A stretch of DNA of 64,000 nt, taken from assembly GCA_025403435.1 (NCBI GenBank), contig JAJQZP010000256.1, positions 806,001 through 870,000 on the forward strand, written 5' to 3'. This DNA comes from Artocarpus heterophyllus. Lineage: Eukaryota > Streptophyta > Magnoliopsida > Rosales > Moraceae. Shown here one piece after another: positions 1 through 64,000 of the stretch. How positions within the stretch are numbered: the first letter of the stretch is position 1; the number at the start of each line of letters is the position of its first letter. The translations under genes and the position numbers were made by a program. The notes below the pieces were generated by a model that did not search any database, was not told the DNA's origin, and saw nothing but the letters and a program-made list of their open reading frames with translations.

Positions 1-2857
1 CGGGTGTTACCCTTCCTTTCTTGTAATGAATGCTAATTTGGACAATGGATTCATATAAACGTCAATGCCTTGAGTGACCGTATATAAGGCGCAAGTTGTG
101 ATGCACATCTTTTAACATGCGTAAATGTACAAACTAGAAAATAATTTAAATTATTGTTGATGTTATGTTTTCATTATAGAAATAGAAAATGTCGTTGAAA
201 GGTAGTGGTTGCCTTCACTTTGGGTCATAATAATTTTTTGTATATTGTTTTCAAAATAGGGCTAATTGCAGATGTTTGTGAGTTTTAGTCGTTTTAACGA
301 AGAGTATTTTCATTGAACTGTACTAAAAAGATAGTCAAAATTAAAAACAAAGATTATATTTAAAAACAATCAAAAAACACAATACAACTTCATACAGAAA
401 CTATGAAATGGATCTATGTGTAAAAGTGTTTGCATCTTTTAAGCTTAATTTACATGTGATTTGTTGTAATTGAAGATGGATGATATAGACAAATCTGTTT
501 GATCAAAACAATCTGTACAAATATTTGGCATGGAAAAAATAGGATTTGCGAGGAAATTGAATAGCATGTAGACTGATATGTTATTATATATGTTTATGAT
601 AGGAGCCAAATCCTTGCATATATCGCCTTCTTATGGTGTGTATATGGTAGGTCAAAATTAACATTAGTAAGTTCTTGTTTGATACTAATAATGTTTCAAA
701 GATCTTACAAGTTCAGAACAATTTCATGAATGTTAATTATATTTGCTTTTTAAACGAACCTTAAACGGGAAACAAAAACTGCATTGGCCTAACATATTGA
801 AGATTATTGATGATTTGTCCTCACTGGAGAAATCTGATTTTTGAGGGAAGAATTGAGAAAGTTCTGCAACTTCGACCAAGTTTGAATTTTTGGCAGTTCA
901 ATTCTGCACTCGCATTTTTTTTTTTTTTATACCACCGATATATTTTTTTATAATGTTTACAAGCTTCATAACGTTCTATAATTGTTTATATCTTTTATAC
1001 AATATAATTTTCATTCTGCTTAATTTTATACGGTATAATTTTCATACTACATAATTCTTATATTGCATAACTTTTGTACAGCTTAATTTCTATGTCGTAT
1101 AGTTTTCATATTTTTTGTATAGTATTTTTCTTATATTGTATCTCATAAAGTATTATTCTTATATCACATTTTCATTTCAAAATCTATTGCTACATATTCT
1201 GCAACAAGACTTCAGCTCATCATTCCCTTTTTCATTATATAACTTTCTTCTTCATATCATTAAATACTTAATTCGTACTTTGCTTAGGATTATGACATGA
1301 TTTTAATTTAATAGACCCATATTTATAAAAAAACATTTATGAAAAGTGTCTTTATTTACATTTTTGACCTTATATTTAAAAATAACAAATTAAGAATTTC
1401 ATCTATATCTTTGAATTGCACTGCTTTTATATCAATAACGGCTTTTGGCTTATTTAACCAAACAAGTTCAAAAGTTCTTCTAAAATCAAAAAGCATTTTT
1501 TCATGCACTATTCAAACCCTAATTAAAAGCCCTAACTTATGTTTTTCTTTTTTTACAGTTTAAAAACAAAAGTACAAGCTATCCCAAACAGGTCCTTATT
1601 CTTATGGGATTTGTCATAAAAAAATTAGATTTAATCACTAATCTTTGTGACACTTACATTGCCTTTAAGGCACTTAACAAAATTTTGAGCACAGCTTTTA
1701 GGGTACAAATTTTGTATATAAATTGTTTATAGTAACTCTTAAAAAATGACATAGTATGCAATCAGAAATTTTTGGGTGTTATATTATAAGGCAGCAAAAA
1801 AGTTTTCTTTTTTTTTCTCTTTTTTTTTTTTTATGGAAAGGCGAGAGTTTTGTTACTTCTTCTCTCTTTGTATTTGCTTTCTCTAGGGCTGGAATATTTG
1901 CGATGTTGGTTTTTTTTTTTTATTTGAAAAGTGAGAAAATTATTTAAGACAATTTACCTAATAATGCTTTTTCGAAATAAGAAACGTTATGTGCTGATCG
2001 TTATTACACCTTTTCAACCTATTGTATATTCCAGTACTATTTTTAAAATTTATTCTTCAATAAAATAATATAAAACTCTCAATATTATAATACCAACAAA
2101 AAATAATCTGTAAAATATTACAGCTTTTATACTCAATTTTGATTAAATATCCGGCATATAGATAACTTATATTTTAATCAAATAAAATTTTGTGGCAATA
2201 ACTATCCACGATTACGAGTGATTTTCTTTCCAAGTTAACTCTTCATTCAATCCAAGATATAAATTTTAAAAAAAAAAAGGAGGGAAAAATAGGCCTCATT
2301 TCGATTATTTACCTTAATGGTCAAAAGAAAAGGCATAAAAAATACTAAAAAATTACTATAAACTCATTTATTTCAATACTCAAATTACAATTTAAATTAT
2401 TTTATTACAATATTTTTTTCTCATAAAAATTTAAACCAAACGGTCATATATTCAAAGCAACAAAACAAAAAATATATATGGAAAAAAACTCTTAGGCCCA
2501 GTCATTATTTCTTTCTCTTTCTCCTTTCCGGTTTAATTCCACTCCATTTTCTTTCAATTATCAAATGACAATTCCACCCACAACAACATACTCCCAACTC
2601 GCTGGCAAACCATGTAATAAAACAAACACGATAACCCCATTTACGTATTTTCACAAAAAGAATAACTTTCCAAGTCGCGTCGGTCGTGTACGGTTTGGAG
2701 TTCCTCCTAGGCCCAACCAAGAACCTCTGAAAGGGAAATCTCAAAAAAATAATTTCATTTCCCCGTCTCGAACAAGAATCGAAAAGTCCTCAATAGATCC
2801 ATTTTTCTCTCAATTTAATTCCTCCAAAAGAAAAGAAAATCACAATTTTATCTAAAA
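1..2857. other. AT-rich intergenic region
   Basis: I see no supportable gene here. The stretch is AT-rich with many T and A homopolymers, and its open frames are short and low-complexity. About 2385-2450 there is sequence like one arm of the foldback repeat described at 12.9 and 54.9 kb (ATTTAAATTATTTT, then CTCATAAAAATTTAAACC). The last few hundred bases are probably promoter and 5' leader of the receptor gene that starts at 2908. Confidence 0.7.
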
Positions 2858-2888
2858 CTCAGATCTGAGCCGAATCCTCAGATCTGAG
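2858..2888. repeat. Two identical 12-bp palindromes in the 5' leader
   Basis: The perfect palindrome CTCAGATCTGAG occurs at 2858-2869 and again at 2877-2888, separated by seven bases. It lies 20-50 bases upstream of the receptor ATG, so it is probably in the 5' UTR or core promoter. No function is known to me. Confidence 0.8.
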
Positions 2889-2907
2889 AAAATCGAAGCT
2901 TTCAACC

Positions 2908-4230
2908 ATGACGATCTCCGCCCGATTCCTCTTCCTCATCGGCTCGATTTACATGGCATTCTCCTTCTGTTTTGCGGAAATCCGATCCAGCGAGATTAGA
3001 GACGATGATCGGGCGATTATCCCCTTGGACGAGTTCGGATTCACGCACAGAGGTCGCCTCGAGCTCAACGTCTCGTCGGTCTCGCTCTCGCCGGAGAATT
3101 CCGATTCCGACCTGTCCAACATCGGTTTCTTCCTCTGCACCAGGGAATCTTGGATCCACGCCTTTCAGCAGCTCGAGGATCGGGAGATCGACTGCGCGCT
3201 GAAGTCGGACATGGTGAAGAAGGTCGTCACCTTCGGCTCGCTCGGCAAGGCCCTAAACGAGAAGAGGATTGATGTCGTGTACAACGAGACCGACGCGGAT
3301 CAGTACACGCTTCTCTTCGCGAATTGCATCCCCGGGGTGAAGGTCTCCATGCATGTCCGATCGGCGATGTATAATCTCGACGGGAAGAACAACGTCCGCG
3401 ATTACCTCTCTGCCGGCAAAACTGTCCTGCCTAGGGTTTACTTCTTCTTCTCTTTGATCTACTTCGCCCTCGCCGGCCTCTGGATTTACGTGCTTTACAA
3501 GAAACGCCTCACGATTTTCGGAATCCATTTCTTCATGCTCGCCGTCGTGATCCTCAAGGCGCTGAACCTCCTCTGCGAGGCAGAGGACAAGTCGTACATC
3601 AAGCGCACCGGAAGCGCCCATGGCTGGGATGTCTTGTTTTACATCTTCAGCTTCTTGAAAGGAATCACGCTCTTCACCTTGATCGTCTTGATCGGCACCG
3701 GCTGGTCCTTCTTGAAGCCGTTCTTGCAGGACAGGGAAAAGAAGGTCTTGATGATTGTAATTCCTCTTCAGGTCGTGGCTAATATCGCTCAGGTTGTGAT
3801 TGACGAGAGTGGTCCCTACGGACACGACTGGTTCACGTGGAAACAGATCTTCTTGCTCGTTGATGTCATCTGCTGCTGCGCTGTGCTGTTCCCGATCGTT
3901 TGGTCGATCAAGAACCTCCGTGAGGCGGCGAAGACCGACGGAAAGGCCGCCGTTAACTTGATGAAGCTGACGCTCTTCAGGCAGTATTACATTGTGGTCA
4001 TCTGTTACGTTTACTTTACCCGCGTTGTTTTCTTCGCCCTGGAGACCATCACCTCGTATCGATACCTCTGGACTAGCGTGGTCGCCTCTGAGCTGGCCAC
4101 GCTAGCTTTTTACGTTTTTACGGGATACAAGTTCAAGCCCGAGGCGCACAATCCTTACTTTGTGATCGATGACGAGGAAGAAGAGGCTGCAGCCGAAGCG
4201 TTGAAGCTTGAGGACGAGTTCGAATTGTGA
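2908..4230 (+). CDS. CAND7: Lung seven-transmembrane receptor family protein (GPR107 / CAND6-CAND7 type)
   Basis: This is an intronless gene for a 440-residue membrane protein. Residues 1-23 look like a signal peptide. A luminal or extracellular domain follows to about residue 165, including the motif YTLLFANC shared by the family. Seven hydrophobic helices then run from about 178 to 410; the first begins near VLPRVYFFFSLIYFAL and the third near VLFYIFSFLKGITLF. The C-terminus is a very acidic tail (DDEEEEAAAEALKLEDEFEL). Length and order match plant GPR107-like proteins (Pfam Lung_7-TM_R), which in animals act in Golgi and endosomal trafficking and in Arabidopsis are listed as candidate G-protein-coupled receptors. 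The ATG at 2908 is directly followed by the signal peptide. Two degraded relatives lie 3-5 kb downstream. The family call is firm; the choice between CAND6 and CAND7 is not. Confidence 0.93.
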   Translation: MTISARFLFLIGSIYMAFSFCFAEIRSSEIRDDDRAIIPLDEFGFTHRGRLELNVSSVSLSPENSDSDLSNIGFFLCTRESWIHAFQQLEDREIDCALKSDMVKKVVTFGSLGKALNEKRIDVVYNETDADQYTLLFANCIPGVKVSMHVRSAMYNLDGKNNVRDYLSAGKTVLPRVYFFFSLIYFALAGLWIYVLYKKRLTIFGIHFFMLAVVILKALNLLCEAEDKSYIKRTGSAHGWDVLFYIFSFLKGITLFTLIVLIGTGWSFLKPFLQDREKKVLMIVIPLQVVANIAQVVIDESGPYGHDWFTWKQIFLLVDVICCCAVLFPIVWSIKNLREAAKTDGKAAVNLMKLTLFRQYYIVVICYVYFTRVVFFALETITSYRYLWTSVVASELATLAFYVFTGYKFKPEAHNPYFVIDDEEEEAAAEALKLEDEFEL

Positions 4231-7200
4231 TTTGCGTCGGAGAAGACGGTGCAGCCCCTGAAATTGGGGCTGGCGAGGTAGATTTTCCACAATCATCAAC
4301 GGGTTGATTTTGATCCGAATCTTGCAGGCATAATTGATTTAGATTTGTGCTAGGGCTTCTTTATTATTATGTTGACGTTACCTTGCCTGTTAGTTTTTGA
4401 GTTAGTAGGACAATTCCATGTGCTTGTTACAAATCTATGAATTAGATACCCTGTATTGCTCTCTGCGAATTGGATTGTATGTGTAAGTAGATAATAATTC
4501 GCATTCATTTTTTGGGATAAAGGTAAGCTTTTTATCTGTTTGTTGACTTAGACTTAAGACCTTTCATAACAGAGCATATTTGCCAGTTTTGTCAGCTTTC
4601 ATTTGACGCATTGGGAGTAGTTATTCTGGGTAGAACCTAAATGGCTAATGCACAGAACAATTTAAATATACATTAACCTGCATCATGGGAGTGATTGTGA
4701 TGATCAATATGCAAGAGCAGAAGAAGTCATGTATGCCAGGCTCATTTAGAATTTTCTGCTAGAAATGTGGATTTTTGTCTAGCTAAAAGAACATTTACCG
4801 GGGGTTTGAAAGAACAATTGAAACTAAAAATGTTGGTTTGAAAACTGTAGCTTGTGAGAGTTTTTCACTTTAGTAACTTTTTGCTTTTAATGTAGCTGTT
4901 GAGAGTTTACATTGTTTCCAACATGCCAAACAACCCATTATTGAGTTAAATAACTTTCTTAATTGGTCAGAATATGTGTGCAGCAGCTCACTGATCTCTT
5001 TGCACTTTGAGTGTTTTTATTTATTTATTTATTTTTTTTTTAGAGTGCGAGTAAAGGATTGGAGATTTATGAATAGCAAAATAGTGGTTTTTATTTATTT
5101 ATTAATTTTTTATTGCTGTGTAATATCTATCATTATTATTCTTTTATTTTTTCAACTTTACCTAACAGCTTGTGCGGAGCGCCAATGGTGTGGCATACTG
5201 GTTAGTTGGTGTTGAATGCTTAAAGAAAATAATGGCCTGTTCATTTTTAAGCCTGAACTTAAAAGTTAAAGGGTGTTTTGCAAGTCGGTTAGAATTAATA
5301 TGTAAAACTCTCAGCAGCTACAATAAAAAACAAAAAATAGCTACAATGTAAAGCTTTCACATGCTGTAGTTTTTGAACCAAAATTTTTAGTTTCAATTGG
5401 TTATCTTGAAACAAGAATCATACATAACTTGTCAACATCTGATTCCAAGCAGGAGCTTACTTGTTGCTAAGAACTTGGCGTGTAAAACTAGAGTCAAGAT
5501 TAATTTCATATGGACCTATTATCCTATTTTTCTTTCTTTAGCATTGAATTTTCATATTGTTTGCCGCTGTGCTGGATTAGCATGTTTATACGATGAATTG
5601 GATGTGAAGTACTTGGTAAACGGGTATCCAAAAACATGCCATCGATGTCTCTTAATTATTTAATGTTAATCCGAATGCGTCATATGTACATATTTTCTTT
5701 TCGTATTTTTCATTTTAGATAAAGTTTGATGCTTAGAAAATTAGCAGTGCACATTACTATTTTCGACCTTAGAGTCTCCTGCAAAATTAGCTAGCTGATA
5801 TAGTGATTCTAGGTATTCTCAAACAAAATTTTTTGTGATGTTTAGATTGGCATTTCGATTTGAAAGCACGGTAGCAATTCAATTTTGAAAGAGAAAACAC
5901 TATAACAAAATTTTTTTGAATTGATAAACCAAACGTCATACGTTGTTATGTAGCATCATTCTCAAGTCGATACAATCTATTCATCAGAGAAAACATTCCG
6001 CTTCTGCTTGTTGTATTTTCTTAACGCCAGCCTTTGTATTCATGTGCTCTATGAGAAACGACCCTCCCTTTCTTTTCTTTCTTTCTTTTTCTATGTTTTG
6101 TTTTTGTCTGCTCTGCCTTAAAATTGCTGCTGCACTGGGGGTTAAAAACCATTTAGAGAACAGGAGTTTGGAAGCGACGGTACCACAGAAACAAAATCCT
6201 CTCAAGATATGAAAAGAATTAAAAAAAAAAAAAAAGAACAGAAAGTAGTAGACATTGATATTTTAGAGTGGTGTACTCTTAACCTGAGTTTTACTGTGAG
6301 AGAAGATAAGGCAGCAGGAGCGTGATTGAGCAATTAGGGTTTTCTAGTGGCCTTTTGTAGTCTCTTTGTGCCCTTTTAAGAAAATCATTTATTCAAGAAA
6401 TACTTCTTTTATTCTAGGTTTGCGCTCAAGCTTATCAACTAATCATAGAGGTGATCCATATCCACGGCTTAAATTTAAATAAAAGAATCTTCTAAATGTT
6501 TTTTCGTGACGCTGAGAACTTGATCATTATTTGATTCTATTAATCTCAACTTTCTGATAACCCCTTTTTTTGACTTGAGTTATAGTGTGTTAGACAACAT
6601 TGTGTTTGAATTGTTCTCGTATACTAAAGTGTTTTAAATCAAAATAGTTCAGACCATTGTTGTCAAATGTACGGATAGTCTTCTATGACGCCAAGAAGAC
6701 ACAAGACGGGAGACTTGAGACGTGAGACACACAGCAGAAGTCTTCGGACTTGACCAACTCGGCAACTGTTTGTACGCAATTATGTTGAGGGATTGGTCAT
6801 ATGGCAGCGCCATATATCATGGTAGGATTGCGAGTGCTTGACTGCAGACGAAGAAAACACGTTTGGCAATATTCTTTGACAAGTTCATGTACAAATTAAC
6901 ATACAATCCAAACTGCATCAGAGTCATATTAATTGATGAGCGGATCTTTTAAAAATATTGACAAATAAATAAATCTAAGCAACCATTCTGCCAAATGCAA
7001 TGGAACAAAATGTAAGTATACGTACTAATGTTTACTTCACCGAAAGCCACCAAGAGAGGGAACCAGTAAAATTTTATTGGCTTAAACACCAGGTCCTAAA
7101 TATTCATTCTATATGGAGACTAGGTGGAAAAGGAAAGTGAGAAAACTGACTAGTTGTATGTTTCTTGATTTTCTTCCTAAATACGCGTCTTATGCTTGAG

Positions 7201-7400
7201 AGTTAATTTTTAAATAAATGATGAGTTAATTTTGGAAATCAAATGACGTATTGTATCATAAAAAGTCAAAACACATCTCCATATTAAATAAAAAGATATT
7301 AAAATAAAAATAATATATACATATGACAAATTATAGATAAGCACAATAATTTAAAATTGCACAATACTATTTTTTGGCCGAAAGCAAATACTTTTGCTCA
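4231..7400. other. Intergenic region after the receptor gene
   Basis: The first 250 bases are probably 3' UTR. I see no gene in the rest. Stretches at about 4803-4937 and 5268-5400 contain words such as TGTAGCTTGTGAGAGTTT and GTAAAGCTTTCACATGC, which belong to the dispersed foldback repeat annotated elsewhere in this window. Open frames at 4976-5215, 5397-5663 and 5943-6212 have no recognisable domain. Confidence 0.6.
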
Positions 7401-7571
7401 TCCTTCTTATAAAAAAAGTCTTGGAGAGTGAGGTTTTCTAGTATCCTCCATCAACAAGAAGGTACCATGATCTCCTCCACCCCCTTTGCCATCCTCCTCC
7501 TCATCTGGCTATCCACGGCTTTGCCTCTCTGCTTCTCCGAATCCCGCCTTTTCCACCAAAATTTATCTTAG
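7401..7571 (+). pseudogene. 5' stub of a duplicated lung 7TM receptor gene
   Basis: An ATG at 7467 opens a 34-codon frame that begins with a good signal peptide (MISSTPFAILLLIWLSTALP) and stops at TAG 7569-7571. The peptide resembles the start of the receptor at 2908, but the luminal domain and all membrane helices are missing. The 60 bases before the ATG, including CTTATAAAAAAAGTCTTGG and TTTCTAGTA, match the region before the second pseudogene copy at 8251-8323, so promoter and 5' end were duplicated together. It is probably non-functional, although a short secreted peptide cannot be excluded. Confidence 0.7.
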
Positions 7572-8250
7572 AAAACATTTATCTTCATCTGGCGAGCTTG
7601 AAACCATTGCCGTCCATTTCACTATCAGTATACATTTTAATTTGAATGAGTTTAGACCATCTCCAATGTAAATACTAAGACTAATATTAAATTTGTCGTT
7701 GCAAAATGTAAAAATAGCATATATGATGTGTTTATTTAATTATTTTGATGCATAATGTATTTGAAATATCATATCTTTACTCTCCCTTATTAAACCTTAA
7801 AATTTATAAAAGTAAACTTTTAATATTAAAATGATTAAAAGTTGAAAATATTGTAATTATTAAAGTAAAAAAGTTAATCTATCAACTAATAAGAATCAAA
7901 TGCCAAAATAGCATGTAGCAAATTCAGTATTTTTCTAGATAAGTTAGAGAGTATTTTTACACTTAAATGTCAAATTTACTATTGATATATCAATTTAGCA
8001 TTCCATTGGAAATGTTCTTTTAAATAGAAGAGATATTTATGTTATTATTTCAATATTAAAATGTTTATAGGACGGGTTTTTTCTGTGGCAGAAAATTTCT
8101 ACTAATAGTGCCAAGTTTTGAGAAGTGAAGGGAAACAAGGCGCATGATAAAATCAAATAGTGCATAAATACCACAAAACATTAGTAGGATAACTGATTTT
8201 GACACCCAAGAAAAAACAATCCTTCTTGTAAATTCTCATGATTATCATGC
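7572..8250. other. Spacer between two receptor pseudogene copies
   Basis: This is AT-rich sequence with no recognisable gene. It separates the duplicated 5' stub from the longer pseudogene. I find no trace of receptor membrane helices in it. Confidence 0.6.
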
Positions 8251-9349
8251 TTATAAAAAGTCTTGAGAAAGTGAAGTTTTTCCAATTAACTTTCTAGTAC
8301 ACTCCATCCATACCAAGGAAACCATGGCCTCCACCCCTTTTGCCATCCTCATCTAGCTATCCATGAGCACTACACTCTTCTCTTCGCCAATTGCGTTGAT
8401 GGAATGAAGGTCTCCATGATCGTCGAATGATCGATGTTCAATCTTGCTGGACACGGAGACTTTGGCGGCCGTAACTATCTCTCTGCCGGGGAAAAACCTC
8501 TCCCTAGAGTCTGCTTCCTCTTCTTCTCCGCCTATTTTGCTCTCACCTTGCTTTGGACTCATCTCTTGCTTATCAACAAGAAACGACATGCCGTTTCCGG
8601 TGTCCATTTCTTGATCCTCGCCGTGCTAATCCTTAAGGCCTTAACACTGCTGTGCGAGGCAGAGAAGTTTTCATACATAAAACTCCATGGTTATTTCCTC
8701 GTACACCGCTTTAAGGTTGTTTTCTATGTTCACAGGTCCTTAACAGAAAGCATTGTGTTCGTCTTCGCCGTGTTGGTAAGCACTAATATTATCGGATATT
8801 GGTCATTCTTGAGACCTTTTTCCTCACCGGAAAACGTAAAGATGATGTGTTTTTTGTCATAAGTTCTCTTCAAATCATCAGAACTATCGCCAAAGTATTC
8901 GCTGATGAATCGGGGCCTGTCGGAGACTATACGTTCACTTGGAAGGCGGTTTTCCTGGTGGGAGACTTGATTTGCTGCTTTTCATTGCTCACCATGAACG
9001 AATGGTCGCTTAAGGAGTTCTTGCGATCACAAGATCAATTGATCATGATCAATATTTCTCCCAAGTTATTGGAAAAGGCGAAGCTGTACTTGGCCGTGGT
9101 TAAGAGCTACGTTTTCTTAACTCGTGCTGTGTTGTTTGCGTCGGATAGTACGATGATCATGATCTCGTACAAGCATGTTTGGATCACCATCGTGGTTTCG
9201 GAGTTTGCCACTTTTGCTTTCTATGCGTTTATGGGCTTCACTTTCCTGCCTGGTCAGGCCAACAAATTATATCACTACTCTTTGCAGAATGTTAATGAGA
9301 AAGTGGAAAAGGGTGAAGTTGAACCGCTAACAATAAAGATGGTGAAATG
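8251..9349 (+). pseudogene. Lung 7TM receptor pseudogene (frameshifted, N-domain deleted)
   Basis: The copy begins with a TATA-like TTATAAAAAG at 8251 and an ATG at 8324 that encodes MASTPFAILI, then hits TAG at 8354-8356 where the 7.4-kb copy reads TGG. The sequence then jumps to the end of the luminal domain (HYTLLFANC, about 8368-8394), so roughly 110 codons of that domain are deleted. Another in-frame TGA follows just before 8434. Helices 1-3 read in one frame (8434 to about 8850), and the rest (SSLQIIRTIAKVFADESGP to the end at 9349) reads in another, which places a frameshift near 8840-8860. Residues such as KALTLLCEAEKFSYIK and DESGPVGDYTFTWK match the intact gene at 2908. Like the parent it has no introns. 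Two nonsense codons, a deletion and a frameshift make it a pseudogene. Confidence 0.92.
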
Positions 9350-9373
9350 ATGGAGATTATGGCATAATTAAAC

Positions 9374-9634
9374 AACGTGTTTGCTGCTTTTTCTCTTCGA
9401 CTGATGGGCTATATGACTCCAAAGCTAGCTGAGGCTATGGCGCTTAGAGAAGGATTAAGTCTGGTTAGACAGTTGGGATACCAGTTAGCTTCAGTCGAGA
9501 TCGATGCAAAGGAGATGGTTGATGCCATTAGCAGGGACTTTGAGTTCTCTAGTGAAGCTTGTAATTATGCAGATATACATGACTTCAGTAAGGACCAGTT
9601 GGAAATAGCATGTTTGAGATCACATTGCATGTAA
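9374..9634 (+). pseudogene. RNase H-like (RVT_3 type) fragment
   Basis: About 85 codons read AAFSLRLMGYMTPKLAEAMA, then ALREGLSLV and VEIDAKEMVDAI. This is the pattern of the RNase H-like domain found at the end of plant non-LTR retrotransposon ORF2 and in derived host genes: an AE-ALREGL helix followed by a strand with acidic residues. No start, partner domain or longer frame surrounds it. It lies 25 bases beyond the receptor pseudogene and on the opposite strand to the LINE remnant at 10.4-12.3 kb, so it is a separate fragment. Confidence 0.6.
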
Positions 9635-9639
9635 TTTCC

Positions 9640-10337
9640 ATGCTACTTATGTATACTTGATTTATGTCATTAAATATGTTGGTATGGTGACCATTAAAAG
9701 TTTAGTTATGATTTTGTGTGATGAAAGCCACTTTGATCTCATACTACTATAGGAGATAGACCAGATTAAAACTAAAGTGAAGTCTATAAATAAATAGCAT
9801 AAAATTGTACTCCTAAGCTACTAATGATATAATTGTTTTAGGAATTATATGTAAACTAAGTGGAAGATTGTTGGGAAATTTTTTTTTCCATATTTAGTGG
9901 GCAATATATTAAATATAACAACTATATGATGGCTATTTAATTATAATGAACTATTTTTAAGTGATTTGTTTATGGAAAGCCAATAGGCTTTGAACCAAGG
10001 TATGAGTTTAATTAGTGGATACTCAATATTGACCCAACTAGATTTAATGAGATCTTAATAGAAAAGTATATAAAGGCATTATAGGTTATGGTTCCTAAGA
10101 CATCAAATCATTTTATAGCTTTTTCCTTTTCCCTCCTAGAAGAGAAAGAACCTATTGAAGAACTGAGGTGATTTGATTGAGGAAGAGAATAACCCGTTTA
10201 TTTATCATCAGAGTAATTCTACAAAAATACCGATAGATATTGTCACAGATATGAGTATTTATTCCTTAATTTAATTTCCTAATAATTTAGCATGATATGA
10301 TCCTAGGATTGTGATATTGTTATTCTAGGGTTCTACA
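9640..10337 (+). mobile_element. Truncated Copia-type 3' end and LTR remnant
   Basis: The junction AAGTGGAAGAT followed by TGTTGGGAAAT at about 9858-9879 is the usual look of a Ty1/Copia polypurine tract meeting the start of the 3' LTR (LTR start 9869). A TATA-like TATATAAAGG lies about 200 bases into the LTR, near 10069. The right end is uncertain: a CA at 10336-10337 is one candidate, because LINE-derived coding sequence on the other strand begins by about 10363. I find no 5' LTR and no matching target-site duplication, as expected for a truncated copy. Confidence 0.5.
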
Positions 10338-10362
10338 GAATTATGAATATCTAGAATTAAGA

Positions 10363-12300
10363 ATTCTAACAGTTCCTTCCCCTAAATAAGGATCCTCTTA
10401 AGGTAAGAACATCCACTAGAAACTTTGGCATTAAGGAAGTTAGAATTGGAAAAATACTTAGCTTTAAGGATTTGGCCACAAAGAGACTTCAGAAAGGAAA
10501 CCAAACACCAACCTTGTTTGGCGAAGAGAGCTTGATTAAATGCCCTCAAATCTTAGAAACCAAGGCCACTGTCCTGCTTAGATTGGCACATATTAGCCCA
10601 ACGCATCCAATGCACCTTATTTTTTGCAGGAGAATTACCCCACCAAAACCTCACACTTATTGAATGTAAATCATTGCATAATGTCGATGGAACGTGGACA
10701 CGTTCATTGTAGAAGTGGGAATGGCTTGGGCCATCGCTTTAATAAGAACCTTCTTAACTTCTACCAAGAACAATTTCCTTCGCCAAACATGGAACTTGCC
10801 CTACATTTTCTCCTCAATGCCACGAAATGTCTCTCTCTTGCTTTTCCCGACCCTTGAAGGGAGACCCAGGTACTTGTCAAAAGCTTATTCCGTATCCAAA
10901 GCGGTGCTGATTGAATCCCTTCTCTATAGCTTCATTCACACAAAGGCTATAGGTAATGGCTGGTTTCGCCATATTCACAAATTGTCCATAGGCTTTTTCA
11001 TATAGATAAAGGATATCTCCAATAGCCCGACCTGCTTGAGCTCTAGCCTTACAAGAGAAAACACTATCATTCGCGAAAAATAGGTAGCTTAACTTTGTTG
11101 CATTTCAGGAGCATGCGAGACCATGGATACTCCCATCCCTCTCCAGCTGGAAGATTTTGAAGAGAGGGCCAAAAAAAAATTTTAATTAAAGAAACGACTT
11201 TTTCTTAAGTAAAAAATACGTTTTTTTTGTATAAATAAATTGTTTCAGTTTTTTTAAAAAAATAAAAAAATGATTATAATAGGATAAAAAACTTTAACAT
11301 GGTAAAAAAAAAACTAAAATTGTTTTGACGTTTAAAAATTTTTTTTATGTGAAAAATTGACAAAAAAAAGTCATTGATCAAAAATAATTTTTCTAAAATT
11401 TCATTTTTACAAATCCCTCCTCTCAGCTCGGCTTAAAAGACATGTCAAACCCTCAGCACAAATAAAAAATAAATATGGAGAGAGAGAGAGGACACCCTTG
11501 CCAGAGACCCCACTACTGTGCAATACGACCCTTGGGAATGCCGTTAACCAAAAATGAAAAACTGGCGATGGAAACACAATCCATAATGTCGTCTGTCGTA
11601 AGCCTTACGTGGCTCGAGTTTCAAGGCCCTATGTTACTGTAAAGAACTAGACTTATAATCTTCCATAAAACTTTTAGTTACAGTAAAAGGCTGTGATTAA
11701 TTCATAACTGGTCATAATTTTTAGTATAATTTTTATTATAATTAAAATTTTTAGTTATAAGTTTTTAGTCATAAATATTTTTATGATTAAAAATTTTGTG
11801 TTACAAGTTTTAATTTTAATATAAATTAAACTAAAAATTATAATTAAATATAAAATTAATTATAAATTTTATTGTGATTAAAAATTTTATTAAAAATTAT
11901 TGGGACTAAAAGTCCTTATTTTTTTTAGTATATCCCTCCTTGCTACTAGTTTTCTTCTGCAGAGTATGCATGAGCTCATAAGCAACAATAATATTGTCAG
12001 AAAAAAGCCTTCCAGAAATAAAAGCACTTTGCATAGTTGAAATAACCTCCGGCAAAACGGTCTTCAACTGATTTGCCAAAGTCTTTGTAATAATTTTGTA
12101 AACAACATTACATAGACTAATTGGACGAAATTCCGAAACTTACTTTGGGATTTAACTTTTTGAATTAAAAAAATATGCGTATGGTTTACCTCCTGGGCCC
12201 ACTATCCACCATTGAGGAACCTCTCACAAGATCCCAATTGTGTTCATAAAAAGCTGCATAAAAGCCGTCGGGTCCGAGGGCTCGAAATATATCTCTTTTG
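10363..12300 (-). mobile_element. Degenerate LINE ORF2 remnant (RT and zf-RVT)
   Basis: Read on the minus strand from about 12,290 down, conceptual translation gives the plant LINE reverse-transcriptase order. GPDGFYAAFYEH comes first, then FRPISLCNVVYKIITKTLAN, then QSAFISGRLFSDNIIVAYE, then FSFLVNGIPKGR, and then PLSLSPYLFFICAEGL. The catalytic region reads LSYLFFANDS, in which the usual FADD is changed to FAND. After it come KYLGLPSRVGKSKRETFRGI, IKAMAQAIPT and the post-RT region GNSPAKNKVHWMRWANM. Several stop codons and small frame changes interrupt the reading, and a 270-bp element is inserted at 11149-11418. It is a dead 5'-truncated copy. Plus-strand frames at 10472-11005 are antisense to it. 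Confidence 0.88.
11149..11418. mobile_element. 270-bp non-autonomous element nested in the LINE (copy 1)
   Basis: An AT-rich insert splits the LINE frame between SRAER and ERDGSIHG. It is flanked by CCTCTCCAGCT (11138-11148) and CCTCTCAGCT (11419-11428), a 10-11 bp near-perfect target-site duplication of the size made by Mutator-like elements. It starts GGAAGATTTTGAAGAGAGGG and ends ATTTTTACAAATCCCT; the ends are only weakly inverted. Related sequence occurs twice at 31930-32203 and 32210-32487, with the shared word AAAGTCATTGATCAAAA in the first two copies. It has no coding capacity. Confidence 0.7.
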
Positions 12301-15300
12301 AAACAATATTTATTACATAAATTGGTTGCCTTCCATGTACTATCTGATAATACAAATCAAGAGAAATTTGTGGAGTCTTGTCTCTTAAGTCCTTTGTTGA
12401 ATTTTCTACTCATGGAAGGCCAGAGCTATACATCAATACTAGTACCATGATTGAGATATATTCATAGACTGGGCAAATAATTTGGCTACTAAAATTGGAA
12501 TTCAAGAAAGAGCCAAATTTCAGCTCAAAATTCGTGAATGAATCATAAAGTTTGGTCCTTAAATAGTATTTCTTGTTTGCTTGCAATGACCAATCTTTCC
12601 AATGCTTTTGTCCTTTTGTGACCACCATTTATATAACACATATATGTATATATATGTTGCATAGTTGTATGATTTTATAGGTAAGGTACATAAAATTTCT
12701 ATAATTAAAATTTGCCCTTATTTCTATAATTTATTAATTTGTAACTATGGTTAAGAAAAACCAAAACAAAACAAAACGTGTATTTTAAAAAAAACTCGTC
12801 TACACCATAAGACATGCAAATGTAGTGACAATCTAATTACCTCAGTTCAATCAAGCTTAATTAGAGACTATATTACTAATCCTTGTTTATCTATCTCCCA
12901 AAAAGTACTCGACTAATATTTAGTCATTTGAATCCACTTAGACCCGTTTGGTTCGAGTATTTGAATAGAGTATTTGAATGAAGATTTAAATTTTTGTGGA
13001 AGAAAATATTGTAAAAAAATGATTCAAATATCGAAACAAACGGGTTTCATTGATGTGTTTTTAGGACCAAGGAAACATGAAATAATTTGAACAAAAAATC
13101 ATAAATGGAACGTGGGATTGTTTTTTTTTTTTTTTTTTTTGACTATAGAGAAAAGCATTTATCTCTATAATACTCTTGTCTAGGTCTCCCTACATGCGCA
13201 TGTGTAAGCACATGTCTCTTTTGAAAAAAGCCTAAAAACCTGATATTGACACTTAAACATCCACTTTTTGTGTTGAAACAGATTGATTTTGATTGGACAC
13301 ATTGTAGTTTAGTGTGAGTGGCATGCTATAATATTCGTTTCAATTAAGATTGTTGTGGGAAAAGATACCGAAATAATTTAGTTAATAAAGCTTCTTGGTG
13401 TTGCATATAGAAGAAAAGTTTCTTCAAAATTAAGTTACATCTCTATCAGGATTACGCATGGTCTATATATAAGATGAAAGTAACATTCCATGGCCACGAA
13501 TCAAGAAGGCAAAAAGTTGAATTAAAAAAAAAAAAAAAAAGTGCCCCTTAATAGTGAAGTAATGTGTGGTTGGAAGAGAAAGATCAAGGACATCCCAGAA
13601 AAATGTTGGTAATTACGAAAAAGATTGCAATTGATGTATGACTAAGTATATAAATTAATGCGCTCATATTTTTTGATCTTTTCTTATAATATTTTTTAGA
13701 CACGTATAATTTAGTATTAATTTCACACATGACTTCATCACAATATTTGAAATTTGAACTTCGGCCTCAATTTTCAAGTTTCAAAAAATAAAAAAATAAA
13801 AACCTTTAGAATGCCCTGTTACATATGCTCTAATAAGATTGAATTCTTGATTTATTAAAAGGAAGATTGATTGAATTAAATGAGAATGAATTTTTAGCTT
13901 GAACGAAGCTTTATTGTGATTAGTGCTCACTAGTTCCATATTACATGGGATTTTGGTTAAAGGATTGTGGTGTATTCCATCACTTAAACAACTATCCTTT
14001 GGAAGCCATAGTTGGGGACCATATAAGGGAAAAGATAAAGGAACACCAATGAAAAAGAAAGAAAGAAAGAAAGAAAAAAACAAAAACAAAAAAGGAGACA
14101 TTCATGTACGGGAAATGTAGAGCAAACAGATTAGCTTAAAAGTACCCCGCTAATGGGCTTTTGGGGCCCCTTGTCCTTAAAAGTTTTTCAAAGACATGAT
14201 AGGCTGATTAGCGTAATCGAGTTTCTTTAGGATGACTGGAGAGGGATTAACACAAAAATAATAATCAATACTAGGGCCATTCAAAGAAAAGAAGAAAAAA
14301 AAAAAAAAAACTCTCATTTGATTCATTTTTGTCTCATAAAAAAACCCAAAAAAAAAAAAGAAGACAGCCAATAAAGATATTTTGAAAATTTTTTTCAAAA
14401 ATCCCATCGTTTGACGAGAGAAACTTTGCTAAAATAGTTTGGCTCTTATTGAGCATTATAAGCCTCACTACTTTAAGGACTATGGTTTAAATTGTGGAAG
14501 AAATCATTGTGGTCTTCCTTGACAAGATAGATAAGAAATTCTACTTAAGTTTGCAAATTTAATATATATGCCCCTATATTAAGGTTAGTAGCTTGAGAGA
14601 ATTTCCAACACCGTGGGGTTGTTTTAGCTTCTATTTCATAAAGTTAGATATAAAGGAGGATTCTTGTGCTAGTCGCTTCAAAGAAATAAAATATGCTTTT
14701 TTTGCATACATTAAAGGCGCATGATGTTCTTATTTTGGACTGCCACCTCTAGTTACTTAAGTCCCACTATGTGCTGGACTCGTAAATTCTTAGAGTTGGT
14801 TAGAAATCAGTTAGAACTTGAAGTTGAAACCTAAAAACTGTAACAAACTAATATAACATGTGAGAGTTGTAGCAAATTGAGTTTTTTTTAAATGGCTTCC
14901 TAAATGAATGGTTAGGCTTTTATGTGTTTTTTTTTTTTTTTAATTAAAACGGAGATGGTATTGTGGCCAGCCTTCCGACATTTCAAGCTGGGAATTTCTG
15001 AGATGAAAGCCAAAAAAAAATAATAATAATAAGAGATAATGCTTTTGATTTTACAGTCAGGGTATGTTTATCTGCAATATCAGCTCTGACTATCATATCC
15101 AACCTCCCATTAAAGGTTATAAATCGTAATACAAGTGTTAACTCCAAACGAAAAAGTACTATTATTTACTGGTTAGTTTTTAGGGTCTTCCTCCCATATA
15201 TACCTCACAGACAGAGCTACAAATAGAGCTCTGCATCTAATTAAAAATTTTAAATCACTTTTTTCTATAAATTTAAAGGTTAACCTTTTATCAAGTTCAC

Positions 15301-17103
15301 TTATTTAAATTGTGTTAATTTAAACAAAAAATTTGAATTGTGTAGCGTAAATAATAATTTGAACTAACATTTAGATGTACAATTAAAGTGTTAATTTGAA
15401 CAATATATCCAGTCCGAATTTATGCTTGACTGAGTATTGATATCTCTAGTTTAAAACGTAAAAAAATTATTTAATTAAAAAATAAACATAAAATATGTAA
15501 AAAAAATTATTTAATTAAAAATAACATGAGAGAATAGAGTTAAATTATAAATACAATTATATAGGAGTAAAATTAATGTTCAATGTTGGTTTGAATATTA
15601 AAACAGAGGAAATTTAAATTTTAAGTTGAAGAATTCAGTCGAGTTTAAATTATCTATAGTTTAAATTAAATGTTTTACAAACACCAATTTAAATTATAAA
15701 GTCTATTAAAATTGAACCAAACTCAATTAAACTAATAAAACAAACACGTTTTAAAAAATATTTATCGGTAAATTACTTTTTCTATCGTGACCGTAAAAAT
15801 TGTCATTAATTTTTACTAGATAACATGACCTATTTTCGGGTCAAACTCCAGAGGTGTCAATTAATATTTGTTGCCAGGGAGGTCCCTGGTCTAGTAGATA
15901 AGAAAATGGGACCTTGGGTAGGTGGTGCAATTTTTGTGGGCCAAGCTTTAATTTATTGGACTAGGCTAGTTCGGTTAGGAGAAAGTAGAGTATTTATTGG
16001 AACCGTCACCTTTATGACCTACAAGCTCCATGGTTAAAACGAATTTGTAAGGAAAATTTTTAGAAGTTAAAAAGTAAAGATCTTTTTCTCCTAAAGTGCA
16101 GTAAGAAAAATGAATTTATTTGATCCAAAAGCATTGAATTAGTAAGTGCATATCTAAATTTATTTTCTTTGATTGAAAAAAAGAGTAAGAAATTAAATAG
16201 TTATTGCTTTAGCAAGGGACACTATTGGTATGGCTGATTTCTGACATTTCTTTAACAAAGATAACAACATCATTTTTGTGGAAGCATATTACAATCATAA
16301 ATTAAATCTTATCAAAATACCAACGTCAATATAACAAATAAATCGGGTCTAGAATTAAATGGTATACAATTTTTTTTTTTTTTGAAATTTTGTAAAATTT
16401 TAAGTATTATAAAATTCCCGGTCTACATATTTTATAAAGAAAAATAGAAAAATTGAGAATCTTACACATAGTCAAGCATACATAGCTTTCCTATTTTAGA
16501 TGGAGTGTGATGGAATAAAGAAACACATCTTGTCAATTAAGAAGTGATTTAAATTGTGTTGAGCAAAGAGACACTAAATTGGCTGGCACATTAGGGCCTC
16601 TCCTTCCTTCTCCTCCTGCCTATATAAATAAAACAGAACATCATGTTAAACCATGATTAGTCCACGTGGAGCATTTAAATTGGACATCAATCGTCAAACG
16701 GTTATTCCAACAATTAACCGTTCGGCAACGTTTTTTTTTTTAAAACCATGTGATGGTCACGGTTTAAATCAAACAGAAAAAAAAGAAAAAAGAAAGAGGA
16801 AAAAACTTCTTCATTAGATGGGTATTTAATGTAATTTTGACAAAGATATAACATTCACAGAGCACCGACTCACTCCTCATTCCTCCACAATGGAATTAGT
16901 AACATTGGGGTGCATGTGAATTTTATCTTTCTTTCTTCCTCCAGTTTTTGCACTCCACACAAGCTTCTAAGTCTCCATAGACCAAGTAAAAGGGCCTACA
17001 TAAAAAAGAAAAAAAAAAAAGTCATAAAACAAAGAAAAGTAAAGGTTTACACAACAAAAGCAAAGGAAAAGCATATATCATATACAAAGTAAGAAAGAAA
17101 GGT
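12301..17103. other. Long intergenic region before the BLT-like gene
   Basis: I see no gene in this 4.8 kb. It holds many homopolymer runs, for example T near 13122-13140, A near 13523, and A near 14297 and 14350. It also holds a foldback MITE at 12942-13045 and AT-rich unique sequence. Frames such as 13781-14101 and 15825-16037 are low-complexity or lack any known domain. The last 200 bases (CT-rich, then GAAAGAAAGG just before the ATG) probably include the leader of the gene at 17104. Confidence 0.6.
12942..13045. repeat. Foldback MITE (TTTGGTTCGA family)
   Basis: The left end ACCCGTTTGGTTCGAGTATT is mirrored at the right end by TCGAAACAAACGGGT, giving terminal inverted repeats around a roughly 100-bp AT-rich body with GTATTTGAATGAAGATTTAA. 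The same body occurs at 54.8-55.1 kb upstream of the glutaredoxin-like gene. It looks like a small hAT-type MITE. I could not find a convincing target-site duplication. Confidence 0.65.
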
Positions 17104-18321
17104 ATGGAAGAGAAGAAGAGGATGATGATGATGGCTCTCAATAGCCCTGAAAGCCCCAGAAATGAGTCCTCCTCTGGTGAGCCCATCACCACCGCCACTT
17201 GCCCAACCTGGAAACTTTATGAAAACCCATTTTATAATCCTCACCATCAACCCCATCACAATCATAATAGCCAGCGTCAAAATCTGACGGTTCAGAACTA
17301 CTGCATCCACCAGAAGAACGATGCTAGTAACATTAACCATCAGTGCCTTCACCTCCCTCCCTCGGCTCGCAAGCTCGCGGCATCTTTCTGGGACCTGACC
17401 TTCTTCAGGCCTGTGATGGAGTCCGAGCTCGACGTGGCTCGAGCCCAGATCATGGAGCTCAAGACGGAGCTCGAATACGAGCGAAAGGCGCGTAAGAAGA
17501 TGGAGTCTATGAACAAAAGGCTGGCGAAGGAGGCGGCGGAGGAGAGAAGAGGAAGAGAGACCATGGAGAAAATGTGCGAAGAATTGGCCAGAGAGATTTC
17601 TTCCGACAAGGCGGAGATCAGCGCGATGAAGAGGGAGATCGAGGAGGAGAGAAAGATGATGAGGATGTCCGAGGTTTTGAGGGAGGAGAGAGTTCAGATG
17701 AAGCTCGCCGAGGCGAAGATTGTTCTAGAAGAAAAGCTCCTGGAATTGGAATGTTCTAAAAGGATCATAGCAGAAAGCACTAGTACCAGTACTAGTCCAA
17801 GTGCTACCACTTCTAGCACTTCAGTGGCGTTGAAAAGCAAGGAAAATGCGGCTTCAAGAGTGGTTGCTAGTTTCTCGGGAAAATTCAGACAGTTTGTGCT
17901 GGGAGAGAAGTGGGTTTCCAATGATGAGAACAACAATCGTGTAGATTCAATGGAATCCACAAGGTCAGGATTTAGTTTTAATCATGATCATGATCATAAT
18001 CACATTAAGCAGTCTTCATCAGCCTGCAGTGAAGTAGATCATAGTACTGATCAGTCAGTTTTGAGTGAGAACAGACTTGATAATTGTAATGATAAGTCAG
18101 CACTGCCCATTTTCCAGAGAAAAGCTGTATTGCCAGAAACTGAGAATCCTCACATAAAGAGAGGGATCAAAGGGTTTGTGGAATTCCCAAGAGTAGTTAG
18201 GGCTGTTGGGTCCAAAAACAGGCAATATTGGGGTGCCAAGTTGGAGTGTCAAAAGGCTCAGCTAAAACTTCTTCTCAAACAGAAGAGTCCAATCAGATCT
18301 AATAGTCTCATTACAAGTTGA
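17104..18321 (+). CDS. BRANCHLESS TRICHOME-like coiled-coil protein
   Basis: This is a single-exon 405-residue protein. Near the N-terminus it has CPTWKLYENPFYNP (about residues 33-46), then a His/Asn-rich stretch, then LPPSARKLAASFWDL (about 84-98). These two motifs mark the plant BLT / At5g41620-like family. A long highly charged region at about 105-230 (ARAQIMELKTELEYERKARK onward) should form a coiled coil. A serine/threonine-rich linker follows. The C-terminal box, with IKRGIKGFVEFPR and WGAKLECQKAQLKLLLKQKS, is also typical. In Arabidopsis BLT controls trichome branching through cytoskeletal and growth-polarity factors. The function here is inferred from the family only. The ATG at 17104 is the first in frame and follows a purine-rich leader. 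Confidence 0.72.
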   Translation: MEEKKRMMMMALNSPESPRNESSSGEPITTATCPTWKLYENPFYNPHHQPHHNHNSQRQNLTVQNYCIHQKNDASNINHQCLHLPPSARKLAASFWDLTFFRPVMESELDVARAQIMELKTELEYERKARKKMESMNKRLAKEAAEERRGRETMEKMCEELAREISSDKAEISAMKREIEEERKMMRMSEVLREERVQMKLAEAKIVLEEKLLELECSKRIIAESTSTSTSPSATTSSTSVALKSKENAASRVVASFSGKFRQFVLGEKWVSNDENNNRVDSMESTRSGFSFNHDHDHNHIKQSSSACSEVDHSTDQSVLSENRLDNCNDKSALPIFQRKAVLPETENPHIKRGIKGFVEFPRVVRAVGSKNRQYWGAKLECQKAQLKLLLKQKSPIRSNSLITS

Positions 18322-21300
18322 AAGATATGTTGATCAATGCATACTCTGTATAAGGCTTGATTAATTTTTATTTTGTTCTTTCTTTCTCTGTAACCTCCTC
18401 TCTTTTTTTTTTTTTTTTGCCTAATAATATTTTTTGGGAGTTTTAAATTTTCTTAAGCAGGGTAACTATAGTAGTGTCCTGAAAAATCTGCATCATGTTG
18501 TTCTTGAGAAACCATAGGAATGGAGTAAATATGATTGAAGTTTGTAATTTTTATTTTTTTGGAGGATTTGTTATGATGTATAAAGGTTTTGATGTTTTTT
18601 GAGTAATACATTAATAATTTCTGAATTCTGAAGATTGTGTTTGCTGTAGATCTGGGCAAAAAGTTTACCTAAATTCTATTGAAAGTTCAAGTTTTGTATT
18701 CTAAAGCCACCTGCACATGCACATATACTTGATTATTTTGTCTTCCATGTGAATGTGTGAATCTTGACTTCTAAACAAAATCTAAGGAAACTTGAGATCC
18801 ACAGCATGAAGATTTTAGGCGTAGTTAAATTCAGTCGTACTATGCTATATCTTTGGACTATTGAAATTTATAAAAATGGGAAACTTTCTTTTAGAAACCA
18901 TCATCATTTTCAACCGGTGGAAACTGTTATTTTAGTTCTTAATTAATGTTTAAACACTTTACAATGTACAATACATAATTATTTTTAATCACAAATTATA
19001 TCTTTAAAAAGTTAATCTAACGGTTAAAACAATAATTCTTACCGCTAGAGATAAAAGAGAAGGATAGTTTTTGCAGTAAAAATTCCTTAAATTTTAATGG
19101 TTAAAAATTGTCTGTATACTATAACAAATCGTATAGTAGTTCTACTCAAAATAAAGTTGCAATATTAAAATTTTGGCCAATACAAAGCCTCTAAAAAAAC
19201 AATTAAAACTATCAGTTAAAACCAATAATATAAGTTGAAATCATAATTTATAGTTTAACCATTGTTTGACAAGTATATAAAAATGTTGATTTGAGCCAAA
19301 ACTAGTAAAAACTATTATTTGAAATTTGAACAAAAAATAAGTTCGATCTTGGTATGTTTAAATAAAAAATATATATTTAAAGTAAAAATATTAATTAAAA
19401 CTAAAACCATCAGTTTTAACTAATTAAAATTAATAATAATTGTAACTAATAATAGACAAAACAAAAATTTAAGTTTCAAACTTAAAACATACACTTTTAA
19501 GTCTAAAGAGAAACAAAGTAAATTAATAATAAAAAAAATATTAATTACCCCCACACAAATAGCCATAGAAGGGTAAAACAAAAATAAATAGTTGGCTCTT
19601 TTCCCAAAAGTCACGACTCATGACCATGCTGTCATAAACATAAAAGCAAGGCTGGTCTCAACCGTTAGCGTGTTGTTTTCTCTTAAACGGTCCACAGAAC
19701 GGTCCACATTTTACCCAATTTTGTATGTGTCTACAATCTACAACATGATCTATGACCCCATAGGCTATTGCCATAAGAACACCCTGCATGTACTTTGTTT
19801 TAGTCATATAAATAGCCACAATGATTCCTGAGATGTTCCTTGAGCTTGAAGCCCTGCAAAAATTCTGTGAAAAAACAAAAATCTTAGTGGGATTTACTAA
19901 CTTGGGGTTGGTAAATAATTTGTCTATCTGTTTGAGAATATCAGAGATAAGGTCCCAAGAACTGTCTATTTTGTTAGTGACTTTCTCTCATCATATGTAT
20001 TTCCATTCTGCAGAAAATTATTTAGCCATTCATGCTAAAATCATTGTATGGACATTCCTTGTCATCACAATCAAAGGGGTTTTCTTTGTAGCTCTAAATT
20101 CTCATTTTACTTGTGTGTTTAGGAACAAGGTTTTAACTGTTACAGTATAAAGTTCTCACGTACTATAATATAAAGTAAATATATGTTATAGTGTAAAACT
20201 CTTACATGCTTTATTGTTTATATTTCAACTTTAAGTTCTAACTTAGATTCACAAACACTCTTCAAACACTTCAATGATGTTTGTCGACCGTTTAAAACCA
20301 ATTTTTTACCCTTTTTTATAATATTTAAATTATTATAATATTTTCGGTTTGAACTTTTAATTCAAACGTGTTTACTTAGGTATATGATTTTGTTCTATTT
20401 ATTCTAAACCATTAACCGTGGTTATACTTGCATAACACTCTTGGGAATTATAAAGTATATAGACGGTACTACAGTCTCATGATCTCATGATTATTAGACT
20501 TTGTAAATAAGGAGCAAATACCATGAACTTGTAACAAAAGATGCAATTCCAATCATTCCCGGAGAGGGTTTTGGTACCATGACAACCTGGCTTTCTATGC
20601 GCTTAATTTTTGGGGTCAACATTTTACACCGGCAAGGGCCCATCAGAAATCATAGTTAAGTATATAGTTTTCATGGTACAATTTTCTTCTCTGCTTTTCA
20701 TTAAAAAAAAAAAAAAATTCTTGCTTTTGCTACTCTAGAGAAATTTAAATCCAGAACTTTAATATCAAGACTGGTATAAAATTATCACTAGACTAATCAA
20801 GTGTTTGGAGAATTATATTACACCAATTGATTTAAACTCAACAATATAAAGCTTTCTCTTGTTACAATGTAAAGTAAGTTACAATATAACATTTTTTATT
20901 GTTATAATGTTCTGAACCAATTGGTTCAAACCAAAGTTTTCAAACACTCTACAAGTCTACAATTAGACTTTTCTTTAGCATTTCCTTATCTCCACATCAT
21001 AAATTAAGGACAAGTTTAAGTGTATCTAGTGTCAAATTTGACCTACAAATTGTAACTATTAATTCATAGTTCTTTATGACTTGATGATTTCTAAATTCTT
21101 TTCAAATATACAAATATTTGACGTCAGAAACTCAATTACTATTACTTTAATTACAGCATACAATGACCCTCTTCTTTTCAATTGAACATATTGCCAAAAA
21201 AAAAAAGGTTCGTTACTCAATTATGGACTGAGAATGAAAATTCCCCATATCCAAAAGGCGCAAGGAATTAAAACGAAAGCTACAGAAGAGAATTAAGCAA

Positions 21301-21963
21301 AAGGGGATACATGACAGAAAGCATAGCTGTAAAGGGGTCATAAGCAGCCTCATATCCATGCCACCAGCTATCTTTGCCCCTTTTTGTTATATATGTAGTT
21401 GTCAACATCTGTACCGAAATGAATAGCAATTTTATTGTTTTCTCTTTTTTTTTCTCTTTTTTTTTTTAGAAGTTGGATGTGTATAAACGAACCAGACATG
21501 GAGTGCAAGTAAAACTACAAGTCCTTTATGGTACTAGAGCTACTATTTGAGGTTGAGGTTTCATCTACTGGCTAATCTCATTCAACACACCATCAATAAG
21601 AATCTCTCCCACTTTTTTTTGCCCTTTTCATGAGAACCCACATCACAAAAGAAAAGAAATTATTCTCTTTTGGTTGTTGTGTAATCAGAAAAATTAATCT
21701 TAATTCATGTTAAATACATTAGCCCTGCTATTTTTCCAAGTGCTCTGACAAAACTAATTACAGTTTTCTTTTAATATTTTTTTCCGATATGATCTTATAC
21801 GGGTAGTATATATCTGTGACAATTTAGATAATGTATGCAAAATGAACAGTTTTTAACATAGATCTAATGGCTAAAAAATAGAGCCTTATAAATAGTCTAT
21901 TTTCTGACGTCATGCTAAAGAAAGTTTTTTCTCTCAATTTCTCTCTCTCTAAACTTGGTTTTT
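18322..21963. other. Intergenic region with foldback repeats
   Basis: The first 150 bases, which contain a long T run, are probably 3' UTR. The rest is AT-rich without a supportable gene. Two stretches (about 20100-20275 and 20800-20954) belong to the GTGTTTG-type foldback repeat family. Confidence 0.6.
20800..20954. repeat. Foldback MITE (GTGTTTG family)
   Basis: The left end AGTGTTTGGAGAATTATA is mirrored by TTTTCAAACACTC at the right end. The body carries repeated words such as AATATAAAGCTTTCTC and TTACAATGTAAAGT, which recur in the same family at 39.5, 47.6, 52.0 and 58.9 kb and around the LTR element insertion site. It is non-coding. Confidence 0.55.
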
Positions 21964-21978
21964 GTTTGGCACTCATAA
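21964..21978. repeat. Left part of a MITE split by the LTR element, ending in TSD CATAA
   Basis: GTTTGGCACT plus CATAA is the left terminus of a GTGTTTG-family foldback repeat. Its other part starts at 30164. Joining the two at CATAA restores a repeat of about 150 bp whose right end, GTGCCAAGCAAG at 30293-30304, mirrors the left. The LTR element therefore landed inside an older MITE. Confidence 0.6.
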
Positions 21979-23943
21979 TGTAACGCCCCTATATGGGGGT
22001 TAACAGTTTTTAATGAGATAAAATAAAAAATAAATAATAAAAGTAAAACCTTAAAAATAAAATTTGCCCGGGACTTAAATGAAAACTCTCAACTCAAAAA
22101 TAAAAATATAAACGACAATTAAACCACAGTTTTAATGTAGCACTTTAAATTTAATAATATAAACTGTTGTCATCATCATTTTATCCCTCAACACATTGTA
22201 ATACAGTCACAGAAAGTAACAATTGATGCTTACATTATCATGAAAAACATTCTCAACAATTGAAGCAGTCCCAATGTAATATAGCTACATCGCTTCCTCA
22301 ACTATATTTCTCGTAGCCACCTCACACTTAGTGAGTCCTGAAAAGATATAAACATAAGGGTATGAGCAACACTATGCTCAGTAGAGAAAGCCATTACTCA
22401 CCTCTATCATTACCACATTAAAATCTGCATGGTTAGTAAGTCACATCATATTTCAGATTATGAGGTTTATTATGATCACATCTTATGGATACCGTAGATA
22501 ATCATTACCAAGTGTCATAATTACACATTTATACAAATATTACCAATCATCATTGTTCCTAGGTATCCATGTTAAATTGAGTATCACTCAACTCATCGAA
22601 ACCCAAATGGGCGCACTTGATCACCCTATAAACATTCCAAGGGTGTTCCGGTGAGGGGACATCAAGCCCCGAGTCCTCACCAAATCGATTCCTGTACAGT
22701 GTGTTCTGGGACTTTCAACCCAAGGAAGCGTCATCGCCTTCCCCCTACTTTACCTTTTAGGGTATTCATGCCCAAGGACGTAACCGTCGCCCTTTTCATG
22801 TCTCACAATTTCTCTATATTAAATCATTATTAATAGAGTTAATTTTCCTAACCATGCTTCTCAATTTATAACATGTGTCAATTCATTATGTTCCTCGCCG
22901 TACAATACAAGACGAGTCCATGTCATAGTTTCATATGTGATACACATATAATATCAGTTCAACATAGATATATATATATTGCGGCAAAACAATCAATTTT
23001 AATTCTATAAAAACCTCACAAAAGATGAGTAATAGAATCCCTACCTTTCAAGCTTATCAACAGTCTCTTAATCCTGGAATCAATTAACGTTAGCTCCATA
23101 CTCCCTTGATCCTAAGGCGTGCATAAGGACAATTAAAACTAAAGCACAACATACAACTACATTCATAAAATTTATTTTAATTTAATCTTAGAATTTCAAG
23201 AAATAACCACTGCCCATAGAGGTATTATAAAGTTTAACAATATAAATTTTCTGTCTAGGGCATATACACTTAGACTTCATACATATGCTCCAAAATAGCA
23301 ACAAACATATACTTAGGTTTAAGAACGCAAATTTGAATAATCCTTTAGTATAAAAGAAAATTTATAAATGAAAGACTAAATTTGTTCATAAGATTCTAAC
23401 CTCAGATTATGGTTAGTTGGAAGCTTGAAATGGCTTCAAAACAGGTTCCTTTAGTTCGGTATGACTGAAATTCTTGCTCAAATGGAGGTGATGGTGGCTG
23501 ATTTTTATGGCTGCCTTGAAGAAGTTCTCTAAGTATTTTGCTTCAGCAAAGAAATGAGAAGAAGAGTGTGGGAACCGTGGAAGAGAAAGGAAGAAAAGAT
23601 GAAGTCTTTGAAGAGAAGTGATAGAAACAATTATAGAGGAGACATGTTGAAGCATGTCACGGAGGAAATAAAGAAAATGAGGGTCAAGAGTAGTTGGAAA
23701 AGATATCCTTATGTCTCATCTAAAGACTTTAACACACATATGCCAATATGACATTTTTGAGATTTATTAGAAGTTCTAAGGCTTTTTAGTAATCATACTA
23801 AATAAATATAGGAGAATTTTAGAAAACTTAAAAATAGATAAAAATAAATATTATAAAATAAATTTAAATGAAGCAATTTTTTTTATACATTAAAAATTAA
23901 TTTAATTACCTCAATACCCGTTAGGAGAATAACGGGTGTCACA
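21979..23943 (-). repeat. 3' LTR of the cargo-carrying element (left on the plus strand)
   Basis: This LTR of 1965 bp starts TGTAACGCCCC and ends GGGTGTCACA on the plus strand. It matches the copy at 28200-30163 with about four substitutions and three single-base indels by eye (for example CACTTTAAA versus CACCTTAAA, and GGGTATGAG versus GGGAATGAG). Small frames inside it (22651-22833, 23413-23655, 23554-23751) occur in both LTRs and have no known domain, so I do not call them genes. Confidence 0.95.
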
Positions 23944-23962
23944 GCTCTACCCCCCTTAAAGA
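23944..23962 (-). other. Polypurine tract
   Basis: Read on the minus strand this is TTTAAGGGGGGTAGAGC directly before the LTR start TGTGACACCC. It is the expected plus-strand priming site and sets the element's orientation. Confidence 0.85.
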
Positions 23963-24616
23963 AATTTCGTCCTCGAAATTTCAATTCTAGCAATACTAGT
24001 AAAAATTTTAATTCCATTATGATTCCAATTCCGAGTCTAAACCGTTAATGTTGTTTGTCCTCCAAATTTAAGTTATCGTATCTCCACTCATTTACTTGCA
24101 TAATAAATCTTACTCCTAAATCCCTCAATAAGAGTATTTCTGACAAGTTTCAACTTATAACACCGTATAATAGTCTAAGAATCTGATCAGGCATACATAT
24201 TGACCATATCATGATTCCAGTCCTTCATTGTCCATGGACTGTGATTTACAATCACATTTAAGGAGATTGCCAGAGAAATTTTATATACTTCATCTTTAGG
24301 TTCCTTTTCCTTTTTGAGTAAGGAAAAGTCAAATATATTTGATTTCATACCTCAACTAATAAACTAGAATATAATCATAAAACATATATCACAAACACTT
24401 TTATTCAAAACTATACATTAAACTTACTCATAGAGATATTAAACGGAATCTCAGAGTTGCAAACATACCCGGCATATTTTTCATTAAACAGCTATCCTCA
24501 TGACACAAACATTCAATCCAAATAATATACTCATATTTCATATGGAATATCCCCATAACTGACTCTGGTACTTCCACATAATATTAACAGAATATTACAC
24601 ATTACAAACATAATAC

Positions 24617-24763
24617 GGATACGTTTCGAGAGTACAAGGCACTCCGTATACCAGCTATCCATATCATGCATGCTTAGAGGATACAAAAACATCGATAAAC
24701 AAAAGATCGGACCTTAAGAAGGATGCGTTTCGAGAGCATCAAGTACTCCGTATCCAGCCATCC
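24617..24763 (-). repeat. Paired 43-44 bp hairpin repeats downstream of the LOG-like ORF
   Basis: Two related units lie exactly 104 bases apart, at 24617-24660 and 24721-24763. Each begins GGATRCGTTTCGAGAG on the plus strand and ends with CGTATCC or CGTATACC, then AGC or AGCC and ATCC. Within each unit GGATRCG can pair with CGTATCC, giving a short stem-loop. They lie 135-280 bases beyond the LOG-like stop codon in the sense direction, so they would fall in its 3' UTR. Confidence 0.75.
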
Positions 24764-24898
24764 CGGCATTAGGCTCAATGAATCTAAAAGATTGAACAAC
24801 AACGTACCACAAGAAACACAGAATACAAGGCAAACGGTTATTCGTAACACACGAAATACGGACACACATGCCTACATGCCAAAGATAAAACAAAAAGA

Positions 24899-25549
24899 TT
24901 ACAGATGGAGATTCAAATCAATTGGCCGCTCCCGGCTTTCCCTTTCCCATTCAAGCTTGGATGTTGCAGTGTCGGATTCTGGATGTATGATTTGCATTTT
25001 ATCTATCAATTCCTCAGCTGTTGAAGCAGTGACAAAGATTTGTCTCTCCGATTCTGTAGTGATGTTTTCTTCCACAGCGTAATCTAGAAATTTCAAAAGA
25101 CCGTCATAAAAACCCTTTACGTTCAGCAGTCCCAAAGGTTTGGAATAAAAGCCCAACAATTGCCCACAAGCAACTATAAATATTTCCTCAAGAGTGCCTA
25201 GACCACCAGGTAATGCTATAAAAGCATCAGAATTATAGATTATGTCTTTAAAATTTTTAGGGATACTCCTGACTCCTTCTCCCTTACCTATGGCTTCCTT
25301 ACAAAGGTTTCCTTCAACTGGAATATGAGGCCAAATTCTTACATCAGTAGCGTCGCTAGACCTAGCTGCTAGTGCCATATTTACCATCATTTTTATACTA
25401 CCACCCCCATAGATTATGTTAATCTTCTTGTGTGCTAGGACTTGCCCTAAGTGATTTGCAGCTTCTAAATAAGCTTTATCTTTTCCAAGGCTGGAACCAC
25501 AAAAGACACAGACATTCTTTATTTTCTTCGTGGACTGGGAGGTAGACAT
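24899..25549 (-). CDS. LOG-like (lysine decarboxylase-like fold) protein carried by the LTR element
   Basis: This is an intact 216-residue ORF, the usual length of plant LOG proteins. It has VCVFCGSS (residues 13-20), IIYGGGSI (45-52) and PGGLGTLEE (114-122), which together identify the LOG family. LOG enzymes release active cytokinin bases from their riboside monophosphates in the cytosol. Two regions depart from the family. GGGSI is followed by KMMV, where GLMG is expected. Residues 95-103 read SIPKNFKDI where active plant LOGs have a DMHxRKAEM-type motif, so the conserved arginine appears to be asparagine. Activity is therefore doubtful. I start at ATG 25549; the frame stays open to a GTG at 25588. 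Plant LOG genes have several introns and this copy has none, which suggests capture through an RNA intermediate. It lies in the element's sense direction, downstream of the zinc-finger ORF. Confidence 0.88.
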   Translation of the reverse strand: MSTSQSTKKIKNVCVFCGSSLGKDKAYLEAANHLGQVLAHKKINIIYGGGSIKMMVNMALAARSSDATDVRIWPHIPVEGNLCKEAIGKGEGVRSIPKNFKDIIYNSDAFIALPGGLGTLEEIFIVACGQLLGFYSKPLGLLNVKGFYDGLLKFLDYAVEENITTESERQIFVTASTAEELIDKMQIIHPESDTATSKLEWERESRERPIDLNLHL

Positions 25550-26191
25550 ATTTGGTTTATAGAAGTGGTTGCTTAATGTCTGCTCCACTTAGACTTCGGG
25601 TTCTACATGAGATTTTAAAGATGAGAAATATACAAAAAGGGCTAAAGAGATAGACGAGTAGGTAATGAAAAGGTAATCCAAAGATTTAAACAAAATCTTG
25701 TGCGGATAAGAAAGTAAGATAAGGTGATTGATAGTTTACAGAAAATCTGATTCACTTTTTGAAAAAGATTAGACTCTAATTGTATAACTTTTGACAATTG
25801 AGAACAATTTGACAGAAGACCCTCATGACACAACTGTAGACTTTTTGACAAATATACACCAAGTCTAGAAATTTAATATAAACGACAAATATTGTAGAAC
25901 TTTTGAAATTTGAGACACAATCTTGAAATATCTGGATAAGCTTTTCAAAATTCAAACATATTACTGTACCGTATGTAACGTGTATGATAAGATAATATAT
26001 TTTATTATATATATATTTAAGAAAATCATAAATTAAATAAGATATTAACACTTACTGTATCAATCTAATAATCACAATTATTTCAAACACAAAAGCAAAT
26101 ATTCTGAGTAAAAGAAAAACACAAACTGTTGAACATCAGCTAAAACTGCTTCAAATAAGTAAAGACTAAATAACCTTTATAGAGCGATGAC
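25550..26191 (-). other. Spacer between the two cargo ORFs
   Basis: This is 640 bases of AT-rich sequence between the zinc-finger and LOG-like ORFs. Short frames here (for example 25776-26051) show no domain. A TATA-like CTATAAAGG on the minus strand lies just after the first ORF and could serve a second promoter, but this is weak. Confidence 0.5.
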
Positions 26192-26713
26192 TTATTCCCT
26201 ATCCAGTTTTCTTATGGCTTGACAAACAGGATCTAGAAATACCATATTCCTGAGGCGTTGTCTTTCTGTATAAAATTTAGGCCAGAGTTTAAAAATAGCT
26301 CCTTGAACATATCCACTAGGGTGACCGTGGAGAGGAGGATGGATGCTATCCAAGTTCTCCTTTGAAAGTCCATCCCTACAAAACCTTATTTTATCCTCTC
26401 TATTCGTAGACATATAACCAGGTGAAGTACATTTACCGTTACAATTTTGTCTTCCACATTTGTTACAAGTGATCACGATGGCACGAGCTCTTCTTTTCAT
26501 TGCACTACGACTGGTACCTGTTCCTGGTAAACCGACATCTTGACTAAAGTCACTCGGACGGATTTTCCCCTCTATTAACATTCTCACATCACAAGGGATA
26601 CCAAAACGCATAAGAATCCACAACCGAGTAATTCTAGCCTTGTATTTCTTTCTGAGAATCTTTTGGGAGAGTGATGGGAAATACTTTCTCAGGTGTTGGT
26701 ACTTTGGGTCCAT
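26192..26713 (-). CDS. Arginine-rich zinc-finger protein of the LTR element, possibly related to viral NABP
   Basis: This is an intact 173-residue ORF with an ATG start. The N-terminal 30 residues are basic. A hydrophobic segment (LWILMRFGIPCDVRMLI, 31-47) follows, then GTGTSRS and the basic run KRRARA (73-78). Next comes a CX2CX4CX3C cluster at C83, C86, C91 and C95. The C-terminal 70 residues have no recognised motif. The order of hydrophobic helix, GTS, arginine-rich block and cysteine cluster resembles, from memory, the cysteine-rich nucleic-acid-binding protein of carlaviruses (Viral_NABP family), which is shorter and has wider cysteine spacing. It could instead be a divergent nucleocapsid-like Gag remnant, since it sits where gag normally lies. 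Nucleic-acid binding is a fair inference; the viral origin is a hypothesis. Confidence 0.8.
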   Translation of the reverse strand: MDPKYQHLRKYFPSLSQKILRKKYKARITRLWILMRFGIPCDVRMLIEGKIRPSDFSQDVGLPGTGTSRSAMKRRARAIVITCNKCGRQNCNGKCTSPGYMSTNREDKIRFCRDGLSKENLDSIHPPLHGHPSGYVQGAIFKLWPKFYTERQRLRNMVFLDPVCQAIRKLDRE

Positions 26714-26904
26714 GATGAGATGAAAGAAAAGTAAATAGAAAGGAAAAATTAAGATAGTAAATTGCAGAATCCTAGAATTCCTTCTTCTTTTAGAGAAAAA
26801 GAAGAATTTTTAATGAAAAAGAAGAGGATTTGCGATTTAGAGAGAAAATAACAAATTAAGAGAGAAAAAGTGAACTCGGAGAAATAAGCTCCTATGCACA
26901 GTAA

Positions 26905-26962
26905 ACGTATATATAAACAATGATTAAACCACTGTATATGACACGTATAGAGACCACGTGGG
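26905..26962 (-). promoter_or_regulatory. Candidate internal promoter upstream of the zinc-finger ORF
   Basis: On the minus strand a G-box-like CCCACGTGG (about 26952-26960) is followed about 35 bases later by TTTATATATACG (26905-26916), a good TATA box. The TATA box lies about 190 bases upstream of the ATG at 26713, and the leader between them is CT-rich. The layout would suit a transcript that starts inside the element. No transcript evidence is available here. Confidence 0.4.
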
Positions 26963-28180
26963 AGAGACAGTGTGAATCAAACTGATTTAAGATTTGAACT
27001 AGGCCCAAATGTTCTAAGTTGAAAATGGTCAGGTTGTTTCGGGCCTTAACACATTTAGAACAAGTTAAATAACAAACATAAAATTGAAAACCAATTCGTA
27101 TGAATCTTAAACCCAATTCAAAGCCCACTATAGATAAAGTTAACTATAAACAACAAATCTAATTTAACGACAACAAGGATCTTCCTGAATGATATTTAAA
27201 ATCATTTCATAACAACACAATCTTCCAACAACTCAAATGATTTTGTTTTAATCAAAACCTTATTGAACAATGCATACACCCATCTGTTATTCATAATACT
27301 TAACATCTATCAATGGATTCATCATCATTACTACCAAGGGTTTAGAATGCGACTAACCTTGAAATCAATACGATTTACGTCTTCCAACATAGACCATATC
27401 AATGAGCAAAGACACTAGATGTTACTACTTAAGAACATCTACAATCCCCACAATTCTACTTATACAATATATAATTTCCTCATATAACAAAACCTTAGGT
27501 AACCAAAAGATTCACTGATACACTTAAATACAATGTACGTAACAAAATATTTCAATTTTGAGATTCATGCATTCTAGACTTTACACAGTCTCAACAGACC
27601 AAAAGTCTAACATTTATCTCTCTCAAGATTCAATACCATGATTCCCAACTTATATCATATTCCTCAAATAAATAGAACTTTTAAGAAAAGATATTGACAC
27701 TTATGTGCTCCATCGAATCCACACATAATCATTACTTAGGTTTGAATCAATTACGAAAAATTTGGCATATCTATGTCAAACTTTAAAATCAATAAATCAA
27801 GCCTTATATTTCTTATTGTTTTTCACGAGACAAAAGGCTCTTAAATCCTCGTATCTATACGAATTTCTCATCGTTTATACGAATTAAATATGCTTATAGA
27901 TCCAAATATTATACGAATCTCTCATAAGCATTCTACTTATAAACTCATTCCATATAATTATCATTCCCTTATAACTATTAATACTTTCCTTCTATATAAT
28001 TATTGTACTCATATAATTATTGATATTTTCATTCTATGGCCTTTCCATGTTACATCCTTCTAGACTGTATAAATCAATGTGAAGGTTCATTTTGATGATG
28101 ACAATGAAAATTCAACTTCAAAACCATCTCAAAAATATTTTTTAAAGTGGTGCTACACTCCCTAGGTTAACCGAACCTAG
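26963..28180 (-). other. Non-coding leader region of the LTR element
   Basis: About 1.2 kb lies between the PBS and the candidate internal promoter, where gag would normally begin. I find no frame with a recognisable gag or protease domain. The sequence is AT-rich, with repeated TATACGAAT and ATATAATTATT words near 27840-28030. Confidence 0.6.
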
Positions 28181-28192
28181 GCTCTGATACCA
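28181..28192 (-). other. Primer-binding site for tRNA-iMet
   Basis: On the minus strand the sequence is TGGTATCAGAGC, the standard complement of the 3' end of initiator methionine tRNA, seven bases inside the LTR that starts at 28200. This fixes the element's orientation as minus. Confidence 0.95.
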
Positions 28193-28199
28193 AAAATTC

Positions 28200-30163
28200 T
28201 GTAACGCCCCTATATGGGGGTTAACAGTTTTTAATGAGATAAAATAAAAATAAATAATAAAAGTAAAACCTTAAAAATAAAATTTGCCCGGGACTTAAAT
28301 GAAAACTCTCAACTCAAAAATAAAAATATAAACGACAATTAAACCACAGTTTTAATGTAGCACCTTAAATTTAATAATATAAACTGTTGTCATCATCATT
28401 TTATCCCTCAACACATTGTAATACAGTCACAGAAAGTAACAATTGATGCTTACATTATCATGAAAAACATTCTCAACAATTGAAGCAGTCCCAATGTAAT
28501 ATAGCTACATCACGTCCTCAACTATATTTCTCGTAGCCACCTCACACTTAGTGAGTCCTGAAAAGATATAAACATAAGGGAATGAGCAACACTATGCTCA
28601 GTAGAGAAAGCCATTACTCACCTCTATCATTACCACATTAAAATCTGCATGGTTAGTAAGTCACATCATATTTCAGATTATGAGGTTTATTATGATCACA
28701 TCTTATGGATACCGTAGATAATCATTACCAAGTGTCATAATTACACATTTATACAAATATTACCAATCATCATTGTTCCTAGGTATCCATGTTAAATTGA
28801 GTATCACTCAACTCATCGAAACCCAAATGGGCGCACTTGATCACCCTATAAACATTCCAAGGGTGTTCCGGTGAGGGGACATCAAGCCCCGAGTCCTCAC
28901 CAAATCGATTCCTGTACAGTGTGTTCTGGGACTTTCAACCCAAGGAAGCGTCATCGCCTTCCCCCTACTTTACCTTTTAGGGTATTCATGCCCAAGGACG
29001 TAACCGTCGCCCTTTTCATGTCTCACAATTTCTCTATATTAAATCATTATTAATAGAGTTAATTTTCCTAACCATGCTTCTCAATTTATAACATGTGTCA
29101 ATTCATTATGTTCCTCGCCGTACAATACAAGACGAGTCCATGTCATAGTTTCATATGTGATACACATATAATATCAGTTCAACATAGATATATATATATT
29201 GCGGCAAAACAATCAATTTTAATTCTATAAAAACCTCACAAAAGATGAGTAATAGAATCCCTACCTTTCAAGCTTATCAACAGTCTCTTAATCCTGGAAT
29301 CAATTAACGTTAGCTCCATACTCCCTTGATCCTAAGGCGTGCATAAGGACAATTAAAACTAAAGCACAACATACAACTACATTCATAAAATTTATTTTAA
29401 TTTAATCTTAGAATTTCAAGAAATAACCACTGCCCATAGAGGTATTATAAAGTTTAACAATATAAATTTTCTGTCTAGGGCATATACACTTAGACTTCAT
29501 ACATATGCTCCAAAATAGCAACAAACATATACTTAGGTTTAAGAACGCAAATTTGAATAATCCTTTAGTATAAAAGAAAATTTATAAATGAAAGACTAAA
29601 TTTGTTCATAAGATTCTAACCTCAGATTATGGTTAGTTGGAAGCTTGAAATGGCTTCAAAACAGGTTCCTTTAGTTCGGTATGACTGAAATTCTTGCTCA
29701 AATGGAGGTGATGGTGGCTGATTTTTATGGCTGCCTTGAAGAAGTTCTCTAAGTATTTTGCTTCAGCAAAGAAATGAGAAGAAGAGTGTGGGAACCGTGG
29801 AAGAGAAAGGAAGAAAAGATGAAGTCTTTGAAGAGAAGTGATAGAAACAATTATAGAGGAGACATGTTGAAGCATGTCACGGAGGAAATAAAGAAAATGA
29901 GGGTCAAGAGTAGTTGGAAAAGATATCCTTATGTCTCATCTAAAGACTTTAACACACATAATGCCAATATGACATTTTTGAGATTTATTAGAAGTTCTAA
30001 GGCTTTTTAGTAATCATACTAAATAAATATAGGAGAATTTTAGAAAACTTAAAAATAGATAAAAATAAATATTATAAAATAAATTTAAATGAAGCAATTT
30101 TTTTATACATTAAAAATTAATTTAATTACCTCAATACCCGTTAGGAGAATAACGGGTGTCACA
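28200..30163 (-). repeat. 5' LTR of the cargo-carrying element (right on the plus strand)
   Basis: This LTR of 1964 bp is almost identical to 21979-23943. It ends GGGTGTCACA and is followed by the target-site duplication CATAA at 30164-30168. In the element's sense direction this is the promoter-bearing LTR. Confidence 0.95.
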
Positions 30164-30305
30164 CATAATTAGAGCTAATGTTGATTTAAAACATTATAGT
30201 TATTGAAAGTTTTATACTTATTTTTTCACTTTATATTATAGCTGTTAAGAATTTTTTATTGTGAACGTTTAGAATTGTGGTTTCAAAAGTAGGTGCCAAG
30301 CAAGC
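30164..30305. repeat. Right part of the MITE split by the LTR element
   Basis: It begins with the duplicated CATAA and carries the family words GAAAGTTTTATACTTATT and CACTTTATATTATAGCTG. It ends GTGGTTTCAAAAGTAGGTGC followed by CAAGCAAG, which mirrors the left terminus TTTGGCACTCATAA at 21965-21978. Confidence 0.6.
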
Positions 30306-31929
30306 TATTGGGATGACCAACCTTGACATGTTCAATCATCAATTCTTCCAAACACAAGTGATTAGACGGTAAACTAAGCCTTAATTGATAATTGTAACAC
30401 TAGAAAGTGAGTCAATTTGAATTTCAATTTTCTAACAAATTCCAAAGGTAATGAAAATGAAAGACTCAATCAAATTCCATACCTAAAAATATAAGACTGT
30501 ATTTAATATCACATGAAAATTGGAAAATGGGCCCAACATAAAAAATCTATAATACTCGAAACCATTTCCATCATTCATGCATGACATGCTAAATATGTCT
30601 TCCACGCTCAGCTGGCAACCACTAGTAGTACTGACATGTAGGAAACATGGGCTTGCCTAAGTTAACTCCAATACAATTTCCACTGGTCAACATCACACAG
30701 ACATACATTGTACGCCTATACGTTATTGATCCACCTAGATAACAGATCACCGTAATCCAATTATTAGTTTTATATCATTTGTATTAAACTCGCACAACAT
30801 TCTAGGTAAAGAGGAAAATAGAAAGTTTTTTTTTATTAGTAATTTGCATTGATAGCCTCTTGATGTTTTAATAGATGATACTTTAGTTTTTTTTTTAATT
30901 TTAACAAACAAGTCTTTGAATATTTTTTTATATAAAAAAAGAGAAAAAATTATCTATTGAGACGAAAGAACTTAATATTTAAGTCATTTCCACCAAATTC
31001 CGTTAAATGTTTATGATTAAACATAGAAGGATATTTTAGTAAATTAACAAAATTTTAATTATAAAAATAAGAAAACAAATTAAAACTATTGGGAAAAAAA
31101 TTTAAGGCCGGAGCTGCTACAAAATTCTAGTATACCACACAGCAACAAAATCCTTCAAAAACATCCCCATGATCATGCTTAAAAGATAAGCCAGAGAGGG
31201 CAAGCGAGAGGGGATATCGACAAATCTGAAACTCAACAATAACTCCGTTACTCAAAGAGAATTCTGCAACTCAATAAGACAAAAAGCTACAACTCAACAA
31301 GCTAAAAACCCAACTCAACCAGTTTGTCAACAAAAAAAAAAGGTTCAACTCAACAGCACAAAAGAAATTGTGTTCCCAACCAGTCCAAAAACAACCAAAA
31401 ATAGACTAAAAGAGTCTAACCATGAAACACAAAACCCAAAAATGCAGAGGAAAAAAGAAAGAAAGATAAAGTGGTTGGCGGTGGTGCGGCGGGGCTCACT
31501 GGCGGTGAGAGAGGTTTGACGGCAGATCTGTTTTGGCTGGAGTCTCTTTCTATCTGTATTTGGGTTTTGCAGGGGAACAAAATGTGAGCCCTAATTCCCC
31601 AAATCAATTAGACCCAATTCCCCATATGTATGTATGTATTTGATTTATGTAGATTCCCAACTGTGCAAATGAAGAGGGATATTTGACATTTGAGAAGGGG
31701 ACCCAAATCACAAGCTAAGCTATCGATTTTCTTTTTTCTTTTCTTTTTTTATTTGTTGGAAGCTACCAGAAAGCTGGTAATTGAAGTAGATGTTGGCATC
31801 GCAGATGGAGGAAAGCTTGGCGAGGAAGGCAAGAGCATGATGGAGCAGTCAATGGTGAGGATCTTGCTGTTGGCTATCACTGCCGATCTAGGACACGTCT
31901 CACACGGTTTTGGGACATCCCTTGTGGGA

Positions 31930-32203
31930 GGAAGATTTTGAAGAAAGGGCAAAAAAAAATTTGAATAGAGTAAATGACTTTTTTTTTTTTTTTTGATCGA
32001 AAAACACATTTTTTTTATGGATAAATTATCTTAATTTTTTAAAAAAAATAAGAAAAATTATTACATGATAAAAACTTCAATAGGATGAAAAAAAAAACTG
32101 AAACCTTTTAATGTTTAAAATTTTTTTTTAATGTCAAAAATTGTTTAAAAAAAAGTCATTGATCAAAAAAAATTTTCTCAAACAGTCATTTTTAAAAATC
32201 TCC
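31930..32203. mobile_element. 270-bp non-autonomous element (copy 2)
   Basis: It starts GGAAGATTTTGAAGAAAGGG and ends CATTTTTAAAAATCTCC, aligning along its length with the copy nested in the LINE at 11149-11418. Shared blocks include [22 protein letters not shown] T runs, GATAAATTATCTTAATTTTT and AAAGTCATTGATCAAAA. A third copy follows within about ten bases. Confidence 0.65.
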
Positions 32204-32209
32204 TGTTGT

Positions 32210-32487
32210 GGAAAGAATTTGACAAAAGGGTAAAAAAAATCTTAATTGAAGAAATGACTTTTTTTTTTACAAAAAAAATACGTTTTTTTAATTAGGTAAA
32301 TTGTCTCAGTTTTTTTTTTAAAAAAGAATAAAAATAACTGTAATAAAATGATGAACCTCAACAGAATGAAAAGAAAAAAACTGAAATAATTTTTATGTAT
32401 AAAAAATATGTTTTTCTACATTAAAATACTGTCAAAAAAATTATTTATCTAAAATTAATTTTTCTTAAAGTTACTTTTTAAAATCCC
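32210..32487. mobile_element. 270-bp non-autonomous element (copy 3)
   Basis: It starts GGAAAGAATTTGACAAAAGG and ends TTACTTTTTAAAATCCC. It is more diverged than copies 1 and 2 but keeps the same order of blocks (GAAGAAATGAC, GTAAATTGTCTCAG, CAACAGAATGAAAA). The base runs flanking copies 2 and 3 (CTTGTGGGA, GTTGTGGA) look similar and may be worn target duplications. Confidence 0.6.
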
Positions 32488-34348
32488 GTTATGCGATGGA
32501 AGGAAGCTCGAAGGAGAGGCTTTGGGCTGGGCTTCCGACAGATTGCGACGGCTTTGTTTTGAAGGTTCTTCGTCTTTTTTCTTTTTTCTTATTTGCTTAA
32601 GTTAAGATGAACGGGACATTTTAGTAATTGCAATCTCCTCGCATGATGTGCACGTGCATTTTTTCAAAGAGTTTTGAACGAATTTTTGTAAAAAGGCTTA
32701 ATTGTTAAGGCTTTAAAAGTTTAAAGGTTAATATATTAAAATTTAAAAAAATGATTAAAATATTAACTATTAAAGAGTTGAAGAACCATCTGATTTAATT
32801 TTTTTTTCCTTTGAAACCCCAATTGGTTAACATTCTCCAAATCAAGCTAAATTCATCAAATTGTGGGGGGTCGAAATCTTGTTTTTGTGGTTGGTTCTCA
32901 CTTATTACTGTTGGAAGGAAAAAAAAAATATATTGTTAATTTAATCGGGACCAAAAGAGAGAAAAATTGGTTGCTTACTGCCCCTTTTGGTTTTGGTCCC
33001 CCCACATCCTCACACAAAACCAAAAAGTGGGCCCGCATCACGTTTCCCAATGACAAATTTTTTTTTCTTTCTTATTCGTTTTGTTGGCAAATGCTTTGAC
33101 AAATGTAGTTTTAACGGAAGGAAAAAAAAATGAAACGTGAAGTGATGTTCTTGACGGAGACTGTCAGTCAACCTAGTCAAAAGAAAAAACTTGCCCCGAG
33201 TCCATGAAACCCTGCCACTATCATCACAAAGTCACGACCAATTGAGCACTCTATTCGTGTTGAAAACAGTTTTACTTGATAGTATAATACATCATGTTTA
33301 TCTGTCAGAATGATTTATGGTTATTTATGTTAAAAATTTATAAAATATAATATTAAATAAATTTTAATTATAAATTCAATAGTTAAAAAAATTTAATAGT
33401 TAATATATTTATATTTTATCAATAAAATAAAATTACTTTTTTTATCATAAAAATTGTCTTTTTCATGAATTTTTAAGGAGGAACTGAAAAACTTACCATT
33501 AGATGTCTGTATTTTTGTTGTTAAATCTATAAAAAAATAATTTTGATGAAATCTAATAGTTTAAAAATGTATAATACTAATAGACTAGCCTATTTTGAAG
33601 ACTAAAGTTTAAACTTTTTTTGTGGTTTAAACTATATTTATTATAATGTTTTTTTATAAAATTTAAGCTAAAAAAAATTAAACCATAGAAAAAAAAAAGG
33701 TTGAAATTGTTCTCTCAAACCGACTGTAAATGTAAGGTGAAGAAGTGCATTTTTTTGGGCCCAAAAAGTCAAACCGGACACAACGTCTTGACACTGTTAA
33801 GATTCTTGACGTGAAGAAAACGTCAAAAAAAAGAAAGAGTGGAGTGGGTGTGGGCCTCCTGATCTTGGGTGGTGTGGTATAATACTGTACTGTTTTTTTT
33901 AATAATTTTGTTTTTTAAAATTTTTGTCTGTATTCCTCTTGAGGAACGAATGTTGGAAGCTAAGGAAGCAAAAGCAAAAACGCATGGCTAAAAATGGCGG
34001 CACCGCCTCTCCATAACCACACACACCCCCCCCCCCCAAAAAAAAAAAAAACTCAATTACTTCAGAAAATTCAAACTCAAAACTCAACACAGAGAGAGAA
34101 AAAAAAAAAGAAATAAGAGGAGAGAGAGAGTGTTATGGTGGTTTTGGAGTGAGAAAGAAGCCAAACTTGTCAAGGAGTGTGGAATAGCTGGCGTGGGTTG
34201 TAATTAAGGCTGTGTTTTTATTTTTTTTTTATTTGGTTTCTTTTTTGCCCTTTTGAAGTTTTTTTGTTTTGGGGTTGGATTGGGTAGTGGGAAAGGTAGC
34301 TTTTTTTTTTGGGTTATTATTAAAGTTTTTTTTTTTGGGTTGATTTTC

Positions 34349-36170
34349 ATGGGGACAAGAATTGGGTTTGTGGCTTCAGAGAAGGAAGCAGTGGAAAAAG
34401 AGTGCTGCGATGTTGGGTTGGATTTGAAGATGCAAACGACAAGCAACAGCAAGAAAATGATGATGATAAATACAACCCATCATCATCATCATTTTCGTGA
34501 TCATCATTATGGTAATCATCATGATGACGATGACGATGAGCAGCCTACTCTTCTCAGCGGTAGTGGAGGTTTTGGTGGTGAAGAACATGGTTGTGAAGGT
34601 AGTGACGCTTGTAGTGGACCCTTTCTCTGCAACAACAACAACAACCAAGTTGTTGTTGCTTCCATGAGTGATATATACGATGTTGTCGGTGCTACTACTG
34701 ATTCTGCCTCATTCCTCATGCCATTGCCTTGCTCTGAAACCTTAACGTCCCACAATTCCTCTGGTAAATCTTTTTTAATAAAAAAATGTCTTATTTCTTT
34801 TTTTTTTAATATTATTACTTTGAGTTTGAATTTTTTTTTTTTTTTTGTTTCAGGAGTTATGGTGAATGCAAATGTGAGAGTGCCTAATTTCACAGCAGCT
34901 CAAAGGCAAGAGCTTGAGAGACAGACCGTGATTTACAAATACATGATGGCCTCTCTCCCTGTCCCTCCTCAATTACTCATACCCATTTCCAAGACCTCTC
35001 CAAATTTGCCTCTCTTGCACCACTCCAATCGTAAAAATTCTTTTCTTGTATTACCCACCTGTTATTTTTCAATTTTTTTTTGGGTTTAGAATAAAAAAAT
35101 TATTTTTATTTTTATTTTTTGAAGGGTCTAAAGGGTGTTTGGAGTTGGGGTTGCTGCCAAATAGCTCGGACACAGAACCATGGAGGTGTAGAAGAACAGA
35201 TGGAAAGAAATGGAGATGCTCAAGGAACGTTGTCCCTGACCAGAAGTACTGCGAACGACACTCTCACAAGAGTCGTCCCCGTTCAAGAAAGCCTGTGGAA
35301 CAACATCAACAACTACATTCCCACTTCTTCACCAACACCTACACCAACAACACTAGCTTTCCATATCCAAAGTCGTCTAATTTCCGAGGCCAAAGAGAAA
35401 AACGACAATTACCTCCATATTCCTCCACATCACATGACCAAACCAGGTAAACATTTATTATTAATTAATTCCTTTTGCTTGTTCCATTCATTGTCTTTTG
35501 ATTATTGATGATGTGGGTCTTTCTTGTTTTCTGTGTTTCTTGTGTAAATTGATGTGCCATTTTTGTCGTTGATTGTGTGAATTTTAGGGGCTTCGAGTGG
35601 TTCATGAAAGGTGAAGAAGCTGCCATTTCAAGCCAAGAGTGGCACCAAGTTGTGCACGTCAAATCAAGGACAACAACAGCGGATTTTACAAAGCCACAAA
35701 GTGAAGAAAGAGCCTTTGATTTTTATAATAATAATAACAACCAATCTCAAGGGGGGCTAGATGAGCAGTTTGGCAGCTCATTGATTGAATCCAAATTGGT
35801 ACCTAGCCAGCAAACAAGGCATTTTATTGACGCTTGGTCCATGGCAGAGAGAGACCACAACTACAGTGTCGTTCCTTCAAACGACAAAGTTCTTCCCTAT
35901 TCATCTCTTACCCTGTCAATGCAAGGTGGGAATGGGACTACTGGTGAAGAGAGTACTGAGAATTCCCATATGGGTTTTGGGATTGAAGGAGATTTCTTGT
36001 TCAAGTCTCAATGGATGAGCAATAATGCAGTGTCATGGAATGTTGGGTCAACTTCACCACAACAACAACCTGGTGGGCCCTTGGCTGAAGCCTTGTGCCT
36101 TGGGATGGCTGGTTCCACTAGAACAACAACAACTACTACAACAACAACATCCTCTAGAAGCTCATCTTGA
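34349..36170 (+). CDS. GRF: GROWTH-REGULATING FACTOR (QLQ and WRC domains)
   Basis: Four exons, 34349-34763, 34854-35030, 35125-35446 and 35588-36170, join in frame through GT-AG introns of 90, 94 and 141 bases to give 498 residues. The QLQ domain starts near residue 151 ([20 protein letters not shown]). The WRC domain near 217-258 has CX9CX10CX2H (C219, C229, C240, H243) and a basic nuclear-localisation stretch (TDGKKWRC, then KSRPRSRKP). GRFs are nuclear transcription factors that work with GIF coactivators to drive leaf and meristem cell proliferation. The WRC exon carries a miR396 site. The N-terminal region has His, Asp and Asn runs, and the C-terminus ends in a Thr/Ser tract. I prefer ATG 34349 (MGTRIGFV); an in-frame ATG at 34253 would add 32 residues encoded by T-rich leader. 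Confidence 0.95.
35279..35300 (+). promoter_or_regulatory. miR396 target site in the GRF WRC exon
   Basis: The sequence CGTTCAAGAAAGCCTGTGG with its flanking bases is the conserved GRF site complementary to miR396, with the usual one-base bulge. It lies directly after the codons for HKSRPRSRK, as in other plant GRFs. miR396 pairing would repress this transcript in maturing tissue. Confidence 0.92.
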
Positions 36171-37160
36171 GATGGTGATTAATCATCAAAAGGTTTCTTT
36201 TTGGGCAATTATGAATGATTTGAGGGTTATGTTTGCTAATGATTGTGGAGCCTTTGACTTTTTAAGGAGGCAAAGGAAACAAAAATTCTAATGCCCTTTT
36301 CTTTCTGTTTTCCTTTTATTGCTTTTTTTATTTTTGTTGTCTTTACATATGACCGGATCTTGCAGTCGGTTCTTTTATCTTTCATTTTCATTTTTGTGTC
36401 ACTTTTCATCCGAGCTTGCCTATGAACCCCCTTAAGAATTTATTATGTCTCAAATGAACTTTATTTTTTGCAGGGATACCAAATCTTCAATTCTTAGTGC
36501 TATTAAATACTGAATTTATAGTCTTTTGTTTGTATAAATGATAACAATAACACCTTCAAGAATTAAAGAACTTTCTAGCAGGACTATTGTATTTCCCCTT
36601 CAAGAATTAAAGAACTTTCTAGCAGGACTATTGTATTTCCCCTATCAGGAATAAAGATTTTACATTTTGTTTTTTTTTGTAAAAGAAAATTATGAGTACT
36701 ATATTTCACGACAAAGACTGCTACTATATATACTAGGTTGTTATCATCCCTATATTATTAGCATTTTATGACACGTGAATGCAAACGGTGGACCATGTAA
36801 TCTCTTAGCTAAATTACATGCATGAAATCCAAGATATATTTATTGAGAATAGCAATACAAGCATTAAATACAAATATATTGACAAAATAAGACAACCAAT
36901 ACTTTTCTATCAAACAAAAAAAAAAAAAAAAGACAACCCAAACTCACTGCTCATATCATCTAGGAAAACAGCTTCATAACAATTCAAAACAACACCCAAA
37001 AAATAAAAATAAAAATAAAACCCCACAAGTCCACAACATCATTCTCATCACTTCTCGTGATTTCCTACTCAAATCTATTCTCCTCCTCCAAAAAAAAAAA
37101 AAAGTTAACGTGGCATTGAAGCGGAGATATTAATTTTATTATCTTCCTTTTTTCCTCACT
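36171..37160. other. Intergenic region between convergent GRF and IQD genes
   Basis: The two genes point towards each other, so both 3' UTRs lie here. A 44-bp tandem duplication is at 36554-36641. I see no other coding or RNA gene. Confidence 0.65.
36554..36641. repeat. 44-bp perfect tandem duplication
   Basis: The unit starting CTTCAAGAATTAAAGAACTT and ending GTATTTCCC occurs twice in direct succession (36554-36597 and 36598-36641) with no difference I can see. It lies about 400 bases past the GRF stop codon. Confidence 0.9.
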
Positions 37161-40100
37161 TTAACCATGTGAGGTCACTGGTTGAACAAGGTAAACGTCT
37201 CTCCCAACAATGCTCTCCGCATAACATGACAAATTCTCCAAATTATTACCATGATTATTATAATAGTAATAATACCCATTTTGCAAGCTCTTGAAGCTAG
37301 GGCTCCTCAAGTGCTGCGCAAAAGTACTGCCACACCCGATTCCAACACCGCTGTTGTTGTTGTCGTGTGGCTCAAGAACGACATGATTGTAAGAAAGCCG
37401 TTTCTTGGCACCTCCTCCCCGTGAGTTGTGGTACTGCTCTCTCTCGGGCGTGGAGGGCCTTTGTCTGGGCGTGCTATTGGGCCGGGCCCGGGCCTTTGTA
37501 GACTCTGTGGCCGCCATGTAGTTGGGCACCACTGGCCCACTCGAGCCCATCCCGTAACGACACGCGGAACTACCACTAGTGTTGTTACTCCCTAAGCTTG
37601 GGGTGTGCGTCGCAGAGTAACATCTCTCCTCCTTTGGGCACCTTGGGCTGGCTGAACGGACCTTCAAAGACTTCGGTTTTGAGGGAGAGGGTGTCACGCT
37701 CAAGGGTGAGTAGACATTGTATTGGGCTTTGTGGATGGGAAAGGAAGGGATGTTTGGGCCGGAATGTGGCCCTTTTGTGTGGGCCTTTTGGGAGTGGTAT
37801 GATCTTCTAGCGTTGGACGTTGAGTAGGAAGAGTGGGGCGTGGAAGTGTCCATTTCAACAGTTCTGATGTTGGAGTCTCTTCTCTGATTATTATCGTTAG
37901 TTGTTGTGTTGTATTCCATTTCCCATTGTTTTGTGGCCATCCATGGGTCAAGCCATTTGGTTCTCTCTTCTAGCCCTTCTTCATTCCCGGCTGATGGGTT
38001 CCTGCGGGCTCTCCATATCTACAATTGAGAAAGGGTACATAGTTTGGAAATGATTAACTTCTTATCATATAGTCACACTCTAGAGGTCTTGTGTTATAGG
38101 ATTTCCATAATACCATAAATATATATATATATATATATATTATAGATTTGTATTCAGTGGAATCTTTTCAATAGTTACAAGTTTAGTAAGGATATATTTA
38201 GCAACAACTGACAATATGACGTGATAAAAATTTAATTTCTTATCACTCGGTTAAAAATAACAATACTAGTTATAAATATATCCATTTATATATAATAAAC
38301 GTGATATCCTTTTGTTTTGTCCAAAGTTAAAATAATTTTTTTTGATACAAGGGGAGAGAAAATGCCACCACTTTCAAGTAGAGTTAAGCAAGAGTAAAGG
38401 GACTTACAACTAACTAGTTGCCCTCGTTGTTCTTCCTATAAAATACATGACATTCATATAATGTGCACCTAACAGCAATATATTGTACTTTTGATTTTAT
38501 CATGTACTGAAGTTTCCTGCACCTTGTTATAATTTGGTCGTTGAAATTAAAATGAAAAATGCATTACTAAACAAATAAATAAACAAAAGAGAATTGCCAG
38601 AAAATTAGAAAACCTGATTAGAGAAAGCATAAGCAAGAGCCTTTTCACGCTTCAAAGCAGCTTCCTTTCTACTCTGCAGCTTGGCTTCAATCTCCTCGCT
38701 TGTTTGTGGGCAATCATTCCAATCACATCCCACACCACGGCTTGTCTCTCCCGACTATGATAAACACATAATTAATAAATCCATTTATTATTATTACTCA
38801 TATTTAACCAAATAGATTATGCCACAACTTTTTCAAATAACCTGTCGTAATATGATTAGTTAGATATAATTATATACAAACACCAAAAACACTGAAATTG
38901 GACAGATGATCTAAATCGCAAACTGGTATATCTTAGTTAAGATTGCTTACCAGCGATACTCGGTTGCAAATATCCTGAAGATAAGCTGAATCCCAGAAGG
39001 TGTTGATTTCAGCAAGCATTGACTTCCTTCTGCCTTCAAGTGAAAGCCTTGCTCGTTGATGGCTTACACGATCTTGTACTCTAACCAATGCTTGCATGCA
39101 TTTCAGTGTTAGCTTCGCTTGCTTTCTCACATTTTGTCCTCTCACTAATGCTTGGAGTTTCACTATCCCCTTTAGTGCACGTAGAGCTCTCCTTGCCTTA
39201 ATAAAACTCAAACTCACATAAAGGAAAGGAAAAAAATAACATATGTGGTTTAATTAAGATAATTGGGTTTATAATGTGGTAGGTTTAATTAGTTACTCCA
39301 AATTAGTGATCCTGTAGTATTATAATTTAACAATAAAAATCTAGAAAAAGAGAGAGAGAGAGAAAGAAAAGAATAAAAGATGAAAGTAGAATTTATGTTA
39401 GTAAGGTTATATCAAATTATATCATAATCAAACAACAAAAAAACTTATTAATAGGGTCTTTGGCATAACGGTGGAAACCGTTAGTTAGAACTGTTTTTAC
39501 TATAATATATGAGAGCTTTATGTTGTAGCGATTTTTTTATTATTACTTTAATATGTGAGAGTTTTATACTATTTATAACTAAAAAAGTGGTATAAACCAC
39601 TACTGACTGACACAAAATAAGTGGTAGGTGCATAAAAATCATATCAAAAATCAAACAATGAAAATCCCACAATTCACAAATATTAACTACTCACACAGAG
39701 TTCGCTCAAAATAGCAGTCTTTTCCTTTCTTTTTCTTTTTTTTTAATTGTTATTGTTTATCTTTTATTTTTTAAAATTTTTAATTTTTAACTATTTTGGA
39801 GTCTAGTACTTTTTCATTTATAGAACTCACCAAGTATCCTCTAAAGGCAGTTTGAATGACTATAACAGCATAATGTTCTCTAACAAAACAGGAAACTGGC
39901 CGCGGCCAACTGAGCCTAACTATCTCCACTGCAGCTTGGGCAGTAACCGCAGCAGCTTCCGCAGCCGCCGCGGTGGCTGTTGCCACGGCAATTGCATGCC
40001 TTTGCTGATCTGCAGCGGCCAAAAGTACAGGGCTTATTTCTTTGGTTTCTACGTGATCATCATGATCATTTGTGTTTGTCTTCGGGTCACATTGCTGAAC

Positions 40101-40504
40101 ATGAACAGCAGGCAGCCTTCGGAAAAGCCATCTTCTCCTTTCTCCCTTCTGCACCACAAATCCAAAAATAATAAGACAAGATTGTTGATCATAATGATAG
40201 AAAATATATGATCATTTTTCTTTTGAATAAACTGACGAGAATGCACAACTAGTATCAGGACAAAAATTTGCATCTCAACTAAATTGTCACTCGAAAAAAA
40301 ATGTAACAACACATCTTATATTGTATATGTTACTATTGTATATAAATCAGCACCATATCATAAAAATACCTTCTCTTCATCTTCATGTTCATGATTGTCG
40401 TCTCTTCTTCTGCAACTATTTTTCTCGCTCTCCTTAGTGGGAGACCTAAATGCCCTTTTTACCGCTGTCAACCAAGAAGTAGTAGTCCCACTTTTCTTAG
40501 CCAT
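37161..40504 (-). CDS. IQD: IQ67-domain (IQD) calmodulin-binding protein
   Basis: Five exons on the minus strand, 40370-40504, 39831-40148, 38951-39196, 38614-38754 and 37161-38018, all end in phase 0 with GT-AG introns and give 565 residues. The N-terminus [20 protein letters not shown] is typical of IQDs. The IQ67 domain spans the exon 2/3 junction: [14 protein letters not shown], then [20 protein letters not shown], then [19 protein letters not shown]. The intron splitting the domain is the conserved one. Exon 4 holds [20 protein letters not shown], and the last exon holds a DUF4005-like segment ([20 protein letters not shown]). IQDs bind calmodulin and act as scaffolds at microtubules, the plasma membrane or the nucleus. 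The alanine-rich tract before the IQ motif and the overall length suggest the IQD16-18 group, but I am not sure. The first exon is too short to show as a long open frame. Confidence 0.95.
39460..39613. repeat. Foldback MITE (GTGTTTG family) in IQD intron 2
   Basis: It contains GTTAGAACTGTTTTTACTAT, GTGAGAGTTTTATACTATTT and GTGGTATAAACCACTACTGA. The same words occur in order at 51966-52075. It lies inside the second intron of the IQD gene. Confidence 0.55.
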
Positions 40505-43066
40505 GGAAGTTGGTACTTGAATGAATAAGGAGAAACATGAAAGACATTAATCCCTCTATGTTGCTTCACTATTTTATAACTGTAACTGATGAAAGGATTG
40601 AGTAAAAAGACAAGAGAGAGAGAGAGAGAAAGAGATGAAAATGTGTGTTGTATTGTTGCTATGAAAATTGATCAGTACTATCAGCTCAAGTTGCTCCAAC
40701 ATAACTGCGAAAGCAAAGCATGCGAAATGACTAATGGGGTGGTGTCAGGGCATTGAGAAAAACTATGCAAATAATGTTGCAGTAATGGACATAACAGGGA
40801 CAGAGCAAGAGAGAGCAGAGGGAGAAGGGGAAATTTTTAATGTGTCACAAGAATCCAAAGAAACAGTAAAAATGTAGCTGCAGAGCTTTTTCATGAGTCT
40901 GAGATTCATTTTCTCTTTTATGTGACACTGTGGAATTCTTATGGTTTCACGTGTTATGAAAAGCTAAAGGACGAGAGAGAGAGAAGAGAGAGAGAGGGAG
41001 GACACAGTCTTTGCCTTTGTACTTGTTTGATGACCATTAGAAGATATGACTTTAAATTATCTGTGTATTTTTTAATCTTAAATATTATCTAATTAATTAT
41101 AATTTGTCATATTATTTAATAAATAAGTATAAGAATATTATTAAAAAATATTTTAAACTATTAAATAATATAATATAATATGACTAGTTAGACACTATAT
41201 ATTTATACAGTAAGAACAAGCTTATGCATACTCACACAGATATTTTCTTAATATAATTACATATTGAATAACTATATATATATATATATATCTGTATATA
41301 GTATGTTTTAACAGTCTTAGCGAGTCCTCGAAGACCACAATACTGACTGATGCAGCTAGTTGGATGTGGAATCCCACTTTTGGGTAAAAGGAAATTAACA
41401 GAGTTTGGCTTCATTTTCCAAGTAAGCGGTCAAACCAGTTTGATTCCTTGCCTTTTCCACTTTTCGATTTTTCTTTTTAATGCAAGTTTTCAGCTTTCGA
41501 TTTTGGTTCTTACGTAAAGGGGGAACTTTGTGTAAATTAGACACATGATACGTTACAGGTCAATTTAAAAGGTGTATCGTTATTTTGGATTCAAATGCTA
41601 CACCATCTATTTTGGGTAGGAAATCTAATGCTGTATCAAAATACACCTTCATCTTTTCCTCCGACTCTGTCTGGTACAGATACTTTCTCAATCCCTTACT
41701 TCTTGGTAAGACGATGTCGTTTCTCTTTTTATTAATTTCATCTCCACATACTAAACAAATGGTAGTGGCCACAATCCACAATCCACGTAGCCATCAATAG
41801 ATATGGTGTTGTCTCGGGAGAAAAATAGGACAGACGACGAAGATGCGTTTGGTGGTCCTAGGAGGATGACACCCGCCGGCAACCCTGTAGACAGCGTTGG
41901 AGAAGCCACCTACCAGTGATGCAGCTTAAGCCCCCTCTCAAATTGTAATTGGACTTAATTTTTTTTTTTTTAAGTAATTTGCAATTGTGGTTCTTCAACT
42001 CTTTAATAGGCGATAGTTTGATACTTTTTTTTTTTTTTAATTTTGACAAAACAACTTCTAAATCCTTCTTACATGAAATATTGACTTGAGTAGTATTGTT
42101 GTTAATGTTGTAGATTGTACGATATTGTACATAATATGGCGTATCTTCTTGACAAGAAATGATGTTTTTAAAAAGTAAAGACGGTACTTATTTAGTATCA
42201 ATTAATAGATAAGGAAAGGGGTCGAACCGATTGGTCTAACAAAAAATGGCGAATATTTAGAAGTTGGAAGTATTTCAGTAGTTTGATGAACTAGAAAACT
42301 ACTCAATTTATCTACATGCATGCATTTATATACATATATATATATATATATATATGTATGGAGTAAAATTATGTGTTCTCATATGGTTATGAATTTTCTT
42401 TTGTTTTTGTTCTATGATTTTTTTTCTTTCTCATTTGAGGGCTTTTTTTTTTCTTATGTCTTCTCATAGGGATTTTTTTTTTCTCATAGGGCTTTTTCTT
42501 TTCTTATATGTGAGTGGGGGTTTGCAACGGGTGGTGCAGAAGGCATTGCTGTGGACTAAGATAGGGGGTGGGTTGGACGCGATGGTTAGGAGTCGTGACA
42601 AAAGAGGGGCTGATGTGAAGGGGAAGGGGCTTCGGTGGTCCATGGGCAAGGGTCCCGTCATGGTTACAGTGTGGTGGGTGGTATGAGGGGTTGGAGACGA
42701 CGGCGGGAGTTGGAGACGACGGCGGGAGTTGGAGACGACTTCTCTGTGGCAAGACTAGCGACATATGGAGTTGTGACAGGTGGAGCAATGGCTATTGGAG
42801 TGAGCTGCAGCGATTGGAGGAAGGTCGTGGAGGGATGGGGTAGTTGGGCAGAGGGAGGAGGAAGGAGGGAGGAGGGGAGGGAGTTTTTGGGCCTTGTTTG
42901 TCTGGTTAGTCTTTTAGGGTTTTTTATTTAAAATCAAAGGTTAGGATTTAATTTTGTAGATCAATCATTAATTTAAATGTGGCATTTTGGTGTTTTCAAA
43001 CAAAAATCTAATAGAGTTAAGTCTGGGGATGTTAGTGTGATTAGTTTTGGTCCTAGGGGTGTCATT
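40505..43066. other. Intergenic region upstream of the IQD gene
   Basis: The first 500 bases, with GA repeats near 40613-40635 and 40974-40996, are probably promoter and leader of the IQD gene. A GC-richer part at 42520-42900 holds overlapping frames on both strands and a 19-bp tandem repeat. It shows no domain and I do not call a gene. Confidence 0.55.
42691..42739. repeat. 19-bp tandem repeat, 2.6 copies
   Basis: TTGGAGACGACGGCGGGAG occurs at 42691-42709 and 42710-42728, followed by a partial third copy. It lies in a GC-rich stretch without a recognisable gene. Confidence 0.85.
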
Positions 43067-43619
43067 GTAACTGTGACAACCCGCCTTTTCGGGCAGTCAC
43101 TTTACTTACTTAAACATCGTTTCGTAAACAGTAATCTTACTTACTTAGTAAGAAAAATACTGAAATAAAATTTTTTTTTTCTTAAACGTTCTTTAAAACT
43201 GATGCGACCTCTGTCGCATTTAAGTTGAGACCTCACTCAACACTTGCCCTTAAAATCATTTCAAATCGTTTCTTAAAACTTAATAAGAAACAATTATTAA
43301 ATCATAGTTTAAAACTTTACCTTATAATTACATAAAACAGTTCATAAACTGTATCTTAAAACTTTAAATACTATTCATAAAACTATGATTTTCTTAAAAC
43401 TTCACAAACACTACATTAACAATGGAAAATATTTTCTTTGCATAGCGGAAGCAAACAGTGATGGTATCCATACCCAAATTTTCGCATCTGTCCTCCGCAG
43501 CACCCAGCTCTTCTAGCGGGTCCTATTGGTCACCCATAAATTACCTACAGCATGAAAAACTTTTAATGAGCTTTCGCTCAGCAAGTTCAAACATATTCTT
43601 ACAAAGCATTTAAACATGC

Positions 43620-43965
43620 TTTAAAAACTTTTCTCATGAAAACCTTTCTCTTGAAATGTTCTTCATGAACGTTTTTCATAAAAATTTATGAAATATTTTT
43701 CATAAACGTTTTCCTTAAACATTTCTAAAAACGTTTTTCATAAACGTTTTCTATAAAACATTTCTAAAACGTTTTGCATAACGTTTTTCGTAAAACGTTT
43801 CTGAAACATTTTGCATAAACGTTTTTCGTAAAACATTTCTTGAACGGTTATCTTAAAACGTCGTTCATAAACCGTCTCTTGAAAACATGAAAATGTTTTT
43901 CATAAACATTTGTCATAAAACATTTCTCTGAATGTTTTCCATAACATAACATATAAACATTTCAT
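43620..43965. repeat. Degenerate array of CATAAACGTTTT units
   Basis: About 350 bases inside the solo LTR repeat variants of CATAAACGTTTTTC / TAAAACATTTCT with a period near 20 bases. The spacing is irregular and there are no unique spacers. Confidence 0.75.
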
Positions 43966-44369
43966 AAAAAAGCATTCAAATAACATCAGAATGCATGACT
44001 CCATTTATGCTCAATTATTAACTTCAATTATGAGCATTTTATGAACATTCTATAAACTTAAATATTCCTTTCTTTCTCAACCTTTATTCTTGTTTCTTAA
44101 CTTTCTTTATCTTATAACCTTCCTTTTTCCTTACTTTACTTTAGTGTTCGTACCAAGTCATTAATCATGAGATCATAAACATGATGCTTCCCTTGTGGAA
44201 GACTTGAGACCATCAAACATTGAGGTCTTGTACCTCACATTTAAGAGGTCAAATTTTAATTTTACTTTCATTACCTCATAACATAGAAGCTGGTACGACA
44301 CTTTCTTTTTATCTTTACGTTACCTTCTTATTAACTTTAGTGAGCATTATAAATGCAATCACATCATAT

Positions 44370-44965
44370 GCAGTACACTTGCAATTCATAGCTTGTACTA
44401 TAAAATCTATTGCATAACAAATACAACATATTGCTTAATAAATACATCATAAAATGCAAACATATTTTGCAAATCATAACTTGTATTCTAACACTTATTG
44501 CATAACAAATGCAACATATTGCTTAATAAATACAACATAAAATGCAAACGCATTTTGCTAATCATAGTTTGAACTCTGAAATTTATTGCATCACAATTGC
44601 AACTTATTGTATCGCAACGTATCATATAACGCAATCACATTTTGTAAATTATAACTTTTATTCCAAAACTTATTGCACAATAAATGCAACTTATTGCATA
44701 GCAATTGCATCATGAAACTTATAACTTAATCTATAAAACATTTTGCATTGTCATAATGCAAAACATACTTTAAATACTTTAAAAATCATAACTTACACTT
44801 TTAAGAAATGTTATGCATATCAATATGCAAATAAACCTTTAACATAACGATTGCAAATTCATTGCAAATCTTTTTCTTGAACTTTAAAACTTTTTGCATA
44901 ATAAATGCAAACATACTTTAAAAGAAACTTGCATAATAATTGCAAACTCATTTGCAAATTATATA
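44370..44965. repeat. Degenerate array of TTATTGCATAACAAATGCAA units
   Basis: A second internal array in the solo LTR consists of irregular repeats of TTGCATAACAAATGCAAC and CATTTTGCAAATCATAACTT over about 600 bases. It is non-coding. Confidence 0.75.
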
Positions 44966-47136
44966 AATAAGCGTTTAAAAGTCATTTACTTCATGCTGTA
45001 GGTGAAGTCTGAACTTACCCGAACTATGCTCTAGCGTTCTCTATTCCGTTCCTTTTCCTTGCATTAGTCGGCCTCTGTGTCCTGATCAAACGACAGCCGA
45101 CTCATTAATTAACTTTCTTTATTATCAATCCACTCGATTGATAATAAAACGTAAACATTAATCATTCTTTCCTTTAACGACTAGTATACTATCGGTCTAC
45201 CATTCTTTTAACTCAACCTTATAAACCATCAGTTTACATTTCCTTCAATTAGCCTTGTAACCCACCGGGGTTACATTTCCTTTTAACTTTGTAACCCATC
45301 GGTTACCTCTTGTTTACTTAAACATCCCTTATTAAATCTCTGATCTCATATGACCGTTACGTTACTTAACGTATTACGAAACATTTTTCGTCTAATAACG
45401 TTATGCTAAATCGGAGTGCTCGACTCCGCTCTAGCCGTTTCTTTAATAATGACAATTTTACCCTTAACGGGTTTTTCGTCAACCTTGTAACGTCATAAAA
45501 CCTAGTCTCACATAAAACAGTGTAACAATCACTGATCATGCATTTCATAAATTTTTATGAAAGCATCTAAAACAATTTATTCTAAAACAGTTCATACTGT
45601 AGGCAAGATTCCTACTTACTTGAACTCCAAGCAAAGCAGATCCAGTTGTATCTCGCTGCATCTACAGTATGCGAAGTATCCTCTGCAGTGCTCCTCGAGC
45701 GACCGTGAATGGCTAAGAATGCTTCTTGGAGATCATACATTCTTGAAAACGTCATTCTGGACTCCGATACTGCTGTTTGAATCGCCTCGATCTGCATACA
45801 ATCGGTACCGAATGATTTTCATCGGAGTGGAATTAGCTTGAGCGGAGGTCACCATTGCGTTCAGAGCATCGAAACGAGTCGAGAGGCAGTCTCGGATCTT
45901 CGATCAGAGGTCCGGATTACAAAATCCTAATTTGGCCTTTGACCGGCGTTGACTGGCGGCGGTTGGCTCCGTTGAGGGCTGAGCTCGAGCCTACCCCCCC
46001 TAATTTGACCCTCCTAAGTCGATTAGTGGGGTCAATTTCACCCAATTTGGCCTCCATCTACTCTAATCGAGGATGGGTTTCTCGGCTAACACCGGCGGCT
46101 CCGATCTCCTATCTACGGCGGAGATACCATGCAATTGACTTGGGCGTTTCCTTCCCTAAGTCACTCTGAGCATTTCCCCTATGGTGGGGCAGCTCAACAC
46201 CGCGTGGAACGGCGGCTCCACCTAGCCCCACGACGGTGCACGACGGAGATGCCGTTCTCCGTCCTCCGAGGCTCAATTCTCAAAATTGAACTAGGCAAAA
46301 CATTTCCTATACCTCTATGAAGATTTTAGGGCCATCAATTTGGCTCCACGGCGACTGAATAGGCAGCCTCGACCCCTCTTGCGGTGGTGCACGACGGGGG
46401 AGATCGATCTCCGGCTAGGGGCGGCAGAATGATGCAATTGACCGAGGGGTCTTGCTCGCCGTCGCCCTCTGATCATTTTGGCACCGGCGGTGTGCCACAC
46501 CTCCGCCGGAGACGACGGGTCCAGCGGTGGCTCCACGGCGGCGACGGAGCTCCTCCGACGAGGCTTTTCCAGCCAGAATTGAGCTGGAAAATTGGTACCA
46601 TCTTGTTCCTCTCCTCAAGCTGAGTCCATAGACACCAAGATCACGTCGATTGGTGGTCGGACGGCGGAGAAATCATGTCGGGAAGAAATGGGTTTCACCG
46701 CCACTTTGGGCGGCGTGTGTGGCCTCCTCCGGCGTCGTTTTGGGTGGCACGACACCTCGTTGGACTCAACTCAACGAGAGCTTCCCATTGGTGTGGGAGG
46801 TGTCAAAAACGGACGCTGGAATCTCAAACAAGTTTTGAGGAGAGAGAGAGAGAATCTAGAGAGAGAAAGTAGAGAGAGAGTCCCGAATTTTCTCTCAATT
46901 TTTTGATTTTTTCCTTTTTTTTTTCTTTTCTTTTATAAAACAAAATTGTGGTCCACACAATCCAATTCTATACTACATGACCTTAAACAGTCTAATTTCT
47001 ATACTGCTTTGCTCTAATACTGTATAATTTTTTGTAATATTATACAATATTTTCCTTTAATTGTACTTTTTATCTTAATATAATCCTTAATTTAATGCAT
47101 TTTTAATGCATTAAAAATCTCGGGTGTTACAGTAAC

Positions 47137-47868
47137 ATAGGTAAAACGCAAAGAATGTCACTGTAATTTACCCTTAAAAATGAAAGCTTTTAAAAATTTA
47201 GGGACATATATGGCCCTTTTTTTTGGAATAGTACATTATTGATTAACATCAATATATCATTGATTGATTATAGTTTATCATACATAAACTGGTTTATCAT
47301 TGTAATCTAGTAAATTATTGAGTAAAATTGATTAATGACTAACTAATATTAGTTAATCATTGATATAACTACTAAATTAATTGATGATAAACTGCCAAGT
47401 TAATTAATAATAAATTTTTACAACATCGATTATTGGTGTATCATTGATTAACTAATAAAAACAAACATTTCTCTAATTTTAGAAAACCTCAAGTCTTAAA
47501 GAAAAGCTTAAAAAGATACCATTTACCTCGAGTGTTTGGGAGAATAATTCAAACTGCAATAGTTTGAATAGCACATACTGTAGCATGTAAAAACTTTACA
47601 TTATAATATATTTTTTGCTTTACACTATATCATATGAGAGCTTTACAATGTTAATGATTTACCATTCCCCCAATCAATGTCTAAATTAAGAATAATACTC
47701 ACCATACACACTTTAGCATGTAAAAATTTTATACTATAATATATTTTTTGCTTTATACTATATTATACAAGAGTTTTACAATGTTAAGGGTTTACCACTG
47801 CCCAATCAAAATATAAATAATGAATAAATTAAGAATAACAATCACCTAAAAATACAAGTAAAATCCTG

Positions 47869-47910
<42 letters not shown>

Positions 47911-47999
47911 TTGAGGTACGGTTACGTAACAAGCGAACATCTCAGCCAGGTTTAAATTTACGTGCAGTAAAATAAACTAAGAAAAATTAAGAAAAAAAG
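47137..47999. other. Region between solo LTR and ALG13-type gene
   Basis: This is AT-rich with no gene. Two related stretches at about 47560-47650 and 47690-47780 share GTAGCATGTAAAAACTTTA-like and ATATATTTTTTGCTTTA words of the GTGTTTG repeat family. A (AT)19 microsatellite at 47871-47908 lies just upstream of the ALG13-type leader. Confidence 0.6.
47871..47908. repeat. (AT)19 microsatellite
   Basis: Nineteen uninterrupted AT units lie about 100-200 bases upstream of the probable first exon of the ALG13-type gene. Confidence 0.95.
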
Positions 48000-48959
48000 T
48001 CCTACCATCCCCAGCCGTAAACCCACCTTCCCATTCCCCTCTGCGATCCATCGCTCGAGCAGAGCAGTTAGCAGAGAATTTACGCCGTTGCGAAAGAAAG
48101 CTCCGAGCCGATACCTGTAAGTCAAGCTCATCCTCAATGGTTGGTTTTCTTGCTTTCTTTCTTTCTTTCTTTCTTTTTTTTTGTAATTTTTGTTTGTTTT
48201 TGGTTTTTGTGGTGCAAAAACCGAGCCTTGTCTTTGAGGTGGAGGAGGATATGTGAACGTTTCTGTTTCTATCGTTTATTTTTCTTTGCTACTATCAATG
48301 TGATGGGATGGGATTTCATTGATCTTACAAATCTCAAAGTGGGTTGCTTTGGAATGGAAATCTTAGCTCATTGGGTGATGATGGCTATGGTAAAAGTTTC
48401 CCCATTTGGGTTTTTTTGTGGTTGTTAGAATTTGCAAAATGGGTTGCCTTGTAAAGATGAGATTGAGAAATTGAGTGGGAACAATGGAATGGAGTGGAGA
48501 TAATAAATAGGTCTATTTGGGGAAAAGAAAAACAGTAGGTGACAAGGAGCAAGAGATTTTTATTAACGTTACGCCCGAGCTTGCGGCTGTTGACACTTGA
48601 CCTTAAGAAAGAGCTCCAATTGTGTTTGTCATTCTTGCTTGAAGTTGAAGTTGGGTTCATAGATTATTGAATTTTTGTGTTTTAAACTTTAATTTGAAGT
48701 TTAACTTATGGAAGAGAAAACAGTTTATGGAATTCGTTTTATTGGGGAATTTATTGATATTTGATTGATGTTTTTGGAATTTGTTTAGTTGTTGAAAACT
48801 ACTACTGTGGTTTTTGGTTTGATATTTGTGAAAATTGCTATTTTGTTTAGTTCGTGTGTTTAGCTATTTGTGATCTTTTGTTGATTATCTTACTATTTTT
48901 GAAGGATTGGTGTTAGTTTGCTCCTTTTGATATTTGTTGTAGAGCATAATTTGCTGTGA

Positions 48960-51660
48960 ATGAGAGGTATAGAGGATTTTGTAAAGCCCAGGAAGATAGT
49001 GTTTGTCACTGTGGGAACAACTTGTTTTGATGCTCTTGTTAGATCAATGGACACCCAAGCAGTTAAACAAGAGCTTTTAAGAAGGGGGTATACCGACCTT
49101 CTTATTCAAATGGGCCATTTATCCTACGTTCCCACCAAGGTATATCTTCGATTTGGAGTCTCTCTGTGTGTGCATACGAGTTTCTGTGGTAATGTGATTT
49201 GTTGATTTTGTTTCAACTGGTGTTTTGTATCCTTTTGGTTGAGGATTGGATTTCCAGAATTGTTGCTTTAACTAGAGTGGAATGGTCTTCTCGCTTCGAG
49301 AAGCAACAGAAATCTGGATTTTTAGTTTATATGGAGTGTGAAAGGTTGAAGGAAGAAGGATAATCTTAAAAATTTGTAAAAACATACTAGCAAGGGCTCT
49401 TTTTATTTTTCTAGGTCGTAAAATGCCAATTGTCATAGATATTCTTCTATTTAAGTTTGTTTCGTATATATTAAACAAAAAACAGCAAAGATATCTAGTC
49501 TACTAGGTCGAAGTAGAATAGTAGATGCTATAACTCAATGAGCAAAGACAAAGCAGGTCATACCATTGGAAGAGGAGCCTGGGATATTAGGAATTCTCAA
49601 CTGTTTTAGTATTTACAGATTCTAGGGTGGTCATTAAGCCTCTTCGACTACATTCGGAACCAAAATTGAAGATAAAGGCTATCTATTGCAGATTACTTGT
49701 CATGATGATCACTTAGATTGCATCCAAGAAATGCCAAATTACTCATGGTGTTAAGAAAAGTTAAAGTTTATGTGTCCTAGTGTAGATGGAAGACAGTTAT
49801 AGAAGTCTGGTATGGCTCACTGTGGTTTAACCGCACTTTCTCCTCTTGTAGAAAAAATTTGACGAACATGTTTCCAAAGCACACCTGTTGCACAACTGAA
49901 CGCAAATTTTCACAAATTTGCATGTGTTTCAACATATTTGTTTTATTTAAAAAGATATCCCATAAATTGACAGATTTGTATTTCTTTTTTTTTTTTTTTT
50001 TTTTTTTTCATGTGGAGTCTGAAGGAGGCAATGGGTCCCTAGCTGTAGACTTGTTCACTTTTTCATCAAGCATTGCAGACCATTTGAAGTCTGCATCTCT
50101 TGTGATCAATCACGCAGGTATGGATTTCATTGTATCTTATTCCCTCTCTTTTAACAACTCATTGCTTTATGCCTTAACTGACATTTGCATCAAAATTTAC
50201 AATTGGCTAATGTTACTTTGTAAATTACTAGCTTGGATTTGCATTGATATTAACAGCAAATCAACAATCATCTAGTCACATTATATTTGGGACTTCATAT
50301 TCTCTTGATATTCTTTAAACCTATTTTGTTGGAGCGGTTGTGTTAGTGGTGGCAGTCCAGTTAGGACTCAGAAGAGTTAAAATGTTACTCAGAAGGGTTA
50401 AATGCACTGGTCACAACCAGTACATCACATGGTATTAAATGTCAACATATCAATTTCTCTGTCGAAGAAAGATAAAGCATTCTATTTGAGGTTCTGCCGT
50501 AATTCTTGCCCAGCTTATTGAGCTAGTAAATACTAATTGTTGAGTCAACTTTTGTCTGCATTATTTGCAGATATAAAATAGGAAATTCTTAAGATAAAGA
50601 AGGCAATTTTGCTCCACCAGTAGAGCAAAGTGTTTTAGTCGGTATTTTTAACAATCCGATCTACGACTATTCAAGTTAAAAATTGATAATGCGCAATATA
50701 AAATTGCTTCCAGTTACAAATTAAGATGTTAAAAAGTTAATCAAATGTCTAAAACACCTATGCTTTGTTGGTGAAGAAAAATTGTCTTCTCCATCATAAG
50801 AACTCTCTATAAAAGTTGGAACTCATCTTCATATTTTTTTAAGGCAGCAAGAAGGGACATACTATGTAGTTATTGTCATGTGCTCCTGTTCAAAAGATTC
50901 GACTGATTAGTCACATTGCATGATCTGTCCACATCATTTTATTTTCAGTTTGTCTCCTTTGTCTATTATTACTAGCAGTTAAGATAGAGGGTGATTGTTT
51001 GAATCACCACAATTATTGTCCCCTTCTCTTTACCTTCATGTACATCTGTCTTTTTTGCATTTTCATGTGCCCCCATAAGCTTGATTGATATGATACTTTC
51101 TCTTTAAAGTTCATGGCTCAAAGGTTAGTTTCTGCTGATTTTGAGTTTAAATTCTTGAAGAGTTTCATTCACATTCTGTTGTATCAGATCAACTTAGAAG
51201 CCTGGTGTTTCATTTAGTTACTTTCCAGTTGTCACCCGAAATTTTCTTCCAGTTGCTAAAAATATATAATTTACTTCATACAGAAATAATGCAGTAGCAA
51301 ATTATAATAACTAAAGCAGAAGTAACTCTATTTCTATGTCTTCAAAAGGTTGATTTACTGTTGAAATTTTGGTGATTCATGCGACTTTTCTTACCTGGTG
51401 CAGGGTCAGGAAGCATATTCGAGGCATTGTGGCTTGGAAAACCTTTAATTGTGGTGGTGAATGAAGATTTAATGGACAACCAGTAAAGTGAACGCGCGGA
51501 AGAACTAGCAGAGAGGAAGCATTTGTACTGTGCTCACCCACAAACGCTTGATCAGATAATTGCAGATATGAAATTGGAGTTGCTTGTTCCATACCGTCCT
51601 GGCAATGCCGCACCGGTTTCAAGGCTTATTAACAGGTTTTTAGGCTTCCCCGATGATTGA
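48960..51660 (+). pseudogene. ALG13: ALG13-type UDP-GlcNAc transferase subunit with in-frame stop
   Basis: Three coding exons (48960-49139, 50018-50117, 51404-51660) join through GT-AG introns. They would encode 178 residues, close to the Arabidopsis ALG13 homologue. Exon 1 has KIVFVTVGTTCFDALV, exon 2 has LFTFSSSIADHLKSASLVIN then HAG, and exon 3 has GSGSIFEALWLGKPLIVVV and ends FLGFPDD. ALG13 pairs with membrane-bound ALG14 to add the second GlcNAc to dolichol-linked oligosaccharide at the ER. In exon 3 the frame reads MDNQ then TAA at 51484-51486, where relatives have MDNHQ; a CAA-to-TAA change explains it. The downstream 58 codons stay open and well conserved, so the lesion is young, allelic or a sequence error. 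A leader exon ending near 48116 (CTGTAAGTC donor) and an acceptor near 48942 imply a 5' UTR intron. Confidence 0.85.
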
Positions 51661-53741
51661 AAGAAATCCCATTATTTCATTGCTTTAATGGACTCAGAAG
51701 TAACAAACATCAATTTATGTATAATAGTGTTCAATTGAATTGGCAAAAAGCATCCCTCTGCCCTCTCAGGTTGTGTACGGACTACAGATACAACATGTAT
51801 ATATTGAACACGTCCTCTAAAGCCATCTCTTATATGAAAGTCATGCTAATGTTATATTTAGCTCAAATACTTGTGACTTGAGCGGTTGGATTATTGAAGT
51901 GGATTTTGGAGTCCTATGACTTAATAACACATTTACAAGAAAATACTAGATGAAATAGATTAATAAAGTGTTTGACAGGGTAGTTAGAACTATTTTTACT
52001 GTAGCATGTGAGAACTTTATACTATTTGTAACTGAGAAATGAGTTTGAACCATGACTACCAGACACCCTTTAAAGAATAGAATATGAACGTCATGCTAAA
52101 CCCTTTTTAATCAATTAGGCTTGCCTAAAAACTATTTGAAGTTTGAGTTGCTGGTTATCAGATCTTGAGGGATAGTCAACCGAGTTTTGCAAATGGACAC
52201 ACTACGTACTAATGTTTAGATGTGAATAATTTTCCCAATTACCGCATTTTTCAGTCGTTTATCCTCTTTGATGTGTGAGAATTAATTGTATTTGCAAGAA
52301 TATAGAAGCGGAGTTCTTAACTCGTAGGCATTGAGCGAGACCAAATTTCACAAATGACAGATAATTTCAGTGGAAAAATCAAAATTTTAACCTCTACGAC
52401 AATTCTGATGCTATTCTTAGTACTTATTTGGTAACCAATACAACACATTTTACCAACATTTACGCTATAATATAGCATTCTATTGGATAGCAAAAACATT
52501 GGAGAACAAATTTTAGCATTAGCATGAAAAATAACTTCATCATTGGACATGGTTGAACATGCTCTAAAGGGCTCTTAAAAATTTTTCTATTTTGGGGGGT
52601 TTAAGTTAGAAGCGGCTGTGTGGACTTACTATTGCATCTTTTTTGTTTTTTTAACAAGTGATGACATGGTAGATTATTCAGAATAATAGTTCCAACAACA
52701 ATGACAGGTATTTGGTACTCGTCAAGAAGTGTCGTTTACTCAAACACCCACCAACCCCCACAGAACTTTACAGTCTCTAGCCAGTAGTCACAATTGAAAT
52801 GGACATCTATATGTTAAGCAGAGATCAGCTGACGCCCGCAGAAGACCGAAGACCGATTGGCCCAAGATAATGACATCGGTGACATTGTCATTTTTATTAC
52901 ATGAGAATTTTATATTATAATATTTTTTTTTTACTGTAATATGTAAAAGCTTTATACTTTTTATAACTAAGTTTTGTGGTGCCCTTCGATATCTTATGTT
53001 GTACAAAAAAAAAAATCAATTTCATTCGGTGCGCTTAAAACCCCACCACATATAAAACAATAAACTATAATTGTATTTCTTTAGACTAAGATCTGTTATT
53101 TTGTAAGAGTAGAAATTTAATCCAATATGGTTAAATAAGAGTGCTTGTTAAAATAATCAGATAGCCTGTGTGAATACTCACAAATAACATGTGTTTTCAA
53201 ACCATCGGGTGTAAAAAAATTTTACTGTTAAAAAATAGATATTTATGGGTAAATTACTTTTCTAGCACCTAGTGGAAAAATTTTCATTCAATGAAAACTT
53301 GAAACAGAACTCAACACAATGATAGATGGCGGATGCCAACCATCTCCAATCATCTAATGCAAGGCCATTTTTTTGAGTCTAAATAAAGCGCTAAAGATTA
53401 GTGTACATGTTCTCAAATTCAAATGCTACCACTAATGAAAACTCAGGATCTTTTGCATAATCAGTAGTCAAAACATCATCATCAATGAGAATATCGGATG
53501 GGATCAAAATTATGCCTTTTCAAGTCCTACGCATTTGCATAAACATGCAATCTAGTAATTCTCTCAGCAAAAACGTCCCCTATTCATAATCCACTTCCCA
53601 CCCCCCCACAAGTAACAGCTTCAAGAAGAAACTTTCCAGTTTCCAAAGCACCCCCTTAATTATTACATTCTTCTTATAATACAAACAAAAAAAAGAAAAA
53701 AGAAAAAAACTTACTAATGATAGGATTTATTGTTGATCATC
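51661..53741. other. Intergenic region between ALG13-type and glutaredoxin-like genes
   Basis: These genes converge, so both 3' UTRs lie here. The region holds one clear foldback repeat (51966-52075) and a partial one at about 52890-52985. I see no gene. Confidence 0.6.
51966..52075. repeat. Foldback MITE (GTGTTTG family), clearest copy
   Basis: The left end AAAGTGTTTGACAGGGTAGT is mirrored by ACCATGACTACCAGACACCC at the right. The body has ACTGTAGCATGTGAGAACTT and TATACTATTTGTAACTGAG. This 110-bp copy is the best representative of the family in this window. Confidence 0.7.
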
Positions 53742-54710
53742 TCAGCTACAGATAGGGCAAAGAACCAACCCATTCTCATTACAATCTGGGCATCTCAAAA
53801 CCAAACCTGTTCTTGTTCCAAGATCTTCATCCTTCACCGCCATCTTGCAACTCCCATTGCACTGAAAACAAGGCAGGAATCTAACATCCCCACAACCATC
53901 ACAAATCGACCCAGATTTCTTCCTCGGCAGACCTTCTAGAATCTCCCCCAAAACCCCCTCCTCCGCCATCCTCAGAACCTCCTCCGCCCCGCCCACATAC
54001 CTCCCCTTCACGAACACCCTCGGAGGAACAACCGCCGTTTCTTTTTCCCACGTTTCTTTCATGATTTCCCTAAGTTCCTCTCTGAAACCCTTGTCCATCG
54101 AAACGTCCCGCTCGCAGATCGCAACCCCGAACCCCTCGATCGCCGCCCTCACGGCGTTACAGGCCTCGAACGTCGTCCGCACTCCTCGAAGCGTCGTCGT
54201 GTAGACGACCACCCGGTCCTCCCCGCCCGGCGGGCAAATCCGGTCGAACCGGTCCAAGGGATTGCTCGCTCTCGCTGCCTTCGGCTTCAAGACGTCGTCG
54301 TTTAGCGGCTTGAGAGAAATACGGTTGTTCGGATTCGAGTTTTCTTTGTAGGAGAAGGAGAAGGGTTTTGCGATTGGGATTGGGGAGAACCGGAAGCTGT
54401 CGGCGTCGAGGCCCGCCATGAGCTCCCACGAGTTGATCACCTCCGGGCTGTACCGGACGGGCTTGGGAAAGGACAAAGGCGTGGGCTTGGGCTCCGGTAA
54501 TGGGCTTGGGGACATCGGGCCCATGGTGAAGCGGAGAGGTGGGGCCGTCGGGGGGGTCGTCGGAGTAGTGCGATTTGACGACGGCGGGTCGAGGGTGAGG
54601 AGGCCGTAGGTGGAGGAGGTGAGCGAGACGATGTGGTGACTCAGTGCTGAGCCTCCGAGTTGAGTGATCTCGTCCTCGTGGTTCAGCAGATTTGAAGAAA
54701 CACAACCCAT
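53742..54710 (-). CDS. Glutaredoxin-like protein with C-terminal CxxC zinc domain
   Basis: This is an intronless 322-residue protein. It starts MGCVSS, a likely N-myristoylation and palmitoylation signal, so membrane attachment is expected. Residues to about 160 are proline/serine-rich and low-complexity, with the conserved PEVINSWELMAGLD. A glutaredoxin-fold domain follows (VVVYTTTLRGVRTTFEACNA, then VPPRVFVKGRYVGGAEEVL). The usual redox CxxC is absent: the site reads RTTFEAC, as in the plant and animal GRXCR1-like group. The last 50 residues carry four CxxC pairs (CDGC, CFQC, CPDC, CPIC), which probably bind zinc. This is the At5g39865 / At3g28850 type family, whose function is poorly known. 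The ATG at 54710 is the obvious start because of the MGC motif. Confidence 0.93.
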   Translation of the reverse strand: MGCVSSNLLNHEDEITQLGGSALSHHIVSLTSSTYGLLTLDPPSSNRTTPTTPPTAPPLRFTMGPMSPSPLPEPKPTPLSFPKPVRYSPEVINSWELMAGLDADSFRFSPIPIAKPFSFSYKENSNPNNRISLKPLNDDVLKPKAARASNPLDRFDRICPPGGEDRVVVYTTTLRGVRTTFEACNAVRAAIEGFGVAICERDVSMDKGFREELREIMKETWEKETAVVPPRVFVKGRYVGGAEEVLRMAEEGVLGEILEGLPRKKSGSICDGCGDVRFLPCFQCNGSCKMAVKDEDLGTRTGLVLRCPDCNENGLVLCPICS

Positions 54711-54836
54711 TTTTTGTTTTCTTTCGGTTTGTTTGGAAGAGGAGTTGAAGTGAAAGAGAGTGAAAGCGAAGACAAATGGTCAGTTACTTTTTTTAGCTTC
54801 AAAATTCCTTCTTTCGATTCCTTTGTTTTTTTAAGG

Positions 54837-55065
54837 ACCTATTTGGTTGGATATTCGAATCATAATTTAAATTATTTTGTTATAGTATTTTCTCTCATAA
54901 AAATTTAAGGGTTTATTTGGTTCGAGTAAAGTATTTGAATGAAGATTTAAATTTTTATGAGAGAAAATACTGTAGCAAAATAATTCAAATAATGATTCAA
55001 ATATCCAACCAAATAAGTCATAAATCTTTATTTAAATGCTCTATTCAAATACTCGAACCAAACGA
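54837..55065. repeat. Compound foldback (two overlapping MITE hairpins)
   Basis: An arm of about 70 bases at 54841-54908 (ATTTGGTTGGATATTCGAAT ... CTCATAAAAATTTAA) is inverted at 54947-55015. A second arm, TTTGGTTCGAGTAAAGTATT at 54916-54951, is inverted at 55027-55063 (CTATTCAAATACTCGAACC). The two hairpins interlock. The same family is at 12942-13045. It lies 130-355 bases upstream of the glutaredoxin-like ATG. Confidence 0.75.
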
Positions 55066-56140
55066 ATCTCAAGTAATAAGATGAGAATTCTTGAATATTG
55101 TAGTGATAATTTATTTGGAGGAAGAGAAAGAGTGACAATATAAATTGTGTTTTTTTTTTTTCAATTTTTGAAATATTGATTTGGTGGGGTCGCTTGGCCC
55201 AAAAGCGTCACAAAGCCACAAGATTTGAGCGCTAAAATTTAATTTAAATTTGTGTGATGATGATGTTACACGCAATGGTTGAGACGACTGAGGAGGGAGA
55301 GCCTTAATGCCATGTGCATTTACTTTTATGTCCAATAGCCAATTTTGGGCCTTGCGAAAATCTTGTTCTTCTCTAAAATCCAATGGGCAATTATCTCATT
55401 AACCCGTAAAAATAAATAAGAAAATTACATGTCATGCTATATTTAAAAAATATAGATATGTTTATTCATATGCTAGAGTTAAAGAAGTTGTGTCATGTTA
55501 ACATTTATGTTACACGTTTAAATTGTGTTAAACTTAAACATAAATAGCGTTTATAAAAAGTAAGTTTTAAAATATATTATTTTTAAAAATTCCTTGAAAT
55601 AAATAGAGTCTTGCTCTTTGTCTTCCCCTTTTTTTTTTTTGGGAAACCCATTTAAAGTTCTATTGAGGTCTTTTCAAATAATAGAGCAGTGCAAAATGGT
55701 TGTCTGGCAACATTACAACCTTAATGAAATATATAGGGTTTTATATAATTCACACATGGTTAGAAAAAACATAAACATTATTTTTGAGCGTCAATAATGT
55801 CCAACACGGCACAATATAAATGTTGATTGAAAAAAAAAAGGTCTATACACTATATCTGTCTTCCGACAACATTGCTTAAATATATTGTCCTTCCTTCAAT
55901 TATCTTCTTCTTTTTTTTCTTTTTCTTTTTTTTATAGAAATCGACTTTCTAAAATCTTTCTTACCAATTCAAAGGTAAAAACCTGCATAATGTTTCTCCA
56001 AGTATCATACTAAAAAATGCCCAAATAAATGAGTTATTTTCTGCATGCGGAGCCTCCTCTTGCAAGCTCTTAAGATCCCTGTAAAGAATGTTTATAATTT
56101 TTAGCATTTGTTATCGTTTCCTACAAGAACCAATGACAGG

Positions 56141-56171
<31 letters not shown>

Positions 56172-58844
56172 GACAATAACAGTTTTGAACCAAGAATCTT
56201 AGGTCAGATCCATTTATCAGTTATTTGGGCCTTAAAGAGAAGAATAGTTTTCAAACAAGAATGTTGGGGCCTAAAACCCAAGAACAGTTTTGATGATGTG
56301 GATTCTTTTTCCTTGTGGGCCTTAACAGGAAAACCGAAGTATAAATGAGTGGTTCTTGTTATTTGCAACTAGTTTTTTTTTAGATTTATACTACTTCTTT
56401 TAGCCAAAAAGTCAAATACTTTTAGATAATTCTCGTTTGCCCCGTCTTAACTTAAAAAAAACTTGTAATGAATTACGTATTTATTTTTTTAAGAAGTAGT
56501 CTGTTTTAAATTTTATCAGTACTAAGATTATAAAGTAGTAAGATTATAAAACAATAAAATGGAAGTGGTATTTCTCTGATGACCCCCAATATATGTTTGG
56601 TGGTAATGGACCGCCGGCATTCGTTTTCATTGGTCAATTTTATTCGTTCAACGACAAAATTATGCTTCACAACCCACGTTTTGAAACTTAGTCTTGGGAA
56701 AGAAATACTCTAAAAAAAGTTGGAATATTTAGAGACGCCATTGACAAAAATCTTTTATAGGCATTTACATGATCAATATTTATATATATATATATATATA
56801 TGTATATATTCTTTTGGCGCATGAAATGACGATATGCCTTTTCTTACAAATGCATAGACGACAAGTTCGGTCATGTCAATTAGTATCATCAAAAAAAGTA
56901 TTCTCCTGGCACAATGATTCGTCATAGTCATGTTACTTATCATGTATACTTTCAAGTAGGCCATCACTTTGCTAAAGTAGAATATTTATCATCCACCTAT
57001 GTTTAATGAATTTACTATGGATTTTAATTAAGTTTTGGGAACAAAAGACTATGGTCTAGTTTATGTATATACATATATATATGTATATATATGTATGTAT
57101 GTATGTATTTGAATCTTATAACAACTATGATTTTAATTGAGACATCTCAGTTTTGCTTCAAAACCAAAATTCGCTCCAGTCAAGAGAGAACAGTCGTCTT
57201 TTTGAAAGCCTCTATAGTTATGGAATGCCCATGCATCCAAAATTACAAGAAATTCCATTTGCTTCGCCATCTGTGTTCATCTTGATCTGGCTTGAAAGAG
57301 GAACAGTGCCAGCTTAACCTCTAGGCTTAGGGCCCTCAAATTTAGAAGGGTTTCAATTTTTTCTTAAAAATAAGTTGTATTTAATTTTATTTTAAAAATT
57401 AAAAAATATTTTTTGTTATCATTACCTTTAAAGATTAACATCTCTCAGGAGGAAAAAATGCCGTTATTTACACATTAATGAGTGACATTTTTAGAAATAT
57501 TAAGTCACATTGAGATTTTTTAAGTAACGAAGCCAATCATGTATTTTTATTTTAAAAGGAAGAAAAAGAAACATAAATCATTTAAAAAAAAGAGTCTAGC
57601 ATCATCTTCAAAAACCAAAAAAAAAAGGCCAGATTATTTTTTCAAATGTCAACTTAATTACAATTTAATAATAAGAATAATAAACATCAAAAGATTTAAA
57701 AATAATAAGTATAAACGTAAACAAAATATATATATTTATAAAAAAATTAAAAGTTTGAGACGTTATTTTCTTTATATCATATCTTTCTCTATTATGCTTT
57801 TCTCTTATAATAAAAATCTCCAATAAACGCTATTTTCTCAATTCCTCACAACAAAAATCCTTCCCTAAAAAAAATTAAAAGACTACAATTGCTATTTTCT
57901 TCTCAACAAAATCACTGCACATAATTTGTTGCTTTGTTATTGAATGATATAAGAGATTGTTTATTTTTACTAATTTTAAGTTTTAATATAGAATATTTCA
58001 TAAAAAAAATTCCGAAAAGGCCAGCAAGCTATTTCCAATATTTATATAGGGATGTTTAACTTTTTATACTATCTATTTTAAGTTCATTCAGAAACTATAC
58101 GTTTGGTTATTGATCTCATTAAATGTGTACCTTCAGCTTAGATTTAACACATAAATTTATACTTTATCCTAGTCAATAGTTGATTTTGACCTTTATAGTG
58201 ACCAAATTATCTTTAAGTAAAAGAGAAAAAATTAAAATTTTAAAAAATAAAAAGAAAAAAAAAACACACATAACAACTATTTTTGAGGGTATTCAATTCA
58301 TTTTTGATGTAAAAATCCTTAATATAAAGTTCTTCTAGATTTTAAGGTTTTTTTTACTATTCAATTCGAGGGTGTTTTGTGTAATTTTTAAAATAACCTT
58401 TTTTTGTATATTTTTCATTGAGAAAATTATATAGTTTGAAACATCTATTATCATGAAGATTAGTTCATACTGAAGTCATTAAACTTTTAATTATATAGTG
58501 GTGTTTAGAATTAAAGTTCTATTTCCTATTATTTAAGAGTACCAAAAAAAAAAAAAAAGAGAAGAGGAGATGAACATCAAAAGAACGAAAAAACGAATGA
58601 AATAAACAAATCACATGCGAAGTATGTGGCTTGTGGTACCGTCAATATGAGAATTGCATGATCTTATTATAATCCAATAAAGAAAACACTCAAAATGTCT
58701 CTTTAATTGGTACCTCTATTTTCCTTTATATAAAACAATTGTTCCAAAAATAATTATATACAAGAATTAGGGCACATTAATAATTTTGCCTTCACGTCCT
58801 CAATCCCTATACTAGGGGACTGAACATACATAACTCACTTAGAG

Positions 58845-58998
58845 TGTTTGTGAGAGAACTTCAAAGCATAAAGTATAATAGTTTTATCTGTATAGTATGT
58901 GAAATCTTTATATTATAATATAATTTTATTTTTTAATATTTGTATGTAAGAGCTTTATACTATTTCTATAAAACTTTGGAGTCCAAACCACCCTCCTA
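58845..58998. repeat. Foldback MITE (GTGTTTG family)
   Basis: AGAGTGTTTGTGAGAGAACT begins the copy. It contains GTATAGTATGTGAAATCTTT and GTAAGAGCTTTATACTATTT, matching the 51966-52075 copy, and ends with CCAAACCACCCTCC. Confidence 0.5.
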
Positions 58999-60830
58999 AT
59001 TAAAGTAAATAAATTAAAGGAGAATGAAGGTTTAACTGAGAACATGGAATGTTGTAATAAGAACAATTAATGGAAAATGTTTCATTCATTCCTTCATTTT
59101 TTTTCGTGATTTTGATAGGTTAGACATGATCATCTAAGTGCTTATGCGTAATCGTCTTTAGACTTAATAAAGCTTTTCATTGAGTCAACGTCTTACCCAG
59201 AAAGAAAATTGGCATTGGGCCCCCCCACATTGCAGAATCATTATCCCGGTTTAATTAGAATAAATAACAAAAAAATCCATTCGGCATAGATAAATATGAC
59301 TTTCATCTTTTGATTGTGGATTTCCATTGTATTATGATCTCTATGATAATCTTTGTCTTCTCTTTAATTATTTTTTTTCCAAGTTCGGTACAGACATTAC
59401 TCATTATTCCGCATATGACTTGTTTTCCTTGAGTCAATATTCGGGGATATTAATGATTAATATGCCTGTTACTACCACACACCTCCCTCTGTCAGCTAGC
59501 TGCCGCCATGACTGTACTAATAAGTATTATATGTGATGAGACAACACTATTTTAATCAATAATCTAAATACAATCTTTGCATATTAATCCATATCTTATT
59601 TATAAAGCAAAATGCAAAATTTATTTGTGATAGTTTATTTCTATAGTTTTTTGATTGTGAGATATAATTGTTAATCTCTTCGTTAAGTTCTCTAATACCA
59701 ACAATATATAGTGGGTTCTCGACAATGGTACAACTAATTACAGCAAATTAATGATTGCGGTAAATCAAGTAATATCTCCGACAAATTTGACCCAGTTCCA
59801 ATATCTTGTGATCGAATACTCCTTTTCTAAGGCTTTTTCCCCTGGCAAGACACCTGGTGGTTCACTTAGGTGGTCAATTTTAAACAACAATGAAAGCCCT
59901 TTTTTTGGAAGTTTGATAATTTCGTCAATGTTTGTTGCACCAGTAGTGATCTAAGAAACGGTTTTTCATCATAGATGTATGCAACTTAATTACATTTCCC
60001 CACTAATATCATCATCCTCTTGATGGATTTGATGATCTTGTTAGTTTTCCAACTTTATTGGAAAAAAGATAGAAAACGAAAATAACTATAGAGGTTAGAT
60101 TTTATACCTCAACTTTCACAACATATTTATCGACTCGTATTATCTTGAGAAGATAATTGACTAGCCTGCTAAAATCGAATGAAGAGCCCTACACATATTA
60201 TGGGCCCCACCTCGAAAGATCAAAGGAGGCAGACCTTCTAGAAGGGTGACAAGTCTAACGACCATATCACCTAAATAAAGGAACAAATACCATACGCATG
60301 TTAGGCTTGAGGAGGAAGCTTCCCAATCCAAATAAAGAGACAAGCAATAGGAAAAGTTAACAGGAGGTACCATTTCTCGAATCAGCAATGGATTAACACA
60401 GACTCGGGAAACAAAGTAGAAGCAAATCAGCGTTATATTTTTCTACAAATCCCTCTTCTTTTAACATTATTATTAATTAGCATATGTTATACCTTGTGCC
60501 ATCATCTTATAAATAAGATGTAATGTTTATTACTGGAACAAACATACAATTCCCACCCAAAGTCGTTCCCAACCCCTTTCCGACGTCATTTCTCAAGTGT
60601 AATTATATTTTTTCTACTTTATAAATTATAGACGCAACCTCTATATTGAAAGTTATCCTCTATAAATATGTTTGTTATTATCTCTTATTTATTTTTATGC
60701 ACTTTACATTTTATCTACTTTAGACCGTTTAATTATCCGCTAAGTTAACACTCGAATTCATTTATTAGCCCTCGTGACAAATTCAACTATAGAATTCACA
60801 AGACAAGAAAGAAGAAGAAAGGTGATCCTC

Positions 60831-61017
60831 ATTGTATGGCTAATGTGTAAAGAGAAATTGTAGTTAAATTATTTCATGTAGTACCCTACATGGGGGGCCA
60901 ATATGTATGAATATAGAATCGGTATATGACCATACAATGAGTTTATTAACCCACATGTAGTGTACTGCATGAAATAATAAAACTATAATTTCTCTAGACG
61001 GAGTTTAACCATACAAT
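60831..61017. repeat. 190-bp foldback with 65-bp arms
   Basis: The left arm at 60831-60896 (ATTGTATGGCTAATGTGTAA ... TTATTTCATGTAGTACCC, then TACATGGGG) pairs with 60951-61017, which starts CCACATGTAGTGTACTGC and ends TTTAACCATACAAT. The arms match with scattered mismatches around a loop of about 55 bases. It looks like a MITE or a miRNA-precursor-like foldback, and differs from the other two repeat families here. Confidence 0.75.
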
Positions 61018-61436
61018 TTTCCCATAACTTTGACCCCTCACACCACCACCACACACACGTACACACAACAAATGGAGAAAGGTAGAAGTTCAAATCTTCA
61101 ATAACATTTACGCTCACTAATTAATTATAATTATTCAATTGAAATTAATGGAAACCTTAAAAAAAGTTAATAAAGATAGCTTTTTCCCCTTAATTAGCGC
61201 GTTAAGTATGGCCCATTTACCTCCTAATTGAGTATACGCGGAGAATGGGCTCGAAGGATCCAATGGCATGCAATTTATTTGAATCCAGCTGCAACGTATA
61301 TATGTGTGTGTGTGCATATATTATATGTGACCAATGACAATGGAGAGCTAGGGTTTCATGATCAGCTGGTAGAAATTGTAGTCGACAAGTGAAAAGAAGA
61401 CACTATATATATTTTGATTGGCAGTATTATTATATG

Positions 61437-61457
61437 CACACACACACACACACACAC
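61437..61457. repeat. CA microsatellite
   Basis: About ten CA units are followed by TATATATATA. Another CA-rich tract is near 61707-61730. Confidence 0.9.
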
Positions 61458-62109
61458 TATATATATATATCAGTGTACATATTTGTATAGTTTCCATGGT
61501 AAACCACATCTATTCATATTTCCTTTTCTGCTTTGCAACAAAACATGCATTTTTATATTGGTAAACAGCAAAGCCAAGTGAAGAGAGTCTAACGCAAAAT
61601 AATTGTCCATTTTTGAAAACAGGAAAAAAAACTCGTCACATTTTCCATCAATCCTTTGCATGGCCACACTAGCTGTATTATATATATGCACCCGCTTATA
61701 CATACATACACACAGACACACACACACACATACATATATACTTTATATATGTTCTTTGAATGCAAAACCAAGACGCCTAGAGCATATACACAGTCATGGC
61801 TTTGCTTCTTTTTCATGTCCACTCAGAAATTGTCTTGCTCAGCTTATCCCGTTTTTCTATTTTCGACATCATTAGATGCTAATATGGTAACTTTATCATT
61901 CCATCCCATTGTCCAAAAGAGAAAAAGATTTGGAAGAAATTAAAATAATAAAAACTTCATCAATTATGAGATCTTTTATCCGGAAAAGAATGGGGAAAAA
62001 AATCGTTAGTCACAAAGCAACAAATCAAAATAGATCGTACAAAAGATCTCTCTCTTATTATCAACTTGAAGAAAAGGGGAAAAGCAGTTGCACCCCAGAC
62101 AAGACCTCT

Positions 62110-62131
62110 AGAGAGAGAGAGAGAGAGAGAG
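62110..62131. repeat. GA microsatellite
   Basis: About eleven AG units lie within non-coding DNA. Confidence 0.9.
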
Positions 62132-62410
62132 TATATGATCAATAGGACCATAATATATATATATATATAATGGTGCACTGTGATTCTCGCTCTATGTGTA
62201 TGTGTATCTTATCTAAATTTCTTTAAAAAGGTAATCGCCTTTCTTGAACCTTTATAATGGTATCATGTACGCACGTTAGGTGAGAGAATGAGCTAGACCC
62301 CAGGATCTCATTCCTTGTCGACACCATCACCATCCAAAAAAAAAAAAAACACCTTTCGCCAATGTGACCAAGGCATGTGGGTCTAACATATATATATATA
62401 TATATATACA

Positions 62411-62449
62411 TGTGTGTGTGTGTGTGTGTGTCTGTGTCTGTGTGTGTGT
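62411..62449. repeat. TG microsatellite, interrupted
   Basis: About nineteen TG units with two TC interruptions follow a TA run. Confidence 0.9.
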
Positions 62450-62955
62450 AACTATTAGATTTTTGTTTGGGGGTATCATTTAATTGCGTGTGGTATCAAA
62501 TCCGATCAAGAAGTCAGCGTCCTGCTATAATTAACTTTGTCAGGCTTTTCAAGAGAGTTAACGAAAAAGGGCAAGACCATAACCCAAAGGACATAATTGC
62601 AGATGGAAAGAGCACATCACAGCACCCAGAATTAGCTAGCAAGTTCAATGGAAGGAAGACATATCTATATATCTATATATATAATTCATGAAGAAAAAAA
62701 TAAAAAAGAAAAAAATTATTTAAAAGAGATAATGTTTTTGACAGTACCACACTAACCCCAACAGTACTAATCAATAACACGATCTATTCATCTAGATGAT
62801 CCACTATCCCCCCTCCTGATTTATTTATGTACCACCAACTTACGTACATATTATGGCAGTTACATGTATAAACTCGTTACAGAATATATATTCTATACTA
62901 TGGAATATATTTTATTTCATTTTTTTATATATATATTTTTTCCAAAGTGCTTCCC

Positions 62956-63828
62956 TTACACCGACAAGTGGCATAACGGGTCTGACGACGAAGGCGACGG
63001 CCATGATCTTGCAAAGCTCCATAGATCATTCTCATTGTAGACTTGAGACTGTGATCCTCTACTGCCCATGGCATTAGCAGTAGCAGTACTACCGGAGCGC
63101 AGGCCGTACGGATAAGACAACTGTACGACGTCGTCGTCGTCCTCCGGCGGATGATCGGGGCTGCAAAACGACGGCGTCGTGATCATGTTGGGATCGCCGA
63201 AGCAGGAGAGTGGCTTCGACGTCTCCGGCTCCTGGCCGTTCAGCTGCGACGCCACGTGGCGGTCGAGCGCCACCCAGTTGGTGGGCTTGGGCTCGTGACG
63301 GTTGTTGTTATCACTCTGGTGGTGGTGGTGGTGATCGGATTCCAAGAGCATCTCGTCCATTGAATTGTAGGGTTTAAAAGCGCGATCATGATGATGATCG
63401 AAATTGTTCATGGGAAGCGAATTAGGGAGAGTGCTTGGGCTCTCCAGCCTGGGGAGGTGCATGAATCTTTCGTGAAGAACCGTGTGATGATCATGATGAC
63501 TCACCATATTGATGTTGTTCTTGATGTTATTTGATGTGAAAAACCTATCGGAGATATTATTATTATTGGTGGTTAGGGACTCGTTTTCAAGCTTGCAAGT
63601 TCTGCCCATATAGAGAAGTATCTGATCCAAAACGCCGTCGTTTCTTGGATTACATTGCATCTGATGGTGGTGGTGGTGGTGGTGATGAGGGTTGTTTGAT
63701 GAGTCCACTGAGATAATGGACGATGCTTTCGGACTGCCCTGTGCTTTCTGGTAGTTCTTCTTCTTGAACACCCGGCAAACCACCCACCCGTCCTCCGGCA
63801 CCGAATCCGCCGATATCAGATTAGGAAC
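62956..63828 (-). CDS. NAC transcription factor, last exon (partial; gene continues past the window)
   Basis: This 291-codon last exon begins after an AG acceptor at 63829-63830 and ends at TAA 62956-62958. It starts VPNLISADSVPEDGWVVCRV, then FKKKNYQK, the end of the NAC DNA-binding domain (subdomain E). The C-terminal activation region follows, with LDQILLYMGRTCKLENE, then RFMHLPRLESPSTLPNSLP, WVALDRHVASQLNG, and the terminal block LWSFARSWPSPSSSDPLCHL. These motifs resemble the NST/VND/SMB class that controls secondary wall or root-cap fate; NST-like is my best guess. It contains His and Asn runs. Subdomains A-D lie beyond base 64000. The codon at 63801 is GTG inside the exon and not a start. 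Confidence 0.93.
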   Translation of the reverse strand, partial: VPNLISADSVPEDGWVVCRVFKKKNYQKAQGSPKASSIISVDSSNNPHHHHHHHHQMQCNPRNDGVLDQILLYMGRTCKLENESLTTNNNNISDRFFTSNNIKNNINMVSHHDHHTVLHERFMHLPRLESPSTLPNSLPMNNFDHHHDRAFKPYNSMDEMLLESDHHHHHQSDNNNRHEPKPTNWVALDRHVASQLNGQEPETSKPLSCFGDPNMITTPSFCSPDHPPEDDDDVVQLSYPYGLRSGSTATANAMGSRGSQSQVYNENDLWSFARSWPSPSSSDPLCHLSV

Positions 63829-64000
63829 CTGTTTAATTAAAAATGATCACAATTAATTAATTAATACAAAATTAGCTTCACTTTTATTCTCATAATTCCC
63901 ACTTGTTTTATTAAAAAAGGGTTGTACAATCTATAAGGCAAATAATGAAATATAATAAAATTTGTTTCTCATTCTTATTGCGGATTTTAACATAATAGTA
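63829..64000 (-). other. Intron sequence of the NAC gene
   Basis: This is AT-rich sequence upstream of the last exon's acceptor. It contains no coding match and continues past the window end. Confidence 0.8.

Follow-up and report, generated by a model that had tools for sequence, protein, structure and literature searches.

Some TRIM and LARD families of non-autonomous plant LTR elements carry long ORFs, some of them weakly similar to TE proteins, according to the part of PMC2533021 used here. Elements of the Grande, RIRE2 and Retand type also carry extra ORFs, some of which encode nuclear proteins, and their role is thought to be regulatory (PMC7264820, PMC11963269). For the antisense ORFs, the only clear similarities named in the part of PMC7264820 drawn on here are to an SMC and to a transposase-28 domain, and the conserved ones have few recognisable relatives so far. 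Some of the cysteine-rich proteins (CRPs) of plant RNA viruses are described as silencing suppressors with an NLS and a zinc finger, and one of them, CVB p12, as a transcription factor that induces hyperplasia (PMC12172455).

Here we describe an element from Artocarpus heterophyllus, found in a stretch of 64,000 nucleotides (the window). It belongs to a non-autonomous LTR family with an interior of ~4.2 kb, in which two conserved proteins replace gag-pol, and which is estimated to have thousands of copies. No such family is described in the titles and abstract starts that we surveyed, in agreement with the preliminary description of this DNA, which knew of none with this pair of genes.

Structure of the element and its family

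Positions 21979-30163 of the window are an intact, young LTR retrotransposon on the minus strand (Table 1). Its outer ends are TG at 21979 and CA at 30163. The near-identical LTRs differ by 4 substitutions and 3 one-base indels over 1962 aligned bases; the sequences used for this comparison lacked a single base at one end. Together with the 5-bp target-site duplication (TSD), the PPT and the PBS, which we take to be of the initiator-tRNA-Met type, they define an LTR retrotransposon. Alignment and sequence reading bore out all of these features and the element limits as first described, and likewise two intact ORFs, both in the sense orientation.

Table 1. Features of the element, in window coordinates
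Feature	Position	Strand	Basis
Target-site duplication CATAA, left copy	21974..21978	.	sequence read
3' LTR (element sense)	21979..23943	-	LTR pair alignment
3' untranslated region of interior	23944..24898	-	diverges between copies more than either ORF
PPT CTTTAAGGGGGG	about 23950..23961	-	6 nt before 3' LTR
ORF-A, 216 aa, LOG-like (TIGR00730/Lysine_decarbox), without Arg of MHxR motif	24899..25549	-	
ORF-B, 173 aa, putative virus-type cysteine-rich nucleic-acid-binding protein	26192..26713	-	KRRAR run, CxxCx4Cx3C, NREDKI
5' untranslated region of interior	26714..28199	-	diverges between copies more than either ORF
PBS TGGTATCAGAGC	28181..28192	-	7 nt after 5' LTR
5' LTR (element sense)	28200..30163	-	LTR pair alignment
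Target-site duplication CATAA, right copy	30164..30168	.	sequence read

The interior measures 4256 bp. A six-frame Pfam scan, with stops read as X, returned LOG domains and weak Carla_C4 and Viral_NABP matches and nothing else; no hidden gag or pol was detected by these profiles, and the early observation of no pol in any frame stands. The gag-pol coding region of an autonomous Ty1/copia or Ty3/gypsy element is thus absent, and with over 4 kb and no gag-pol domains the element is a LARD, or non-autonomous LTR element, by the size rule given in PMC2533021. In a search for local copies, only one 43-nt match lay outside the element.

For the plant genome of 985 Mb, we estimated a family size of 2,700 copies. 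The pattern for the PPT-LTR junction gave 2464 (overlapping) and 1383 matches in the genome and the LTR-PBS pattern with any spacer 1626 and 1685, while the controls gave 0 for both. On contig C1, 57 of 62 PPT-LTR junctions were paired with a PBS at a distance of 3.98-4.40 kb, and none of these 57 copies had an interior of gag-pol size. A search of the host genome with ORF-B yielded 5813 first-look candidates; the 150 places that were scored showed 98-100% identity, and 149 of them were free of stops. Searched with the relative P0009 for other ORF-B families, the host gave only places of 51-53% identity among the best 150 of 5285 candidates, and these are taken as the same family.

Twenty further copies were fetched, picked by ORF-B score from the 149 places other than the window. 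The interior aligned in 19 of them with 96.4-98.7% identity (18 over positions 1-4257, L043 over 1-4256), and the remaining one, L046, is rearranged. Seven further copies had both LTRs complete in the fetched stretch; six of them have identical 5-bp TSDs, and in L030 the TSD matches at 4 of 5 positions. Both ORFs occurred together at all eight loci, the window being one of the eight. The LTR pairs of 14 copies differed at 0-12 positions over about 1.8-2.0 kb, and four pairs had no substitution at all, indicating recent activity. We therefore observed a dispersed multi-copy family with young copies; a non-autonomous family had been proposed in the preliminary description. The possibilities it had named against itself, an interior occurring once as part of a host gene and an LTR pair arising by segmental duplication without a TSD, are ruled out by the TSDs and the dispersed copies. 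Chance or a local duplication is ruled out as well, since the further copies align across the interior.

An autonomous partner sharing the family PPT-LTR junction, which had been suggested as a thing to look for, was not found at the 20 contig C1 junctions sampled from 45 outside the top-150 ORF-B list; all 20 had the LOG region. Twelve PBS junctions on contig C1 had the family spacer and no PPT partner, and the two that were fetched were both pieces of the family. Among four scanned pieces with other spacers, the same PBS and a similar LTR end, two contained a Ty3 gag. These Ty3 pieces match the family over only 30-43 nt at 79-87%, so they are at most candidate helpers.

Homology and selection of the two proteins

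ORF-B is, judging by its relatives, related to the cysteine-rich nucleic-acid-binding proteins (NABP/CRP) that carla-, allexi- and similar plant RNA viruses encode. The protein search gave 855 relatives at E ≤ 0.01, and among the 120 listed all with a named organism were plants. At E ≤ 1e-3, Carla_C4 was matched by 87 of 110 ORF-B relatives (best 3.7e-8) and Viral_NABP by 85 (best 1.1e-8), and no third Pfam family was matched by any of the 110. Window ORF-B alone reached E = 0.011 for Viral_NABP and E = 0.11 for Carla_C4, both below the Pfam cut-offs, so the viral link comes from the relatives and spans residues of about 63-118 only. The zinc-finger gene of the preliminary description is thus there as a zinc-finger-like motif, and its identity is corrected to a relative of the viral proteins with an NLS and a zinc finger. 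In the window protein the basic NLS-like run and the cysteines of the zinc-finger-like motif are visible by eye. By our own wording of the patterns, the basic motif is present in 103 of 125 database relatives (without it, 22) and the zinc-finger motif in 108 (without it, 17). Profiles A1 and A2 found no relatives in IMG/VR, and with profile A3 there were 19 loci whose similarity to LOG is distant, at 25-62% over part of the sequence.

ORF-A has the LOG fold, as the preliminary description had recognised. It matches TIGR00730/LOG at E = 5.8e-38 and PDB 2a33 in the fold search at E = 6.2e-16, and it has the PGGxGTxxE motif as PGGLGTLEE. The catalytic residue of LOG is presumably the Arg of the MHxR motif. 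At the position aligned with it, the window copy has Asn, as do all 20 further copies that were read there. Against the NCBIfam LOG equivalog ORF-A scores 85.8 bits, where the cut-off, meant for prokaryote proteins, is 300. Its branch in the tree is very long, with 1.29 changes per column, and weakly placed. Since the fold is kept and the aligned catalytic Arg is gone, cytokinin activation by ORF-A is doubtful, and the earlier proposal that the element could alter host cytokinin is weakened. Capture of a gene without introns is still plausible; it looks old, because the nearest relatives outside P0016 among the 120 listed have 49% identity or less. As a separate observation, which merely hints that the two genes may occur together in another plant, the LOG P0068 and the ORF-B relative P0149 both have a longest contig of 8723 nt.

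In the copies chosen by ORF-B score, differences at the three codon positions were 260/74/820 for ORF-B and 270/296/630 for LOG. The first 20 copies gave pN/pS values of 0.09 for ORF-B and 0.24 for LOG, which we do not take as proof because of the way they were chosen. The selection evidence comes from the later samples. Copies picked by 5' DNA gave pN/pS of 0.151 for ORF-B (codon bootstrap 0.071-0.324) and 0.350 for LOG (0.153-0.831), and junction-picked copies gave 0.444 for LOG (0.283-0.671); in one sample the LOG bootstrap was at least 1 in 14 of 1000 replicates. Among the copies picked by 5' DNA, 5 of 19 had a broken ORF-B and 5 of 18 a broken LOG; among the junction-picked copies, LOG was broken in 2 of 20. 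These results suggest purifying selection between copies, strong on ORF-B and moderate on LOG.

Possible roles and mobilisation

On balance, we read the family as a non-autonomous Ty3-type element that is mobilised in trans by a putative helper and carries a counter-silencing or regulatory protein. Its RNA would be packaged, reverse-transcribed and integrated by host Ty3/gypsy proteins, from helpers that would have the same tRNA-Met-type PBS as the family and an LTR end resembling its own. ORF-B may aid escape from host silencing, as the viral CRPs do, or act on nuclear transcription, and copies that keep it would leave more copies. The LOG-like protein may have lost phosphoribohydrolase activity and persisted because of another role, for example nucleotide binding or binding of host LOG subunits.

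It is rather unlikely that both proteins act on the host cell, with ORF-B as a transcription factor resembling CVB p12 and LOG acting through cytokinin, so that meristem proliferation leads to germ-line insertions. LOG proteins activate cytokinins, as their NCBIfam name also says, p12 itself induces hyperplasia, and the Arg persists in most LOG-like relatives among the 120 listed, but the Asn of the family copies speaks against it.

The preliminary description had proposed that ORF-B could stand in for a nucleocapsid. In this role the protein, basic and with a zinc finger, would bind the element RNA and route it into helper particles. The basic run with the CxxCx4Cx3C motif, the conservation of ORF-B in cis with the element and the gag carried by Ty3 elements of the same genome would agree with this. 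However, at E ≤ 1e-3 Pfam gave viral CRP families and nothing else, neither zf-CCHC nor gag, and helper gags would already provide a nucleocapsid. This role has a low probability, and silencing suppression or nuclear regulation would be a better fit to the homology.

We consider it just as improbable that ORF-B arose independently as a plant transposon protein and came to resemble the CRPs by convergence around a short basic zinc-finger block. The matched region is short, and the N- and C-terminal parts are without a Pfam match. The structure model of ORF-B is weak (pLDDT 72, pTM 0.35). BFVD and the PDB fold search gave no significant structural match: the single PDB match had E = 7.2. In a different search, for solved structures of ORF-B, all E values were 0.28 or higher. 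Against convergence, the two viral families recur across most relatives to the exclusion of any other, and the three best BFVD matches, with E of only 0.31-5, are flexivirus small proteins, two of them named RNA silencing suppressor.

That both ORFs are passive passengers, captured by chance and intact only through the youth of the copies, is disfavoured as very unlikely: the dated copies are young and some ORFs are broken, but both ORFs diverge less than the untranslated regions with an excess at third positions, pN/pS is below 1 in copies picked independently of the ORFs, and the ORF-B relatives of other plants, mostly near full length, are about 50% identical to it.

Beyond the trans-mobilised element with a counter-silencing or regulatory protein, we put forward tentatively that a eudicot-wide LTR-retrotransposon lineage bears an RNA-virus-type silencing suppressor and a LOG-derived protein for counter-defence. 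The gene could have been exchanged with flexi-type RNA viruses, perhaps from transposon to virus, and this could partly explain the thousands of copies. Since silencing suppression is a measured activity of the virus protein family of ORF-B, retrotransposon-borne counter-defence is testable in a standard leaf assay. With its hundreds of related sequences, ORF-B is relevant to the origin of the cysteine-rich proteins in carla-, allexi- and mandariviruses, and the family to the question of how elements without gag-pol become so successful.

Comparison with known systems

With LARDs and other non-autonomous plant LTR elements, as presented in PMC2533021, the family shares LTRs, PBS, PPT, many copies and the lack of a recognisable gag-pol. 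It differs from them in the viral-CRP and LOG homology of its two ORFs, which appear to be under purifying selection between copies. Grande, RIRE2 and Retand likewise have extra ORFs conserved across the family, but by the accounts in PMC7264820 and PMC11963269 they also have gag-pol, and here both ORFs are sense and have clear homologues. The NABP/CRP proteins of carla-, allexi- and mandariviruses (PMC12172455) have in common with ORF-B the basic NLS-like run followed by a zinc finger and the Carla_C4 and Viral_NABP matches, whereas ORF-B sits in a chromosomal LTR retrotransposon and has an N-terminal helical and a C-terminal region outside the Pfam matches.

A viral-type SF1 helicase domain is carried by insect retrotransposons described in PMC6338049, which likewise combine an RNA-virus-type gene with a proposed anti-silencing role; the gene, host and element type are different, and the present family is without gag-pol. 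VANC of VANDAL (PMC13317346) is a transposon-encoded protein against host silencing, a function reported there and only proposed for ORF-B; VANDAL is a DNA transposon and VANC a different protein.

Structure and copy number of the element

The preliminary description placed an LTR retrotransposon at 21979-30163. These coordinates are correct, and the expected anatomy was found there on the minus strand of the window. The proposed content was two sense ORFs (LOG-like and zinc-finger) without gag-pol. A six-frame Pfam scan of the interior matched LOG domains and, weakly, Carla_C4 and Viral_NABP, and nothing else. The LTR pair differs by 4 substitutions in 1962 aligned bases and 3 single-base indels. 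At a plant rate of about 1e-8 substitutions per site and year, this corresponds to roughly 100,000 years.

Features of the LTR retrotransposon in window coordinates
Feature	Position	Strand	Remark
5' LTR	28200-30163	-	part of element
PBS TGGTATCAGAGC	28181-28192	-	part of element
ORF-B	26192-26713	-	part of element
ORF-A (LOG-like)	24899-25549	-	part of element
PPT	about 23950-23961	-	part of element
3' LTR	21979-23943	-	part of element
TSD CATAA			flanks element both sides

Elsewhere in the window, an intact GOST/CAND6-7 seven-transmembrane protein is encoded at 2869-4230 (+ strand). A shorter open frame at 8787-9350 (+ strand), with no Pfam match, resembles its C-terminal part by eye and is possibly a tandem duplicate or pseudogene. 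The region 34208-36170 (+ strand) has a QLQ domain, and the exon-like frame that follows shows, on inspection by eye, a WRC-like block; it is probably a growth-regulating factor (GRF) gene. A single open frame at 53742-54779 (- strand) encodes a glutaredoxin-domain protein with a C-terminal cysteine-rich domain.

Searching the 985-Mb host genome (G000, 334 contigs) with ORF-B gave 5813 first-look candidates. The best 150 of these places, window included, are full length at 98-100% identity, and 149 are stop-free. A PPT-LTR junction pattern matched 1383 times on the reverse strand and in neither control; its 2464 forward-strand matches are inflated by a G run counted more than once. The LTR-PBS pattern with any spacer matched 1626 + 1685 times (controls 0). 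C1, a 23-Mb host contig, carries 62 separate PPT junctions; of the 79 PBS junctions listed for it, 69 have the family's own spacer or one close to it. Scaled from C1, the family is estimated at ~2,650-2,900, a count of junctions, some of them in broken copies. For 57 of the 62 PPT junctions a PBS lies 3,982-4,395 nt upstream, so none of these paired copies has room for gag-pol; no PBS partner was found for the other 5. Same-strand LTR-PBS match pairs spaced 6.2 and 6.6 kb apart were also seen on C1, at L049/L050 (C1:15105379-15115130) and C1:11394820-11401953, which suggests tandem LTR-interior-LTR-interior-LTR arrays from LTR recombination.

Twenty copies of 8.5 kb each, selected by ORF-B score, were taken from the 149 non-window places. 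The whole interior aligns in 18; of the other two, L043 is short by one base and L046 is rearranged. Identical 5-bp TSDs flank six of the seven copies with both LTRs complete; in L030, 4/5 bases agree. LTR pairs were compared in 14 cases, in some of them over only part of the LTR; four pairs have zero substitutions and the maximum is 12. L040, L041 and L042 each have an LTR with an additional ~380 bp near LTR position 780, perhaps marking a subfamily.

Retention of the two ORFs and selection

In this first sample, selected by ORF-B score, together with the window, ORF-B is intact in 21/21 and LOG in 20/21. The two occur together in 8/8 loci of the ORF-B search, the window being one. A second sample comprised 20 loci from 40 scored by 5' DNA alone. 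ORF-B is present in 19/20, broken by a stop or indel in 5 of them and intact in the other 14. LOG is present in 18/20: 11 are intact at full length, 2 are defect-free but partly covered, and a stop or indel breaks the other 5, of which one is partly covered. At L060 the copy is truncated and has an unrelated open frame alongside; L058 is rearranged. A third sample, 20 fetched from 45 C1 junctions not near the top-150 ORF-B places, has the LOG region in 20/20 at 86-99.7% identity, 18 without stop or indel.

Purifying selection acts strongly on ORF-B and moderately on LOG. First-sample differences at codon positions 1/2/3 are 260/74/820 for ORF-B and 270/296/630 for LOG. In the same sample, mean pairwise divergence is 0.0105 in ORF-B and 0.0087 in LOG, against 0.0269 in the 5' UTR, 0.0194 in the 3' UTR and 0.0126 in the spacer. 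With the window added to the 5'-DNA-picked sample, pN/pS is 0.151 for ORF-B (20 sequences; codon bootstrap 0.071-0.324; >=1 in 0/1000) and 0.350 for LOG (19 sequences; 0.153-0.831; 14/1000); the junction-picked sample plus window gives 0.444 for LOG (21 sequences; 0.283-0.671; 1/1000). These values are pairwise sums over related, non-independent copies, and the bootstrap resamples codons only.

An altered LOG-like protein and candidate helpers

ORF-A matches TIGR00730 (E=5.8e-38) and the PDB entry for At2g37210, by sequence (E=2.1e-43) and by fold (E=6.2e-16; model pTM 0.74, pLDDT <50 at residues 79-86 and 91-95). It retains PGGLGTLEE. Asn takes the place of the MHxR Arg, a catalytic residue of LOG, both in the window copy and in 20/20 further copies. 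LOG-like relatives are plentiful, Populus being frequent among names in the matches listed, and most of the 120 listed keep this Arg. By eye, it is absent in the relatives P0016, P0057, P0101 and P0114; Lys stands there in four relatives, and P0062 shows a shift. A 37-protein tree places the window LOG and P0016, with weak support, on a long branch (1.29 changes per column). Judged by its sequence, ORF-A is LOG-like but altered, and the protein may have lost enzyme activity. In the P0019-P0129 range, many LOG-like proteins of ~217 aa from Populus and JGI contigs have MSER or MSDR replacing MHERKAEM; these may be another transposon-borne LOG family.

In the C1 list of 79 PBS junctions, 10 have a non-family spacer between LTR end and PBS. 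Four such pieces were fetched for a Pfam scan. L098 and L099 contain Ty3-type gag (Retrotrans_gag 6.8e-13 and 6.3e-8); the remaining two, each scanned in a single frame, had no Pfam match. Similarity of L098 and L099 to the family is limited to 43 and 30 nt around LTR end and PBS. Ty3-type elements with similar ends are thus present in the host genome and are candidate helpers. Ty3-type proteins would mobilise the family in trans.

ORF-B as a virus-type protein

The zinc-finger-like motif reported for ORF-B is present, but the protein is better described as of the viral cysteine-rich type, with Carla_C4/Viral_NABP relatives. The window ORF-B alone reaches E=0.011 for Viral_NABP and E=0.11 for Carla_C4, both under the curated cut-offs; the assignment is made because its database relatives match. 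A database search gave 15 relatives, whose profile finds 855 at E<=0.01, the best 120 including Populus, Xanthoceras, Acer, Rhamnella, Orobanche and Hibiscus proteins. Among 110 aligned members, 87 match Carla_C4 (best 3.7e-8) and 85 Viral_NABP (best 1.1e-8) at E<=1e-3, and no other Pfam family was matched. With our own expressions, 125 relatives showed a basic run in 103, CxxC..C..C in 108 and NR[ED]DKI in 106.

Our literature search returned no title or abstract start describing an LTR retrotransposon paired with LOG, phosphoribohydrolase or cytokinin riboside, nor with carlavirus NABPs or silencing suppressors; most subscription papers and all bioRxiv preprints lie outside it, and a prior description is possible. 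The papers that mention Carla_C4 give its accession only and are apparently glyoxalase surveys.

The element, for which structure, family, homology and constraint are shown, is genuine and of greater interest than the preliminary description suggested. Its main interest lies in the virus-type protein, less so in cytokinin. With a mean pLDDT of 72, the model of the ORF-B structure is weak; its N-terminal helical part is better. Its BFVD matches, all non-significant, are led by the Cherry mottle leaf virus 15-kDa protein (E 0.31), followed by RNA silencing suppressors of Helleborus mosaic virus and Chrysanthemum virus B (E 0.84 and 5.0). Viral proteins of this kind are reported to combine an NLS with a zinc finger and to suppress RNA silencing, and that of Chrysanthemum virus B to work as a transcription factor and to induce hyperplasia (PMC12172455). 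ORF-B could likewise suppress silencing or have a regulatory role in the nucleus.
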